Below the pieces are notes generated by a model. The model saw only the letters and a list, made by a program, of their open reading frames with translations. It was not told the DNA's origin and did not search any database. Shown here piece after piece: positions 1 to 52,069 of a stretch of 52,069 bases of DNA. Location: IMG/VR virus record IMGVR_UViG_3300045973_001100, positions 1 through 52,069 of that record; one strand, written 5' to 3'. The position numbers were made by a program, and so were the translations under genes. This DNA comes from a virus. Positions within the stretch are counted from its first letter, which is position 1; the number at the start of each line of letters is the position of its first letter.

Positions 1-685
1 TCAATCCCTTCTGCTCTACAGCATTCAAGGCCACAGACTTTAGTTCCGAAGCGGAAGCAACAATGGGAAGACGATAGAGAGCGCAGTTGCAGCCGTTCTT
101 ATAGTAGGAACAACCGTCGCATGCAGCCACTTTCTTTACCGATAGGGCTCTGAGTCGGCCCTCCTTTTTGATCTTAGCCGCAGATTTGAGACATGAATTC
201 ATGTAGAAATTAGGTTCGATGTATGAAAGGCCCAACGCTCCGGTTTGACTCTTGAGATACTCTCCAAGACTTTGGGTGTCAAACACTTTGATCTCAGCCA
301 TCTTCTTAATATATTCGGCGACTTTTGATGGTGAATAGCCCAAGTTGAGGAGTGTGTCCACTCTCATCTTGGCTTCGTTGTCAGTCAGCTCTTTCTTCTT
401 CAGCTCACTGGAACGATCACCCTCTTTGAGGGACATAAACGCATCGGAGAGGATAGAATCCCCCGTGGCCTCCCGCACTGCCTTGGTTTCCCATGCACCT
501 GTGCCACTGTTGCCAGCCACACGAGTTCCTGGAACAGCGGTGTGATTGCTATGACCAGCGACTTCTTCTAGAAATTTATTGTTATTTGTGAAGCCCTTGG
601 TAATCTCACCAAATGCTTCACCTTCGGGCTCAACCCGAAGATCATTCAGAAAGGTATCGATGAAGGACAGTGGATCTTTGCTCAT
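1..685 (-). CDS. Partial late protein with a Cys cluster, cut by the left edge
   Basis: An open frame starts at ATG 685 and runs without a stop to the left edge, giving at least 228 residues. An AAAGG ribosome binding site lies about 9 nt before the start, inside the end of the preceding gene. The middle is Lys/Glu-rich and probably helical. Residues 189-201 form a C-x2-C-x6-C-x-C cluster (C189, C192, C199, C201), which could bind zinc. It is the last gene of the minus-strand late operon inside the window, 10 nt after the 99-residue gene. I do not recognise the family. Similar Cys clusters occur in other proteins of this operon. The C-terminus lies outside the window. Confidence 0.75.
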   Translation of the reverse strand, partial: MSKDPLSFIDTFLNDLRVEPEGEAFGEITKGFTNNNKFLEEVAGHSNHTAVPGTRVAGNSGTGAWETKAVREATGDSILSDAFMSLKEGDRSSELKKKELTDNEAKMRVDTLLNLGYSPSKVAEYIKKMAEIKVFDTQSLGEYLKSQTGALGLSYIEPNFYMNSCLKSAAKIKKEGRLRALSVKKVAACDGCSYYKNGCNCALYRLPIVASASELKSVALNAVEQKGL

Positions 686-695
686 AGTGTGGCCT

Positions 696-995
696 TTATA
701 GATCGAGATCGGCAAGGATGCTTTGCAAATAACCACTGGGGTCATCGGCATCGGCAGGTTTCAGGTGTTCATTAGCATCAACCTCAATTGATGAAACACG
801 AATTACCTTTGAGCCCTCTACCTTCCAAAAGTCCTTGGAAGAAGGGCACTCAAACATGTTTCCAGCAACACGAACCAAACCCATCGCAGAGGCTTTCTTC
901 ATACCCTCAGCCGATGCTAACTTAGTGCTGGCCAGAGTTTCATGTCGTGTGTGGGAGGCAACAAAGTGAACTTTTTGATGAATAGATGCACGCAT
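696..995 (-). CDS. Hypothetical small late protein, 99 aa
   Basis: This is a 99-residue frame on the same strand as its neighbours, between the 244-residue gene (45 nt upstream) and the partial gene at the left edge (10 nt downstream). The N-terminal 40 residues are basic and Ser/Ala-rich. The C-terminal half is acidic and probably forms a small beta/alpha domain (VAGNMFECPSSKDFW, then a strand-like VIRVSSIEVDAN). No family is recognised. Its place in the late operon suggests a minor virion or assembly protein, but nothing in the sequence shows a function. Confidence 0.55.
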   Translation of the reverse strand: MRASIHQKVHFVASHTRHETLASTKLASAEGMKKASAMGLVRVAGNMFECPSSKDFWKVEGSKVIRVSSIEVDANEHLKPADADDPSGYLQSILADLDL

Positions 996-1040
996 AATTT
1001 GAGTTACTCCTACTACATATGGATCCAGTATGGCAGATTC

Positions 1041-1775
1041 TCAGTAGTTTGCTTTCGTGACCAGCACTTGGTTAAACTCTTCTTTAGAAACATCTACAAC
1101 AAATTGTCCCAAAATGGCTGGATCTTTTCTATAGATGGGACATATCTTTGCGCGTTCTCTATTTGACAATCCCCTTCCCTGTGCACTGGCCTTATCAATT
1201 AGACCAAATATATACGCGCCCAAAGCGAGCATCGGTGCAGTCTTCTCCTTTAATAAATCCCTAGAAAGAGTAGAAAAGGCTCTGCGAATATCTGGTCGTT
1301 TGACTCCAAAGTGTATCGCCACCGAAGTAAAACTCCTCGTCTTGGCATAGGAGTCTATCAACTCAGAAAACTTTATTGTTTCACTAAAGTGAGTTCGACC
1401 AAATAGGGTTAAGATCTGATCCATTTTCTCTATGGTGGGAACACCAATGAGCATATACGTTCCCAACTTCTTCATAGCGAGTCGCAACTTGAAACTACAA
1501 ATTGTTTGAGTGGAGCTGTGTATTCGTGCGATTGACCATTGAGTCTTTGACAAAAGATAGTAGGACAACAAGAGTTCTTGGTCTTCAAAAGATAGGTATT
1601 TGATATATTTCATGAAATCATTAAAATGATCATGAATGTATGTGACAATATTTTGAGCTACAATATCCGCTTGGGTCTCAAGAGAAAGGGTGTGATCACC
1701 CTGGTAGTCATCAGGATTGAGAAGCATCGCACGCGATGCAACTATTGATTCGAAGTAGGGGCTGTTCTCAGCCAC
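1041..1775 (-). CDS. Putative helix-turn-helix protein, 244 aa
   Basis: The start is GTG 1775, with an AGAGG ribosome binding site 6 nt upstream. Residues of about 60-108 (LSFEDQELLLSYYLL, then IARIHSSTQTICSFKLRLA) have the spacing of a sigma-factor region 4 or other HTH. A second HTH-like stretch follows at about 140-170 (FTSVAIHFGVKRPDIRRAFSTL). The similarity is by pattern only, so a DNA-binding regulator or a late transcription factor is a guess. The gene is preceded by a 138-nt gap with the terminator of the gene before it and a possible -10 element, so it may have its own promoter. Confidence 0.6.
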   Translation of the reverse strand: MAENSPYFESIVASRAMLLNPDDYQGDHTLSLETQADIVAQNIVTYIHDHFNDFMKYIKYLSFEDQELLLSYYLLSKTQWSIARIHSSTQTICSFKLRLAMKKLGTYMLIGVPTIEKMDQILTLFGRTHFSETIKFSELIDSYAKTRSFTSVAIHFGVKRPDIRRAFSTLSRDLLKEKTAPMLALGAYIFGLIDKASAQGRGLSNRERAKICPIYRKDPAILGQFVVDVSKEEFNQVLVTKANY

Positions 1776-1800
1776 TTGTTGCCTCTAGTTGTAAAAACTT

Positions 1801-1809
1801 ATTATACTC
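1801..1809 (-). promoter_or_regulatory. Possible promoter -10 element before the HTH gene
   Basis: The minus strand reads GAGTATAAT here, 25 nt before GTG 1775 and just after the terminator of the upstream gene. The related GAGTATAAG lies at 6031-6039 in the same kind of terminator-to-gene gap, so the two sites share AAGAGTATAA. No good -35 box is visible. The repetition of motif and context is the only support. Confidence 0.3.
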
Positions 1810-1860
1810 TTTATCTCTATGTCCCATTAGCACCACCTGTTACAAATGATATTACTCGAT

Positions 1861-1891
1861 ATAAAGAAAAAATGGCGACTTAGTCGCCATT
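1861..1891 (-). terminator. Rho-independent terminator after the 236-aa gene
   Basis: A perfect 9-bp stem (1871-1879 with 1883-1891, AATGGCGAC / GTCGCCATT) with a 3-nt loop is followed on the minus strand by TTTTCTTT. It lies about 23 nt after the stop of the minus-strand gene that ends at 1914. Confidence 0.85.
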
Positions 1892-1913
1892 AAAGTAAGA
1901 AATCTTTAAGTTA

Positions 1914-2624
1914 TCAACCCTCAAACCCCATACTAACTAAGTCCTCCACCGTGGAGTTGTCCTTTAGTAGCTCTCTAACAGCGGCAACGGCTTGATTCAT
2001 AGAGGGAAAAGAATTGAATAGGCTCACCCGCCCCTCTACATCTTCATCAGAATAGATTTCAACCAGATAATCTTTGCCCTCACTACTGTATGAAATGATG
2101 AAGAGACACTCAATGTGATCTACCTCTCCTTCTGCAATCAAGGGGGGAGTGCCGTCGGGAAATCCATCAGCCCCTTGGAACCCCATCCACTCCGAATCGG
2201 ACATAGGGTGAAGCCCTGCAGCTGAAGTGATAGTGAGAGCGCCCATGGTTGCACCGAACTGAGAATTGCATTGAAACCCCCTCGCTTCCAATTGTTCTGA
2301 AGTTACGGGTTCTGTTTCAAGCAGTTCCCTGGCTTCGGCTATGGCTTGATTGGGGGAAGGGTAGTCCTTATCAAATTCTCCACCTTCCACATATATGCTG
2401 ATGGTGGCTGGAGCTGGGGTGTCGTCTATTTTGCACAGAACTAGAAGGGTGTCTTCCCCATCTACTGTTATCTCTCCAGCGTATGGACCAGAGCCCCCAG
2501 ATAGAGGCAGAATAAAGTCTTCCGCGCCCACCATACTCCGCCAATCCATATCGGTAAAGGGTCTCAACCCACTCGCTTTTTTAGAAAGTGGGCGGATCCC
2601 TTGCAAGAGAGAGGATTCAAACAT
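1914..2624 (-). CDS. Hypothetical late protein made of two copies of one domain, 236 aa
   Basis: The start ATG 2624 overlaps the stop of the 544-residue gene by one base (TAATG), so translation is probably coupled. The protein is an internal duplication. Residues 19-118 and 137-236 align: GLRPFTDMDWRSMVGAEDF with GLHPMSDSEWMGFQGADGF, then a beta-rich acidic stretch, then YPSPNQAIAEARELL with FPSMNQAVAAVRELL, ending in LEARGF and LVSMGF. Each copy looks like a small alpha/beta domain with a final helix. The family is not recognised. It ends at a strong terminator. Confidence 0.75.
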   Translation of the reverse strand: MFESSLLQGIRPLSKKASGLRPFTDMDWRSMVGAEDFILPLSGGSGPYAGEITVDGEDTLLVLCKIDDTPAPATISIYVEGGEFDKDYPSPNQAIAEARELLETEPVTSEQLEARGFQCNSQFGATMGALTITSAAGLHPMSDSEWMGFQGADGFPDGTPPLIAEGEVDHIECLFIISYSSEGKDYLVEIYSDEDVEGRVSLFNSFPSMNQAVAAVRELLKDNSTVEDLVSMGFEG

Positions 2625-4258
2625 TAAACTGCGTCTTCGACGACGATCTCTTCTTCATGAAGGAGGGGCTCTTCGACATGCTGTTCTACTTCTCCACCAA
2701 CTTCTGGTAGCTCGAAACCAAGATTGCCAGCCAGATTCTCAATAGCGGCAGCGATCTCATCAACTGAAGTGTACAGTTCCATGAGAGCACCCTCTACCTT
2801 GGCGGGATCCTCTTCAGCCAACTTCTTCAAACGAGAAGCAAACTTGCGACGAGAAGCAATCTTGTCTCGAACAGAGGCTTCGTGAGTGATTGGGCTGAGG
2901 TCGAGGTTTTCAACCATGTTCTCCCCACACTCGGCCAACGTGCGGAACGCACCGGTGATCTCGATCAACGCATCGGACATGTCGGCGGGAGTTTCTGCGG
3001 CGACCTGACGGAAGGTGGCATATTTCTCGTTACCACGCTCAGGCATGTCACGCTCGTTATCCACGGACCAAGCGGTGGGAGTACCCTTGGCTTCATTGTC
3101 CTCTACGGGATCGGTCTGTGAGGTTTCGAGCTCTACTTCGCCCTCGGCCTTCTTCATCTTCTTGGCCTTTAGTTCAGCCAAACGCTCTTTAAATGAGCTT
3201 GTTACTTTGTCACGCATCTGGGTATCCTCCAAATTTGATCTTACAGGGTGATTTTGAATAGTTTTGGTCAACTCAAATCCTTGACCTTCGTTCGCTTTAG
3301 CAAAGTTTTGCATGTACTTCGGGAGTTCGGTGTAAAGAATCTGAGCGGCTCTGGGCTTGCCAACTCCAAACTGGGTCATGAAACGTTCCATGATATCCTT
3401 GGGCTTTGGTTCGCCACTCTTGACGATCAGATCAAACATGGCCTTCAGATATGCGGCCATCTTATCTGTGGCAATGCGATCTACATAGGTGTAGAAGGCG
3501 GGACGAATCTTACCAATCTCGCCATTGGCCCAAAATTCTTCAGTTTCGGGATCTACCTGACCATACTCTGAGTTGTTGAGAAACTCATTTCGCGTGGCAT
3601 GAGAGTTTGGCTCTGAGTCAGGAGTTGGGTCAGAATCCAAGATGGTGAGCTCTTTATCACCCTTGTACACACTCTTAAGATATTCGACCGCATCACTAAT
3701 TTGATATCGGAAATATTGCTTCAAATACGAAGTGATCTGCTCCTTCAAGGGGCGCTTGGCCACTTCAGGATTAAGCTGAGCGGGATTGAACTTAGCGAGT
3801 GCATCGTATTCGAAGAGATTGTGGATAAGGACATGATGAATGGCTTCATCACGCAACTCTTCGTTGCGAGGCGACACCTTGGTGCGGTAAGTCACTTCGA
3901 ACCACTTTGACCAATCCATACGATCATCGACCGGAAGATTGTGCTCCCGGATCGCCGTTTTCACGTAAAGGTCAAAATCTTTGTTGAACGCAACCATATA
4001 TTTGAATAGATTCGCAATAACCCGTTGTCCTGCTGTTATAAGTGGAAGAGATTTGAGTTCCGATTCGGTCACCAGTTGTTCTTTCCCTGGTGAGGCTAAA
4101 CGGTACAGACATCTTCCCGCGACCTTATTCACTTTGGTTATGACAAATGCTCCACCTTCGACGGGTAACAATACCGAGCCGATTTTATAAGAATGAGGAA
4201 CAGAGGAGGGTCGCTCCTCTGTTCCTGGTAGGTTTAGAGCACCTATCAATTTAGCCAT
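2624..4258 (-). CDS. Virion-associated hypothetical protein, 544 aa
   Basis: The frame is long and well coded, with start ATG 4258 shortly after the 65-residue gene. The N-terminal ~70 residues look like a small beta domain (SYKIGSVLLPVEGGAFVITKV), then helical segments follow. Residues of about 330-430 are Lys/Glu-rich, and the C-terminus is very acidic. Near residue 390 it carries TPTAWSVDNERD, which recurs almost unchanged in the 648-residue protein (13358-15304). This shared peptide suggests a common partner or processing signal. It lies in the late operon, so a structural or internal head protein is likely. No catalytic motif is seen. Confidence 0.75.
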   Translation of the reverse strand: MAKLIGALNLPGTEERPSSVPHSYKIGSVLLPVEGGAFVITKVNKVAGRCLYRLASPGKEQLVTESELKSLPLITAGQRVIANLFKYMVAFNKDFDLYVKTAIREHNLPVDDRMDWSKWFEVTYRTKVSPRNEELRDEAIHHVLIHNLFEYDALAKFNPAQLNPEVAKRPLKEQITSYLKQYFRYQISDAVEYLKSVYKGDKELTILDSDPTPDSEPNSHATRNEFLNNSEYGQVDPETEEFWANGEIGKIRPAFYTYVDRIATDKMAAYLKAMFDLIVKSGEPKPKDIMERFMTQFGVGKPRAAQILYTELPKYMQNFAKANEGQGFELTKTIQNHPVRSNLEDTQMRDKVTSSFKERLAELKAKKMKKAEGEVELETSQTDPVEDNEAKGTPTAWSVDNERDMPERGNEKYATFRQVAAETPADMSDALIEITGAFRTLAECGENMVENLDLSPITHEASVRDKIASRRKFASRLKKLAEEDPAKVEGALMELYTSVDEIAAAIENLAGNLGFELPEVGGEVEQHVEEPLLHEEEIVVEDAV

Positions 4259-4276
4259 CGTTACGTTCCTTGGAGT

Positions 4277-4474
4277 TTAGTCCAGCTTGGGATCGTTAGG
4301 AGCCCAACCCTCTTTCTTGTCGTCCTTTAGGACAGACTCAAGAGTATCGAGAAACTCTTTGTGGTCCTCGAATGCCTGAACATCCTCACCCGCAACCTTA
4401 GCTCCGGTCTTGTTGAGTTCTTCTACATACAACTGATTCATAGCATCACGATCAGCAGCAGCAATTTTAGCCAT
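4277..4474 (-). CDS. Hypothetical small acidic protein, 65 aa
   Basis: A GAGGAG ribosome binding site stands 7 nt before ATG 4474. The 65-residue product is mostly helical and charged (VEELNKTGAKVAGEDVQAFEDHKEF) with no membrane segment. It lies 64 nt after the 138-residue gene and 18 nt before the 544-residue gene. The family is unknown. The strong ribosome binding site and tight packing support a real gene. Confidence 0.65.
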   Translation of the reverse strand: MAKIAAADRDAMNQLYVEELNKTGAKVAGEDVQAFEDHKEFLDTLESVLKDDKKEGWAPNDPKLD

Positions 4475-4538
4475 GGAATATCTCCTCTACGGTAAACTTC
4501 CTACAAGGTAGGATCCAAAAGTCTGTTTTCTGTTGGAC

Positions 4539-4955
4539 TTATGCTCGGATGACGACTATGTCAAGCCCAGCGTAAGAAAGATTCTCTAACTTAAACCCCA
4601 TTTGGGTCAATATTTTCTCATAAAATTTTAATTTGCGATCATCATACGTTCCAACCAATAGAGTTTTGTATTTCTTAACCCAGTGGGTGACAATACGTTG
4701 TGCCTCCCCCATGTCAAATTTGCCTCGATGTTCTGGTATCTTAGTGGTTTGCTGTTCAATGCTGGTGAAATCCTTATCAGATTTCTGCATGGCAATTTGT
4801 GGATAAGGAACCCCCTTGCCTTCCACCAAATAGAGCTCGTAGTCACCGATTGTTTTTGACTCTACCACTTTGCTAAAGTTTTGATGAAGACGTTTTTGGG
4901 CTTCATCTGACAAGGGTGTTGCTTGGAGTAATTTAGCCTTAAATGTGAACCTCAT
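4539..4955 (-). CDS. Hypothetical late protein with a shared N-terminal motif, 138 aa
   Basis: The start ATG 4955 overlaps the upstream stop by 4 nt (ATGA), with GGGAGTGA before it. The N-terminus MRFTFKAKLLQ closely matches MKFKFRAKLLQ of the RlpA-like protein (37441-37872) and resembles MFTFTSKLI of the 181-residue protein (22117-22662), although the rest of the proteins differ. Residues of about 40-138 look like an alpha/beta fold ending in YAGLDIVVIRA. The pattern vaguely recalls GNAT-like or NTPase-like small folds, but no motif is firm. The shared N-terminus may be a packaging, anchoring or cleavable leader. Confidence 0.65.
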   Translation of the reverse strand: MRFTFKAKLLQATPLSDEAQKRLHQNFSKVVESKTIGDYELYLVEGKGVPYPQIAMQKSDKDFTSIEQQTTKIPEHRGKFDMGEAQRIVTHWVKKYKTLLVGTYDDRKLKFYEKILTQMGFKLENLSYAGLDIVVIRA

Positions 4956-5668
4956 CTAATCACTCCCTTTTGTTTAACTCCAGAGAGACCGTCGTTCTTC
5001 AACTCTTTTTGAGAAGGAACAGGCTTGGGATTTGGTTTGGGTGGAGTTTTTGTGATGGGAGCAACAGGTTGTTCCAACTGCTTCTTCTGTTTCTGAAGCT
5101 GCTGCATACTATCCTGCTCGTTACGTTGCATTTCCTTATTCTTTCTGATCTCTTCTAGCCTTAACTTATTGGTGATACCATTAATCACTCTGGTGACGGA
5201 GGGAACGATACGATTAGCGACGACTTGGCAGTGCTTGCACAGTAAGAAACCCCTGCGCTTGTCTAACTGCTCCTTGGGGGCCTGAAGCAGAGGTCTAGGG
5301 GGTCCTTCCAACGCCTTATTGCGATTAAGATTCCATTGGGCACCCCAATAGAGAAAAGCCGGACATCCACAACTAAATCGAACATTTAAATCATTTAGCG
5401 TGGTGGATTCGTTTATTTTACTCACATCAAATTGTACTCTAACATCATGACCCTTGGGATCCGATTCGGTCTTAGAACACTTCACATTATAGTGCATGGT
5501 CAACCGCTTGGGATCGGAAGTCTGCAACGAAGGGGAACATCCACCAACGTATTTACGACTAAACTCATTAGTTTTCTGAGTCAATTCGCGAATAGAGACG
5601 GCAATCTTGTACTGGGACTCGGTGATGGAACTGAGTGGAATTTCCACCCATACGTCTTCATTGGCCAT
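4952..5668 (-). CDS. SWIM zinc-finger-like late protein, 238 aa
   Basis: Residues of about 95-150 fit a SWIM zinc finger: C100-x-C102 in VRFSCGCPAF, then a spacer, then C144-x-H146 in LLCKHCQVVA. The N-terminal part (1-90) is probably beta-rich and contacts the finger. The tail (170-238) is Gln/Lys/Pro-rich, coiled or disordered (QKQKKQLEQ, then PKPNPKPVPS). SWIM domains bind DNA or protein. Its place five genes after the capsid gene group suggests a virion or packaging role, not proven. It overlaps the next gene by 4 nt. Confidence 0.7.
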   Translation of the reverse strand: MANEDVWVEIPLSSITESQYKIAVSIRELTQKTNEFSRKYVGGCSPSLQTSDPKRLTMHYNVKCSKTESDPKGHDVRVQFDVSKINESTTLNDLNVRFSCGCPAFLYWGAQWNLNRNKALEGPPRPLLQAPKEQLDKRRGFLLCKHCQVVANRIVPSVTRVINGITNKLRLEEIRKNKEMQRNEQDSMQQLQKQKKQLEQPVAPITKTPPKPNPKPVPSQKELKNDGLSGVKQKGVIR

Positions 5669-5686
5669 ATGGACCTCAATATAGAA

Positions 5687-5971
5687 TCAGGCATCCCTTT
5701 TTTTCGAACGGTTTGATCTGACTCGGGGCTCCACTTGGATGACTTGCACTTCGGATGGTGCTTCGACAACGATGGGACTAAACCACCCCCTCAATACCAT
5801 CTGTTCGATCCCCGCAACAGAGATGGAGTGGAGGTTATGCACCAACGCACCGTCTCTGTACACGATCATGTCCTTCGTAACGATGTGATGGGTGAGAATG
5901 TCTCCTGATTTTACATACGCCTTTTGATCCGCAAAATTAACGCTCTGATTAGCAACGTATTGCTTTTCCAT
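5687..5971 (-). CDS. Hypothetical protein downstream of the major capsid gene, 94 aa
   Basis: I chose ATG 5971 because AGGAG stands 7 nt before it. An in-frame ATG at 5986 would place the ribosome binding site inside the gene. The protein begins MEKQYVANQSV and has a central beta-rich part (VKSGDILTHHIVTKDM) and a basic C-terminus. No family is recognised. It is the first gene after the capsid terminator and may have its own promoter (GAGTATAAG at 6031-6039). Confidence 0.65.
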   Translation of the reverse strand: MEKQYVANQSVNFADQKAYVKSGDILTHHIVTKDMIVYRDGALVHNLHSISVAGIEQMVLRGWFSPIVVEAPSEVQVIQVEPRVRSNRSKKRDA

Positions 5972-6030
5972 GCACACTCCTGTCAAGATAGATTACGAAA
6001 GTCGATTTTAAGAATCAAGCACATGTTCAT

Positions 6031-6039
6031 CTTATACTC
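6031..6039 (-). promoter_or_regulatory. Possible promoter -10 element after the capsid terminator
   Basis: The minus strand has GAGTATAAG 60 nt before the gene at 5971 and shortly after the capsid terminator. The same AAGAGTATAA core occurs at 1801-1809 in a similar gap. No clear -35 box is seen, so this is tentative. Confidence 0.3.
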
Positions 6040-6056
6040 TTAATACTGAATTTTGG

Positions 6057-6087
6057 CAATAAAAAATGGCCCTCCGAAGAGGGCCAT
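6057..6087 (-). terminator. Rho-independent terminator after the major capsid gene
   Basis: A 9-bp GC-rich stem (6066-6074 with 6079-6087, ATGGCCCTC / GAGGGCCAT) with a CGAA-type loop is followed on the minus strand by a T-rich run. It lies 17 nt after the capsid stop codon, as expected for a heavily expressed gene. Confidence 0.85.
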
Positions 6088-6104
6088 CTTGATCCCAATG
6101 TTAA

Positions 6105-7028
6105 TTAGGAGCGAGTGATAGCGATACGGCAAACACCAGAGGGGTTGAAGATCAAGAATCCGAGGATCTCGAACACAGCGAACCCAATCTGACGAAGGTC
6201 AGGGCGGTCAGCCGAAAGCACGGTCAGAGGAACGCGCTCAGGGATGACACCGAGGAACTCGGCATCGGCAAGAACATAAACCGTTCCGAAAGCTACCTTA
6301 CGACTTTGGAGGATTGTGGCCCCCCAAAGATAGCCCATGATACCGGTCTTCAGCAAGTGGCGCTGAGTCTCACGGTCGATGTTGCTATCCTTCCACTTCA
6401 GGATGTCCGTATAATCGCGAGGATTAATGAACACATAGGCGACGGACAGATCGTGACGTTGAACTTCACCAAACGTGTCGGCGAAGGCGTCTGAACTGAC
6501 ACCACCATTTGAAGACAAGGTCACTGTAACAGAGAAGTCCTTGTTGTAGATAGGATCTGTGTACTGCTTGCCGTTGGCAACGGTTGCGATTGCGTCAAGA
6601 AGACCGAAAACGTAACCATCTTCAGTGGCACCAACTTCAGCCTTAGCAAGGTTAAGAGCACGAGAAACGATATCGAATCTCTTTTCCTTAATTTGGGTAA
6701 TTGGGATCATGGGCTGTGCGGCGATTTCGAACGTGGGAACGGTCACACGAAGTGGGTTCACCAAGCGAACGATATCCTGGCCCTGTTCACCGAGCACGAA
6801 TGCTTCGATAAATGAACGGCCAGTTTCATCGAATTCCTTGTCGTAGATGGGCAGAGCGCCATCAGGAAGGGTTTCGACCATGAGCGCCTTACGAGCGATG
6901 CTCATGTAATCGCGACGACGACGGAGTGATGGGCCTAGAGCAGCGGCCAGCTTCTGACGACCAGCTGCAGTCTTCAGAATCTGTCCAAGCTGTGCGGTCT
7001 GGGCCTGGGTGCGGGATAGAATAGTCAT
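6105..7028 (-). CDS. Probable major capsid protein, 307 aa
   Basis: This protein probably forms the capsid shell with an HK97-like fold. Support is mostly contextual: it follows a prohead-protease-like gene, an acidic scaffold-like gene and a decoration-like gene, has an AAGGAG ribosome binding site inside the end of the previous gene, and ends at a strong terminator. The N-terminus is helical and basic (residues 1-45, ending in SLRRRRDYMSIARKALM). A long beta/alpha body follows, with IYDKEF-type and FVINPRDYTDILKWKD-type segments common in capsid proteins, and a hydrophobic C-terminus (FEILGFLIFNPSGVCRIAI). The length is short but within the range for this fold. I cannot assign the exact family. 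Confidence 0.72.
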   Translation of the reverse strand: MTILSRTQAQTAQLGQILKTAAGRQKLAAALGPSLRRRRDYMSIARKALMVETLPDGALPIYDKEFDETGRSFIEAFVLGEQGQDIVRLVNPLRVTVPTFEIAAQPMIPITQIKEKRFDIVSRALNLAKAEVGATEDGYVFGLLDAIATVANGKQYTDPIYNKDFSVTVTLSSNGGVSSDAFADTFGEVQRHDLSVAYVFINPRDYTDILKWKDSNIDRETQRHLLKTGIMGYLWGATILQSRKVAFGTVYVLADAEFLGVIPERVPLTVLSADRPDLRQIGFAVFEILGFLIFNPSGVCRIAITRS

Positions 7029-7039
7029 GTCTTTTCTCC

Positions 7040-7833
7040 TTATACCAGCTCAGCCACACCAAGCCAAGGCTCAGAAGTGGTAGGAACGTGGGTGCAAATA
7101 CCCACAGGGAGGATACCGGTGGTGCCAGCACTACCAGGGGTGATCGTCCACTTGCCCTTGTCGGAGCTAGAAGCAGCGTAGAGGTAGCTTCCAACGACGA
7201 AGGTGTCATTGGCTTTGCAAGCACTAGAAGGAACCTTGAACTTGGCAAAGGCACGAACTACGGGGAGGCGACCAGAACCCGAAGGGGTGATGCTAGATGA
7301 AAACTGCCCAGCACCGAGCAGTAGAACCCCATAGGGGATCTGAAGAGCACCAGCGGTGGCAGCACCGTCGGCGGGAACGATAATTAGACCATTGGTGGTA
7401 GCGGATGCAGGCTTAATAGCCATAATCGCACCAGTCAAGTAGCCAGCGGCAGTCAGGGCGGCATTGTCAGTTCCAGGATCGCTCGTTAGTACAACGAGGG
7501 CGGGATCTGGAATTGTGGTTCCGTCATTCTGTCCGTAATATTCACACTTACAAAACCGTCTGACCCAATGTCAGTCGTTTTCGAGTTTCTCTACCACTTC
7601 GGTTTTCACCGCCACCCCAATGGTGTTCGTGGTCTGGACCATGCCTTCATCATATTAAGAGATTCTTAACGTAGATGGACGATTATGGCCTCTACACGTT
7701 CAAACCCTAGGACCATCGAGCTCGCTTCGCTCGGCGTTGACATCAGCTTTACCTGGAAGTTTTCACCGAATTTACGTCTTACGCACATCTTGTTTCCAAG
7801 ATGGCGACCTGGTATATTAAGTTCGAGAAACAT
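7040..7833 (-). CDS. Decoration/cement-like capsid protein, interrupted by a group I intron
   Basis: Exon 1 is 7833-7820 (M-F-L-E-plus two bases) with a strong AAGGAG ribosome binding site 10 nt before ATG 7833. Exon 2 is 7556-7040 and has no usable ATG at its 5' end, although the frame is clearly coding from 7555 (FCKCEYYGQNDGTTIPDPA). Joining them across the predicted 263-nt intron gives a 176-residue protein starting MFLELFCKCEYYGQ. The C-terminal part (FVVGSYLYAASSSDKGKW, then PVGICTH and WLGVAELV) has the look of DUF2190-like cement proteins, which stabilise capsids. It sits directly before the capsid gene. Exon borders could shift by one base without changing the protein. Confidence 0.65.
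7557..7819 (-). ncRNA. Group I intron, Azoarcus/IC3-like, 263 nt, no internal ORF
   Basis: On the minus strand the order of elements follows the Azoarcus tRNA-Ile ribozyme as I remember it. P2 is a perfect CATCTTG-GAAA-CAAGATG hairpin (7792-7809). Next are AAATTCGGTG and CAACGCCGAGC, which pair as P4 (TCGGTG with CGCCGA). Then come GAACGTGTAGAGG (J6/7) and P7 (GGCCAT with ATGGTCC, a compensated change from GACUA/UAGUC), a P8 arm (TTAAGA with TCTTAA), the conserved GAAGGCATGGTCCAG, and several P9 hairpins, including CGGT-GAAA-ACCG. A 3-bp P1 (exon ACT with GGT) and a terminal G at 7557 fit the proposed ends. Splicing restores the decoration gene frame. Confidence 0.85.
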
Positions 7834-8012
7834 TTCTGTATCTCTCCTTATTATAGGTTTTTTCGCTTCCCCACGGATCAGCCACGTTGGCGAGATCACA
7901 AGAATATGAGGTTGCTTGTCCAATTAAAGGAGTTGGAAGAAGAGAAATGTAATTACTTTGTTTTTTTCAACTTTACATTCCAGTATTAAGAAATGGAATA
8001 AGGCGAAACAAA

Positions 8013-8666
8013 ATGGCACATAGATGGCGACAAATACACCACTCTCTGTTAAGAAGCGATCTTCTCAAGGGAGGAGTTTATATTGTTTTAAACACAAAAA
8101 CAGGAACCATGTATGTGGGCTCTGCTAAAGAGTTTAAGAACAGATGGAATAAACACACAGGAGGCTTGTTAACCAAATCACATTCGAATCCGATTCTTCA
8201 ACGAGCCTGGAATAAGTACAAACATGATGTATTTCGCTGGCTTGTAGTGGAATTTGTCGAAGAGGTTAAGAACTTAATCAGTAGGGAACAAGCATGGTTA
8301 GACTGGATGACTGAGTTAGGAGTGGAGCTGTATAACATCAAAAAAGTGGCCAATTCTCGGTTAGGATTGAAATGTTCCGATGAGACTAAGAAACGAATGT
8401 CCGATGCAGCAAAGAAGCGGGGAGATACTTTCGTAAGAGATGATGAGTGGCGAAAGAAAGTGTCTGAAGCAAACAAAACAAATGCTTCAATTCGTTGTAA
8501 CAAAGACATGAGAAACAAAATGAGCAAACTGAAGAAGGGGAACAAATATGGTCTTGGTCTAATGTGGACTCATGACCCCCAAACAAATCAAAATCACAGA
8601 GTCCTTCCCACTGATCCCCGTCTTCTCTCAGGAGAATTAGTTTTGGGTCGTAAGAAAAACGAATGA
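8013..8666 (+). CDS. GIY-YIG homing endonuclease, 217 aa
   Basis: The nuclease domain covers about residues 18-105. GVY (21-23) and YVG (34-36) are the signature strands, R44 in FKNRW is the catalytic Arg, and E92 in REQAW is the metal-binding Glu. Residues of about 118-180 carry NUMOD3-type DNA-binding repeats (CSDETKKRMSDAAKKRG and variants), and a short C-terminal WTHDP..RV module follows. This is the free-standing Seg-like layout. It is transcribed opposite to the head genes, just upstream of the intron-containing decoration gene, so it may drive homing of that region. The start ATG 8013 has only a weak AAGG upstream. Confidence 0.88.
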   Translation: MAHRWRQIHHSLLRSDLLKGGVYIVLNTKTGTMYVGSAKEFKNRWNKHTGGLLTKSHSNPILQRAWNKYKHDVFRWLVVEFVEEVKNLISREQAWLDWMTELGVELYNIKKVANSRLGLKCSDETKKRMSDAAKKRGDTFVRDDEWRKKVSEANKTNASIRCNKDMRNKMSKLKKGNKYGLGLMWTHDPQTNQNHRVLPTDPRLLSGELVLGRKKNE

Positions 8667-8790
8667 AAAAACAACCCTTAAATCTCCCTGTATCAACAAT
8701 TATCAAAAATCAAGAATGGAAAAACGAATAGAAAACTTTACAACTTTTTTATTTCATATTTTCCTTGCTCGATCTCCTTATGCGGCGTTG

Positions 8791-8816
8791 GGGAGTGTAA
8801 TACACTCCCATTTTCT
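8791..8816 (+). terminator. Probable terminator of the homing endonuclease gene
   Basis: The stem GGGAGTGTA / TACACTCCC (8791-8799 with 8801-8809, effectively a 7-bp stem with a 5-nt loop) is followed by ATTTTCTCC. It lies 125 nt after the endonuclease stop. The rest of 8667-8861 is AT-rich with no gene seen. Confidence 0.55.
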
Positions 8817-8861
8817 CCACTATCTTAACGAATCTGTATCCATTCCTCACAACTATTTAGT

Positions 8862-9392
8862 ATGATGAGAAATGAGAATTTGTATACAAAAATGACTCAG
8901 GTAAGTATAAGAGGGCTAGAGCCCACTCGGGCCTTTTGGAGAGCTTTTATGAGTCTACTAGCTAGTCAAGAAACTCAGGAACAAATGGGCATGAAGAAAT
9001 GGAAAGAATTGATTCTTCAGCTCTATGCCAACGGAAAGACACAGGAATTGGAATTCTCTTCCTCTCTAGAGGCTGAGGAGGCACTCAGATCTATTCGATC
9101 TTGTGGTTCTTATCATCTTCCGGAAAGTCATCGTATAGAGGGGAGTCACAAGAAGGAAAAAATTCTAATTCGTGTCAAGAAGAGATCCCCAGAAGAGTTG
9201 GATAAATTGCATTTTGATAGATTTTCTGGGGTCAGATTCAGCTACCAAGACGGGGATTGGGATCTTCTCACCAGATCCTCTAGAGAAAAGGTAATTAAAC
9301 AACACTGGTCCAAACTGGGTCCTTGGGAAAAAATAAATATCATTAAAAAAATGAATTTTGAAGAACATCGTTTGTTGATTGGAATTATCTAG
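8862..9392 (+). CDS. Hypothetical protein in the plus-strand island, 176 aa
   Basis: The frame starts at tandem ATG codons (8862 and 8865) after an AT-rich gap with a terminator. The protein is basic and mixed alpha/beta, with MGMKKWKELILQLYANGK and an FSSSLEAEEALRSIRS segment. No nuclease or HTH motif is clear. It lies with the GIY-YIG gene in the only plus-strand insert of the head operon and ends at a bidirectional hairpin, so it may have arrived with the mobile element. The function is unknown. Confidence 0.6.
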   Translation: MMRNENLYTKMTQVSIRGLEPTRAFWRAFMSLLASQETQEQMGMKKWKELILQLYANGKTQELEFSSSLEAEEALRSIRSCGSYHLPESHRIEGSHKKEKILIRVKKRSPEELDKLHFDRFSGVRFSYQDGDWDLLTRSSREKVIKQHWSKLGPWEKINIIKKMNFEEHRLLIGII

Positions 9393-9405
9393 AATGATAG
9401 AAACA

Positions 9406-9431
9406 GGATGGCCCTCCTAGGAGGGCCATCC
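9406..9431. terminator. Bidirectional hairpin terminator between convergent genes
   Basis: A perfect 11-bp stem (GGATGGCCCTC / GAGGGCCATCC) with a CTAG loop lies 14 nt after the plus-strand 176-residue gene and 19 nt after the minus-strand 414-residue gene. Adjacent T-rich runs are weak in both directions. Its stem shares ATGGCCCTC with the capsid terminator at 6066-6087. Confidence 0.75.
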
Positions 9432-9449
9432 TCATGAACTTCAGTTCGT

Positions 9450-10694
9450 TTACCAGCTGCCCTGATCGTCAGGGAAGACGAGGGCAGACAGCATGCGCTG
9501 ATCTTTGCTACGGTCGTCGCTGGCAATCTTGACATCGCCAAGAGAGCGCAGAGGCTTCTTACCAGCGGGAATCTTCTTAGTTGAAGCAGCCTTGGGCATT
9601 TCCAACTTGGGTTCAGTCTCACGCTCGAAACCGGTGGGCTCAAACTTATCGCCCTTGACACCGGAGAGCACTTCATACAGGATAGAGTCTTCGTGATCCT
9701 TCTCTGCATCGGTAACACCAGCTTCGTCGAGTAGGTCTTCACCCATCTCACCAGGAAGCAGAACCTTGTCACCAGCGACCTTGGAGTCAGCGAGCAGACT
9801 GTCCATACCGGCTGATTCATCACCAGCGGTGTGGAAATAGCCAGCGAGGTCGTCGTGACCGGCGAAGTCCATGCCTTCTGAGTTAAGAGCTGATTCCATG
9901 CTCTTGGCATCGGAAGGACCAAAGAAGTCTTCACTGTCAACCACATCCTCAGGATTGTGATCATTCTCATTGGCCAGGTCAGAAGTCTTCTCTTCCATGC
10001 CCTCTTCGTCAAAGATCTTGCTGAAGTCGAGTTCTTCCTCGTTCTCTACAGCCAGCTCGAGTGCTTCAACATCAGCCTCAAGAGCGTCAATCTTTTCCTT
10101 CAGCTCTTCCTTCTTCTCATCAGGAATGGGTTCACCAGCGCCTTCGGTGGGAGGAACTTCTTCGTCTAGAGGAGGCATCTCTTCGTCGTGGACTTCTTCC
10201 TCAACAGGAGGCAGCCCTTCGTCATGAATCTCTTCTTCATGCTTCTCTTCGACGAGAGGAGCGTCTTCGGTTTCGGGACCGGCGGTCTTTTTGCAATTTT
10301 CGCAACCCTTACCCTCGCATACGCATTCGGCCGAAGCAGACTTAGCCTCGCCCTTGAGCTCCTTCTCCACTTCCTTCTTCATCTTCTCAAGGAAGGAGGG
10401 GTCTTCACATGCTTCGTTCAGTTCGACCTTATGAATCTGCTCAAACTTCTCAGCCAACTTGGTGTAGTGGGCATTGATGGCAGTCTGACGCAGCATGGCG
10501 GTCAAAACCAAAGTGGAATTGCCCAAAAGGGAGGAAGCCAGCTTGAACTGAACGTCCGAGGGGGCCTGGGGCAACATGGTCTTTGCAATGGTCCATGCAG
10601 AGGCGACTCGTGTCTTATTCTCTTTTGCGGCCTTTTGCTTAGACGCTTTCAGAGCGGCAACACGCTCTCTCAATGATTTCTTTTCTGTGCTCAT
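9450..10694 (-). CDS. Acidic scaffold-like prohead protein, 414 aa
   Basis: Residues 1-30 are a basic helix (RERVAALKASKQKAAKEN). About 150-260 is extremely Glu/Asp-rich with short repeats (VHDEEMPPLDEEVPP), then a predicted coiled coil (KKEELKEKIDALEADVEALELAVENEEEL). A C-x-C-x4-C-x2-C cluster occurs at residues 124-134. The low-complexity acidic helix and its position between the protease-like and capsid genes match a prohead scaffold/core protein such as T4 gp22, though no sequence homology is claimed. AAGGAG precedes ATG 10694. The C-terminus is basic and may contact capsid subunits. Confidence 0.6.
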   Translation of the reverse strand: MSTEKKSLRERVAALKASKQKAAKENKTRVASAWTIAKTMLPQAPSDVQFKLASSLLGNSTLVLTAMLRQTAINAHYTKLAEKFEQIHKVELNEACEDPSFLEKMKKEVEKELKGEAKSASAECVCEGKGCENCKKTAGPETEDAPLVEEKHEEEIHDEGLPPVEEEVHDEEMPPLDEEVPPTEGAGEPIPDEKKEELKEKIDALEADVEALELAVENEEELDFSKIFDEEGMEEKTSDLANENDHNPEDVVDSEDFFGPSDAKSMESALNSEGMDFAGHDDLAGYFHTAGDESAGMDSLLADSKVAGDKVLLPGEMGEDLLDEAGVTDAEKDHEDSILYEVLSGVKGDKFEPTGFERETEPKLEMPKAASTKKIPAGKKPLRSLGDVKIASDDRSKDQRMLSALVFPDDQGSW

Positions 10695-10776
10695 ATTTAA
10701 AGCTCCTTATTTTATGATATCGCCTCTACTTCAATAGAGAGTAAAAGTTGGTTTTGATGAAACTTTCGTTCCATCG

Positions 10777-11628
10777 TTACTTCAATTTTCGATATAGGTC
10801 CGAAATTAACTGAATGTCAGTAACTCGGCGTTGGCTCGACGCTGCCTTATTAATAAGTTCAGCATCCTTGGTGAAGGCTGTCTTAGGTCCTTCCCACGTG
10901 TCCGCGACAATAGTTCGCAACGTGGCACCTGGAAATGCTGGGACAGCCACCCAGCTGGCTTCGACAAACCTAACTCCCCCATTGGGAAGAGACTTATGGC
11001 CACAAAGTTCAGCAATGCGTCTTGCAATACCATCCTCATCGGGGAGGAATTGACCTTTATTATAATGAAGGTGAGTGCAGTAGGAATTTTGATCAGCGAC
11101 TTGTTTGCCACAAAAGCTACAAATCACCAAATCGGTTACACAGCCCATGGAGAGGTAGCGAACCTCTTCGTTACGAATCTTGCTAACCAGATCTTCATGA
11201 GAGAGATCTGTTGCAACTAGAAGATCGACAAAATATACCCACACGTCAGGAGCGATGTGAATCTTTCTCAAAACGGAGTCAAGAATGTGTCCCTTTGCTG
11301 CTTTGCTATTCTGATAGTGTTCATAAAAATTAAATGCACCAACAAAACTGCGATAAGACAATCGAAGAACATCATTTTCCCAAGCGTCTTCATTATTATT
11401 AACAAGATAAGAGCACTCGGGCTTAATCAAGTAGTCGTGAGGATCTGCTTCGGTCATAACCGAAGACATGATAGTAACGTGGGACAGAAGATATTTAGAC
11501 GTATTACCAGCAAATTTAGAAATGGCAGCGGATTTGTGCCCAAATGATGCAGTTCCATGTAGTTTCTCCCAGTCCTGAATGGAGAAGACTGGGTCGGTAA
11601 TGGTGGCATTGGCAATTTTATTAAACAT
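10777..11628 (-). CDS. Probable prohead maturation protease, 283 aa
   Basis: The layout fits S78/T4 gp21-type capsid proteases. A His lies in FNFYEHYQ (H104), a Ser follows the expected strand in VRYLSMGC (S160), and between them are KGHILDSVLRK and a VWVYFVDLLVATDL strand. Residues 170-188 add a zinc-ribbon-like insert (C170-x2-C173, C184, H186/H188). The late segment FVEASWVAVPAFPGA is also typical of this type of phage protein. The enzyme would cleave scaffold and capsid proteins during head maturation. It lies directly before the scaffold-like gene. The catalytic assignment is by pattern and not tested. Confidence 0.62.
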   Translation of the reverse strand: MFNKIANATITDPVFSIQDWEKLHGTASFGHKSAAISKFAGNTSKYLLSHVTIMSSVMTEADPHDYLIKPECSYLVNNNEDAWENDVLRLSYRSFVGAFNFYEHYQNSKAAKGHILDSVLRKIHIAPDVWVYFVDLLVATDLSHEDLVSKIRNEEVRYLSMGCVTDLVICSFCGKQVADQNSYCTHLHYNKGQFLPDEDGIARRIAELCGHKSLPNGGVRFVEASWVAVPAFPGATLRTIVADTWEGPKTAFTKDAELINKAASSQRRVTDIQLISDLYRKLK

Positions 11629-11629
11629 C

Positions 11630-12457
11630 TTAGACCATCACAAACTCTAAACTGATACCATCAAAACCGGCATTAAGAACAGTGTGAGAGTATTTGGCTG
11701 TTCTACCCGTGGAGAAGAGGATGTCTCTTTCCATACGGTGCAACTCTGCCGAACCGATTTCCACATGAGCCACCCGCCCTCGTGGAATATTCACCATAAG
11801 AACACTGTCATTTACTTTGATGTTCTTAGCACTGGCCAACTGCTTGATGTACGAACCGGAGGCCACTCGATGAGCGACTCGTGTATTACGATCAAACTCG
11901 TAATCTAAATCCGAGATGGTCAGAAGACCACCGGTCTTATCGGCCAATCCTTCTTCATCCTTTTCATCCTTGATTTCATTCTTAGTCGTTTCAGATCTAT
12001 AGTCTCTCATATCTTCTCTGGGAGGAAGAAATTCTGGATCTTCATGTAACTTGGAAAGAATTCTAGGTGCTGTTTGATCTTCTTTACGTTGTTGCTTCTT
12101 AAGAAGTTCGTTCTCGGGATCTGACTGGTCAGTGGGGACGGCATCAAATCGACTATCTGCATAAGGATTTTCATGTTCTGTCTGATAGCCCCGATCATAC
12201 ACGGTGCCAACGTTATCACGACCCATCTCAAAATTTTGGGCCTCAGCGGACTTGGACAAAAGGGAAGAAGCTGCTCGTGCTAATTCTGGCTTGTCTACTT
12301 GTTCACTGGTAGTGTTTTCTAGTTCGTTGAGTTTTGTTTTTAGTTTTTCTTGTAGGTTTTTTGACTTAATTAAGTTTAGTGTTTGAGCAGCTTCTTCTTT
12401 TGACAATCCAGTCACATCCATATTGGATACCATCTGAACGAAGGTGTCTTCGTCCAA
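11630..12457 (-). CDS. Hypothetical head-tail region protein, 275+ aa, start uncertain
   Basis: The frame can begin at TTG 12457, but that codon has no ribosome binding site. Coding-like sequence continues upstream in frame for about 35-45 residues (SILNSKPCNKTDYVSLSRRGDTL) with no ATG, GTG or TTG. AAGGA lies 6 nt before an ATC at 12559, and GAGGTGA before a CTG at 12496. The start is therefore unresolved. The N-terminal part is helical, the middle charged, and residues of about 175-275 are a beta-rich domain (VNDSVLMVNIPRGRVAHVEIG). It lies between the tail tube and protease genes, where T4 has its portal, but it is too short and unlike a portal. Confidence 0.65.
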   Translation of the reverse strand: MDEDTFVQMVSNMDVTGLSKEEAAQTLNLIKSKNLQEKLKTKLNELENTTSEQVDKPELARAASSLLSKSAEAQNFEMGRDNVGTVYDRGYQTEHENPYADSRFDAVPTDQSDPENELLKKQQRKEDQTAPRILSKLHEDPEFLPPREDMRDYRSETTKNEIKDEKDEEGLADKTGGLLTISDLDYEFDRNTRVAHRVASGSYIKQLASAKNIKVNDSVLMVNIPRGRVAHVEIGSAELHRMERDILFSTGRTAKYSHTVLNAGFDGISLEFVMV

Positions 12458-12581
12458 ACGGATTTCGTCGGATTGTTTCTGGAAAAGGGAGGACAGAGTA
12501 TCACCTCTACGAGAAAGGGATACATAGTCAGTTTTATTGCACGGTTTAGAGTTGAGGATGGAGTGTCCTTGTGTGAGAATA

Positions 12582-12608
12582 AAACTTGACCCCCGGTTTG
12601 GGGGTCAA
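12582..12608 (-). terminator. Rho-independent terminator after the tail tube gene
   Basis: A perfect 9-bp stem (TTGACCCCC / GGGGGTCAA, 12586-12594 with 12600-12608) with a 5-nt loop is followed by GTTTTATTC on the minus strand, 24 nt after the tail tube stop. Confidence 0.8.
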
Positions 12609-12632
12609 ATCAGTATTCATTATTGACTAAAA

Positions 12633-13313
12633 TCAACGAGGTTCACCCTCGAGTCTGATAGAACGGCCAGTCTTATCCGTTTTATTGAGACCTGCATCAA
12701 TAAATTCACCATAGACGGAACCATTAGCATCGAAAATATCAGACACCATAACGGTGGCATCCTCGCTAACAGCAGCCTGTTCGACTTGATAGGCGGTGTT
12801 GTATGATTCCATCCAGCAACCCTCAAATACGGTTACGACAGCATACAGACCAGGATTGCCCAAGTTGTTCAGCCCACCCTCTGAGGGCACGTCAGCCTGA
12901 ATGGCCTGACCGGTGTCCTTGGCTTCGGATGCAAACTCGGAGAAAACAATCTCTGTCTTGATATCGAAGGGCCACTTGTGATGCTTGAGGGAGCGAACAA
13001 GACCACTTACACCAGCCTTGTAACCAAACATCTGCATCAGATTAGCCAAATAGAGAGCGGTGCGGCTGATACTAAGGGACATTGGCTGGGTCACACCGGG
13101 GACGAGTTCAGCAACCTGATCGCCATAGCCCAGTCCACGAATAGTTTCGATGTTGCGGCTCTCAGACATGCTGAAGCTGCTGGTGACACCCATCTTGACA
13201 AATTTACCGACATCGACAACGTGGCTGTAGATTTTGAACCGGCTTGAAATGACTGTCTTAGTCTGAGCGGTAGTGCCTTGTTTGTAAAGATATGAATCTG
13301 CTACTGCTGCCAT
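12633..13313 (-). CDS. Tail tube protein, 226 aa
   Basis: The size and residue pattern fit myovirus tail tube subunits (T4 gp19-like): SRFKIYSHVVDVGKFVKMG at the N-terminus, a middle helix RTALYLANLMQMFGY, then WPFDIKTEIVF, YAVVTVFEGCWMESYN and a final AVSEDATVMVSDIF strand pair. Such subunits stack as hexamers to form the inner tube of the contractile tail. GGGAG precedes ATG 13313. The strong terminator after it suggests high expression. Its position two genes after the sheath matches the T4 order 18-19. Confidence 0.75.
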   Translation of the reverse strand: MAAVADSYLYKQGTTAQTKTVISSRFKIYSHVVDVGKFVKMGVTSSFSMSESRNIETIRGLGYGDQVAELVPGVTQPMSLSISRTALYLANLMQMFGYKAGVSGLVRSLKHHKWPFDIKTEIVFSEFASEAKDTGQAIQADVPSEGGLNNLGNPGLYAVVTVFEGCWMESYNTAYQVEQAAVSEDATVMVSDIFDANGSVYGEFIDAGLNKTDKTGRSIRLEGEPR

Positions 13314-13357
13314 TTTGTTCTCCCTATTGTTAGAATTGGATAGTTCTGTTCCCTAGA

Positions 13358-15304
13358 TTAATTTTCAATCCCAGGAAGAGTTAGATTAGACAAGAGAGCT
13401 CGCTTCTGAGCGGCAACGGTTTTGCGAGCCTGACTCAACGCTACGGCATAAGGATTAGCTTTGGCATCTTTCCCTTGGAATTCGGGTTTCTTCTTGAGTT
13501 CTTTTACAATTTTCTCTGCTTCAGCCTGAACCGCCAGGGGTTGACCATCAAATGCAGAGGTCTTTTTCTTCTTAGTAGCTTCCTCGATAGCGGTTTCGGC
13601 AGCTTCGAGCGCGGTGAACTGTTTACCTAACAGCTTGAGCACTTCATCCAGCTTATTCTTTAGCTTAACAATGTCCTCTGAGGTGTTTTTAACCGCAGCG
13701 GAGTTGTTGGCGAATTCGACCGTCTTCTTGAAATCGAAGAACTTGCCTGTGAGCAATCCCTGGAGCTCTTCAACAAACTTCATCGCCTTCTTTGTTTCCG
13801 TAGTGGAAATGTCAGCGACGTCACCGGCAGTCTTGAGACCACCCGTCTTGGAAGACTTCTTATCATCTTCTAGATGAAGCTCATCCTTTTCATAATCCAT
13901 TGGCTCTGGTGTATTGGCATCATCTTCAATGGTACCAGGTTCGGTCATTTCATCTGGGTCAACACCAGGTACGTTAAGATCGTTCATCATCGATCCACCA
14001 CCCTGGTCCACACCCTCATCAACATTCTTGCTATAGTAGTCACCCTCAACCAGTTTGGTTTGAATTGATTCGATGGACTTGATTACGGCTTCGTTGAGAT
14101 CTAGGATGGCTCGCTCAATCTCTTTGGGCCATGTGGAAGGATTGACTGGTTCACCCAGAGAGGACCATTCGGTCTTAACCGAGTCAAGCAGAGACACGAT
14201 AACTGCATCGGTGCTGCTCTGCTCTTCGGTCTCTTCTTCCTCTTCGGCTCCACCCTCAGATGCTTCCTTGGAAGCGAGAAGAGGACCAGAGGAACGGTCT
14301 GGAGCGGGGTCATTTGTAAATTCTTTCAAGGCGTCAAAGAGTTCCTTCTCTTTAAATCCCCAGTTACCCTTTCCATATGTGTAAGTCTGCTCCATTGCAG
14401 AGAGCAATTTGGTGGCGAGTTGAGCAAGTTCAGGTGGAGCTGCCGTCTTAGCCATGTCCTTGACGCATTCAGCACAAACATCTTCCTCAGCAGCACATCG
14501 TTTGCCACATTCGGCACAACGATTAGTTTTTTCACCCTTGGATCCGTTCTTCTCTTTTTCTAACAATTGCTGCTCCGTGTCTAGGTGCTTCGTCTCTACC
14601 GGCTCTTCACGATCGTTATCGACAGACCACGCTGTGGGAGTGGCAGACTTCTGTGATCCCGTCTTCTTAAGAATGTTAGTCAGTTGACCAACAAACTCTG
14701 ATTCGTTAACCTGATTTGTCAAAAATTGAGAAACCAGCGTAGCAAATGATCTTGTATTTGAAGCTGAACCAGCGGGAGTCTTCTTGAGCTCCTGAGTCAG
14801 CTGCATCAATGCTTGTTGGGATTGGGTTCCAGACGTATCGGTTGGAGACATCATCTTAGCTGCAAGAGGCTTTAGGCTTGCGGCATTCTCTTTAATCCAA
14901 TCGACCGTTCCCTTAATGACATTACCAAGGAAGTCCGCCTCTTTGGGCATGGCACAGGCCTCACAGCCCATTCCTCCACACTTGTCGCAGTCGATAGTCG
15001 CTTCCTTGCACCCACCACATCCTGGGCACTGTTCTCCACTATAGGGTTCGTGACAATAGAAGCAAGTCTTGCTTTGAGAAGGGGCAAAGAGAAAATCCAT
15101 AGATTGTCTGCCAGGTTCTGGGGGAGTGGTGAGGGTTTCTCTGTCTAGAATTTGTTTGTTTCGTCCACCAGGCATGTGGGGTTCCGCTTCCTTTTTTAGC
15201 ATTTCTACATTTCGTTGATCCTTCGGATTACAAAATGAACAATCCTCCTTACCACAATTGCACTCCATCGCCTTTTTGCGAGATGCCATTAGTCTAGAAC
15301 GCAT
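13358..15304 (-). CDS. Large Cys-rich virion-associated protein, 648 aa
   Basis: The protein has three Cys clusters: C15-x-C17-x4-C22-x2-C25; a dense zinc-ribbon array at C81-C117 (CFYCHEP, CPGCGGC, CDKCGGMGCEAC); and C263/C266/C270/C277/C280. TPTAWSVDNDRE at residues 222-232 recurs in the 544-residue protein (2624-4258). The remainder is helical, with very acidic stretches (EEEEETEEQ) and a Lys-rich C-terminus. It lies between sheath and tube genes. I found no portal or tape-measure features. GAGG precedes ATG 15304, overlapping the end of the previous gene. The function is unknown. Confidence 0.7.
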   Translation of the reverse strand: MRSRLMASRKKAMECNCGKEDCSFCNPKDQRNVEMLKKEAEPHMPGGRNKQILDRETLTTPPEPGRQSMDFLFAPSQSKTCFYCHEPYSGEQCPGCGGCKEATIDCDKCGGMGCEACAMPKEADFLGNVIKGTVDWIKENAASLKPLAAKMMSPTDTSGTQSQQALMQLTQELKKTPAGSASNTRSFATLVSQFLTNQVNESEFVGQLTNILKKTGSQKSATPTAWSVDNDREEPVETKHLDTEQQLLEKEKNGSKGEKTNRCAECGKRCAAEEDVCAECVKDMAKTAAPPELAQLATKLLSAMEQTYTYGKGNWGFKEKELFDALKEFTNDPAPDRSSGPLLASKEASEGGAEEEEETEEQSSTDAVIVSLLDSVKTEWSSLGEPVNPSTWPKEIERAILDLNEAVIKSIESIQTKLVEGDYYSKNVDEGVDQGGGSMMNDLNVPGVDPDEMTEPGTIEDDANTPEPMDYEKDELHLEDDKKSSKTGGLKTAGDVADISTTETKKAMKFVEELQGLLTGKFFDFKKTVEFANNSAAVKNTSEDIVKLKNKLDEVLKLLGKQFTALEAAETAIEEATKKKKTSAFDGQPLAVQAEAEKIVKELKKKPEFQGKDAKANPYAVALSQARKTVAAQKRALLSNLTLPGIEN

Positions 15305-15311
15305 ACGAACC

Positions 15312-15749
15312 TCATACAGTAGAGTCAGGAAGAGAAGAAAGCTGGGGGGGAGTCTTAGCTCGAAGTATAGTCAAGGAATCCAAAATGCGAGTGGACATGA
15401 CCGTACTGTAGGAAGTTGCGGCATGGACGGGATCACTAGTGATACAATCCAACACTCCCTGCTGAGGTGCAGGTTGACCAGGCGTTCCAACAGGAAGTTG
15501 AGTCATGAACTTAGCAGTAAAATTTGATATTTCAGTGGTGATACCCTTATATAGTTCGGGTGTTCCTAGGGCAAAAGTAAAGGTATTATCAAGAGGATCT
15601 ACAAAAGTGCCACCCAGATTGACTTTAGGGTCTCCATATGCTAGGATTCTGGCCTTATCAGTCACATCGTCAGCATCACCAACAAAAGATGGTTGAAGTG
15701 TCACCATCACTTGTCCGTTTAGATGCTGAACAACAGGGTGGATCTGCAT
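15312..15749 (-). CDS. Hypothetical structural protein after the sheath gene, 145 aa
   Basis: GGAG stands about 8 nt before ATG 15749. The sequence is beta-rich and low in charge (GQVMVTLQPSFVGDADDV, then NTFTFALGTPELYKG), typical of tail structural proteins, and ends in a hydrophilic tail. It lies between the sheath gene and the 648-residue gene. No family is recognised. A tail accessory or tube-end role is a guess from position only. Confidence 0.6.
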   Translation of the reverse strand: MQIHPVVQHLNGQVMVTLQPSFVGDADDVTDKARILAYGDPKVNLGGTFVDPLDNTFTFALGTPELYKGITTEISNFTAKFMTQLPVGTPGQPAPQQGVLDCITSDPVHAATSYSTVMSTRILDSLTILRAKTPPQLSSLPDSTV

Positions 15750-15768
15750 ACTTTTTCTCCAAAGGGAT

Positions 15769-15791
15769 GGAGGGGAGACCAGCTCCCCTCC
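15769..15791 (-). promoter_or_regulatory. Hairpin between the sheath stop and the next ribosome binding site
   Basis: A perfect 9-bp stem (GGAGGGGAG / CTCCCCTCC) with a 5-nt loop sits 3 nt after the sheath stop and about 10 nt before the GGAG of the next gene. No T-run follows, so it is more likely an mRNA stabiliser or attenuator than a full terminator. Confidence 0.5.
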
Positions 15792-15794
15792 TCA

Positions 15795-18700
15795 TTACAG
15801 ACGAGTGGTGACGGTGATCTCGGCACTGATCCATAGCAGTGAGAAAATTGGCTTCATGGCCCACTTCACGTGCACAATCGTGGGATCATAATCGTCTCTG
15901 GTGACCTGGAGGTTCTTGAACCCTTCAATGATCTCCTGCTCAACCAAACTCTTCAACGTACTAACGGTGACGATGGACACTGAGTTGATGGCAGACTGGA
16001 TGAGCTTGCGACCGATGAACTGATCGAGGTTACGACGAACGATCTTACGGACGTAGTCCACGATAAGACGACTGGTGGGTTCACGCTTGAGAGGACTAGA
16101 ATTATCCGTGGTGACCCAGTGGCGAACTACAAAGGCACCGTTGTTCTCAACCAAGCAGGTGAGACCGTCAGCAGCCATCAGATCCATTGTGGGATCGTCA
16201 TAGCGACGAATCAGGCGGCTGAATCCAACCATGCTCTTACGAGTCAGGGTGGTAGCGACGTCGATAGCAGGATCAAGGCTCATACCAGCCATGGCGGCGG
16301 CGAGGAACTCTCCACCGACAGCAAATTCAGCAGTCTTTCCAGCCACATCGATTTCAAGGATGGCACCGGGAACACTGATGCCAATCATACGCTCGGACTT
16401 AACTCCACGAGCAAAATTACGCATCGTGTTGGGAGTGGCATAGAAATCATACCCGAAGAATCCCACTGCTTCACCACTGTTACGAGGAGAAGCCTGAGAA
16501 ATCAAGTGGTGGTTCAAGTACTGGAGAACCACAGGTGAAGTGGTGAGGGGTTGAATTATGTCACACTTACGGTCACTGCCAGGTAGAGGAGAAGCAAGGC
16601 TGGCGATGGCATCCTCAAAGGCTTGATCCGAGGCGGTCTCCAAACCAACGTCCTTGCGGACCTGAATGGCACCGAATACCTGTCCACCATTTAGACTGAA
16701 CAGACGAGCCGCTAGGGATAGCTTATTGTCAGGATTGGGGTCACCATATAGTGCATAAGCATCGGCTGGATTGGTGAATAGTCGAAGAGCCAAATCTGCA
16801 TCGGTCTTGTGAGTCGTGTAGGTAACATAGTAGAAGTCACCAACGTGGGGTTCAGCACCGGCCTTGTTGAAAGTATTGATGACAGCGGTATCACCTGTAC
16901 GCATTCCATAAGTGGAAACTACTTTGGTTCGAAGACCAAAGATGTCCACAGTGGGGATGGAGGAGGCAACACGACTTGTGCTGCTGTTAATAGAGAAGGT
17001 CAACATGTCACCTGGACGGAAGTGATAAGAGGGCGAAGGCAACGAGGTGTAGCCAAAACTGAGTGCATCGGCTGGATTAATGATAGTAAATCTGACACCT
17101 GTTACGGCATCAGCATAGGTCTGGTCGAGATAGCCGTCGGATCCAACAGCATTGCCACCAACATTTGAAGTACCTGGGGTAACGGCTCCGCCGGTACGAC
17201 CTAAACCATCTACAATCATATCACCTGAGGTTCGAGATGATGTTACCTTGTATCTAACTGAGTAGGGAGTGGTCACACTGGGGGCACCGCTGGTGAAGAG
17301 AACTGAGGCACCTGTAGTAGAATTGGTGGTTAGGTTAACCGAGCCATTAATGGGTTCGCAAATAATTACACCAGTTGTAGGACGAGTAGGAATGTGCCCA
17401 GTCAGGGAGAAGAGGTTAATAATTTCCTGAAGGGTGCGGACGGTAATGTTGTCCACCTTGAGAATATTGACCGTAACCGTGTCTGAGGAGTAAGTAACAG
17501 CTGAAAGATCAGCAGCACCAGTTCCACCACCATCGATAAACTGAACGGACACAACACTGTTGGGGCCAGACCCAGGAGTAGTGGCGCGGAATCGAAGATT
17601 TGTATTACCACCACCAATTAGAGTTGCTTGAACCGCAGGAGTAACAACGAATTGAAGATTATCATCCTGGAAGGTGAGTGTTACAGTCTCGTCAGGAGAA
17701 TCACCAGCGACACTGGTGAGATCAGAGAAACTGTAGGGCCAAACCGTACCGGTAATTGCATAATTGGCTTCAGTCACAACAGCAACATCAGGAAGGACCA
17801 CGGGGGCAATCTGATTCAGCTCGTTCTGAATATTGTAGGTGCCTTGGCCAGTAATGCCAGGATTAACAACCGTTAACGTCCAAGAATGGTCGTTAAGTGT
17901 GTTACGGTAGTATGAGGCAAACACGCTAGAACCCCCAGAAGGAGGATTATACAGCTTGAAGGTCTTGGTGGCACCGGTCAGCTGGATAACACGAACTGGA
18001 CCAGCGTTGAGAGCGGTGATAGGATCAACCCCTAGATAGACGGAGATCAAGGCGGGATCGTTTGTCTCACGAGCCAAGCCAGACCCATCAGTAGGAACAT
18101 CCAAGAGGGTGAAGACGGCATTCTTTCCATCTACCGTTCCCTGAACTGGCTGCAGGTACATACGCTCATCCACCAGGGTGGTAGTAATGACAGAAGCATC
18201 AAAGGGAACATATCCGGCGGTCCACACACCAGAATCAGTAGAGGAGGAAGCACCCCACTGAATTCGAGCATTCTTACCCGAAGGAGTTTCAAGAACGAAG
18301 TCAACTCCATTAATGAAGTCGTCACGATCAGGACCGAAGCCCACCAGATTGATTTGATCAATATTGGAGGCGGGAAGAATGTCGTAAGTGTCTTGGTAGT
18401 TGTTGGTGTAGTAAGAAATGGTTAGGGTCTGTCCAGCCAAAACGGGATTGTTTAAGGTGAAGAAGCCACTAATGCCATCTACTGACTTGACTCCAACAGT
18501 CAAACCATTCACCTTGACCGCAACCTTAGAAACCGAAGTGGTGACAACTCCACCATTAGAGCCGTCAACAATGGGGGCGAACTCAGTTTTGAAAGTTACA
18601 TTACTGTTGGGGCCAGCACCATTACGGAAAAGAGAAGGGGCCTGTGTGGAACCGGGATCATTCTCGTGACCCGCTGTAATAGAGCTCAGAACAATGTTAC

Positions 18701-19637
18701 CGGAGGAAAGAGTAGGAATGCCAACAGCGAGTAGGGCGGCCAATTCGGTGAGATTTCTGAGCTCAACGATAGAAACCGAGGCGGAGGCAGCCACTTCAGT
18801 TGCAACCGTGTCCCCACCAAAGGTGAGGGTGTCTGCAGTGGCAATGGTAACGGTAAACGTCGAATTGTTGGAGGCGGTTGAGGAGAAGGTGACCTTATCA
18901 CCAACGGCAACACCATCGTTTAACCAAGAGCCAGTAGTGCGAAGAACCGTCTTGGCTACAGAGGCGAAGGTCAAACTTCCTGTGGCAGTGGAGGCGTGAG
19001 CTGGCTTTCGGAGTTCGATAGACAGCGTGTCGGTTCCAACTCCGCTTACAGCGAGGGCATCGGTAGCAGAAGCGGTTGATGTAACCCCCAAGGACACAAG
19101 ATTCCCACTCGCTCCAGGGACGGACAGTGAGAGGGCCAAATTGGTCAAATAGGTCCAGGTGGCAAAGACTGGAACCTGATCGGAAAGATCTTCACTACTA
19201 ATATAGGTGTCTTTACGCTTGAAGAAATAGGTGACCTCGAGGGTGGTTCCAGGGACGTAGATGTCGTGGAGTTGAATAACACCTGTGGTCCCGTTCAGGC
19301 TGGTCACTGTGGCGGGGGCACCATCAGCAAGCACAGTGATATCGACGGGAGTGGAGGTTGTAGTTCCAGTTCCATCACCCTTGACCACAGGGAAGTAGCC
19401 CAGTTGGAATTGGCGAGTGAATCCGGTGATCTGGTCGGAGATGTTCTCTTTGACAACCAGGTCATCAGCAACCGCACTGCTGCCACGATGCATCTCCTGA
19501 TTCTTGAGGGAGAAGGTTTCTTGCCCTTCACCGATGAAGATGGGGATACGCAAATCTCCAAAAAGGATGATGCCAGGATCCGCTACAGTCTCACTGGTGT
19601 AGACGCCTGGTTTTGTGTACTGATCGAAAAGTGCCAT
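15795..19637 (-). CDS. Tail sheath protein, unusually long, 1280 aa
   Basis: The N-terminus (MALFDQYTKPGVYTSETVADPG) and the C-terminal ~300 residues (AVGFFGYDFYATPNTMRNFARG, ERMIGISVPGAILEI, LIVDYVRKIVRRNLDQFIGR, FKNLQVTRDDYDP) fit contractile phage sheath proteins. The sheath contracts to drive the tube through the host envelope. The length is about twice T4 gp18 (about 660). The extra sequence is Ser/Thr/Gly-rich and includes at least two similar beta modules (VLADGAPATVTSLNGTTGVI with ...VTYFFKRKDTY; VKVNGLTVGVKSVDGISGFF with ...ISYYTNNYQDTY), probably exposed on the tail surface. GGGGAG precedes ATG 19637. Confidence 0.88.
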   Translation of the reverse strand: MALFDQYTKPGVYTSETVADPGIILFGDLRIPIFIGEGQETFSLKNQEMHRGSSAVADDLVVKENISDQITGFTRQFQLGYFPVVKGDGTGTTTSTPVDITVLADGAPATVTSLNGTTGVIQLHDIYVPGTTLEVTYFFKRKDTYISSEDLSDQVPVFATWTYLTNLALSLSVPGASGNLVSLGVTSTASATDALAVSGVGTDTLSIELRKPAHASTATGSLTFASVAKTVLRTTGSWLNDGVAVGDKVTFSSTASNNSTFTVTIATADTLTFGGDTVATEVAASASVSIVELRNLTELAALLAVGIPTLSSGNIVLSSITAGHENDPGSTQAPSLFRNGAGPNSNVTFKTEFAPIVDGSNGGVVTTSVSKVAVKVNGLTVGVKSVDGISGFFTLNNPVLAGQTLTISYYTNNYQDTYDILPASNIDQINLVGFGPDRDDFINGVDFVLETPSGKNARIQWGASSSTDSGVWTAGYVPFDASVITTTLVDERMYLQPVQGTVDGKNAVFTLLDVPTDGSGLARETNDPALISVYLGVDPITALNAGPVRVIQLTGATKTFKLYNPPSGGSSVFASYYRNTLNDHSWTLTVVNPGITGQGTYNIQNELNQIAPVVLPDVAVVTEANYAITGTVWPYSFSDLTSVAGDSPDETVTLTFQDDNLQFVVTPAVQATLIGGGNTNLRFRATTPGSGPNSVVSVQFIDGGGTGAADLSAVTYSSDTVTVNILKVDNITVRTLQEIINLFSLTGHIPTRPTTGVIICEPINGSVNLTTNSTTGASVLFTSGAPSVTTPYSVRYKVTSSRTSGDMIVDGLGRTGGAVTPGTSNVGGNAVGSDGYLDQTYADAVTGVRFTIINPADALSFGYTSLPSPSYHFRPGDMLTFSINSSTSRVASSIPTVDIFGLRTKVVSTYGMRTGDTAVINTFNKAGAEPHVGDFYYVTYTTHKTDADLALRLFTNPADAYALYGDPNPDNKLSLAARLFSLNGGQVFGAIQVRKDVGLETASDQAFEDAIASLASPLPGSDRKCDIIQPLTTSPVVLQYLNHHLISQASPRNSGEAVGFFGYDFYATPNTMRNFARGVKSERMIGISVPGAILEIDVAGKTAEFAVGGEFLAAAMAGMSLDPAIDVATTLTRKSMVGFSRLIRRYDDPTMDLMAADGLTCLVENNGAFVVRHWVTTDNSSPLKREPTSRLIVDYVRKIVRRNLDQFIGRKLIQSAINSVSIVTVSTLKSLVEQEIIEGFKNLQVTRDDYDPTIVHVKWAMKPIFSLLWISAEITVTTRL

Positions 19638-19722
19638 AGGTAACTCCCCTTTTTAACAATTCTTTTTTGACCGAATCCGATATGAACTCATCTACATGAG
19701 AATATCAAAGTTCTTTTGTGCT

Positions 19723-20109
19723 TTAACTTTCAACTTTCCCATATCCTGTTGTTTTTAGAGATTCGTGAATTTCGGACCTCTTCTTTTTGTCTTCTGGTGC
19801 TAGAGGGGCGAAGTCATTTCGTCCCACCATAGAAAGACCTAGAGAGCCAGTTTGTTGTCTAACTTTGTCACGGGACTTTTGTCTTTTTTCAATGTCGGAC
19901 CATCGACGTTCGGAGTCGTTTCCAATGAGCACATCAATAGATTGCTCTTGAAAGTTGGCGGTCACCAAACTCACTCTTGAAATCTCCACATATGATGCAT
20001 CAGCCCCACAACGATCACATTGCAGAAGGGGTTCGGGTGTCTTAGAAGTTGGTAAAAGTCGTTCCATAACAAACTCACAAGACTTACATTTGTACTCTCT
20101 GATGGCCAT
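19723..20109 (-). CDS. FmdB-like zinc-ribbon protein, 128 aa
   Basis: Residues 1-40 form a zinc ribbon of the FmdB type: YKCKSCEFVMERLL (C8, C11), then C31-x2-C34 in CDRCGADASY. The rest is charged and helical (RRWSDIEKRQKSRDKVRQQ), with a Lys/Arg-rich centre that could bind nucleic acid or another virion protein. AAAGGAG precedes ATG 20109. It lies between the sheath gene and the 518-residue structural gene. FmdB-type ribbons are common in phages, with no clear function known. Confidence 0.7.
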   Translation of the reverse strand: MAIREYKCKSCEFVMERLLPTSKTPEPLLQCDRCGADASYVEISRVSLVTANFQEQSIDVLIGNDSERRWSDIEKRQKSRDKVRQQTGSLGLSMVGRNDFAPLAPEDKKKRSEIHESLKTTGYGKVES

Positions 20110-20118
20110 ACAGCTCCT

Positions 20119-21675
20119 TTAAGCATAGAAGGGAATGAACTGACGCACTCCCAAGACAGAAATTCGAGGGAGGGGTTTTCCAGGGAAGTCCACTTCGACA
20201 TCATCCACATCGATAGAGAAGGATCCAATTCGAGTAAGCATAGGAATAAACACTTCCCAATCGGCCAAGGCGGAAACACCCAGACTATATGTGGTGGTCG
20301 GTGCCGTGCCAGATCCATCTCTGGAACCATACGTCGCTTCTTTTGAAACCTCTAACACGGTCAAGCCATCAGATTCCATCTCGGTTCTTGAATTGATCAA
20401 CAATTTGGTTCTGATCATATTGGCCACTTCAGATGCGGTTAATCTGTCGTTAGCCTTCACTTCAATTGTAAAACTTATGCTTTCTTTGGAACCATAGACC
20501 TCATAGGTCTCAGTTGGAGAGGGAGAGATAAGAATGGCTATTTGATCTCCCACAAAAACCATGTCGCCAATACCGAGGGCTAGTCCATTGATGACTCCGT
20601 AGTTAACTGCCATCTTCTTAGCGGTTTGAGTGGTTTGACCTGCGTTTATTCTCGCTTCCCAAACATATTTTTCATTGGGGAGGAGGAGGTGATTGAGCCA
20701 GACGAATCCATCTGTGTCTATGGTCAGATCACTCTCAGTGTAGTTGGTACCAGAAGACACCTTAATTTTAGTCTGTCCTGGTTCCATCTCGTTATTGGGG
20801 GATACGGCATCCATGGGCAATTTGTTTTCTGGGTGGACTGCTGATATGCCAGTGGGATCAGTCTTGGCAAAGACACTGACGGTCAATGTAGAGCCAATTG
20901 GGGTCCATGTGCCTAGTCGGATTCTTGCCCCGTTATCTTCAAAAACGAAGTCTATTCCCTCTCTTAGTTCATAGTTGTCTTGGTCAACAATAGAAATACG
21001 ATCATATGGGAAAGTGGGAATGATGAAGTCCTCATATCCACCTGTGGTGGCCTGGGTGAGAACAAATGATTGGGGGCGTTTGTACCAAAAATCAATGTTG
21101 GGGGTTAAGGGGCCAGCACCACTAACTAACAAGAGGGGGACTTGAGTCGTGTATGAGGTTATGTACATAACACGATCACGAACTTCATAAGTTATAGATG
21201 AGTCAACTGGGTGGACTGTGTCCACATCAATCGAATCAGCAAAAAAGATGGCACTGCCCTCTGAATAAGAAGAGATCCCCTCTCTCCATTTGTACGACTG
21301 AAGAGTCAACCCCACTTCTCTGGTTCCCTCATCTACCGAATCAACATTCAAGTAGTAGACACCCGCTTCGGGCAGACCACTAATAACCCCATCTCTCAGC
21401 TCTTTAACCCATTCGATAAACAACCCATCCTTGTTTTCCAATTGAGCTAGAATGGCTCTTCCATGCTGCGTGCACAAAAAATAGTCGGGGGAAAGACGAG
21501 TACCTTGAGCGGAAATACCATTAATAGTTACACGGAGATCCCCCCACCCAACCATATTGCTGGTCTGGATGGTTACATCTCCACCTAAGTTTCGGAATCT
21601 AGGATTGCGATTGACCGTGTCTCTAATTTCTCGCAAAAGATATGTGACCAGATTTTCGCCTGTAAGGTCAATCAC
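20119..21675 (-). CDS. Neck or tail structural protein, 518 aa
   Basis: The start is GTG 21675 with GGAG 8 nt upstream. The protein is beta-rich, with an N-terminal domain (LVTYLLREIRDTVNRNPRFRN) and several modules that resemble the Ig-like inserts of the sheath (FVLTQATTGGYEDFIIPTF, then a RISIVDQDNYELREGIDFVFEDNGARIRLG unit). No enzymatic motif is seen. The gene order (between the FmdB-like gene and small neck-type genes) suggests a neck, tail-completion or baseplate protein. Confidence 0.65.
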   Translation of the reverse strand: MIDLTGENLVTYLLREIRDTVNRNPRFRNLGGDVTIQTSNMVGWGDLRVTINGISAQGTRLSPDYFLCTQHGRAILAQLENKDGLFIEWVKELRDGVISGLPEAGVYYLNVDSVDEGTREVGLTLQSYKWREGISSYSEGSAIFFADSIDVDTVHPVDSSITYEVRDRVMYITSYTTQVPLLLVSGAGPLTPNIDFWYKRPQSFVLTQATTGGYEDFIIPTFPYDRISIVDQDNYELREGIDFVFEDNGARIRLGTWTPIGSTLTVSVFAKTDPTGISAVHPENKLPMDAVSPNNEMEPGQTKIKVSSGTNYTESDLTIDTDGFVWLNHLLLPNEKYVWEARINAGQTTQTAKKMAVNYGVINGLALGIGDMVFVGDQIAILISPSPTETYEVYGSKESISFTIEVKANDRLTASEVANMIRTKLLINSRTEMESDGLTVLEVSKEATYGSRDGSGTAPTTTYSLGVSALADWEVFIPMLTRIGSFSIDVDDVEVDFPGKPLPRISVLGVRQFIPFYA

Positions 21676-21696
21676 TTTTTGTCTCCAATCAAACCC

Positions 21697-22086
21697 TTAC
21701 GAGACGTAATTTATATTTGGTAAGGGAGGTGGCACCTTCACATTTACAGGCTCAATCCACATCGCAATGCTGCGGCGAACATCATTAACACTAACATTAC
21801 CAATCATTCTGGGATACCAACGATTTTCCAATTCGACACGCCCATCCCATTCGTATGCGGTGATGAGCCACTGGGAGCCATCATTAGCCTCAAATACAGC
21901 ACCGGGAATCATGTATGTGTAAAAATCCTGATCCCCCATGATGGGGCTAAGAGGGTTAGCCATCTGTTCCTGCACACCAGGAGCAGTCTGAGCGAAGGAA
22001 GAAGTGGCTTCAGAAGAAGGAGCGGAGATGGAAACACCAGCCAAATCGGCTACATTGGAAGCAAGTTTTTTTGGATCAAAGGGCAT
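21697..22086 (-). CDS. Hypothetical structural protein, 129 aa
   Basis: I chose ATG 22086 (MPFDPKKLAS) because GAGGT lies 5 nt before it. An in-frame ATG at 22101 would put that site inside the gene. The same 19 bases covering ribosome binding site and start recur before the gene that starts at 27219. The N-terminal 45 residues are Ser/Ala-rich and flexible. The body (about 55-129) looks like a compact beta domain (YTYMIPGAVFEANDGSQWLI, then WDGRVELENRWYPRMIGN). Location suggests a tail or neck role; no family is recognised. Confidence 0.65.
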   Translation of the reverse strand: MPFDPKKLASNVADLAGVSISAPSSEATSSFAQTAPGVQEQMANPLSPIMGDQDFYTYMIPGAVFEANDGSQWLITAYEWDGRVELENRWYPRMIGNVSVNDVRRSIAMWIEPVNVKVPPPLPNINYVS

Positions 22087-22116
22087 AGCGGACCTCATCA
22101 TAAAGAATTTAGAAGT

Positions 22117-22662
22117 TTATTTCTTATTTAGCAACCGTGCTTTGTAGGTGGAAGTCTTAGTCAACCAATCAGTGACGTTGGTGCCATTGGTCTGTTTGAA
22201 TTTGTTTAAAGTGGTTTGATCAAATTCAGATTGGACGTAATCCAATATGATTCTACGAAGATCATATCCAGCTTTTCGTGCATCCAAATCGTTTGAGAAA
22301 AACAGAGAGCGGACAGGATGTCCATTTAAATATTGATCAAGTGATCGACCCCTGACCTTTATGGTCTGTTTTAATTGCTCCACTTTGGAAACGATCCCAT
22401 TCCATACCTTCTTGACTGTATCACGATCTTGTCTTTGATTGTATTTGTCAACCGGTCCAGCCCAATCAATGGCACTCTTATGAGTATACATGTCTCTAAG
22501 ATGTTTTTCAGCCTGTATCTTTGATTTATGAGAACTGATGATCCCCCCGGTCTGATGGGCTCTAATCACCCATGGAGTAGACTTGCCAAGAGAATCTTTA
22601 TGCCCCGGCACATGTTGCACATATGACAGTTTGGTAATCAATTTTGATGTAAACGTGAACAT
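22117..22662 (-). CDS. Hypothetical protein with shared N-terminal motif, 181 aa
   Basis: The start ATG 22662 has AAGGA 5 nt upstream, inside the end of the previous gene. The longer frame to 22731 would overlap that gene. The N-terminus MFTFTSKLITKLSYV resembles the M-x-F-x-F-x-A-K-L-L motif of the 138-residue and RlpA-like proteins. The rest is basic and helical (WNGIVSKVEQLKQTIKVRGRSLDQYL, then FDQTTLNKFKQTNG). No catalytic motif is seen. It may be a minor virion protein. Confidence 0.6.
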   Translation of the reverse strand: MFTFTSKLITKLSYVQHVPGHKDSLGKSTPWVIRAHQTGGIISSHKSKIQAEKHLRDMYTHKSAIDWAGPVDKYNQRQDRDTVKKVWNGIVSKVEQLKQTIKVRGRSLDQYLNGHPVRSLFFSNDLDARKAGYDLRRIILDYVQSEFDQTTLNKFKQTNGTNVTDWLTKTSTYKARLLNKK

Positions 22663-22670
22663 GTCTATCC

Positions 22671-23936
22671 TTACGTCTGAATATTGCCAAACGGAACGGT
22701 GCGACCCCGAGGAGCGATGGGATTTTCCCATGTCTTTGTGGGATCAGTGAGAGGATCGGTAATGGGTTCGGCTGGTAGTTGTCTGGTTTCAACAAAGCGA
22801 GGATCATATACAATGGTTGGCTGGGGCACCGGTCCCTGAATGAGAGGAATGAGATATCGTGTGTCTCTCGCTTGTAGTAGTTCAGTCTGAAAATCTTGTT
22901 GGAGAAGCACCCCTCTGGGGCTCTTGTAAGTCACATCTTTAATTACAACGCGATCACCATTACGACGCACAATAAGATCTCCACTCTGTACCACAGGAGT
23001 AGGTCCTAGATGAGACTGGGATTCTCTCTCGACCTTACGACCACCCTCATCTAACGTGGTGGTTAGAGCGGTGTCAGGATCTAGATAGAGAATTTGGAAG
23101 GGACCAAAATATCCACCGATGATTCCCGTTCCGTAACAAGATGAACATCCACTTCGGGGTTCTCCATTACCTACGGTGCAACCGCAAGGCTCTCCCTTGG
23201 TTCGACGGATTAACAAGTCGGCGGGTTCACCGACTTGTTCAAACAAGAAGGCATTACGCCGAACCATCTCAGCATAGATGTAATCCATCTGTTCTATTTC
23301 CATGCTGTTCTTAACTTCAGTTCCGGGGGCTCCAGGCATGTGGAGTTCTTGACCTCCACCCATAACGGGGACGACCGTATAAAAGGTGCGAGTTCCTGAA
23401 ATGTAGATGTCAACGAAATTGGTTAAGGTCTTGTAGGTGACCACCACCGTGTAGGCAGAGGGGTCAGTTCCTGCAAAGGGGTTTGCTGCATATGCAGACA
23501 CAGATCCATCCTTCTTGGCTGTCTCTTGTGTTGGGAGATAGACCAATCCTTCTTGCCCATCCACTCTAGCCAGATAGGAGGGAACACCATCGATCGTAAC
23601 CGAAACATCCGTTGGATGAGCGGCGATGCTGGGCCGACCCTTAACCGCTCCCCCCCAGATGGGAACGTCAGGAAGTTTTATCACATACTGTCCACCCCGT
23701 CCAAAGTGTAGCCAATCTGAGGGGATGACTGTGTGTGTCTTAGTTGTTAGAGTTGTTTCATCGCGATAAAAGTGGCCTGGATGGGGGTAGGGATTGATCT
23801 TGGACCAATTTGTTGGAGCGTCATACGCTCTATACAGATTGTAACCCACAATTCCAGGCGAAAAATCATCCGCCCAGTAAAGATCTCTGGATCCTACATA
23901 AGAACTGTTCAAAATGACGAGATTACTTACAGCCAT
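22671..23936 (-). CDS. Virion protein with FN3-like region and zinc-binding loop, 421 aa
   Basis: The start ATG 23936 follows an AAGAGG ribosome binding site that lies within the end of the NUMOD3 fragment, and the two frames overlap by 14 nt. The N-terminal part has an FN3-like phrase (IVGYNLYRAYDAPTNWSKI). Residues of about 100-200 match the beta modules seen in the sheath (VSVTIDGVPSYLARVDGQEG). Around residue 250-273 lies C-x-C-x9-C-x2-C-x-GTG (CGCTVGNG, then GCSSCYGTG), a zinc-binding loop. The C-terminal part (LIVRRNGDRVVIKDVTYKSP) looks like a beta barrel. A neck or tail role is likely. Confidence 0.68.
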   Translation of the reverse strand: MAVSNLVILNSSYVGSRDLYWADDFSPGIVGYNLYRAYDAPTNWSKINPYPHPGHFYRDETTLTTKTHTVIPSDWLHFGRGGQYVIKLPDVPIWGGAVKGRPSIAAHPTDVSVTIDGVPSYLARVDGQEGLVYLPTQETAKKDGSVSAYAANPFAGTDPSAYTVVVTYKTLTNFVDIYISGTRTFYTVVPVMGGGQELHMPGAPGTEVKNSMEIEQMDYIYAEMVRRNAFLFEQVGEPADLLIRRTKGEPCGCTVGNGEPRSGCSSCYGTGIIGGYFGPFQILYLDPDTALTTTLDEGGRKVERESQSHLGPTPVVQSGDLIVRRNGDRVVIKDVTYKSPRGVLLQQDFQTELLQARDTRYLIPLIQGPVPQPTIVYDPRFVETRQLPAEPITDPLTDPTKTWENPIAPRGRTVPFGNIQT

Positions 23937-24312
23937 GGTCCCTCTTTTCTCTCCAGGCAACCCAATAGGCTTTTTTACTTTCAGATATGTTCTGCAATCC
24001 CTTCTCAGAGGGTCGTTTTCCCGGTCGACCCTTACACTTACCTTTATTGCCCAATCCTATTTTCTTTTTGGTCTCCTCTGAGTGTGGAGAAGATTGTCGC
24101 ATTTTAGCTGCTGCAGACATTCTTGCTCGTTGTTCTGGAGTGCGCGTCTGCCCGAGAACGGTGTGACCACAGGATGCGGAAGCGGCGACACTCAGGCGTT
24201 TTCTAGTCTCTTCAGAGACCACTCTCTTCCGCAACTTGTCTTTAGTGGCCTCACTGTGTTTTCTGCCACGCATAACTGCTTTTGCATCTCGACCTGATTC
24301 TTTCATCTTCAT
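23923..24312 (-). CDS. NUMOD3-only fragment of a homing endonuclease, 129 aa
   Basis: The product consists almost only of basic NUMOD3-type DNA-binding repeats: HSEATKDKLRKRV, VSEETRKRLSVAA, RTPEQRARMSAAAK, HSEETKKKIGLGNKG. No GIY-YIG or HNH nuclease domain is present in the ORF or in the 30 nt before it. AGAGG lies upstream of ATG 24312. It reads into the first codons of the next structural gene. It is best explained as a decayed homing endonuclease, or a retained DNA-binding part, inserted between two virion genes. Confidence 0.72.
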   Translation of the reverse strand: MKMKESGRDAKAVMRGRKHSEATKDKLRKRVVSEETRKRLSVAASASCGHTVLGQTRTPEQRARMSAAAKMRQSSPHSEETKKKIGLGNKGKCKGRPGKRPSEKGLQNISESKKAYWVAWREKRDHGCK

Positions 24313-24345
24313 AGCTGGCAGGAACCTCTAATCTAGGGTCTCGAA

Positions 24346-24771
24346 TTACTTTTTCTGCAATGCCACCCAGGCATCAATCGCTTCTTTAACAAAACCTGCA
24401 GGGGAGTCCAGTGGATAAGTGGCCCATTCGGGGTTGTCAAAAGAGGTTTCTTTTCCCACTATCTTGCCTGTGCGTGAGTTAACAACCACCACATTCACAA
24501 GAGCGGCCCATTTTCTAAAATAGACCCACTGGTGAACTACATACTGGTCCGAATCCTCTGTGATGGTCCGAACCATCACAGAGGTAAATTCCCCTTTGAT
24601 AATGATAGAGTCAGGATTGATGGCCGTGCTATCCGTTGGAGAACGGGCAATCTCTATCCACCTCACCGTCTCAACAGGAACGACGGATTTGAATTGAGTA
24701 TTGATTTGGGTATAGGGTGGTCTGGGAGGTAAGATGATTCCCGTCAGCAGTAGGGCACAAAGCAGAGCCAT
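24346..24771 (-). CDS. Small protein with signal/anchor segment, 141 aa
   Basis: GGGAG stands about 6 nt before ATG 24771, which I prefer to the ATG at 24798 that overlaps the upstream gene. Residues 1-16 (MALLCALLLTGIILPP) form a hydrophobic segment suited to a signal peptide or membrane anchor, with no lipobox Cys. The mature part (about 20-141) is a likely alpha/beta domain (WVYFRKWAALVNVVVVNSRTGKIVG). A membrane or secreted product inside a virion operon is unusual and could act on the envelope. The family is unknown. Confidence 0.6.
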   Translation of the reverse strand: MALLCALLLTGIILPPRPPYTQINTQFKSVVPVETVRWIEIARSPTDSTAINPDSIIIKGEFTSVMVRTITEDSDQYVVHQWVYFRKWAALVNVVVVNSRTGKIVGKETSFDNPEWATYPLDSPAGFVKEAIDAWVALQKK

Positions 24772-24782
24772 ACTTCTCCCTA

Positions 24783-25643
24783 TTAGCCAAGCAACCATCT
24801 GTTCTGTCGTAGACCAACGGATTGAGGACGATTAGCTGTCAACGCTGGTATCCACTCTTTAAATTCCGTAGCGTAGGCAGAAGCAAGACCAAGATATGTT
24901 TGAGACTTATTCAAATCCAAACTGACTCCATTTAGACTGTACCCAAATTCGTCCGCTGCCCATCGAGCTCCCTCAGCGGTCAAGCACTTAGCAGCAGCAC
25001 CAACGGCAGCAGCGTTAGCCCAATCGGGCAAGATGGTGTCCAGCGTGTAGTTGTACAGAGCCATTGGGTTGGCTACGTTAATCTGGCTGATGCTGACTTG
25101 CAACATACGAATGATTGTTTGATCGGTCCAAATGAACCCAACACGAGAGGTGAATCCCGCAACCGTCTTCCCACTGGTGGGTGGACGGAAGTGGTAATTA
25201 CGATCAGGATTTGTGTCAGATAGCAGTTCTCTCACTTGCATAATCATCTCAGCGGTTTTGAGAGAAACAGCGTTCATTCTCGCTATAAATACTGAGGGGG
25301 CTTCAAAGCTGCTTGTTGGAGAAGAGGCAGCGAAGGGAATGACTTGGAAGTCTTCGAACACCTGATCTATAGAACTGTCATAATTTCGTTGTACATACCA
25401 CACGAGCTTGTACCTTCCGTCCCAAAGGGTTGGTATGGACATGGCCACATTGTACACTCCCACAGAGGGGGAAGCAGGGATGGAGTTGGGTGTGGAAACG
25501 AGTGTTTGAATCTGAGTGAGGGGGTCGAGGGAAAAGATTGAATAGGATACGGCGAAGGGTGCGTAAGTGGATCCTCCCTCATCTCTGATGATAATATTTA
25601 AATCTCCAGATCCTAATAACTTTCCAGCAGTTAGGGTTATCAT
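24783..25643 (-). CDS. Structural protein with N-terminal Ig-like and C-terminal helical domain, 286 aa
   Basis: The start ATG 25643 lies one base after the stop of the preceding gene (TAATATG), so translation is probably coupled. Residues 1-105 form a beta-sandwich-like region (DLNIIIRDEGGSTYAPFAV, then VYNVAMSIPTLWDGRYKLVWYV). Residues of about 120-286 are helical and Ala-rich (WANAAAVGAAAKCLTAEGARWAAD), as in phage head-tail adaptor or neck proteins. No enzymatic motif is present. Confidence 0.65.
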   Translation of the reverse strand: MITLTAGKLLGSGDLNIIIRDEGGSTYAPFAVSYSIFSLDPLTQIQTLVSTPNSIPASPSVGVYNVAMSIPTLWDGRYKLVWYVQRNYDSSIDQVFEDFQVIPFAASSPTSSFEAPSVFIARMNAVSLKTAEMIMQVRELLSDTNPDRNYHFRPPTSGKTVAGFTSRVGFIWTDQTIIRMLQVSISQINVANPMALYNYTLDTILPDWANAAAVGAAAKCLTAEGARWAADEFGYSLNGVSLDLNKSQTYLGLASAYATEFKEWIPALTANRPQSVGLRQNRWLLG

Positions 25644-25644
25644 A

Positions 25645-27219
25645 TTATACCAACTTTACGGTTAGGTTAAATTTCTTTGCGTAATCTAGCAATGCCACTA
25701 AAGAGCAACTATCGTTCTTCATGCTAAACAGATAATCTAAAAAGAGGGACGATGGGCGAGAAAGGAGGCGTCCAACTTCGGTTACAGAGTAACTGTCATT
25801 GCTCAAGATGGTTTGAAGTTCTTTGTCTGAAAAATCTAGTCCTAGATGAGACACACTAGGCTCAATAGTCCAATTGTCCCCATCCTTCAGCAGATTTGCT
25901 TTCAACAATATGGATTTGAATTTTTTGGCAAATTTTTCTCGTAATGCATTGTACCAACTGTATTGCTTCCAATATGGACCTAGCCACTTTAGGGTGTCCC
26001 CATCATCTACCTCTTCATTAATGCTTACCTCAATCCATTTGACGACAGCAGGAAAGTTGAGCCAGGAATAAAATTCGTTTGTTTTCTCTATCAATTCCCT
26101 CAACCCATCGTTATCATCTGCACCTTCCACTACTTCAAGAAACTCTTTATTTGTTTTAATTTTAGGGAAAGTTTGTTTTAGAATCAGATCTCTAACTCTC
26201 CGTCTGTCATTCCAATGGCACTCTAAATTGCTGTATCCCATTATGTTAACTATTTCAATCATCCAACCAGAAAACACCTTTACATAACTCCCATCCCACC
26301 ACATGTCATACACTTCTCTGTGTGCTGTCCCCAGTCGATTTTGAAGAGCCTCTTCAAGGCGTTTTCCAGACAGCAGAGACACCATTAAAATGGCCGAACT
26401 CCTTTGAGATTGGGTGAAGGGCCCACTGTACAAAACTCCCTTTAGGATCTCACTGACATCAAAATTTTGCAGTAGAGCAGAAACAACATTATTGGGTCTA
26501 AATTTGGGGTTTGGGTTCAACTGTTTTCGAAGTCGAACTATGGCAGCGATGGGGCACTTTTGGATCAAATTGATCAATTCTGGGCTTTGAATTTGATCAA
26601 TTTCAAGCAAGTGATTGTCATCTACATCCATGAATTCTTCAGAATCCTCTTGGTATTGAGCCCAGGGTTTGCCTTCCTTGTAGAAAATCCACAAGGGGCC
26701 ACGGCTCAAATATTCTTGAGCGGTGGTGAGTTGGGTGGTGCACCAAGAAGTGCCAGATCCCAGGACGGTGGCCTGATAAGCATCGGTCACTTTGAACAAC
26801 TTCCATGGACCACTTTTCCAAACCAGTTGAGCCCCAGGAGCACCCTCTTCTCGTACATCTTTCACGATTTGCTTTTCAGATTTGGTTTCTTCAAGAAGAT
26901 TCTTTTCGATAAACAATTCATATAGTTCAGCTGGAATCCATCTGTTAATGTCTGGACTGTGCTCCTCTTTGAACTTGGGGCTGTTCTTAGCCTTATTAAA
27001 TGCGGCGAGACTTTCTTTTAATTTTGTTGTGTCTTCAGGCAATGCCAGTCGTTTGGCTTTGGCTTGACGAAGGATCCATTCGACATACAAATTCTCTGTT
27101 GGATCGGCGGCGATGGCCTGTTCGATCAGCTCAGGAGCGACTCCATATCGCTCCTCTAAGAATTTTATCTTTTGATCCGTTGGTCTAGCGAGGATCAAAA
27201 GAGGGTTTGTCAGGGGCAT
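25645..27219 (-). CDS. Large hypothetical protein with a GTSWCTT motif, 524 aa
   Basis: The true start is ATG 27219 (MPLTNPLLIL), with GAGGT 5 nt upstream; a longer frame would run into the helicase promoter and gene. The N-terminal part (1-100) is helical. Residues of about 160-230 hold GSGTSWCTTQLTTAQEYLSRG, then GPLWIFYKEGKPWAQYQ and MDVDDNHLLEID. This signature is found in uncharacterised phage proteins. The remainder is helical, with acidic patches. It may be a virion-associated or injected protein; no catalytic site is proved. It is the first gene of the minus-strand late operon. Confidence 0.65.
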   Translation of the reverse strand: MPLTNPLLILARPTDQKIKFLEERYGVAPELIEQAIAADPTENLYVEWILRQAKAKRLALPEDTTKLKESLAAFNKAKNSPKFKEEHSPDINRWIPAELYELFIEKNLLEETKSEKQIVKDVREEGAPGAQLVWKSGPWKLFKVTDAYQATVLGSGTSWCTTQLTTAQEYLSRGPLWIFYKEGKPWAQYQEDSEEFMDVDDNHLLEIDQIQSPELINLIQKCPIAAIVRLRKQLNPNPKFRPNNVVSALLQNFDVSEILKGVLYSGPFTQSQRSSAILMVSLLSGKRLEEALQNRLGTAHREVYDMWWDGSYVKVFSGWMIEIVNIMGYSNLECHWNDRRRVRDLILKQTFPKIKTNKEFLEVVEGADDNDGLRELIEKTNEFYSWLNFPAVVKWIEVSINEEVDDGDTLKWLGPYWKQYSWYNALREKFAKKFKSILLKANLLKDGDNWTIEPSVSHLGLDFSDKELQTILSNDSYSVTEVGRLLSRPSSLFLDYLFSMKNDSCSLVALLDYAKKFNLTVKLV

Positions 27220-27231
27220 AGCGGACCTCAT
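27212..27231 (-). repeat. Repeated ribosome binding site and start region
   Basis: The minus-strand sequence around ATG 27219 (TGAGGTCCGCTATGCCC) is identical around ATG 22086. It covers the GAGGT ribosome binding site and the start codon and encodes MRSAMP if read from the earlier ATG. Two perfect copies 5 kb apart suggest a duplicated translation start or a remnant of gene duplication. Confidence 0.7.
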
Positions 27232-27278
27232 CAAAAAGAGAGTTGGAAATTGGTTTTTCGTCGCAGTAATACAACTGT

Positions 27279-29201
27279 ATGAAGATAGATCAGTTGAACG
27301 AGGAACAACTCCTCGCCGTAAAACATAAGATGGACCATCCCGCTGCCGTGATCGCTGGTGCCGGGTCTGGAAAGACACGTGTGCTCACCTTTCGCATGCA
27401 CCACCTTATTCATAATGAACATATTCCAGGCAAGAAGATCACAGCGATCACTTTTACAAATCGAGCTGCAGGAGAAATTCAAGAACGACTCCAATTAGCC
27501 GAGGAGGAGCACCTTCCTCGTATTGGAACCATCCATGGACTGGCTCTTTCAGCGATTAGAAGAGCTCCCAAGGGATTTGGATTGCTCGATCGTGTCTCCC
27601 CTTTGGACGAATACGATCAAAAGTGTTTGCTGAGTGACATTGTAGAAAAGAAGGGTCTGATCGAAACGGTTAAGCCGTGGCTCGTTCAAGACAAGCTGGA
27701 ATACCATCGAGCCAGGGGGGTTGGGTTTGCCATCGACTACACCGCCGACGTACACGCTCAGGCCCAGCAAGCCCATGCTGGGTATCATGCCCTGTCTTCC
27801 GAAGAGCTAGACGTGTGGGCCCAGTTTGAAATTGAGAAGCGCAACCAGTCGGTTGTGGACTTTGATGATATGCTCCATCTGGTAGTTCGTCGAGGCAAAA
27901 CGGATGACAAGTGGTTGACCTCCCTCCAAAAACAGTTTCAATACGTCTTGATGGATGAGGGCCAGGATACAAATGTCATCCAATGGGCCTTCGTCAACAT
28001 GCTACTGCCACAGGGGAACAATAACATATTCGTCGTGGGAGATATTTCCCAAAGCATCTACGGATTTTCTGGAGCGGCTCCTGAGATCCTTCTCAACTAT
28101 ACGAAAGAGTGGAGAGGGTTGGAGCCAACTCTGTACAAACTTGAGCAGAACTACCGATCGGTGCCCGAAGTGGTCAAGATGGCTAATAAGATCCAAAAGT
28201 TCATGACCGACACCGTACCCCTACGGATGGATTCGGCTAGGGGTAAGATGGGGCACAAGGGCAACATCCTTCTGCGGCGCAGTGGAACTACACGAGAACT
28301 GGCTGCTTCAATTGCAGATGACATTTGGTGCAACAATCAAGAGAAGACTTGTTTGTATAGAGAGACGGCCATCCTGGTTCGAGCAGGGTCTCAGGTGCGA
28401 GACCTTGAAACCTCATTGGTAAAGAACCGCATACCATATATTGTTAGAGGAGCGATGTCTCTACTTCAGACAGAAGAAGTGCGGGATGTCCTGTCCTATC
28501 TTCGTATCGCATCCAACCCCAACGACTTCATGGCTCTGTGCCGTTCGGTCTGTCTTCCCAAGCGAGGCATCGGAGACAAGGCATTGGATAAGATCAAAGT
28601 GATAGCGGATGAAAAATTCGAAGGGGATCTAGTCCAAGCTGCCATTTCATATAACCACATGAAACTCCCTGGGTACATTGACATAGTTCAAAATGTGGTC
28701 AAACGGAAAGAAAATCCTCTCGATGCTATCGAATACATTCTGAGAGCGACTAAGTATCTGGAATTTGTCAAAGACAAATACAAGAAGCATCCGAAGAAGG
28801 TGCAGCTCAAAACAGAGAACCTAGATCGTCTCAAGGAGGTCATTCTCAATCTGATGTCCGAACGGGAATTGACCGTTGACGACGTAGTGTTTCAGTTGAC
28901 CATGGCTGACCAGAAGGACGCTCCCTCCGCTTCGGGCAAGGTGATCGTTAGCACAATCCATTCGGCCAAAGGATTGGAGTGGAAACACGTGTACGTGGTT
29001 GGTCTCTACGAAGGGTCCCTTCCTCACAAGTGGTCAAAGAGTGACAATGAAATTGAAGAGGAGCGGCGCGTATTTTATGTGAGTTGCACTAGAGCCAAGG
29101 ATTTGTTAGTTCTGGGAGTCCCTGGAATGTTGGAACTACCAGGACGAGGAAGCCAATTTGTTGCACCGAGTCGTTTCCTTACTGAATTGGGGATTTGCTG
29201 A
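27279..29201 (+). CDS. SF1 UvrD/PcrA-like DNA helicase, 640 aa
   Basis: An ATP-dependent 3'-5' helicase that would act in replication, recombination or repair. Visible motifs: Q motif (QLNEEQLLAV, residues 5-14), Walker A AGAGSGKT (26-33), Ia (TFTNRAAGEI, about 58-67), motif II MDEGQDTN (about 225-232; DEGQD instead of the usual DEYQD/DEFQD), motif III (VVGDISQSIYGFSGA), motif IV (QNYRS), V (STIHSAKGLEW, about 557-567) and VI (EERRVFYVSCTRAKD). The length is near the family norm. It starts a plus-strand operon, divergent from the late genes across a 59-nt gap, and overlaps the next gene by one base. Confidence 0.92.
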   Translation: MKIDQLNEEQLLAVKHKMDHPAAVIAGAGSGKTRVLTFRMHHLIHNEHIPGKKITAITFTNRAAGEIQERLQLAEEEHLPRIGTIHGLALSAIRRAPKGFGLLDRVSPLDEYDQKCLLSDIVEKKGLIETVKPWLVQDKLEYHRARGVGFAIDYTADVHAQAQQAHAGYHALSSEELDVWAQFEIEKRNQSVVDFDDMLHLVVRRGKTDDKWLTSLQKQFQYVLMDEGQDTNVIQWAFVNMLLPQGNNNIFVVGDISQSIYGFSGAAPEILLNYTKEWRGLEPTLYKLEQNYRSVPEVVKMANKIQKFMTDTVPLRMDSARGKMGHKGNILLRRSGTTRELAASIADDIWCNNQEKTCLYRETAILVRAGSQVRDLETSLVKNRIPYIVRGAMSLLQTEEVRDVLSYLRIASNPNDFMALCRSVCLPKRGIGDKALDKIKVIADEKFEGDLVQAAISYNHMKLPGYIDIVQNVVKRKENPLDAIEYILRATKYLEFVKDKYKKHPKKVQLKTENLDRLKEVILNLMSERELTVDDVVFQLTMADQKDAPSASGKVIVSTIHSAKGLEWKHVYVVGLYEGSLPHKWSKSDNEIEEERRVFYVSCTRAKDLLVLGVPGMLELPGRGSQFVAPSRFLTELGIC

Positions 29202-29449
29202 TGATCCGCCGCAGTACCACCGTCACAGATATTCCACAGCAACCACGGGATGAAGAGTACTGGCGGACCAAGTACGAAGGAGAAAAGATTTCTCAATCGA
29301 CAGTTGACCAAATCTGTTACGATGTTCAAATGCTCGACGCCCAAGACAGGTATGAAGGAGTGGTGAATGCCGAACGGGACCACTTTCGCTGGATCTTGAG
29401 ACAAATGTTGGCACAATGTTACAAGGGGCTCAACATGGTGGTGAAATGA
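29201..29449 (+). CDS. Hypothetical protein after the helicase, 82 aa
   Basis: ATG 29201 overlaps the helicase stop (TGATG). The protein is charged and probably helical (DEEYWRTKYEGEKISQSTVDQICYDVQ). Tryptophan and Tyr residues suggest a folded small domain. No family is recognised. It overlaps the next gene by 4 nt (ATGA), so the three genes are co-translated. Confidence 0.65.
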   Translation: MIRRSTTVTDIPQQPRDEEYWRTKYEGEKISQSTVDQICYDVQMLDAQDRYEGVVNAERDHFRWILRQMLAQCYKGLNMVVK

Positions 29450-29646
29450 TCAACATTCAAACGCTTCCATCTGAAGAGCGTGCATTCATGACGGACCTCA
29501 TGACCAGAGCACTGAAGCAACCAACCAGCTTAAAATATGAAGAGGCGGAACTCCTCAGAGAATGGTTCAGTGAGGATGTTGACGAGGATGGAATTCTAGA
29601 ATTCATTTTAGCAGATTGTTTATTTTCTGTTCAGATCATCCAGTAA
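29446..29646 (+). CDS. Hypothetical small acidic protein, 66 aa
   Basis: ATG 29446 overlaps the preceding stop (ATGA). I chose it over the in-frame start at 29416 because of this coupling. The 66-residue product is acidic and helical (SLKYEEAELLREWFSEDVDEDG). It lies between the 82-residue gene and the DUF1599-like gene. The function is unknown. Confidence 0.6.
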   Translation: MINIQTLPSEERAFMTDLMTRALKQPTSLKYEEAELLREWFSEDVDEDGILEFILADCLFSVQIIQ

Positions 29647-29670
29647 GAAACAGTCAGGGAGCACATACAG

Positions 29671-30408
29671 ATGAATCAATTTTTCTCTTCATGCCGAGAG
29701 GCATTTTTTCTAAAAAATCCCGATTGGACCACCATTCTCAAAACCAAGATACTGCCATCCATTGCTGAGAGCCAATTGTCGAGCATCAGATTAGCCCCAG
29801 TCTTCACAGATAGCCAAGCACTAACCTTTTTTGGAAGGGGATTCATCTCGGGGGTAATCAAAGAAAACATGGCAACCATCAGATTGGATGTGGATGAAGA
29901 GGGAAACACTCTACTCCTTCAAAGGGCATATGCCGAGTGGATGCTCAATTACGCTGAGATTGAAAAGCGAATGAGTTATTTTGAACAAGACTATTCTGAC
30001 CCTCTCGAAATGGAATTGAGGGTTCTCGAAGAGGTAGAGGCTCGACTGGGTGATATGGTTTTTGTCTCAGCCCAAATGTGGAAGCTGTTGGAAGATGAGA
30101 ACTTCCTGTGTGGCTGGAGTGAAACCATGAGTGCTATTGGGGAAATTCTTGAAGTGCTTGTAAAGAAGGACGCCCAATATGGCCAAGCAAATCGACGCCA
30201 TGGTCTCAAGGGCATCATGCCACGACTGTGTGATAAAATTGCTAGATTTACCAATTTGGCATCGGGAAATGGAGAGGGGCACTTTGAGCCTCTCGAGGAC
30301 TCCGCCAAGGATCTGTGTGGATACAGTGCCATCTCATTGGGATACATTCTGGAGATGAAGGAAAGAGCCATCAATGCAAGATGTAACGCTCTCAGCTGGC
30401 CTTCCTAA
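29671..30408 (+). CDS. DUF1599-like protein (nucleotide modification associated), 245 aa
   Basis: The C-terminal half (about 155-235) has the DUF1599/Nmad1-like pattern: KKDAQYGQANRRHGLKGI, MPRLCDKIARFTNL, then EPLEDSAKDLCGYSAI. This all-helical MazG-like fold is found in phages near DNA-base-modification genes and probably handles nucleotides. The N-terminal part (1-150) is not recognised. GGGAG stands about 11 nt before ATG 29671. The link with the helicase suggests a DNA metabolism role. The last 17 nt overlap the convergent gene. Confidence 0.6.
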   Translation: MNQFFSSCREAFFLKNPDWTTILKTKILPSIAESQLSSIRLAPVFTDSQALTFFGRGFISGVIKENMATIRLDVDEEGNTLLLQRAYAEWMLNYAEIEKRMSYFEQDYSDPLEMELRVLEEVEARLGDMVFVSAQMWKLLEDENFLCGWSETMSAIGEILEVLVKKDAQYGQANRRHGLKGIMPRLCDKIARFTNLASGNGEGHFEPLEDSAKDLCGYSAISLGYILEMKERAINARCNALSWPS

Positions 30409-30790
30409 GTTTCTTTTTCAATTTGGCTCGTTTGGACATCGTTGCGGGTAGATTGTCAACCGATCTACCCACATTTACCTTTGATCCTAAAGAGTCTTCC
30501 AAAGCCTCATATGGATTAGGGCTGATATAGATAACATCCATATCCATGTCCTCACTCTTCATTCCTCGAATATTCAACTTACCCTTGACCAGCTCTTCAA
30601 CTACCGCTCGAAGATTCTGACACAGAGGCTTCTTACGATCGTATCCATCCCATGGGGAAAGAGTCTTTAGTCTAGAAGCCACTTCAGTAACCACGTAGGC
30701 TGTGGGGGGAAGTTCACCATCTCTTTTTTTAATCGACTCGATTTCATTTTTCACCAGACATTTGATGTCGCTGTAGTTCTTTATTGACAT
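30392..30790 (-). CDS. Hypothetical basic protein, 132 aa
   Basis: The gene is convergent with the DUF1599-like gene and overlaps it by 17 nt. The protein is mixed charged (NEIESIKKRDGELPPTAYV, then PWDGYDRKKPL) with a basic Lys/Arg-rich C-terminus (MSKRAKLKKKLRKAS). No family is recognised. It may bind nucleic acid through its tail. Its 5' side is the 147-nt gap before the SprT-like gene. Confidence 0.6.
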   Translation of the reverse strand: MSIKNYSDIKCLVKNEIESIKKRDGELPPTAYVVTEVASRLKTLSPWDGYDRKKPLCQNLRAVVEELVKGKLNIRGMKSEDMDMDVIYISPNPYEALEDSLGSKVNVGRSVDNLPATMSKRAKLKKKLRKAS

Positions 30791-30879
30791 AAGGCTTCGC
30801 CTCTCCTCTGTGGGAAATGCCCAACGGATTCTTGGACCTTTTCATCTAAGCTGTGAGCACGGTTCAATCAGCATGGATG

Positions 30880-30919
30880 GTAAATAAATTATTGATGGAG
30901 CCACGGTCATGGCCGCTCC
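30880..30919 (-). terminator. Possible terminator after the SprT-like gene
   Basis: The hairpin GGAGC...GCTCC (30897-30901 with 30915-30919), with an inner GGT/GCC pairing, is followed on the minus strand by an A/T-rich run with TTTATTT. It lies 18 nt after the stop of the minus-strand gene at 30938. The stem is imperfect. Confidence 0.4.
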
Positions 30920-30937
30920 TGTGTTCACAATAGAGTC

Positions 30938-32104
30938 TCAGATTTGATTTCTGATATCAACTTTGCGAGAAAAAAGTGAGAACAAACTGACCTCTTCTCC
31001 ACTAGGATAGACTCGCTTAAAAACAAAATAGAATTTTGTGTCCCTATATTGATTTGAACAAGCTGGACTATTCGTCCCCTCATATTCAACCAACACAGGA
31101 ATGCGCTGAGGATTTGAATTGTCCAACAAGGTCAACTTAACAACCTTATTCTTAGTCCTAGAAAGCACCGAACTCAAATATGAAACCATCTCAGGCTTAA
31201 ACACTTCGAATGAAGACTTTATGTTATCCGATATGGTGCGGCGTGATAGATCATATCCTTCATTTTTTAGAGTGTGCAACGTGTACGAAATGGGATTAGA
31301 GAGTTGTTTGGATTGGGCATAGGAGTAAAGTTCTTCCGCTCTATCCTGAGTAGAGGGAACCTTGAAACTATTTAAGGTCTGGGGGAAGTGGGAGGCATAC
31401 TTGGCCTGTTCTAGTAAGGAGGCCACGTCATGTACGTCCTCTCTGATGACCGTCTCATCAAAGATACGATTTAGATCTGCAACAAATTCAGGTTCATTCT
31501 CCAGATAGGGACTAACCAGTCGGGGAAATCTGCCATTTAAATCAATAAGTCTGCGTTGTTGGGTTTTTATAACAGTGAAGGGGACGCCATGCATTCTGTT
31601 ATGGTTGATATATTGCCTCAACTTTAATTTCAGTCTGTCCGTAACTCTAGCGAACCAACCGAAACAAATTCTTCCTTCCAATCGAACCATGTACACATAG
31701 AACTCTTTGCCACTGTCCGTTGATCTAGTGTAGGAACTGTCTGTCTTTTCAGTTACAAAATCGGAACCAGTGTGGCCATTTATGACGCTCGCCGCACGCA
31801 TCCACACGGAACCATGACCTTCGGAATCCCTTTCGCTAACATCTCCTTGGAAGGCACTTCTGAAGGCCCAATGGTGGCAAATCTCATGAGCTATAACTCT
31901 CTTGGCGGACTCCTCATCAATTAGGAGTCGTTTTTGAATTTGAATGACTGAATTACCACTAGAATATTTGAACTCACAGTGCCCATCCCAACTGACAGAT
32001 AATTTGTTAACAATGATGATTTGAGGGGAGGGCATAAGATTGCCCTTTGGGAGCATGCTCAAGTACTGCTTGGCCCACTGAGAAAGCTGTGATTTTGCTA
32101 TCAT
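30938..32104 (-). CDS. SprT-like zinc metalloprotease, 388 aa
   Basis: Residues 72-78 contain the HExxH zinc motif (AHEICHHW; H73, E74, H77), and a third zinc ligand His lies in SEGHGSVW (H97). This is the SprT/SprTN type. Residues 110-200 form a beta-rich region (KEFYVYMVRLEGRICFGWFARV), and the C-terminal 130 residues are helical, then beta-rich. SprT domains cut DNA-protein crosslinks or damaged proteins; here a viral role in DNA or host-protein processing is possible. No ribosome binding site is obvious before ATG 32104, so the start is uncertain. Confidence 0.75.
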   Translation of the reverse strand: MIAKSQLSQWAKQYLSMLPKGNLMPSPQIIIVNKLSVSWDGHCEFKYSSGNSVIQIQKRLLIDEESAKRVIAHEICHHWAFRSAFQGDVSERDSEGHGSVWMRAASVINGHTGSDFVTEKTDSSYTRSTDSGKEFYVYMVRLEGRICFGWFARVTDRLKLKLRQYINHNRMHGVPFTVIKTQQRRLIDLNGRFPRLVSPYLENEPEFVADLNRIFDETVIREDVHDVASLLEQAKYASHFPQTLNSFKVPSTQDRAEELYSYAQSKQLSNPISYTLHTLKNEGYDLSRRTISDNIKSSFEVFKPEMVSYLSSVLSRTKNKVVKLTLLDNSNPQRIPVLVEYEGTNSPACSNQYRDTKFYFVFKRVYPSGEEVSLFSLFSRKVDIRNQI

Positions 32105-32162
32105 GAAGAACCCACCACTAAGAGAGTCAAAAATCTAGTAATTCTTTAAAAGGATGACGCGC

Positions 32163-33353
32163 ATGGACTCGAACCACACTTATGTAATGATAACCCGGAG
32201 TGGAGGAGCGGGAGACATTCTGATGATTGAACCCGTTCTAGAGGCTCTCTACTATGAATACGCTCCTGCAAGAATTATTTTGCGAACCGAATGTGACTGG
32301 GTGCTCCAAGATCATCCTATGGTTTGGAAGACCCTCAGGGACAATTATCACGGCACCACCTATGGAAAATTACCGACTGGTCTGATCCAAACAGATTTAA
32401 ATGGTTTGTTTGATGAACCTGTCACAATGTACCACTTTGATATGCACGAAGTTATAGAACAACTGTCGGGCCTCCATGGTGTAGAAACGTGGGCGGCGGT
32501 CGCCAATACTCGATTATTGAGGAGAACTCCTTCGTTTGGACACTACAATTTTAAGTCAAATGGTAAGACGGTTGTCCAATTACGAAAACGAGAGGATGGA
32601 AGAGACCTACAGAGAGAAGACTTGCCTATGGATCTACTAGGAGATGCGGTGTTTGTAGAGCCGGGGTCACTAAACCCGAAAGAACTCGTAGACTTGATTG
32701 GGGGAAGTGAACTCTTCATTGGTTCTGATAGCGTTGGCCTTCACATTGCTCACGCTGCAGGAGTGAGAAAGATCGTTGGCCTCTACTCCAATATGTATCC
32801 CCACACACTGAGAGCATATCGTGGAATTTTGGTGGCACGAAACAGGACAGAGCTCACAGAAAAAATTAAGATCGCCTTGGGAGAGGCAAAATACCCCGCA
32901 TACCTTAATGAAGGAAATGCAGCCGAAATGATTAAGAACATGGCTCTATCATATTGTAGAGGTCATGGATTAGATGTTGGATCAAGCCGATGGGAGCTAC
33001 CAGGAAGTATCCCCATTCCCTCAGAAGACTTTAGAGACAACTTTAATCAGGGGCCATTTGATTATATTTTTTCTTCCCACTGCCTGGAGCACATTGCTGC
33101 CTGGCAAGAGGAGTTAAAGTTGTGGGAATCCCATCTGAAGCCGGGTGGTATCTGCCTGATGTATCTACCTCATCCACGAATGGAAATGTGGTCACCAAAT
33201 GGACCCTGGGTTGGAGGAGAGCACAAGTGGGCTCCCTCTCCTGTGACACTTTCAAAATGGATCAATCAAAACACGAGTTTACGAGTTGAAGAGTATAGCT
33301 GTTATCCAGATGCCTACTGGAGTTTCTATATTCTTGCAAGGAGGAGCGCATGA
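32163..33353 (+). CDS. GT9 glycosyltransferase-like and methyltransferase fusion, 396 aa
   Basis: The start ATG 32163 has AAGG about 9 nt upstream; ATG 32154 would lie on top of that site. Residues 10-240 match heptosyltransferase-like GT9: RSGGAGDILMIEPVLEAL (12-29) and ELFIGSDSVGLHIAHAAG (about 183-200). Residues of about 265-396 are a class I SAM methyltransferase: HGLDVGSSRW (motif I), FDYIFSSHCLEHI, then LKPGGICLMYLP. The fusion would add and methylate sugars. It starts a four-gene operon with overlapping ends and lies divergent to the SprT-like gene. Confidence 0.8.
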   Translation: MDSNHTYVMITRSGGAGDILMIEPVLEALYYEYAPARIILRTECDWVLQDHPMVWKTLRDNYHGTTYGKLPTGLIQTDLNGLFDEPVTMYHFDMHEVIEQLSGLHGVETWAAVANTRLLRRTPSFGHYNFKSNGKTVVQLRKREDGRDLQREDLPMDLLGDAVFVEPGSLNPKELVDLIGGSELFIGSDSVGLHIAHAAGVRKIVGLYSNMYPHTLRAYRGILVARNRTELTEKIKIALGEAKYPAYLNEGNAAEMIKNMALSYCRGHGLDVGSSRWELPGSIPIPSEDFRDNFNQGPFDYIFSSHCLEHIAAWQEELKLWESHLKPGGICLMYLPHPRMEMWSPNGPWVGGEHKWAPSPVTLSKWINQNTSLRVEEYSCYPDAYWSFYILARRSA

Positions 33354-34105
33354 ACTACAACATGGTAGTCGACAGCGAATATGGACCAGTCATTGTAAAT
33401 AGAAATGACATTAATCAAACCGAATCTCTTTTAACCACTGGGAGGGGGGTAGATCACGAAGACATCATGTTCTTGTGCAACCTCGCTCGCCTGTGTGGAC
33501 AAGGAGTGGTCTGTGTGGACATTGGGGCCAACTTTGGTCTGTACACTCTTGCCCTAGCAAAAGCGGTGGAACCATTGGGAGGAAAGGTTGTATCTATAGA
33601 GGGACAACGTGTCCTAGCATATATGGTGTCAGGCTCTGTCTCTCTCAACTCCCTACAAAACGTATACGTCCGTAATTTTGTGATGGGCCGAGAAGGGGGA
33701 GTTATGCTCATCCCACAATACGATTACAACAAGAGAGGAAATTTTGGAAGTTTTGAGTTCAAGCCCAGAATAAACGACATCGGACAAGTGGAGCTGCCAG
33801 ACAATCCAGAAGAAAAAGTCTCTATTGTAAAGATAGATGCCATAGACTGGGGTCGTTTAGATTTGATCAAAATTGATGCGGAGGGTATGGAAGAAGAAAT
33901 TCTGGAGGGTGGGACAGAAACATTTACCCGCTTCAAGCCCGTCGTTTGGATTGAGTGGCTGAAGTCCGACAAGGGTAATCTGGTGCGCTACTTCAAGAAG
34001 TTGGGATATAACGTCTATGAACATGGATATGATTTGTTCTGTATCCAACCAGACAAATTTCCTGAAGTACAAGCGTCTCTCACTTGGGCCAGTTTCAATC
34101 TATGA
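33350..34105 (+). CDS. FkbM-family methyltransferase, 251 aa
   Basis: Residues 53-70 (VVCVDIGANFGLYTLALA) form the SAM-binding motif I of FkbM enzymes, and about 166-186 (LDLIKIDAEGMEEEILEGG) is the family hallmark. FkbM enzymes usually O-methylate sugars or small molecules. The gene overlaps the previous one by 4 nt (ATGA) and the next by 4 nt. It fits a glycan-modifying cassette with the two flanking glycosyltransferases. Confidence 0.85.
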   Translation: MNYNMVVDSEYGPVIVNRNDINQTESLLTTGRGVDHEDIMFLCNLARLCGQGVVCVDIGANFGLYTLALAKAVEPLGGKVVSIEGQRVLAYMVSGSVSLNSLQNVYVRNFVMGREGGVMLIPQYDYNKRGNFGSFEFKPRINDIGQVELPDNPEEKVSIVKIDAIDWGRLDLIKIDAEGMEEEILEGGTETFTRFKPVVWIEWLKSDKGNLVRYFKKLGYNVYEHGYDLFCIQPDKFPEVQASLTWASFNL

Positions 34106-34686
34106 CACATCTATATGGCACCCCAGCCAAACAGTATCGCGAACAATATGGACTAACTCTATTTGTTGAAACAGGATGCCATGAGGGGGAAGGATTAATC
34201 CTAGCTAAAGATTATGGATTCAAAGAAGAGAATCTATTTTCATGTGACATTCGCCAAGAAGCTGTTACTAACGCATATCAGCTATTCCCCAATGGTGGTC
34301 TTTTTATGGCAGCAACCAGTGTAGAATTTTTAAAGGTTGTTCTACCTAAACTGACAGATCCAACGCTTTTCTGGTTGGATGCTCATTTCCCCTCTTTTTA
34401 TGATGTAAAAGAAACAAAAGAAACTCGTTGGCCATTGTTTGAAGAGTTGCGACTCATTAGAGAGTTAAAACCCAATGTGGAGAGAGATGTGATTATTTGT
34501 GACGACACACGAATGTTGGTTAGTCCAAATAACCCCAACTATACAGGAGATGTTCCTGAGAATCTTGTAAAATATGTAAATGTCCAATGGGAAGAATTTG
34601 AACAGTCTTTCCATTTGACCCACACGGCACAAAGCATAAAAACAGACACCGGAATATTGGTGTTTCTCCCCAAGGATAAAATCTGA
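34102..34686 (+). CDS. Class I SAM methyltransferase-like protein, 194 aa
   Basis: ATG 34102 overlaps the previous stop (ATGA). The Rossmann-like motif I is FVETGCHEGEG (21-31). It is followed by LFSCDI at the end of strand 2 (acidic D49), and then LFWLDAHFPSF (about 89-99) and RDVIICDDTRM. These motifs are common in SAM methyltransferases of polysaccharide clusters. A sugar or protein methyl acceptor is likely; the substrate is unknown. The stop overlaps the start of the 925-residue gene (TGATG). Confidence 0.72.
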   Translation: MTHLYGTPAKQYREQYGLTLFVETGCHEGEGLILAKDYGFKEENLFSCDIRQEAVTNAYQLFPNGGLFMAATSVEFLKVVLPKLTDPTLFWLDAHFPSFYDVKETKETRWPLFEELRLIRELKPNVERDVIICDDTRMLVSPNNPNYTGDVPENLVKYVNVQWEEFEQSFHLTHTAQSIKTDTGILVFLPKDKI

Positions 34687-37463
34687 TGACCCAATGTCCC
34701 CTGTGTGCCACTCAAACTTCCCAGAAGTATGGAGACACCCCCTACTGGGCCTGTCCCAATTGTGCCCTTTGGTTCAGATCCCCCCTTCCTCCTCCAGTGA
34801 TAGTGGATAAGCTATCCACTCAGATGGATGAAAATGAAAAGGAAATAAATCTGGCCTTGGCCAAATCCATTCTGAGTCGGAGTGGGGTGGGTCGAGTTCT
34901 GGACATAGGATCTAATTATCCCTTTCTGGCCCATTGCTTTGAACAACTGGGTTGTGAGGCCAGTGCGATGGATTGTCTTCCAGGATTGCACAAGCTCGGG
35001 GAGGAGATGGGCGTCGACGCTTATGAAGAAGATTTTGAGCAATTTGTAGTAGACGAACAAAAATTCAAAATCATCACCATGGTGAATTCCTTCAACTACA
35101 TGAGAGATCCACTCGCTGTGCTACACAAGCTGAGGGAGTTGGTAGAAGATGATGGAATCGTATACCTTCGTCTCCCTGATCATGGCATAGATGGATTCGA
35201 ACAACACATTTCTTCCACTTCCACAATGGTACATCCAAATTTCTGGTCACAACCTAGTCTGTTGGAATTGTTAGTTCAGGCAAAGAATTTGTTTGTTATC
35301 AGTGGGTCTTGGCCCTTACAGGGTGGGGGGCAAAGAGATGTCATGCTCAAACCCATCACTGCCAAGCCCAAAGTCAGTTGTGGAATGATTGTCAAAAATG
35401 AGGAACGGGATCTCCCTAAGTGCCTCGAATCTATTAAAGATGTCATTGACAACCTGGTTATTATAGACACCGGCTCTACTGACAAGACTCAAGACGTAGC
35501 TGTCGCATTTTGTGTGCAGAATGAAATCCCTCTTCTCTATAAGATGTACACGGGATCATCCAAACAAGACAGCTCGGGTGATTGGAAATTGTGGGACTTT
35601 GGGACAGCTCGTAATCAATTTGTGCAAGAAATTGAACACAGCTCCATGAGAAATACCGACTATCTCTTATGGATGGATGCGGATGACAACCTCGTCACCT
35701 CCGCCAATGCCCGGAGAGCATTCTATTTATCTAATGTGGATGTAATTGGTATGATGGTCAGTGGAGGAGATGGAACCCAATGGGTACATCACAGAGCCTG
35801 GAAGACAGGACAGGGAATTGAATTCAAAGGAAGAATCCACGAATATCCAGATTTTGGAAATGGTATGGATAAGACCGTGATGGTTATGGGGGATATTATC
35901 ATTCATCATGACTCCGCACCCGGTTTTGGAGAATCTTCCAATGAACGAAATCTTCGTATTCTCGAATTGGACATGAAAGAAGAGCCCAACACAAGAACTG
36001 CCTTCTACCTAGCCAACACTCACAAGGATGCAGCACGGTGGCTCGATGCAGTCAAATACTACCAAATCAGAATTGACATGGGTGTGGGGTATAGAGATGA
36101 ATGGTTGTTTGCCTGGCTGTATAAGGGACGATGTGAAAGAGCAGCCAAACTGTACGAACTGGCCGAACGAACACTTCTCGGTGGACTATCCCATGCCCCC
36201 TCGTGGTCTGAGTTTTGGATGGAACTGGCCTATCTCAAATACGATCAGAAGGAATGGAATCAGGTCATTGGCTATAGCATGGAGGCGTTATCCAGAAACC
36301 CAGAGCACACTCAACTATGGAGAGAGCTCAACAAATACACCGATCAACCTCGTCGCATGCTCTCCTTCGCCCACGAATTCCTAGGGGACAAACCAACCGC
36401 TCTCTATTGGGCAACCGAGGCACTGAAATACATAGGAGTGGACGACACCGAATGGAACAATCGCATTCTTAATTTGAAGCAGGGGGAATTGGCTTCTCGT
36501 TTTCTGAAAAAGAACGTGAAGCCCAAGATTGCTCTCCATCGACCTGGAGCCATTGGAGACATCATCATGACTCTAAACCTCATCCCCATGTTGAAAAAGA
36601 AGTATCCCAAACACGACATCCACTATTATTGCAATGTGGGTATTGGAGAACAACTGTCCAGCCTGTTTACAGCGGTCGAAATTGAATGGTTTGATTGCTC
36701 TCATCTTGAAAGCAAAATTGGAATGTATGAGAAGGTAATTAATCTCATCGGCTACCCCCTTCACGAGGGATACCCCAATGTGCCAATGAAGAAACATCTA
36801 CTCGAGTATTTCGCCGATGAGATGGGACTGGGCACCAGGGGATTACCTCAACTCCATCTAGACTCTCTATCCCTAACTAATCTTCCCAATCGACCCTACA
36901 TCACCGTGCATCCATTGGCAGGGTGGAGTCTCTATAAAAATTGGGCCATGGGACGATGGGAAAAGTTAATTGAAGCCTTCCCAAATGAGTTGTTCATACA
37001 AATAGGGAGTGGGGCTGACTACAAACTTCAAGGAGCAGATCACAGCTACATGGGAACTGAGCTGTCAAACTCAATTGATCTGATTGCCAACGCTACCCTG
37101 CATCTTGGAATTGACTCCTTCTCCAACCATCTCACCCACTATAAGTGGAATGGACGACAGACCCCTGCCATCATCCTGTGGGGATCGACTCAATGGCAAG
37201 CAGCTGGCTATCCAGAAAATGTCAACATCAGTCTCGGACTAGAATGTCAACCATGCTTCCGTGAGGATCCAAAAATTTCTGCTATGCCTCGTGGTGTCTG
37301 TATTAATCCACCGGGGCAGACCGACTACAACCACCCTCAACATGCTTGTATGGCTGGCATCTCTGTTGATCAAGTAATTGACGAAGTAAAGAAGATATTC
37401 GATCTAACCACTGTCACAGGTTCAACCGGTGGAACAGGTCTCAGCAAGGACCCATCGGAGTAG
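34686..37463 (+). CDS. Multidomain glycosyltransferase: methyltransferase-GT2-repeat-GT9 fusion, 925 aa
   Basis: The N-terminus has a zinc knuckle (C4, C7, C23, C26) followed by a class I methyltransferase (VLDIGSNYPF, residues 71-80), as in sugar C-methyltransferases. Residues of about 226-420 are a GT2-like domain (SCGMIVKNEERDLPKCLESI, then IDTGSTDKT and DYLLWMDADD with the metal-binding acidic residues). Residues of about 430-600 are TPR-like helices (YYQIRIDMGVGYRD, then YLKYDQKEWNQV). Residues of about 613-900 are GT9-like (KIALHRPGAIGDIIMTLNLI, then VHPLAGWSLYKNWAM and LHLGIDSFSNH). The last 18 residues contain TVTGSTGGTG, matching the collagen-like fibre repeat. It ends the operon and overlaps the convergent RlpA-like gene by 23 nt. 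Confidence 0.85.
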   Translation: MTQCPLCATQTSQKYGDTPYWACPNCALWFRSPLPPPVIVDKLSTQMDENEKEINLALAKSILSRSGVGRVLDIGSNYPFLAHCFEQLGCEASAMDCLPGLHKLGEEMGVDAYEEDFEQFVVDEQKFKIITMVNSFNYMRDPLAVLHKLRELVEDDGIVYLRLPDHGIDGFEQHISSTSTMVHPNFWSQPSLLELLVQAKNLFVISGSWPLQGGGQRDVMLKPITAKPKVSCGMIVKNEERDLPKCLESIKDVIDNLVIIDTGSTDKTQDVAVAFCVQNEIPLLYKMYTGSSKQDSSGDWKLWDFGTARNQFVQEIEHSSMRNTDYLLWMDADDNLVTSANARRAFYLSNVDVIGMMVSGGDGTQWVHHRAWKTGQGIEFKGRIHEYPDFGNGMDKTVMVMGDIIIHHDSAPGFGESSNERNLRILELDMKEEPNTRTAFYLANTHKDAARWLDAVKYYQIRIDMGVGYRDEWLFAWLYKGRCERAAKLYELAERTLLGGLSHAPSWSEFWMELAYLKYDQKEWNQVIGYSMEALSRNPEHTQLWRELNKYTDQPRRMLSFAHEFLGDKPTALYWATEALKYIGVDDTEWNNRILNLKQGELASRFLKKNVKPKIALHRPGAIGDIIMTLNLIPMLKKKYPKHDIHYYCNVGIGEQLSSLFTAVEIEWFDCSHLESKIGMYEKVINLIGYPLHEGYPNVPMKKHLLEYFADEMGLGTRGLPQLHLDSLSLTNLPNRPYITVHPLAGWSLYKNWAMGRWEKLIEAFPNELFIQIGSGADYKLQGADHSYMGTELSNSIDLIANATLHLGIDSFSNHLTHYKWNGRQTPAIILWGSTQWQAAGYPENVNISLGLECQPCFREDPKISAMPRGVCINPPGQTDYNHPQHACMAGISVDQVIDEVKKIFDLTTVTGSTGGTGLSKDPSE

Positions 37464-37872
37464 ATTTGGGAACTCCTTGCACCTTGACTCTGGCCATGCC
37501 GTTCTCTGTGTATCCCAGATACTTAGCAGCTCGTTCAGACAGATCAAAATCTCGTTTTAATCGAGGATGAGGCCCTCTGTCTGTTATCATCATAACAACA
37601 GACTTACCCCCATAAGTCATTTTCACCTTTGAACCAAGGGGGAGAGTCCAATGGGCACAGGTAAACTTATCCTTATCAAAGAACCAAAATTCCTCAGGTA
37701 TATCCTTGCGGCCTTTAGAGGCGGTTGGTTTGCCCTGAAAATCATCTCCGTACCAACTGATGAGAGAGGGTTGAGCAGTAAGCATGTCCTTGACCTCAGG
37801 ACGTACAAATGCAGGTGGTGGAGTTGACGGGGCAGATCCTTGGAGGAGTTTTGCTCTAAATTTAAATTTCAT
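37441..37872 (-). CDS. RlpA-like double-psi beta-barrel protein, 143 aa
   Basis: Residues of about 37-135 fit the RlpA-like double-psi barrel: ISWYGDDFQGKPTAS (39-51), CAHWTLPLGSKVKMTYGG (72-89) with H74, ITDRGPHPR with the conserved Asp D98, then DFDLSERAAKYLG. RlpA proteins cut or bind peptidoglycan glycan strands. The N-terminus MKFKFRAKLLQ matches the 138-residue late protein at 4539-4955 and no signal peptide is seen, so it is more likely a virion part that acts at entry than a secreted enzyme. Confidence 0.78.
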   Translation of the reverse strand: MKFKFRAKLLQGSAPSTPPPAFVRPEVKDMLTAQPSLISWYGDDFQGKPTASKGRKDIPEEFWFFDKDKFTCAHWTLPLGSKVKMTYGGKSVVMMITDRGPHPRLKRDFDLSERAAKYLGYTENGMARVKVQGVPKSTPMGPC

Positions 37873-37891
37873 TTTGGCTTTCCTATTTGGA

Positions 37892-38248
37892 TCAGACAGG
37901 AGGAGCTAGTTTTGCAGCGATAATTGCGTCTATCTTATCGGCAATTAAGTTACCTAGGACGTGCTTACTCCCATCATCAAGTGTTACATTTTGATACCAC
38001 AGAAACATAATCTCTTCTGCTGTCAGGAGAGTGTTTCCTAGTGACTTTCGATCATAAATATCTATCTTATTGTTGTTTTCATCTAACTCATATGTGATAG
38101 ATTCCATCAAAATTTCTATTGGGTAGAGGGCTTCATAAAATCCCGTTTTAGGATTTTTATATATGGTACGACCAAGCCTTGTTTCAACAGAGGTAATCTC
38201 TTCCTTAATGCGAAGATTCTTCGTTTCAATTTGTTTTTCAATTGCCAT
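37892..38248 (-). CDS. Hypothetical fibre-module protein, 118 aa
   Basis: AAAGGA precedes ATG 38248. The protein has a charged N-terminal helix (IETKNLRIKEEITSVETRLG) and an alpha/beta body (LLTAEEIMFLWYQNVTLDDG). It lies between the RlpA-like gene and a fibre protein. A tail-fibre assembly or tip role is suggested only by position; no family is recognised. Confidence 0.6.
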   Translation of the reverse strand: MAIEKQIETKNLRIKEEITSVETRLGRTIYKNPKTGFYEALYPIEILMESITYELDENNNKIDIYDRKSLGNTLLTAEEIMFLWYQNVTLDDGSKHVLGNLIADKIDAIIAAKLAPPV

Positions 38249-38259
38249 TGTTATTTCCT

Positions 38260-38820
38260 TTAGAAGAAGGCGAAAAAGTCACCATTGACACCTGGATACG
38301 TACCATCGACCCAAACCTCGTAAATTTTGGCGGTGATGCTGTCTGCTGTTCCAGAGGGAGCACCGTTTGTTTTGGAGTCAAGAAAAACAACAAACCAACC
38401 ACCAGCAAAGTTGGGAATATCTCCAGTGCCAGTTATTTGAAGTGTTGTCTTAGTTTGACCACTGAGAGGAGGCCCAAATGTCTGTGTTCCTGTTCCTAGA
38501 GAGGAGGAAGTTGAATCGTAGAGGTCGATAACAATTAGACTCCCACTTGCTGCGGCCCCAGCTACGAGCGACCAGTCAATAGTAAAGTTAGCCGTCCAAG
38601 AGGTCCAGACCTTTGTCTTAGCTGGTAAAATGTAGTGGATGTAAGATGAACTGTTAGTAGAAAATGCAAAGTCCTGGGCTTGAACTTGTTGCGTGGCATA
38701 AGTAGCGGGATTGTTATCATAGGCGTTCGCCAAATTAGTATTTGACCGCGATACTGCGACTCCCGCATAGTCTGCAGAGGTATCTGAGGTGCTTGTTGGC
38801 CTGATGGTTTCAACAGCCAT
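38260..38820 (-). CDS. Fibre-module beta-sandwich protein, 186 aa
   Basis: The protein is rich in Ser, Thr and Asn, with beta-strand phrases (AYDNNPATYATQQVQAQDFAF, then SGSLIVIDLYDSTSS). The layout recalls a discoidin-like or carbohydrate-binding beta sandwich, as often found in fibre tips. GGAAGTG lies before ATG 38820. It is one of the run of small minus-strand genes downstream of the giant fibre gene. Binding to a host glycan is a guess. Confidence 0.6.
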   Translation of the reverse strand: MAVETIRPTSTSDTSADYAGVAVSRSNTNLANAYDNNPATYATQQVQAQDFAFSTNSSSYIHYILPAKTKVWTSWTANFTIDWSLVAGAAASGSLIVIDLYDSTSSSLGTGTQTFGPPLSGQTKTTLQITGTGDIPNFAGGWFVVFLDSKTNGAPSGTADSITAKIYEVWVDGTYPGVNGDFFAFF

Positions 38821-38824
38821 CTTA

Positions 38825-39175
38825 TTACACTTCCTGCGTAAAGGCGATCAAGTCCCATTTGGTGTCAGTACTGTTGTACTGAAACCCCATGTAGATGGTC
38901 TTACTCGCTGTAGTCGCTGTTGGTAGTGCATTACCCATGGCACGATATTGTGTACCAAAACTGATGGCTCTTGTTGTTCCACTGTCTTTCAGACGAATCA
39001 TTAATTTCTGGCCCTGCTGGGGGGTTCCGGTTGGGTTTGCAAAAGTGATGCCCGCTGTCTGAGCGGTAACTATGACCAGTACGTCAGTGGCAGCTGGGGT
39101 CACCGTTGCAGACGAGGTCACGACCTGCGCATTAGGTAGGACTGGATCAGAGGTTTGGTAGTTAGCTAGTCCCAT
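38825..39175 (-). CDS. Small phage tail/fibre protein, 116 aa
   Basis: The sequence resembles a common phage beta-structured fibre-associated protein: AQVVTSSATVTPAATDVLVIV, then LMIRLKDSGTTRAISFG and ALPTATTASKTIYMGFQYNS. AAAGGAG stands just before ATG 39175. Such proteins are trimeric fibre or tip parts in many phages. It lies between two other fibre-module genes. Confidence 0.65.
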   Translation of the reverse strand: MGLANYQTSDPVLPNAQVVTSSATVTPAATDVLVIVTAQTAGITFANPTGTPQQGQKLMIRLKDSGTTRAISFGTQYRAMGNALPTATTASKTIYMGFQYNSTDTKWDLIAFTQEV

Positions 39176-39184
39176 ACTACTCCT

Positions 39185-39646
39185 TTAAAAGCCGATCTCT
39201 GCCATAAGTTCTGGAATTGAGAATGGAATAGGGCCACATGATGAAAAATCACAAAGGGAGGATTCGAATATTTCAGTTATTTGTGGCTTCCTGCTGTAGT
39301 ACAGTGTCCAAACTGCCTTGATCCACAGTTCCACCGCTACACACTTTGGCTTACTTTGAAGAACTCCCACTGCTAAGAGTCCAATGGCGGACCCGCTTAT
39401 TTGTGCATACTCATAATCGTGAGCCGCTTGCCATAATTTTTCTATGTTGGCATCTATGGCTCTGAGTCGCTCTAATTCTGGACCGGGGCCAAGAGTGAAC
39501 ACTACTCCATCCCACGTGCCACCAATGCTGGTTTCCCCAGTTTCTGTTGTTATTTCAACACAAATTCTGGCATCATCAAAGAACGGAAGGAAGGACCCAT
39601 TCCCAATAGAAACCACTTGGCCGTCTATTATTTCAGCAAATCGCAT
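39185..39646 (-). CDS. Fibre assembly/tip-like protein, 153 aa
   Basis: The N-terminus (MRFAEIIDGQVVSIGNGSF) is typical of tail-fibre-associated proteins. The central helix NIEKLWQAAHDYEYAQISGSAIG and LLAVGVLQSKP recall fibre-assembly helper proteins. The start ATG 39646 overlaps the stop of the gene above it (TAATG). Function from position and pattern only. Confidence 0.6.
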   Translation of the reverse strand: MRFAEIIDGQVVSIGNGSFLPFFDDARICVEITTETGETSIGGTWDGVVFTLGPGPELERLRAIDANIEKLWQAAHDYEYAQISGSAIGLLAVGVLQSKPKCVAVELWIKAVWTLYYSRKPQITEIFESSLCDFSSCGPIPFSIPELMAEIGF

Positions 39647-40224
39647 TATTGCCTCGCACTTGGAAAAATTTCATATTCGTCCACACAGAGGAAGGATTGT
39701 TGGATTCCACCGTAGATAGTTCCACCACCCCAAACGGTAACTGTGTTAGTTCCTCCATTATTGCCAATTCGTACTGCAAGAGTTGTTGGAGTGGTGTTAG
39801 TGACAACCATGTCATACTCTAAGATCAATGGGAATGCTGTGTCAGCTCCACCCACCATATATGTAAAATAGTGGGCTCTTGCATAAACTTCGCTGTCTAC
39901 AAAAAGGGCAGCACCGTACTGATTTCCACCTCCTATTTTTGTGTCTAACTGTACTCGAACTCTTAAAAGATTTCCTGCCTTTAAAGGCGTATGTACAAGT
40001 GACAATACCTGTGCCCCTTGAGAATTTTGAGGAGGGGTGGAGGCGGTGGGTATGGAGGCGGCAGAAGAAAAATCTCCGTTCAAGACCACTTTGTTGGTTT
40101 GCACAAAAGCCACAGTCGTTGCACCAGTCAGGGTCACACTCCCGCTGGTCAGTGCCGATGCTGGGATGAGACTTCCTCCATGTCTTGGAAAAAAATTAAA
40201 CATGGAAGAGGGGAAGGCGGGCAT
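39646..40224 (-). CDS. Fibre protein, paralogue of the next gene, 192 aa
   Basis: This protein and the gene at 40224-40796 are tandem paralogues: both begin MPxFPSSMFNFFPxHGGS, share AFVQTNKVVLNGD / TFVQTNKVVLNGD, LSLVHTPL / LSLLHTPL, and end SFLCVDEYExFPSARQ. The sequence is beta-rich and Ser/Thr/Asn-rich, typical of a fibre head. The genes are coupled (TAATG). It probably forms part of the adsorption apparatus. Confidence 0.68.
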   Translation of the reverse strand: MPAFPSSMFNFFPRHGGSLIPASALTSGSVTLTGATTVAFVQTNKVVLNGDFSSAASIPTASTPPQNSQGAQVLSLVHTPLKAGNLLRVRVQLDTKIGGGNQYGAALFVDSEVYARAHYFTYMVGGADTAFPLILEYDMVVTNTTPTTLAVRIGNNGGTNTVTVWGGGTIYGGIQQSFLCVDEYEIFPSARQ

Positions 40225-40796
40225 TATTGTCTCGCGCTTGGAAAGGTCTCGTATTCGTCAACACAGAGGAAGGATTGCTGGACTCCACCATAAGTAGTTC
40301 CTCCACCATAGAGAGTGATGGTGTTGGTGGCGTTGCATCCGTACCGTACTGCAAATGTGATGGGGCTGGTATTTATAGCAACCATATCATATTCTAGAAA
40401 TAGAGGAAGGGCAGTGTCCGTACCAGATGGCGGATAAACAAAAAAGTGGGCTCTGGCATTAGTCTCGCTATTCACAAAAAGGGCGCATCCATATCCCTGA
40501 CTACCAGAGGTTTTTGAATCCAGCAAAACTCGTATTCGTAGTAGATTTCCCCCCCTTAGTGGAGTGTGAAGCAAAGACAGAGCCTGAGCGCCCTGCGAAT
40601 TTGTGGGAATACTGGCATTTGCGATATTAGCAGCAGTGCTTATATCCCCGTTCAAAACCACCTTATTGGTTTGAACGAAGGTCATCACTGTCTCCCCCGT
40701 CTGTGCCACACTTCCACTGGTTATAGTGCGGGCAGGTCCATAGCTACCGCCATGTTTGGGAAAAAAATTAAACATGGAAGAAGGAAATGAGGGCAT
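40224..40796 (-). CDS. Fibre protein, tandem paralogue, 190 aa
   Basis: I chose ATG 40796 because it overlaps the previous stop (TGATG). It aligns along its length with the 192-residue neighbour, with changes mostly in surface-like loops (ARTITSGSVAQTGETV against SALTSGSVTLTGATTV). The duplicate could allow diversified binding. No catalytic motif is seen. Confidence 0.68.
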   Translation of the reverse strand: MPSFPSSMFNFFPKHGGSYGPARTITSGSVAQTGETVMTFVQTNKVVLNGDISTAANIANASIPTNSQGAQALSLLHTPLRGGNLLRIRVLLDSKTSGSQGYGCALFVNSETNARAHFFVYPPSGTDTALPLFLEYDMVAINTSPITFAVRYGCNATNTITLYGGGTTYGGVQQSFLCVDEYETFPSARQ

Positions 40797-41206
40797 CAAT
40801 AGTCTCCGGCCACACATGAGAAGGCGATGCCAGCCGCTACTGTGGTGCCAATAGCAACATTGATTTTGTAGCCGGGAGGAATTGCTATGTTTAAACCAAT
40901 TTCTGTATTACCGATTCCGGCCACTTCGGAATTAGTGGTAGCTGGAAGTGTCGCGTCTTTAATGAGGGTGTTATTTGCTGGAGTGGCGTTTGTTAATCCG
41001 TTATTGATAAACACCCTCGCTACACTGGCTGTATTGGTCCCCGAGGGCTGACACACAACCTTCTGGACAAAGCCACCATTGGCTCCAGCGGTGTAGAGGG
41101 TGGCCATGGTGCCTGAACCATCTTTGGCTGTGTTGGCCGTGAGAACCACCTGTCCGGTTGTTATTACAGGAGTCAGTGGAAAGATCGGAGCTGTATTCGC
41201 AGACAT
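40796..41206 (-). CDS. Fibre-associated phage protein, 136 aa
   Basis: The sequence resembles a widely seen phage structural protein: MSANTAPIFPLTPVI, VLTANTAKDGSGTMATLYTAGANGG, ASVARVFINNG, then GYKINVAIGTTVAAG. An excellent AGGAGG ribosome binding site lies within the end of the giant fibre gene. It likely forms a small trimer at the fibre or baseplate. Confidence 0.65.
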   Translation of the reverse strand: MSANTAPIFPLTPVITTGQVVLTANTAKDGSGTMATLYTAGANGGFVQKVVCQPSGTNTASVARVFINNGLTNATPANNTLIKDATLPATTNSEVAGIGNTEIGLNIAIPPGYKINVAIGTTVAAGIAFSCVAGDY

Positions 41207-44200
41207 TTAAAAACCTCCTAAGAATTGCCATCCTAAATAGGATGCCATATTTGAGTTCACATAACTAGATGTGCCACCGCTGCTGAAAACTGTCACTCTT
41301 AGCGAACCGGTTGCTGGGGCCACAAGAAAGACTAGGGTCACTTGGGTTGTACTGGTACTTTGTATTTCGATACCAGAGGTCACTTGGCGCTTGCTACCAC
41401 CCACTTCCCAAACAGTCACGTTGCAGTCCGTGACGCCTAAATTGTGTGTCACAGGGATAGAAGTTGAAACACCGTCACCGATGGTTGTTGAGTAGGAGGG
41501 AGACCCCTGGGCAAAGTTACCTTGAGAGATTTTACGGACACGCCACATGGTTGGAGTCGTTGAATTATAGTAAGACCATGGGGTTCCACCATCATCTGCC
41601 TTAGCATAAAACAGTATATCAATATCTGTGGAGTTTACTTTTGCGATGCTGGGACCGGCTCCGTAGTAAGCGGTCCCATTGTAACCTGCCTGTTGTCCAG
41701 TTGAAGATAGTTCATACCAAGGGCCACCATTATAGCTAAACTCTAAAACAAGAATGTCAGAGGTTGCGATTGCTTGGGTGAATCGAACACGCTTAGTTAC
41801 AGAGGCGGATCCGGCTGGGGCGAATGACTGAATCAGCACACCACTAGCGCCATAACCGAATGAAGTTGTGTCATTAGAGGTTGTAGTAGAACTATTATAA
41901 GCATATTCAGTAAAGTTTGTGAGTAAATTAATGTTGGCTGTGAATTGGGAAATGGGAACCGTGAATCTCACAGTCAGAAGGTCCGAGCTGGCCCAACTAA
42001 ACGGAGATGCTTGACTGAGCGGTGTTATTGCATTGGTATTGCAAAAAACATAGTTACCCAAACTGTTATTATACGGAGTGGGTTCTAGTTGATACGTCGT
42101 TGTTGCACTCCCGTCATACGCGGACGCTTTACCAAGAACGGTACCATTAATCGTACTGTTGAAGAGAATGTGTGATGTGTCAATCGTATATCCCAAGGGA
42201 AGGCCAAACAACCACGTTCCAGTACCATACGTCGTAGAAGAGCCCATGAGGATATCGATGGATACCTCCATCGTATCACCGACCCTACGCCACTGACCAT
42301 TAAGTGTCCCATTATTGAGAACCGGGTCTGTACTGACTCCCTTCCATGTGGGTGTGTATGCGGTCCATGGTCCAACCGCTGCCGCTACGGTGATGGCATC
42401 CGATGCGGGGCCAGTTACTCCGTTGGCGATGGTCCTGGTCCCGCCTAGTGTTGCAGTGGCCGATGGCCAGTAACGGAAGAATTCAAAAGAGGTAGCAAAT
42501 GTGCCCGTACCTACAAAGTTGGTGAAGACACCGAAATAGGTTGGAGTGTACCCCAAGGAGGACGAGGACTCGATCCAGGTCTTGCCATCTTGTGACCATC
42601 CCCAGTAGTAGGTAGTGGATGATCTACGAATGCGTACATACTTGGCCTTAGAGTTATACCCATTTGCTATGAGGGCACCACCAGTAGTGAAGTTTGTGTT
42701 TGCGTAGGCACCGGCGAATCCACCCTGGGTGCTGTAAACCCCGATTTCGAGAACGGTTTGAGTTCCAGCACCTGCGGTGGTGCCGTTGGCTAAGATCAAA
42801 CCACCCGCATACGTTGGAGAAGAAGACTGAATGGCCTGATCCACCTTGGTAATGATGGTGAAATCTCCAGTAGGAATTGCCTGAAGAGCACAGATATCTG
42901 GAACGGTGTTGGTTGCCTTAATGAACAGACAGCCAGGGGTCGTTGTATTGACATCTGGAGTAGCGGAGGCGGAGGCCCAATTCACTGTCGTCCAAAGACC
43001 ACTAATTGCTCCTGCTACTTCAAACTCATCATCATACGCAGAGGGAGAAGTAGGTGGTTTGTCAGGATCCCAATAGGTGAACTGGTCCCCAGCGCCGCCG
43101 ACACCTGTTGGTCCGGTTATTCCTGTGGATCCTGTGGATCCGGCGTTGCCTGAGTTGCCAGTATTACCTGTGTTTCCAGGAGCTAGGACACCAGTTGTGC
43201 CCGTTGGCCCTGTAGCTCCTAGATTACCCGTTGAGCCTGTGTTTCCTGCACCACCTATGCCTCCTGTACTACCACTATTTCCTGTAAGACCAATCGAGCC
43301 CGTAGAACCTGTTGATCCACTATTACCTGTATTTCCAGTCACTGTTGAGGTTGGGCCAGTGCCACCTGAAACCCCTGTCTGTCCCACAGAACCAGTTGAA
43401 CCAGAATTTCCTGTGAGACCAGTAGCCCCCTGGCTTCCTGCACCACCACCACCCCCGGTTGAACCTGTAGCACCAACCGCTCCTCCTGCTCCAGTTGTTC
43501 CACTGTTACCAGTGTTTCCTGTCATTCCTGTCGGTCCGGTATTTCCCGTCACTGTGCTGGCAGGACCGGTGGAACCGGTATTGCCTGTCAAACCAACAGA
43601 ACCTGTGGCTCCACTGTTACCTGTGAGACCAGTAGCCCCGGTGGGACCGGTTGGACCGGTATTTCCCGTCACTGTCGAAGCGGGACCAGTTGAACCCGAG
43701 TTACCAGTGTTTCCTACAGCTCCTGTAGAACCACTATTACCGGTAAGACCTATGGAGCCTGTGGGACCAGAATTACCAGTTGCCCCCGTTACGGTGCTTG
43801 TTGGTCCTGCAGGACCAGTAGAGCCAGTGTTACCTGTTAGGCCAGTTGGTCCTGTCGAACCACTATTCCCAGTAGCTCCTATGCTGCCCGTTGCTCCACT
43901 ATTTCCCGTGTTACCTGTGACCGTACTGGTTGGGCCAGTAGCTCCACTGTTTCCCGTCATTCCAATCAAACCAGTGGTCCCACTGTTACCTGTTGCTCCT
44001 ACTGAGCCCGTTCCACCAGAATTTCCGCTGTTTCCCGTCACTGTTGAGGTTGGGCCTGTGGCCCCACTGTTACCAGTTAATCCTATGGCTCCAGTTGAAC
44101 CTGAGTTACCAGTGTTTCCTGTCTGTCCAGTAGGTCCTGTGTTTCCAGTATTGCCTGTAACAGTGGAAGCAGGACCTGTAGGACCTGTTGGTCCCGAGTT

Positions 44201-47200
44201 ACCAGTTTGTCCAATGCTGCCTGTCGCACCAGAATTACCAATGTTACCTTGATTTCCTGTCGCACCAGAATTACCTGTTAATCCTATTGCTCCTGTTGAA
44301 CCACTATTGCCAGTCAGTCCTATATTGCCAGTTCCTCCAGTTACACCTGTATTACCAGTTATGGTAGAAGCTGGGCCTGTTGCCCCTGAATTACCAGTCA
44401 TTCCAATTGATCCAGTTGAACCACTATTTCCTGTATTGCCAATCGATCCTGTTGAACCCGTCGGACCCGTGTTTCCTGTCACAGTACTGGCAGGTCCCGT
44501 GGCACCAGAATTGCCTGTGTTACCAATAGAACCTGTTGAACCCGAGTTGCCCGTAGCTCCCACAACACCAGTGGCACCTGAGTTACCAGTGGCACCGGTG
44601 ACGGTGCTTGTTGGACCTGTCCCACCACTGTTTCCAGTCAGTCCTATTGAACCCGTTGCTCCACTGCTCCCAGTGAGTCCAACAGCACCCGTCCCACCAC
44701 TGTTGCCAGTAGCACCTGTCACTGTTGAAGTGGGACCAGAAGCCCCGGTTGGTCCACTATTCCCAGTGAGCCCAATATTTCCAGTTGCCCCTGAGTTTCC
44801 AGTGAGCCCAATATTTCCAGTTGCCCCTGAGTTTCCAGTGTTTCCAGTTACAGTAGAAGTTGGTCCCGTTGCTCCACTGTTACCTTGATTACCAGTTGAA
44901 CCAGTCTGACCTGTGCCACCCACTGACCCAGTAGAACCACTATTGCCAGTCAGACCGATGGCACCCGTAGCTCCAGTCCCACCAATTGAACCGGTCGCGC
45001 CGGAATTGCCTTGGTTTCCGCCTGAACCAGTCGAACCCGTATTACCCGTCAGACCTATACTACCGGTTGAACCACTGTTGCCTTGATTTCCACCACTTCC
45101 AGTCGCTCCGGTCAAGCCGGTACTACCTTGAGACCCGGTGGAACCCGTCAAACCAGTACTTCCTACAACGATGCTTGCTGGACCTGTCGCTCCAGTCGCT
45201 CCTGTATTGCCTGTTAAACCAATCGAACCGGTTGAACCAGAATTTCCTGTAAGACCCATAGCACCAGTTGGCCCTGTCAATCCAGTATTACCAGTGACAG
45301 TACTCGAAGGTCCTGTGGCTCCGGAGTTTCCAGTCGAGCCTGTCGCTCCAGTAGAGCCTGTAACGGCTGTGAGACCAACCGAACCGGTAGCTCCACTATT
45401 ACCTTGAGACCCAGTTGGGCCTGTCCCTCCGGTTCCTCCAATAGACCCTGTCGAACCAGAATTACCGGTCAATCCGATCAAACCAGTCGCTCCGCTATTA
45501 CCTTGGCTACCAGTCGCTCCTGTCGTTCCGATTCCGCCAACTCCTCCAGTGGCTCCACTATAACCAATAGCACCCGTAATTCCAGTAGAACCCGTGTTAC
45601 CTGTAAGACCAACCGAACCGGTTGGACCAGAATTTCCGCTGTTTCCCGTCACTGTTGAGGTTGGGCCTGTGGCCCCACTGTTACCTTGATTACCGGTAGA
45701 ACCCGTTGAGCCTGTGTTTCCTGTGAGTCCGGTGTTTCCCGTCGCCCCTGAATTGCCTGTTGCTCCCGTAACCGTACTCGTGGGACCAGAGGCACCTGTG
45801 GGGCCTGTATTGCCTGTTAGACCAGTGGAACCAATTCCTCCAGTTGAACCAGAATTTCCTGTATTGCCAATCGATCCTGTTGCTCCGGAATTTCCTATTA
45901 GTCCCGTTGCTCCAGTGGCTCCGGAATTTCCTATTAATCCTGTTGGGCCAGTTGGGCCTGTATTTCCTGTTACAATAGAAGCTGGTCCAGTCGGTCCTGA
46001 ATTTCCAGTGTTGCCAGTAGCACCTATGGCACCGGTCTGACCAATTCCACCAACACCACCGGTTGATCCAGTATTGCCTGTCAATCCTGTTAGGCCGGTT
46101 CCTCCGGAATTTCCAGTTAGACCCATCACCCCGGTGGGGCCTGTTAGACCTGTGTTTCCTGTGACAGTAGACGAAGGGCCAGTGGAACCACTATTGCCAG
46201 TGGCACCTATGGAACCTGTTGCACCACTATTTCCCGTCAATCCTGTCTGACCAGTTCCCCCAGAGTTGCCCGTCGCACCGGTGACGGTGCTCGTCGGACC
46301 CGAAGCTCCCGTGGGGCCAGTGAGACCAACGGAACCACTGTTTCCGGTCATTCCTACCGAACCGGTCGCTCCACTGTTACCTTGATTTCCCGTGGAACCT
46401 GTTGGACCAGTTCCCCCAATTCCGCCTGTTGAACCAGAGTTTCCTGTCAATCCTGTCGATCCTGTAGATCCCGTTACGGCAGTGGCACCAACCGAACCGG
46501 TTGCTCCACTGTTACCTTGATTACCAACCGATCCAGTTGAGCCAGAATTTCCAGTCAATCCCGTGAGACCGGTTCCTCCACTGTTACCAGTGGCACCGGT
46601 GACGGTGCTTGTTGGACCTGTCCCACCACTGTTGCCAGTATTGCCAGTTGGGCCTGTGGCCCCACTGTTGCCAGTGAGACCAACCGAACCAGTTCCACCC
46701 GAGTTTCCTGTATTTCCCGTAACTGTACTGGTTGGTCCCGTTGCTCCGGAATTACCGGTCAAACCAATCGACCCTGTTCCTCCACTGTTACCAGTCAATC
46801 CGATGGAACCAGTCGCACCTGTTGCTCCAGAGTTTCCAGTTGCTCCCACGGCTCCAGTTGCTCCTGAATTGCCAAAAGAGCCAACCGAACCGGTAGAACC
46901 AGAATTACCTGTTAGACCAACATTTCCCGTTGAACCAGAATTACCGGTGAGACCTGTTGCCCCTGTGGGGCCTGTCTGTCCTGTAGAGCCGGTTGCTGTT
47001 GAAGCAGGACCGGTGTTACCGGTATTACCAGTTCCACCAACTCCTCCAGTTGAACCACTGTTGCCTGTTAATCCAATAGAACCAGTTGATCCCGTGTTAC
47101 CCGTTCCACCCGTCATGGTAGAAGCAGGGCCAGTGTTGCCTGTGTTACCAGTATTTCCGATGGCACCAGTTGAACCACTATTTCCTGTGAGACCCGTCGA

Positions 47201-49000
47201 TCCAGTTCCCCCAGAGTTGCCCGTCGCACCGGTGACGGTGCCAGTTGGGCCTGTGACACCGATTGGTCCCGTGGATCCCGTGGCTCCGGTTGGTCCTGTG
47301 TTGCCCGTTCCGGCATTCCCAGTTGGACCTGCTGAGCCAGTTGGTCCTGTCGAACCACTATTCCCTTGGTTTCCTGCAGCACCAGTGGTTCCTGTGTTAG
47401 CGGTCAAACCGGTTGAACCTGTTGGTCCACTGTTTCCTGTCGCACCGGTGACGGTGCCAGTTGGGCCTGTAGAACCTGTGTTACCTTGATTACCAGTGGA
47501 ACCGGTCGCTCCACTGTTACCAGTGAGACCAACCAAACCGGTTGGACCCGTCGGTCCGGTATTTCCCGTCACTGTGCTGGCAGGACCGGTGGAACCGGTA
47601 TTGCCTGTCAAACCAACAGAACCTGTGGCTCCACTGTTACCAGTCGCACCGGTGTTTCCAGTCAACCCAGTTCCACCTGAATTTCCTGTGAGACCAGTTG
47701 AACCGGTTGAACCTGTGTTAGCTGTCAGTCCCGTGGGACCTGTTGGTCCTGTCAATCCTGTAGCACCGGTTACTGTAGAAGATGGTCCAGTTGCACCAGA
47801 GTTACCTATAAGACCCACAGAGCCAGTCGCTCCGCTATTACCTTGGCTACCTGTTGCCCCACTATTTCCTGTGAGACCCACAGAGCCAGTCGCTCCGCTA
47901 TTACCTACAGCTCCTGCTGATCCTGTTGCTCCACTGTTACCAGTGGTTCCTGTCAGACCAGTCGCACCGGTAGTTCCAGTCAATCCTGTCTGTCCCGTTG
48001 GTCCACTATTACCAGTCTGCCCCGCTATACCGGTTCCACCTGTGTTTCCAACAGCACCGGTTGAACCCGAATTGCCTTGGTTACCCCCACCACCTATTGA
48101 ACCAGTCGAACCCGTTGCTCCTGAATTACCAATGGACCCTACACCACCCGTTGGTCCACTGTTTCCTGTCGCACCGGTCGAGCCAGTAACACCAGAATTT
48201 CCTGTTAGTCCGGTTAGACCAGTTGAGCCAGTGTTTCCTGTCTGACCAATTTGTCCATCAACACCCGTATTACCCTGATTTCCAACAGACCCAATTCCTC
48301 CCGTAGGGCCAGAATTGCCTGTGAGACCAACTGCTCCTGTCGATCCACTGTTACCAGTTAATCCGGTTGAGCCAATGGAACCCTGTGATCCTGTTGCGCC
48401 ACTGTTTCCTGTCTGTCCCACAGAACCAGTTAAGCCATTGTCGCCAGTGACACCTGTTTGACCTGTACTTCCCATTGGTCCAATACCACCCGTCGCACCG
48501 GTGACGGTGCCAGTTGGACCAGGGGCACCCGTTGAACCTGTGTTTCCTGTTGCTCCCACCACTCCTGTTGGTCCAGTCTGTCCAGTCACCCCAGCGCCAG
48601 CACCCGTTGGGCCCATAAGACCCGTTGGTCCAGTGGACCCCATATCACCGGTCGATCCTGTGGAACCAGTGATACCAATTCCTGTCTGTCCTGTACTACC
48701 CGAAGCTCCTGTCAATCCAGTGGAACCAGAGGCCCCCGTTCCACCACCACTAGATGCGAGTACAACCCAGTCTGAATTGGTAATACCACCAACCAATTGC
48801 CACGTGATCTGATCATTTGCTGTGTAACAAGCCAATCCCTCGCGACGACGAGCAGATGGGATGGCATCCCTCTCTGTGTGATCAGCTACTTCGTGGAAAC
48901 CACCCAGACCAAATCGAGAGTCATGTGTTGGATAAATATCTGACACATCGCTTGGAGCGATAAATCCTGTTACCTGAACACCACCCGTATAGCCACTCAT
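41207..49000 (-). CDS. Giant collagen-like tail fibre protein, 2597 aa
   Basis: Residues 1-84 form an N-terminal phage attachment domain ([19 protein letters not shown], then [15 protein letters not shown]). Residues of about 85-1965 are Gly-X-Thr/Ser repeats with few charged residues (GPTG, GNSG, GSTG, GATG units), interrupted about 28 times by GPxSTVTG or GTVTG, which break the Gly-X-Y register. The C-terminal 630 residues are folded: a ConA/DUF1349-like domain ([16 protein letters not shown], then [20 protein letters not shown]), a TWKGVSTDP...[10 protein letters not shown]-type module, and a final [16 protein letters not shown] module. It would form a long trimeric fibre that binds the host. 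It overlaps the upstream gene by 4 nt. Confidence 0.88.
43105..48748 (-). repeat. Collagen-like coding repeat array
   Basis: About 5.6 kb of DNA encode roughly 625 Gly-X-Y-type units, mostly with Thr or Ser in Y. Several 60-100 nt blocks recur nearly unchanged (for example 43540-43620 and 47560-47640), which indicates recent recombination or slippage within the array. Long open frames on the plus strand here are by-products of the repeat. Confidence 0.9.
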
Positions 49001-50610
49001 GAGACCACCACCACCAGAGCTCCACCGATCATGTTGGTACTACGATGAACATTATAGTTAGTGGTAACACCATATGCATTTGTAACACTCACAGTGTAGA
49101 CTCCCTCAAAGGGAACAGCTAGATTAGTTGACTGATCTTTAAAGGATGTGGCCGCGCCTAAGACAGATGGATAGCACAGATACTTATATTGTGATGCAGC
49201 GGCAGAGAATGAGTAAACTCCAGCAAATCCTGAGATAAAAGAGCTGATTCGTAAGAGTTTGATGTCCACTTCGGCAAGAGGGGTGGTGGCATCTTCACCG
49301 TAATAAACTCGCCACAGCCAAGTGATCGAGTAGGTTCGGGAGAAGGCAACACTGTGTGTATTTGTCCCTGTGATTGTGTAAACTTCACTCGTTGCTGAGG
49401 TTTTTGTTACTCCAGCATGTGTAATGGCTGCAGGAGAAGTAGCGGAATGACCAGTCACCAAAGTCTCCGGAGTGGTCGTGTCTACAATTCCAATCGTATT
49501 GGAGGAGATGTTTGTGTTGTTGGTTGTACCCCACACGAATGAGGGATTGGAATTACTCGTGGCCCCCACCTCCAAGGGAGAGGATTGACCAGAAATTGAA
49601 AAAGAGGTAAAGGTGGGACTTTGGTAAGGGTAAAGTAGCGAATCCCACATGGTTTGCATAGATATGTTTGAAAAGGTACTGCCAGCAGGAATGCCACCGA
49701 TTGGGGCGGGAGTGGCCCCAGCGTTGGTGTACAGATCTGAACCACCAGATCCAGTTGATCCTGTTGAACCAACAGATCCAGGAACACCTGTATTGCCTTG
49801 ACTGCCGGTGGATCCGGGAACACCCGTATTGCCTTGACTGCCGGTGGATCCTGTACCTCCTGTGGCCCCAAAGGACCCAGTGCCACCACCACTGTCGGAC
49901 ATGAACCCCCGTTCAATTCGAACAAATCCTGTTTGAGTTGAATCAGCAAAGAGAACAGGTTTACTGATGGGGGGTTCTGTGAGGGTCATACCCCCCGGCA
50001 CTGTGTCAGAGAGGAAATACACACCACCAGAAATTAATCCAGACAACCCCCCAATTCGGCCAGATGTGATAAGAATAAATGTGTCTGTTGTAACCGAACT
50101 AACAACGCCTTGAACTTCTGAATTATCCGCTATGTCCGCTTGTGCTTTGACCCAAATGGATCCATTAAAGCGTAAACAGTCACCCGCCGCAAACCCGTGA
50201 GAGGTTTGGGTCAGTGTCTGACTTGTCGCTTCACCAGAACCTGTTCCTGTTGGGTCACTATAGGCAAGGAGAGCCGCATCCAATATGCCTCTTTGTGGGT
50301 CAAAAATAGAACAAGTTCCATCACTTTCCTGGAAGGAAACAAAAGAGACGGATGAGCCATGAACAACATTCTTTACATTGGCCAAATTCAAATAGGGACC
50401 GGATCCATCAACTCTGAGGTCTAAAAACGAGGGATCAAGACCAATTTCTGAATGAAGAAGAACTTGTTGTGTAGAGTCACTGAGCAAAGTGACGTGACCG
50501 TCTTGATGATGTACGAAGACCATACCTCTGTCTGTCAGAGTGAAGGTTATCTGACGGATGTTTAAGAAAATGGAGTTATTTGATGTGTCGATCAGACTTA
50601 TAAAGGGCAT
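48997..50610 (-). CDS. Fibre protein with short collagen-like linker, 537 aa
   Basis: ATG 50610 ([10 protein letters not shown]) has AGAGG 5 nt upstream, so I prefer it to the ATG at 50634. Residues 1-240 are beta-rich ([19 protein letters not shown], then a GTFSxG-like capsid/fibre module [17 protein letters not shown]). Residues of about 242-292 are Gly-rich collagen-like ([19 protein letters not shown]). The remainder ([19 protein letters not shown], then [11 protein letters not shown] and [12 protein letters not shown]) is found in many phage fibres. It overlaps the giant fibre gene by 4 nt. Confidence 0.75.
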
Positions 50611-50682
50611 ACCATCCTCTACTTTTGAGCCCAAAAGTCTAAAAGGTGCAGCAGCCTAATAAGGGAATCCTGCTTTAAATTT

Positions 50683-52069
50683 TTATTCCCAGTAGCCATC
50701 AAATCCAATGAGATGGGTAATAACACCACTGGTCAGAACGGTGGTCAGGTTCTTTGCTGAAATTTCTACATACTCTCCGGGACTCACCACAATGGGTGTG
50801 TCAAAATACTGGATGATGGGGGAGGTGCCACCGAGGGTTCCTGCGGCGGCGTTGATACCAAACTGCTCAGTGCCAAGGGGCACGACTCGGGGGATCTTAA
50901 CCGTAGCGTTGGTGAAGCTGGCGGACTCAGCCCCCGCGAGGGTTCCGTTGGCTCCATTCATTCCATAGCGGAGCGCATAGACCAAAATAACAGGCGTGGC
51001 CACAGAGAGAACGGTCGTGACGGCACTGTGGATCCACACCCCGGTGATGTACAGGGTTCTTGGGGTGATGTTAATCGTACCGACAGGGTTCAGGTATGAC
51101 TGAATGACACCATCGACGTTGACTGCCAGACCAGAGAGGTAGGTACCACTGAACTGGCCACCCAGACCCACGAAGTTGGTGTTGGTGGTGTTGGATGGAA
51201 GGTTGCCAGCGCCAGCGGCCAAGTTGTTCGTGTACAACGCAGTGGATCCGACGGTTTGACCGTTGGGGGCCTGAGAGCAGTGGAGGCCCATCCCCCCAAG
51301 CTGGTGGTGCCAAGGCTTTGAGGTGTGGATGTCCATCAGTACAGCGGAAATGGAGCTGACGTTAAGCTGCATCTGCGGGGAGCCACTGACGGTGCTCGCA
51401 TTACGCTGCTGGATACAAAGTGGAAGAGAAGAAGTTAAATACGGCGCACCGTTTCCCGAAGGTGCTTGCTTAATCCCAATGAATATGCCATCCAACCAGT
51501 ACGTGATTTGCCGGGTGTCAATTACCATTCGAAGAGCATGTGGCACCCCGGTTGTCAGGGCTCCCATGGATGGTGTGGAGACCTCCACACCATTGAAGTT
51601 CAGGACTCCGATGAGACCGTCAGTGCTGTACCTCCAGTAGGCTCCATCAGCGGGAGCAGTGGTGGTGGTGGCGACAAACTGTCCAATCTCAATGACCTGA
51701 TTGGCCAGAGGATCTGCCGTTAGCTCAATTCTAGCCTCAATACACAGCGGGGCCTGGGGGACGAGGGTGAAGTACCTCCAAGTCTGAAGGGAACATCCAG
51801 CCGCAGCGGTGGCGGTGCTGTTGGCGTTGGCAGTCAGGAGGCCAGCACTGTTTAGTGTCATGGTCATTGTGGTAAATGTGTGCTTCCACAGGCTGGTATT
51901 CTGTACCGTTGCGTTAAAATAGTCGGAGAACAGGTACGTGTCGATGGCGGCCCGCAGACGGTAGTCCACGCTCGTTTCTGGTGGCTTCAAATACGAGCCG
52001 TCTCCATTGTCGTTTTGAGAAAATATTTTAACACTGCCCATTGTAGCGGCAGTATTGGAGAGGGCTACC
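50683..52069 (-). CDS. Lectin-like virion protein, cut by the right edge
   Basis: From ATG 52041 the product is 452 residues, but the frame stays open to the edge with plausible coding (ALSNTAAT before MGSVKIFSQNDNG) and ATG 52041 has no ribosome binding site. The gene therefore probably starts outside the window. The sequence has a ConA/laminin-G-like domain (LFSDYFNATVQNTSLWKHT, then APLCIEARIELTADPL, YWLDGIFIGIKQAP) and a beta-structured C-terminus (YFDTPIVVSPGEYVEISAKN). A tail or baseplate structural role is likely. It ends 72 nt before the next gene. Confidence 0.7.
   Translation of the reverse strand, partial: VALSNTAATMGSVKIFSQNDNGDGSYLKPPETSVDYRLRAAIDTYLFSDYFNATVQNTSLWKHTFTTMTMTLNSAGLLTANANSTATAAAGCSLQTWRYFTLVPQAPLCIEARIELTADPLANQVIEIGQFVATTTTAPADGAYWRYSTDGLIGVLNFNGVEVSTPSMGALTTGVPHALRMVIDTRQITYWLDGIFIGIKQAPSGNGAPYLTSSLPLCIQQRNASTVSGSPQMQLNVSSISAVLMDIHTSKPWHHQLGGMGLHCSQAPNGQTVGSTALYTNNLAAGAGNLPSNTTNTNFVGLGGQFSGTYLSGLAVNVDGVIQSYLNPVGTINITPRTLYITGVWIHSAVTTVLSVATPVILVYALRYGMNGANGTLAGAESASFTNATVKIPRVVPLGTEQFGINAAAGTLGGTSPIIQYFDTPIVVSPGEYVEISAKNLTTVLTSGVITHLIGFDGYWE

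What the first reader, a model, noticed from the sequence alone, without database searches (positions are those of the whole stretch)
32163..49000. Sugar-transfer operon next to a giant Gly-X-Thr fibre: candidate glycosylated viral collagen
Seen: a four-gene operon of glycosyltransferase and methyltransferase domains (GT9+MT, FkbM, MT, MT+GT2+GT9) lies just before the fibre module with a 2597-aa Thr-rich collagen-like fibre. Known: Gly-X-Thr collagen-like proteins such as Bacillus BclA carry O-linked sugars on Thr, and viral collagens can be glycosylated. Inference: the phage decorates its own fibre, perhaps for stability, immune or receptor purposes. An alternative target is host envelope glycan or phage DNA.
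Basis: partly seen in the sequence, partly recalled or inferred. Interest (0 to 1): 0.85.

Follow-up and report, generated by a model that had tools for sequence, protein, structure and literature searches.

The report
Phage sugar-transferases paired with collagen fibre
A large soil phage carries sugar-attaching and methyl-attaching enzymes close to its giant collagen-like tail fibre, and across many phages and bacteria this enzyme type sits beside threonine-rich collagens and not beside other collagens, so it probably coats the fibre with sugars.

Summary
The window is a 52-kb fragment of a jumbo myovirus related to Tunturiibacter phage Tunturi_5. A four-gene operon (32154-37463, +) faces a convergent 2,597-aa fibre gene (41207-49000, -) with 588 Gly-X-Y triplets, 60% with Thr at Y. 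The key enzyme is a 925-aa protein: methyltransferase + GT2 + TPR + GT9. Its GT2-TPR part folds confidently (pLDDT 95). Its best relatives of known function are peptide/protein glycosyltransferases: SunS, ThuS and the Listeria flagellin enzyme GmaR. Clostridioides difficile SgtA, which adds beta-O-GlcNAc to Thr of the BclA3 collagen, has the same layout.

I tested the link directly. Strong relatives of this GT2 occur in 16 of 123 viral loci with Thr-rich collagens and in 0 of 193 with Thr-poor collagens (p=1.5e-7). In loci chosen only by the GT, collagen genes lie within 1 kb far more often than chance (19 of 28 viral, 26 of 33 genomic; p=2e-4 each). An unrelated contig has the same four-domain enzyme beside two Gly-X-Thr collagen ORFs.

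Best explanation: the phage O-glycosylates Thr of its own fibre, then extends and methylates the glycan. The acceptor is well supported. The sugar, the extension and the purpose are inferred. No virion chemistry exists.

The parts
32154..33353 (+). Gene 1, 399 aa: GT9-like domain (weak) + class I methyltransferase domain
   Evidence: Pfam; 60% identical homologues in the same place in L001, L002, L005, L006, L009
33350..34105 (+). Gene 2, 251 aa: FkbM-family methyltransferase
   Evidence: PF05050 1.1e-12 and TIGR01444 3.6e-18, both above cut-off; 76-77% identical in relatives
34084..34686 (+). Gene 3, 200 aa: methyltransferase-like (low confidence)
   Evidence: No Pfam or NCBIfam match; model pLDDT 56, Foldseek hits mostly O-methyltransferases at E>0.01
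34686..37463 (+). Gene 4, 925 aa: methyltransferase + GT2 + TPR + GT9 fusion, the core enzyme
   Evidence: Pfam; 10 viral homologues plus G011
35376..36008 (+). GT2 domain of gene 4 (residues 231-441); DxD motif D331-A332-D333 at 35676-35684
   Evidence: phmmer ThuS/GmaR/SunS; motif nearly invariant in 36 sequences
35934..36485 (+). TPR superhelix of gene 4 (residues 417-600)
   Evidence: AF2 model pLDDT 95; TPR/OGT fold matches
36537..37400 (+). GT9 domain of gene 4 (residues 618-905)
   Evidence: PF01075 1.9e-6, above cut-off; a separate ORF in G006
41207..49000 (-). Giant collagen-like tail fibre, 2,597 aa: N-domain 48746-49000, Gly-X-Thr region 43088-48745, C-terminal domains 41210-43087
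   Evidence: 588 Gly-X-Y triplets, 60% Thr at Y; tail-fibre PHROGs; N-domain 39% identical to Tunturi_5 gp29
48997..50634 (-). 545-aa fibre protein with a short Gly-X-Thr stretch (second possible acceptor)
   Evidence: 17 triplets in one run; PHROG tail-fibre hits

Best explanation
The operon is a fibre-glycosylation module. The GT2-TPR part of the 925-aa enzyme works like C. difficile SgtA and Listeria GmaR: in the infected cell's cytoplasm it attaches a first sugar (most likely GlcNAc or another HexNAc/hexose from a nucleotide-sugar donor, metal-dependent through the DxD motif) O-linked to Thr, and perhaps Ser, of the Gly-X-Thr repeat, with the TPR superhelix holding the substrate chain. The fused GT9 domain, and perhaps the GT9-like domain of gene 1, extend the glycan. 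The methyltransferase domains and FkbM O-methylate the sugars. The finished fibre is a hydrophilic, methylated, brush-like glycocollagen; the likely purposes are triple-helix or solubility support and surface properties. Shown: domain make-up, predicted fold, conservation and genetic linkage to Thr-rich collagens. Inferred: acceptor residue, sugar, order of steps, purpose.
For: (1) GT2-TPR: best sequence and fold matches of known function are peptide/protein GTs (SunS, ThuS, GmaR). (2) SgtA has the same GT-A + TPR layout, lies immediately upstream of bclA3, and adds beta-O-GlcNAc to Thr in the collagen repeats (PMC7157674). (3) Specificity: strong GT2 in 16/123 loci with Thr-rich collagen vs 0/193 without, p=1.5e-7; by the longest collagen 13/106 vs 2/176, p=9e-5. 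(4) Adjacency in GT-seeded loci: 19/28 viral and 26/33 genomic within 1 kb, permutation p=2e-4 each; 57 pairs form 45 clusters at 60% identity and 12 at 40%. (5) Same four-domain fusion directly upstream of two Gly-X-Thr collagen ORFs in L109; MT-GT2 fusions next to collagens in L213 and L285. (6) Where the three accessory genes are missing (L003, L004, L007) the 925-aa gene is kept, and in L004, the only one of these with enough downstream sequence, a Gly-X-Thr fibre follows. (7) Tunturi_5: Gly-X-Thr fibre gp29 (homologous N-terminus) and GT2 gp35 lie a few kb apart and converge.
Against: No chemistry on any virion. 107 of 123 Thr-rich collagen loci have no such GT in the fetched stretch, so Thr at Y does not by itself mean glycosylation; Thr is common at Y in bacterial collagens anyway (PMC8968730). 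48 of 76 distant viral GT2 loci have no collagen nearby, so the GT2 type probably also serves other acceptors. In the window the two modules are on opposite strands, not one operon. In relative G011 the GT and the collagens lie about 19 kb or more apart, and L107 shows none in its held stretch. GT9 and FkbM are also typical of LPS or glycolipid pathways. SgtA itself was not aligned here.
Confidence: 0.77

Rival explanations
1. The module modifies host envelope glycans (LPS or other surface sugars) to block superinfection; its nearness to the fibre only reflects a host-interaction gene neighbourhood.
For: GT9 is named for LPS heptosyltransferases, and FkbM/MT are common in glycolipid pathways; GTs near tail fibres in pelagimyophages were read this way (PMC7029224).
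Against: Gly-X-Gln/Glu collagens also occur in phage contigs, yet loci with only Thr-poor collagens lack this GT (0/193 vs 16/123). No obvious membrane helix in any of the four proteins by a simple hydropathy scan, though LPS-core GTs are soluble too. The GT2 part resembles peptide/protein GTs in sequence and fold. Bacterial chromosomes show the same GT-collagen pairing.
Confidence: 0.12
2. The enzymes glycosylate modified bases of the phage DNA.
For: A known role of phage GTs, and the one proposed for GTs in the Nanopelagicales phages E7 and F5 (PMC10202952).
Against: The GT2-TPR fold matches peptide GTs; no base-hypermodification gene was recognised among the proteins of the fragment scanned against PHROGs, though the fragment is incomplete; the linkage is to Thr-rich collagens.
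Confidence: 0.03
3. The module glycosylates another phage or host protein (for example another fibre, capsid or flagellin), not mainly the giant collagen.
For: GmaR acts on flagellin; many GT2 relatives have no collagen nearby; mycobacteriophage capsid and tail proteins carry glycans (Freeman et al. 2023, cited in PMC12619734).
Against: Specific linkage to Gly-X-Thr collagens in unrelated genomes.
Confidence: 0.08

Closest known systems
Clostridioides difficile SgtA / BclA3 (PMC7157674)
   Same: GT-A domain followed by TPRs; gene next to that of a collagen-like protein; adds beta-O-GlcNAc to Thr (also Ser) of collagen repeats
   Different: 358-aa stand-alone spore enzyme; here part of a 925-aa MT+GT2+TPR+GT9 fusion in a phage. 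Direct sequence comparison not done (SgtA sequence not at hand)
Listeria GmaR, flagellin GlcNAc transferase (PMC9638930; PDB 22ao)
   Same: GT2 domain (profile E=1.3e-45) followed by TPR; protein acceptor
   Different: GmaR has an extra anti-repressor domain and acts on flagellin
SunS / ThuS peptide S-glycosyltransferases (TIGR04195; PDB 7msp, 7msn, 7msk)
   Same: Best fold matches over GT2 and the following helices; SunS is the SPbeta phage gene yolJ
   Different: Acceptor is Cys of a bacteriocin; the window protein scores 54.7 bits against a cut-off of 350
PBCV-1 A064R (PMC9614988)
   Same: Virus-encoded GT-GT-methyltransferase fusion that builds a methylated glycan on the virus's own structural protein
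   Different: Different GT families; N-linked glycan on the capsid protein of an algal virus
Mimivirus L230 (PMC9614988)
   Same: Virus enzyme that glycosylates viral collagen
   Different: Glucosylates hydroxylysine after its own hydroxylation; unrelated GT; eukaryotic virus
Mycobacteriophage virion glycosylation (Freeman et al. 2023, cited in PMC12619734 and PMC11256854)
   Same: Phage virion proteins carry glycans; phage-encoded GTs are the suspected enzymes
   Different: Capsid and tail-tube C-termini, not collagen-like fibres

Membership tests
GT2 (GT-A) protein O-glycosyltransferase with TPR, SgtA/GmaR-like | GT-A/GT2 domain with DxD motif | tested here: met
   PF00535 5.8e-7, above cut-off; D-A-D nearly invariant across 36 sequences
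GT2 (GT-A) protein O-glycosyltransferase with TPR, SgtA/GmaR-like | TPR superhelix directly after the GT domain | tested here: met
   AF2 model: 11 helices after the GT domain, matching TPR/OGT structures
GT2 (GT-A) protein O-glycosyltransferase with TPR, SgtA/GmaR-like | Gene neighbour of its collagen-like acceptor | tested here: met
   In the window about 3.7 kb apart and convergent; in relatives 19/28 viral and 26/33 genomic within 1 kb
GT2 (GT-A) protein O-glycosyltransferase with TPR, SgtA/GmaR-like | Transfers sugar to Thr/Ser of the collagen repeat | not testable with these tools
   Needs enzyme assay or virion mass spectrometry
GT2 (GT-A) protein O-glycosyltransferase with TPR, SgtA/GmaR-like | Sequence homology to SgtA itself | not tested
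SunS family peptide S-glycosyltransferase (TIGR04195) | NCBIfam equivalog score above 350 bits | tested here: not met
   54.7 bits: related fold, not a member
LPS heptosyltransferase (GT9) for the C-terminal domain | Pfam GT9 above cut-off and an equivalog heptosyltransferase model above its cut-off | tested here: inconclusive
   GT9 domain met; no equivalog cut-off reached, so donor sugar unknown
Collagen-like phage tail fibre | Long Gly-X-Y repeats in a tail-fibre protein | tested here: met
   588 triplets; tail-fibre PHROGs

The most novel reading that the evidence does not exclude
Phages widely carry dedicated SgtA/GmaR-like GT2-TPR enzymes, often fused to methyltransferases and further GTs, that O-glycosylate the Thr-rich collagen of their own fibres: a general class of phage glycocollagen, with multi-domain enzymes that build and methylate the glycan on one polypeptide.
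Probability: 0.68. Interest if true: 0.75.

Novelty: new variant of a known kind. Interest (0 to 1): 0.66.

Why it matters
Phage glycosyltransferases near tail fibres are usually read as host-LPS or DNA modifiers. A link between one GT type and Thr-rich, but not Thr-poor, collagens points to the fibre itself as the substrate. It might explain how uncharged, proline-poor collagens work without hydroxyproline, and it makes phage-fibre glycosylation testable now in the cultivated phage Tunturi_5. It would also matter for reading phage receptor binding and virion surface chemistry from sequence.

Tried and rejected
A viral search with the helicase found no relatives. The idea that GT-linked collagens have lower Pro or charge content (stabilised by sugar instead) was not supported: no difference from GT-free Thr-rich collagens; only the window fibre itself is extreme (11% Pro at X, under 0.3% charged). 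The unbiased Gly-X-Y sample alone gave only 4 GT loci of 107 (p about 0.02-0.04); the claim rests on the pooled set. A first tree used truncated domains and was redone; it shows that collagen linkage is clustered (32 changes vs 51 shuffled) but recurs many times, and it has long branches, so it is used only lightly. DNA glycosylation was rejected as the main reading: nothing but a known precedent supports it. The fold of the 200-aa protein stayed low-confidence. Freeman et al. 2023 is not held and is cited through papers that quote it. Literature searches found no report of this GT-collagen pairing in phages, but the library lacks most subscription journals.
Full report
WHAT THE WINDOW IS. The record is a 52,069-base virus contig with no stated completeness, by its relatives a fragment of a much larger genome. 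Its major head protein is 68% identical to that of Tunturiibacter phage Tunturi_5, a 309-kb jumbo myovirus of an acidobacterium, and it has a tail-sheath gene. More than 140 IMG/VR contigs carry the same head protein.

CHECK OF THE OBSERVATION. Four overlapping + strand ORFs run from 32154 to 37463. Pfam and NCBIfam give: a 399-aa GT9-like (weak) + methyltransferase protein; a 251-aa FkbM methyltransferase; a 200-aa protein without family match; and a 925-aa protein with methyltransferase, GT2, TPR and GT9 domains. The 2,597-aa fibre at 41207-49000 on the other strand has 588 Gly-X-Y triplets with Thr at Y in 353; charged residues are nearly absent and proline is rare. The two modules converge, about 3.7 kb apart.

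WHAT THE CORE ENZYME LOOKS LIKE. The GT2 domain's best solved relatives by sequence are ThuS, GmaR and SunS. With a 36-sequence profile they are the only GT2-domain hits among the 60 best, at E from 1e-45 to 2e-35; the rest are TPR proteins, among them O-GlcNAc transferases. The AlphaFold model of the GT2-TPR part has mean pLDDT 95, and Foldseek places ThuS and SunS first, about nine orders of magnitude ahead of the next hit. All three act on peptides or proteins. The wall-teichoic-acid enzyme TarS and polysaccharide synthases come much lower. A published enzyme with the same GT-A plus TPR layout, C. difficile SgtA, lies immediately upstream of bclA3 and adds beta-O-GlcNAc to Thr (and Ser) in the BclA3 collagen repeats (PMC7157674). 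I compared architecture only; its sequence was not at hand.

LINKAGE WITHIN RELATED PHAGES. The 925-aa protein has homologues in ten IMG/VR contigs, one of them (L010) sharing only MT-GT2-TPR, plus G011. Of 48 records with the same head protein or GT, 11 have the GT (Tunturi_5 counted through its GT2) and 15 have collagen; nine have both, and the two GT records without collagen end about 1 kb past the GT gene (Fisher p=1e-4, though relatedness is not removed). In three contigs (L003, L004, L007) the three smaller genes are gone but the 925-aa gene remains; in L004 a Gly-X-Thr fibre follows downstream, while L003 and L007 end too soon to tell. In G006 the GT9 domain is a separate ORF. In Tunturi_5 the collagen fibre gp29 shares its N-terminal domain with the window fibre, and a single GT2 gene, gp35, converges on that fibre module. 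gp35 is 43% identical to a Paracidovorax enzyme whose ORF lies 12 bases from a Gly-X-Thr collagen ORF.

LINKAGE IN UNRELATED GENOMES. An alignment of the GT2-TPR part was used to fetch distant relatives without regard to collagen. In viral contigs 28 of 76 distant loci have a collagen-like ORF in the fetched flanks; in 19 of the 28 it is within 1 kb, against 7.6 expected when another gene of the locus is drawn (p=2e-4), and 26 of 28 are on the same strand. In bacterial genomes the figures are 33 of 80 and 26 of 33 within 1 kb against 5.7 (p=2e-4). The 57 close pairs fall into 45 clusters at 60% identity and 12 at 40%. Contig L109 has the same MT+GT2+TPR+GT9 fusion directly upstream, same strand, of two Gly-X-Thr collagen ORFs. 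L213 and L285 carry MT-GT2 fusions next to collagens. The annotated phage DSL-LC01 has two Thr-rich collagen genes followed by a related GT.

SPECIFICITY FOR THREONINE. Three scans of viral contigs by DNA pattern alone (Gly-X-Thr, Gly-X-Gln/Glu, any Gly-X-Y) gave 316 loci with a collagen ORF. Using the most Thr-rich collagen of each locus, a strong GT2 relative (E<1e-20) occurs in 16 of 123 loci with at least 40% Thr at Y and in none of 193 below that (p=1.5e-7). Scoring by the longest collagen gives 13/106 against 2/176 (p=9e-5), and both exceptions also hold a more Thr-rich collagen. The 40% threshold and the per-locus maximum were chosen after seeing the first result, so the second figure is the more conservative one. 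This contrast is the main argument against the simple idea that any fibre region attracts sugar genes.

MECHANISM. Most likely the GT2-TPR part starts an O-glycan on Thr of the fibre chain before or during folding, GT9 extends it, and the methyltransferase domains and FkbM cap it. Fusion of several steps on one chain recalls PBCV-1 A064R, a GT-GT-methyltransferase that builds the capsid glycan of an algal virus (PMC9614988). Donor sugar, order, methylation of sugar, and purpose (fibre stability, hydration, surface shielding) are inferred.

LIMITS. No modification has been measured. Most Thr-rich collagen loci show no GT nearby, and many GT2 relatives have no collagen nearby. IMG/VR contigs are fragments and not independent samples. 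The literature library is partial, so 'not reported' means not found in it. Two papers on phages with both collagen-like proteins and GTs read the GTs as DNA or LPS modifiers (PMC10202952, PMC7029224).

VERDICT. It is a new variant of a known kind: SgtA-type collagen glycosylation, here phage-encoded and built into a multi-domain enzyme.

Noticed in passing
L285:10210-12312 and 1256-9772: A viral-contig protein fuses a weak methyltransferase domain, GT2 and a 2OG-Fe(II) oxygenase domain (the superfamily of prolyl hydroxylases) next to a 2,839-aa collagen: possibly combined hydroxylation and glycosylation of a phage collagen.
   Followed up: partly
L001, L005 and L009, helicase homologue of window 27279-29201: The helicase gene is split near residue 234 by about 0.8 kb in three relatives but intact in L003, L004 and L006: possible intron or inserted element.
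   Followed up: no
window 15795-19637: The tail-sheath protein is 1,280 aa, and the sheath match covers only its last third; Tunturi_5 has a similarly long one.
   Followed up: no
window 8013-8666: Homing endonuclease (GIY-YIG type hits) close to the major head protein gene.
   Followed up: no
window 37441-37872: RlpA-like protein between the sugar operon and the fibre; possible cell-wall role.
   Followed up: no
window 37410-37460: The 925-aa enzyme ends in a short Gly-X-Thr-like tail (VTGSTGGTG) that the L001 and L004 homologues lack; may be chance.
   Followed up: no
L596:2538-9080 (phage DSL-LC01): Two annotated collagen genes, a tryptophan halogenase and a glycosyltransferase close together on one strand: another possible collagen-modifying set.
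   Followed up: partly

Follow-up and report, generated by a model that had tools for sequence, protein, structure and literature searches.

The 925-aa enzyme encoded in the window, the whole 52,069-nt stretch of viral DNA analysed here, carries at its C-terminus a short tail whose DNA resembles the collagen-like fibre gene of the same window. This tail is probably a recombination scar, a short stretch of collagen-fibre DNA that stayed behind at a mosaic junction. That a recombination event took place, which way it ran and that the tail has no function are inferred from the match at the DNA level, the absence of the tail from homologues, its position at a seam and its predicted disorder. The features concerned are as follows.

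34686..37463, + strand: ORF of the 925-aa enzyme with a methyltransferase/GT2/TPR/GT9 architecture; its C-terminus reads KKIFDLTTVTGSTGGTGLSKDPSE and then the stop.
Residues of the enzyme (Pfam): Methyltransf_23 at 65-198, Glycos_transf_2 (GT2) at 231-334, TPR at 476-517 and Glyco_transf_9 (GT9) at 670-860.
37404..37463, + strand: non-homologous C-terminal extension, residues 907-925, LTTVTGSTGGTGLSKDPSE, plus the stop.
37404..37443, + strand: fibre-like DNA patch LTTVTGSTGGTGL, with 32 of its 40 nt the same as in one fibre repeat.
37441..37463, + strand: 23-nt overlap of the enzyme end with the 3' end of the convergent gene.
37441..37872, - strand: DPBB/RlpA-like 143-aa protein (PF03330), convergent to the enzyme and the first gene of the fibre-side block.
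41207..49000, - strand: collagen-like fibre of 2597 aa (Pfam Collagen, E 1.2e-170).
47689..47728, - strand: best-matching fibre repeat, about 10.2 kb from the patch and on the opposite strand.

The GT2 domain (PF00535, 30 bits) and the GT9 domain (PF01075, 23.7 bits) both score above their curated Pfam cut-offs of 23.3 and 22, respectively, and the TPR is a weak match under the cut-off. Matches to the enzyme in phage records were distant, were confined to the glycosyltransferase part and were all below 40% identity. In the relative L006 (10001-12765), two separate ORFs encode the homologous enzyme, one with the methyltransferase-GT2-TPR part and one with the GT9 part, which suggests that the latter can function on its own. 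The fibre contains about 24-26 interruption motifs of the T-V-T-G type (T[VIAM]TG). Many of them lie about 40 residues (120 nt) apart, a spacing implying that the fibre may have expanded in steps of a higher-order repeat unit. A 545-aa structural-type protein (48997-50634, - strand), encoded immediately upstream of the fibre, contains a short in-frame collagen-like stretch at about 49738-49901. Homologues of this protein are present in L001, L002 and L005, with several matches lying next to each other.

Residue 907 is the first of the patch, and homology with relatives gives out just before it; both the full-length alignment and a ten-sequence C-terminal alignment stop at residue ~906. The original prediction described a fibre-like tail and had the enzyme end in TVTGSTGGTG. 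The likeness to the fibre is present in both DNA and protein, although not literally as TVTG[NA]TGNSGGTG, and the motif lies near the end rather than at it, being followed by LSKDPSE. The last six residues, SKDPSE, and the stop of the enzyme are antisense to the last codons of the DPBB/RlpA-like gene. The TGA stop of that gene falls within the patch, and past the patch the enzyme reading frame closes at a TAG. In an AlphaFold model of the enzyme the tail has a pLDDT of ~30 and is thus predicted to be disordered and flexible. No terminator or hairpin was found at the convergent gene ends, and the folding of this region is no better than that of shuffled sequences; the patch is therefore not explained by a terminator or by notable RNA structure.

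The patch and the coding strand of the fibre repeat align without gaps, with 26 of 29 nt identical in the core, an exact 16-mer and 10 of 14 amino acids in common. The collagen region of the fibre shares no other 16-nt word with the remainder of the window, and every common 15-mer falls inside this one. The match is as good as that of fibre repeats among themselves (69th percentile). The patch scores 24 against its own fibre, versus 15-19 against the fibres of relatives and 16 or less against non-collagen loci. When the tail peptide was recoded with fibre or enzyme codons, 1.3% of trials reached the observed DNA score for the core, and 0.1-0.3% did so for the longer stretch. Since recoding so seldom reaches the score, the likeness lies at the DNA level, beyond that of the protein. 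Judged by these alignments, the patch is collagen-fibre DNA or is derived from such DNA. Elsewhere in viral contigs, the exact tail DNA was not found.

The tail is also confined to this enzyme. In 41 homologous viral loci (among them repeat copies from the first set), there are 30 distinct C-termini, 31-60% identical, and none has a collagen-like (TG-repeat) tail. The closest relative found is ~60% identical in the C-terminal domain. The homologues run 0-24 aa beyond the homology and end in varied, unrelated sequence. Phages that have a fibre and an enzyme without the tail include L001, L004, L006 and L133, among others, and several of their nearby fibres are of the same style. Across the homologues sampled, then, the enzyme family does not conserve the tail. 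The comparison with related phages called for by the original prediction found differing local sequence in place of a conserved tail, an outcome that by its own terms speaks against a functional tail.

The seam coincides with a loss of synteny. The left block, from a position of about 20 kb onwards, is syntenic with L001-L006 up to the last conserved codons of the enzyme; there synteny breaks off, and an unrelated fibre-side module follows. Its genes stand in the same order in L001, L004 and L006, at about 50-77% identity for most and 26-40% for a few. None of the genes between 37441 and 41206, the DPBB/RlpA-like gene included, has a match in the enzyme-bearing relatives. These relatives switch gene content straight after the enzyme, each with different genes. 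The break to the right of the enzyme makes its 3' end the border of a host-recognition module that has been exchanged. A search of viral contigs for a donor context gave no relatives of the DPBB gene or of the gene at 39646-40224, and the gene at 50683-52041 has three there, at 38-50% identity. Another gene of the window, 8013-8666, resembles by eye a GIY-YIG nuclease, a putative assignment. Its homologues in L001 lie at 12787-13188, 5792-6121 and 19327-19761, one of them directly at the 3' end of the enzyme gene, and it is a candidate for what drives exchange at this point.

Other explanations of the tail can be weighed against a scar. The enzyme gene may have extended at random into intergenic DNA that by chance looks like the TG-rich fibre, an option also left by the original prediction. 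Unrelated extensions are found in other homologues, some of them 16-24 aa long, and a long fibre offers many targets. However, none of 4000 random 36-nt segments of the window matched the score of the tail against the fibre (22 for the tail, 17 for the random maximum). When collagen DNA was compared with 1.88 Mb of collagen-masked DNA (the fetched loci and the window), the tail site ranked first with 39.6 bits, the next site having 36.5 bits. With the exact 16-nt word also unique in the window, chance is unlikely. The runner-up site, in L051, was rejected as a short simple repeat rather than a collagen gene. It is improbable, too, that the contig was wrongly joined at fibre-like sequence. The window is a metagenomic virus record, its seam lies where synteny ends, and collagen repeats give rise to assembly tangles. 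However, the longest exact common word of 16 nt is below usual assembly overlaps, GC is even over the seam (0.46 on both sides), and the relatives likewise change genes right after the enzyme.

A functional tail would be a Thr-Gly peptide resembling an acceptor; it might dock the enzyme on the fibre, serve as a pseudo-substrate or be self-glycosylated. Its predicted flexibility would suit such a role, and in relatives collagen-like fibre genes lie within 10 kb of the enzyme genes. In some bacteria, GT2-like enzyme genes adjoin Gly-X-Thr collagen genes, and SgtA of Clostridioides difficile adds GlcNAc to threonines of collagen-repeat peptides of BclA3 (PMC7157674). Against this, the tail is missing from 30 of 30 distinct homologous C-termini, including those of phages with the same kind of fibre; it contains only two Gly-X-Thr triplets, and its final six residues come from the antisense of a different gene. 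We regard this explanation as very unlikely. The substrate mimic or docking tag of the original prediction drew no positive support; as a recent gain, in which capture of a fibre fragment gave the enzyme a C-terminal acceptor-like tag for binding its collagen fibre substrate or for self-glycosylation, it is highly improbable.

The original prediction listed a recombination scar among its options, as a piece that recombination with the fibre gene had left behind. Three findings support it: the patch matches the fibre in its DNA, it lies where synteny breaks, and none of the homologues carries it. The enzyme would be the end of the conserved left-hand block, and the fibre-side block to its right would have been replaced in this lineage. 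The seam would hold 30-40 nt of collagen-fibre DNA, inverted relative to the present fibre and drawn either from this fibre or from a collagen gene of a related phage. Illegitimate recombination or template switching may have produced it, as may an inversion that had one breakpoint in a fibre gene; simple slippage is excluded by the orientation of the patch, opposite to that of the fibre. By luck the piece would be in frame, so that translation would run through the patch and antisense into the DPBB 3' end until the TAG. The patch is read in the fibre's own reading frame, for which the prior by luck, given the strand, is about 1 in 3, so that no selection is needed. Points against a scar are this frame, the identity of 80% overall and the single occurrence of the process: no comparable scar was found at the enzyme ends of L001, L004, L006 and L008, relatives with collagen genes. 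A match of 80% rather than identity does not single out the donor copy or show that the event was recent. A weak fibre likeness in L006 at ~12854 (22 of 31 nt) was rejected, as it falls within a coding gene and multiple testing leaves it marginal.

If so, the scar is a small mark of the swapping of host-recognition modules beside repeat-rich fibre genes. Variable islands with tail-fibre and collagen-like genes are reported in freshwater actinophages (PMC10202952), as are, in pelagimyophages, hypervariable host-recognition clusters that include glycosyltransferases (PMC7029224). Modular side-tail-fibre collagen proteins have been put down to prophage recombination (PMC3368898). The abrupt loss of synteny beside collagen-like fibre genes resembles the mosaic junctions of host-recognition modules in tailed phages. 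Unlike at those junctions, a fibre scrap is here stranded, inverted, on the neighbouring enzyme gene and in its reading frame.

If the tail is a scar, it no longer speaks for a special interaction of enzyme and substrate, and the link between the two then rests only on the recurrent gene neighbourhood, a lead of more interest than the tail. That enzymes of this kind modify the fibre is plausible from the neighbourhood alone, independently of the tail. As described, the arrangement is like that of SgtA/BclA3, with a glycosyltransferase gene beside a gene for a Gly-X-Thr collagen-like protein. Unlike in that system, the phage enzyme, a predicted glycosyltransferase, is a four-part protein encoded on the strand opposite to the fibre. 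In the bacterial contigs L045 (3147-4320), L047 (~9413) and L053 (~7406-7722), a Gly-X-Thr collagen-like gene or stretch adjoins a gene related to the glycosyltransferase part of the enzyme.
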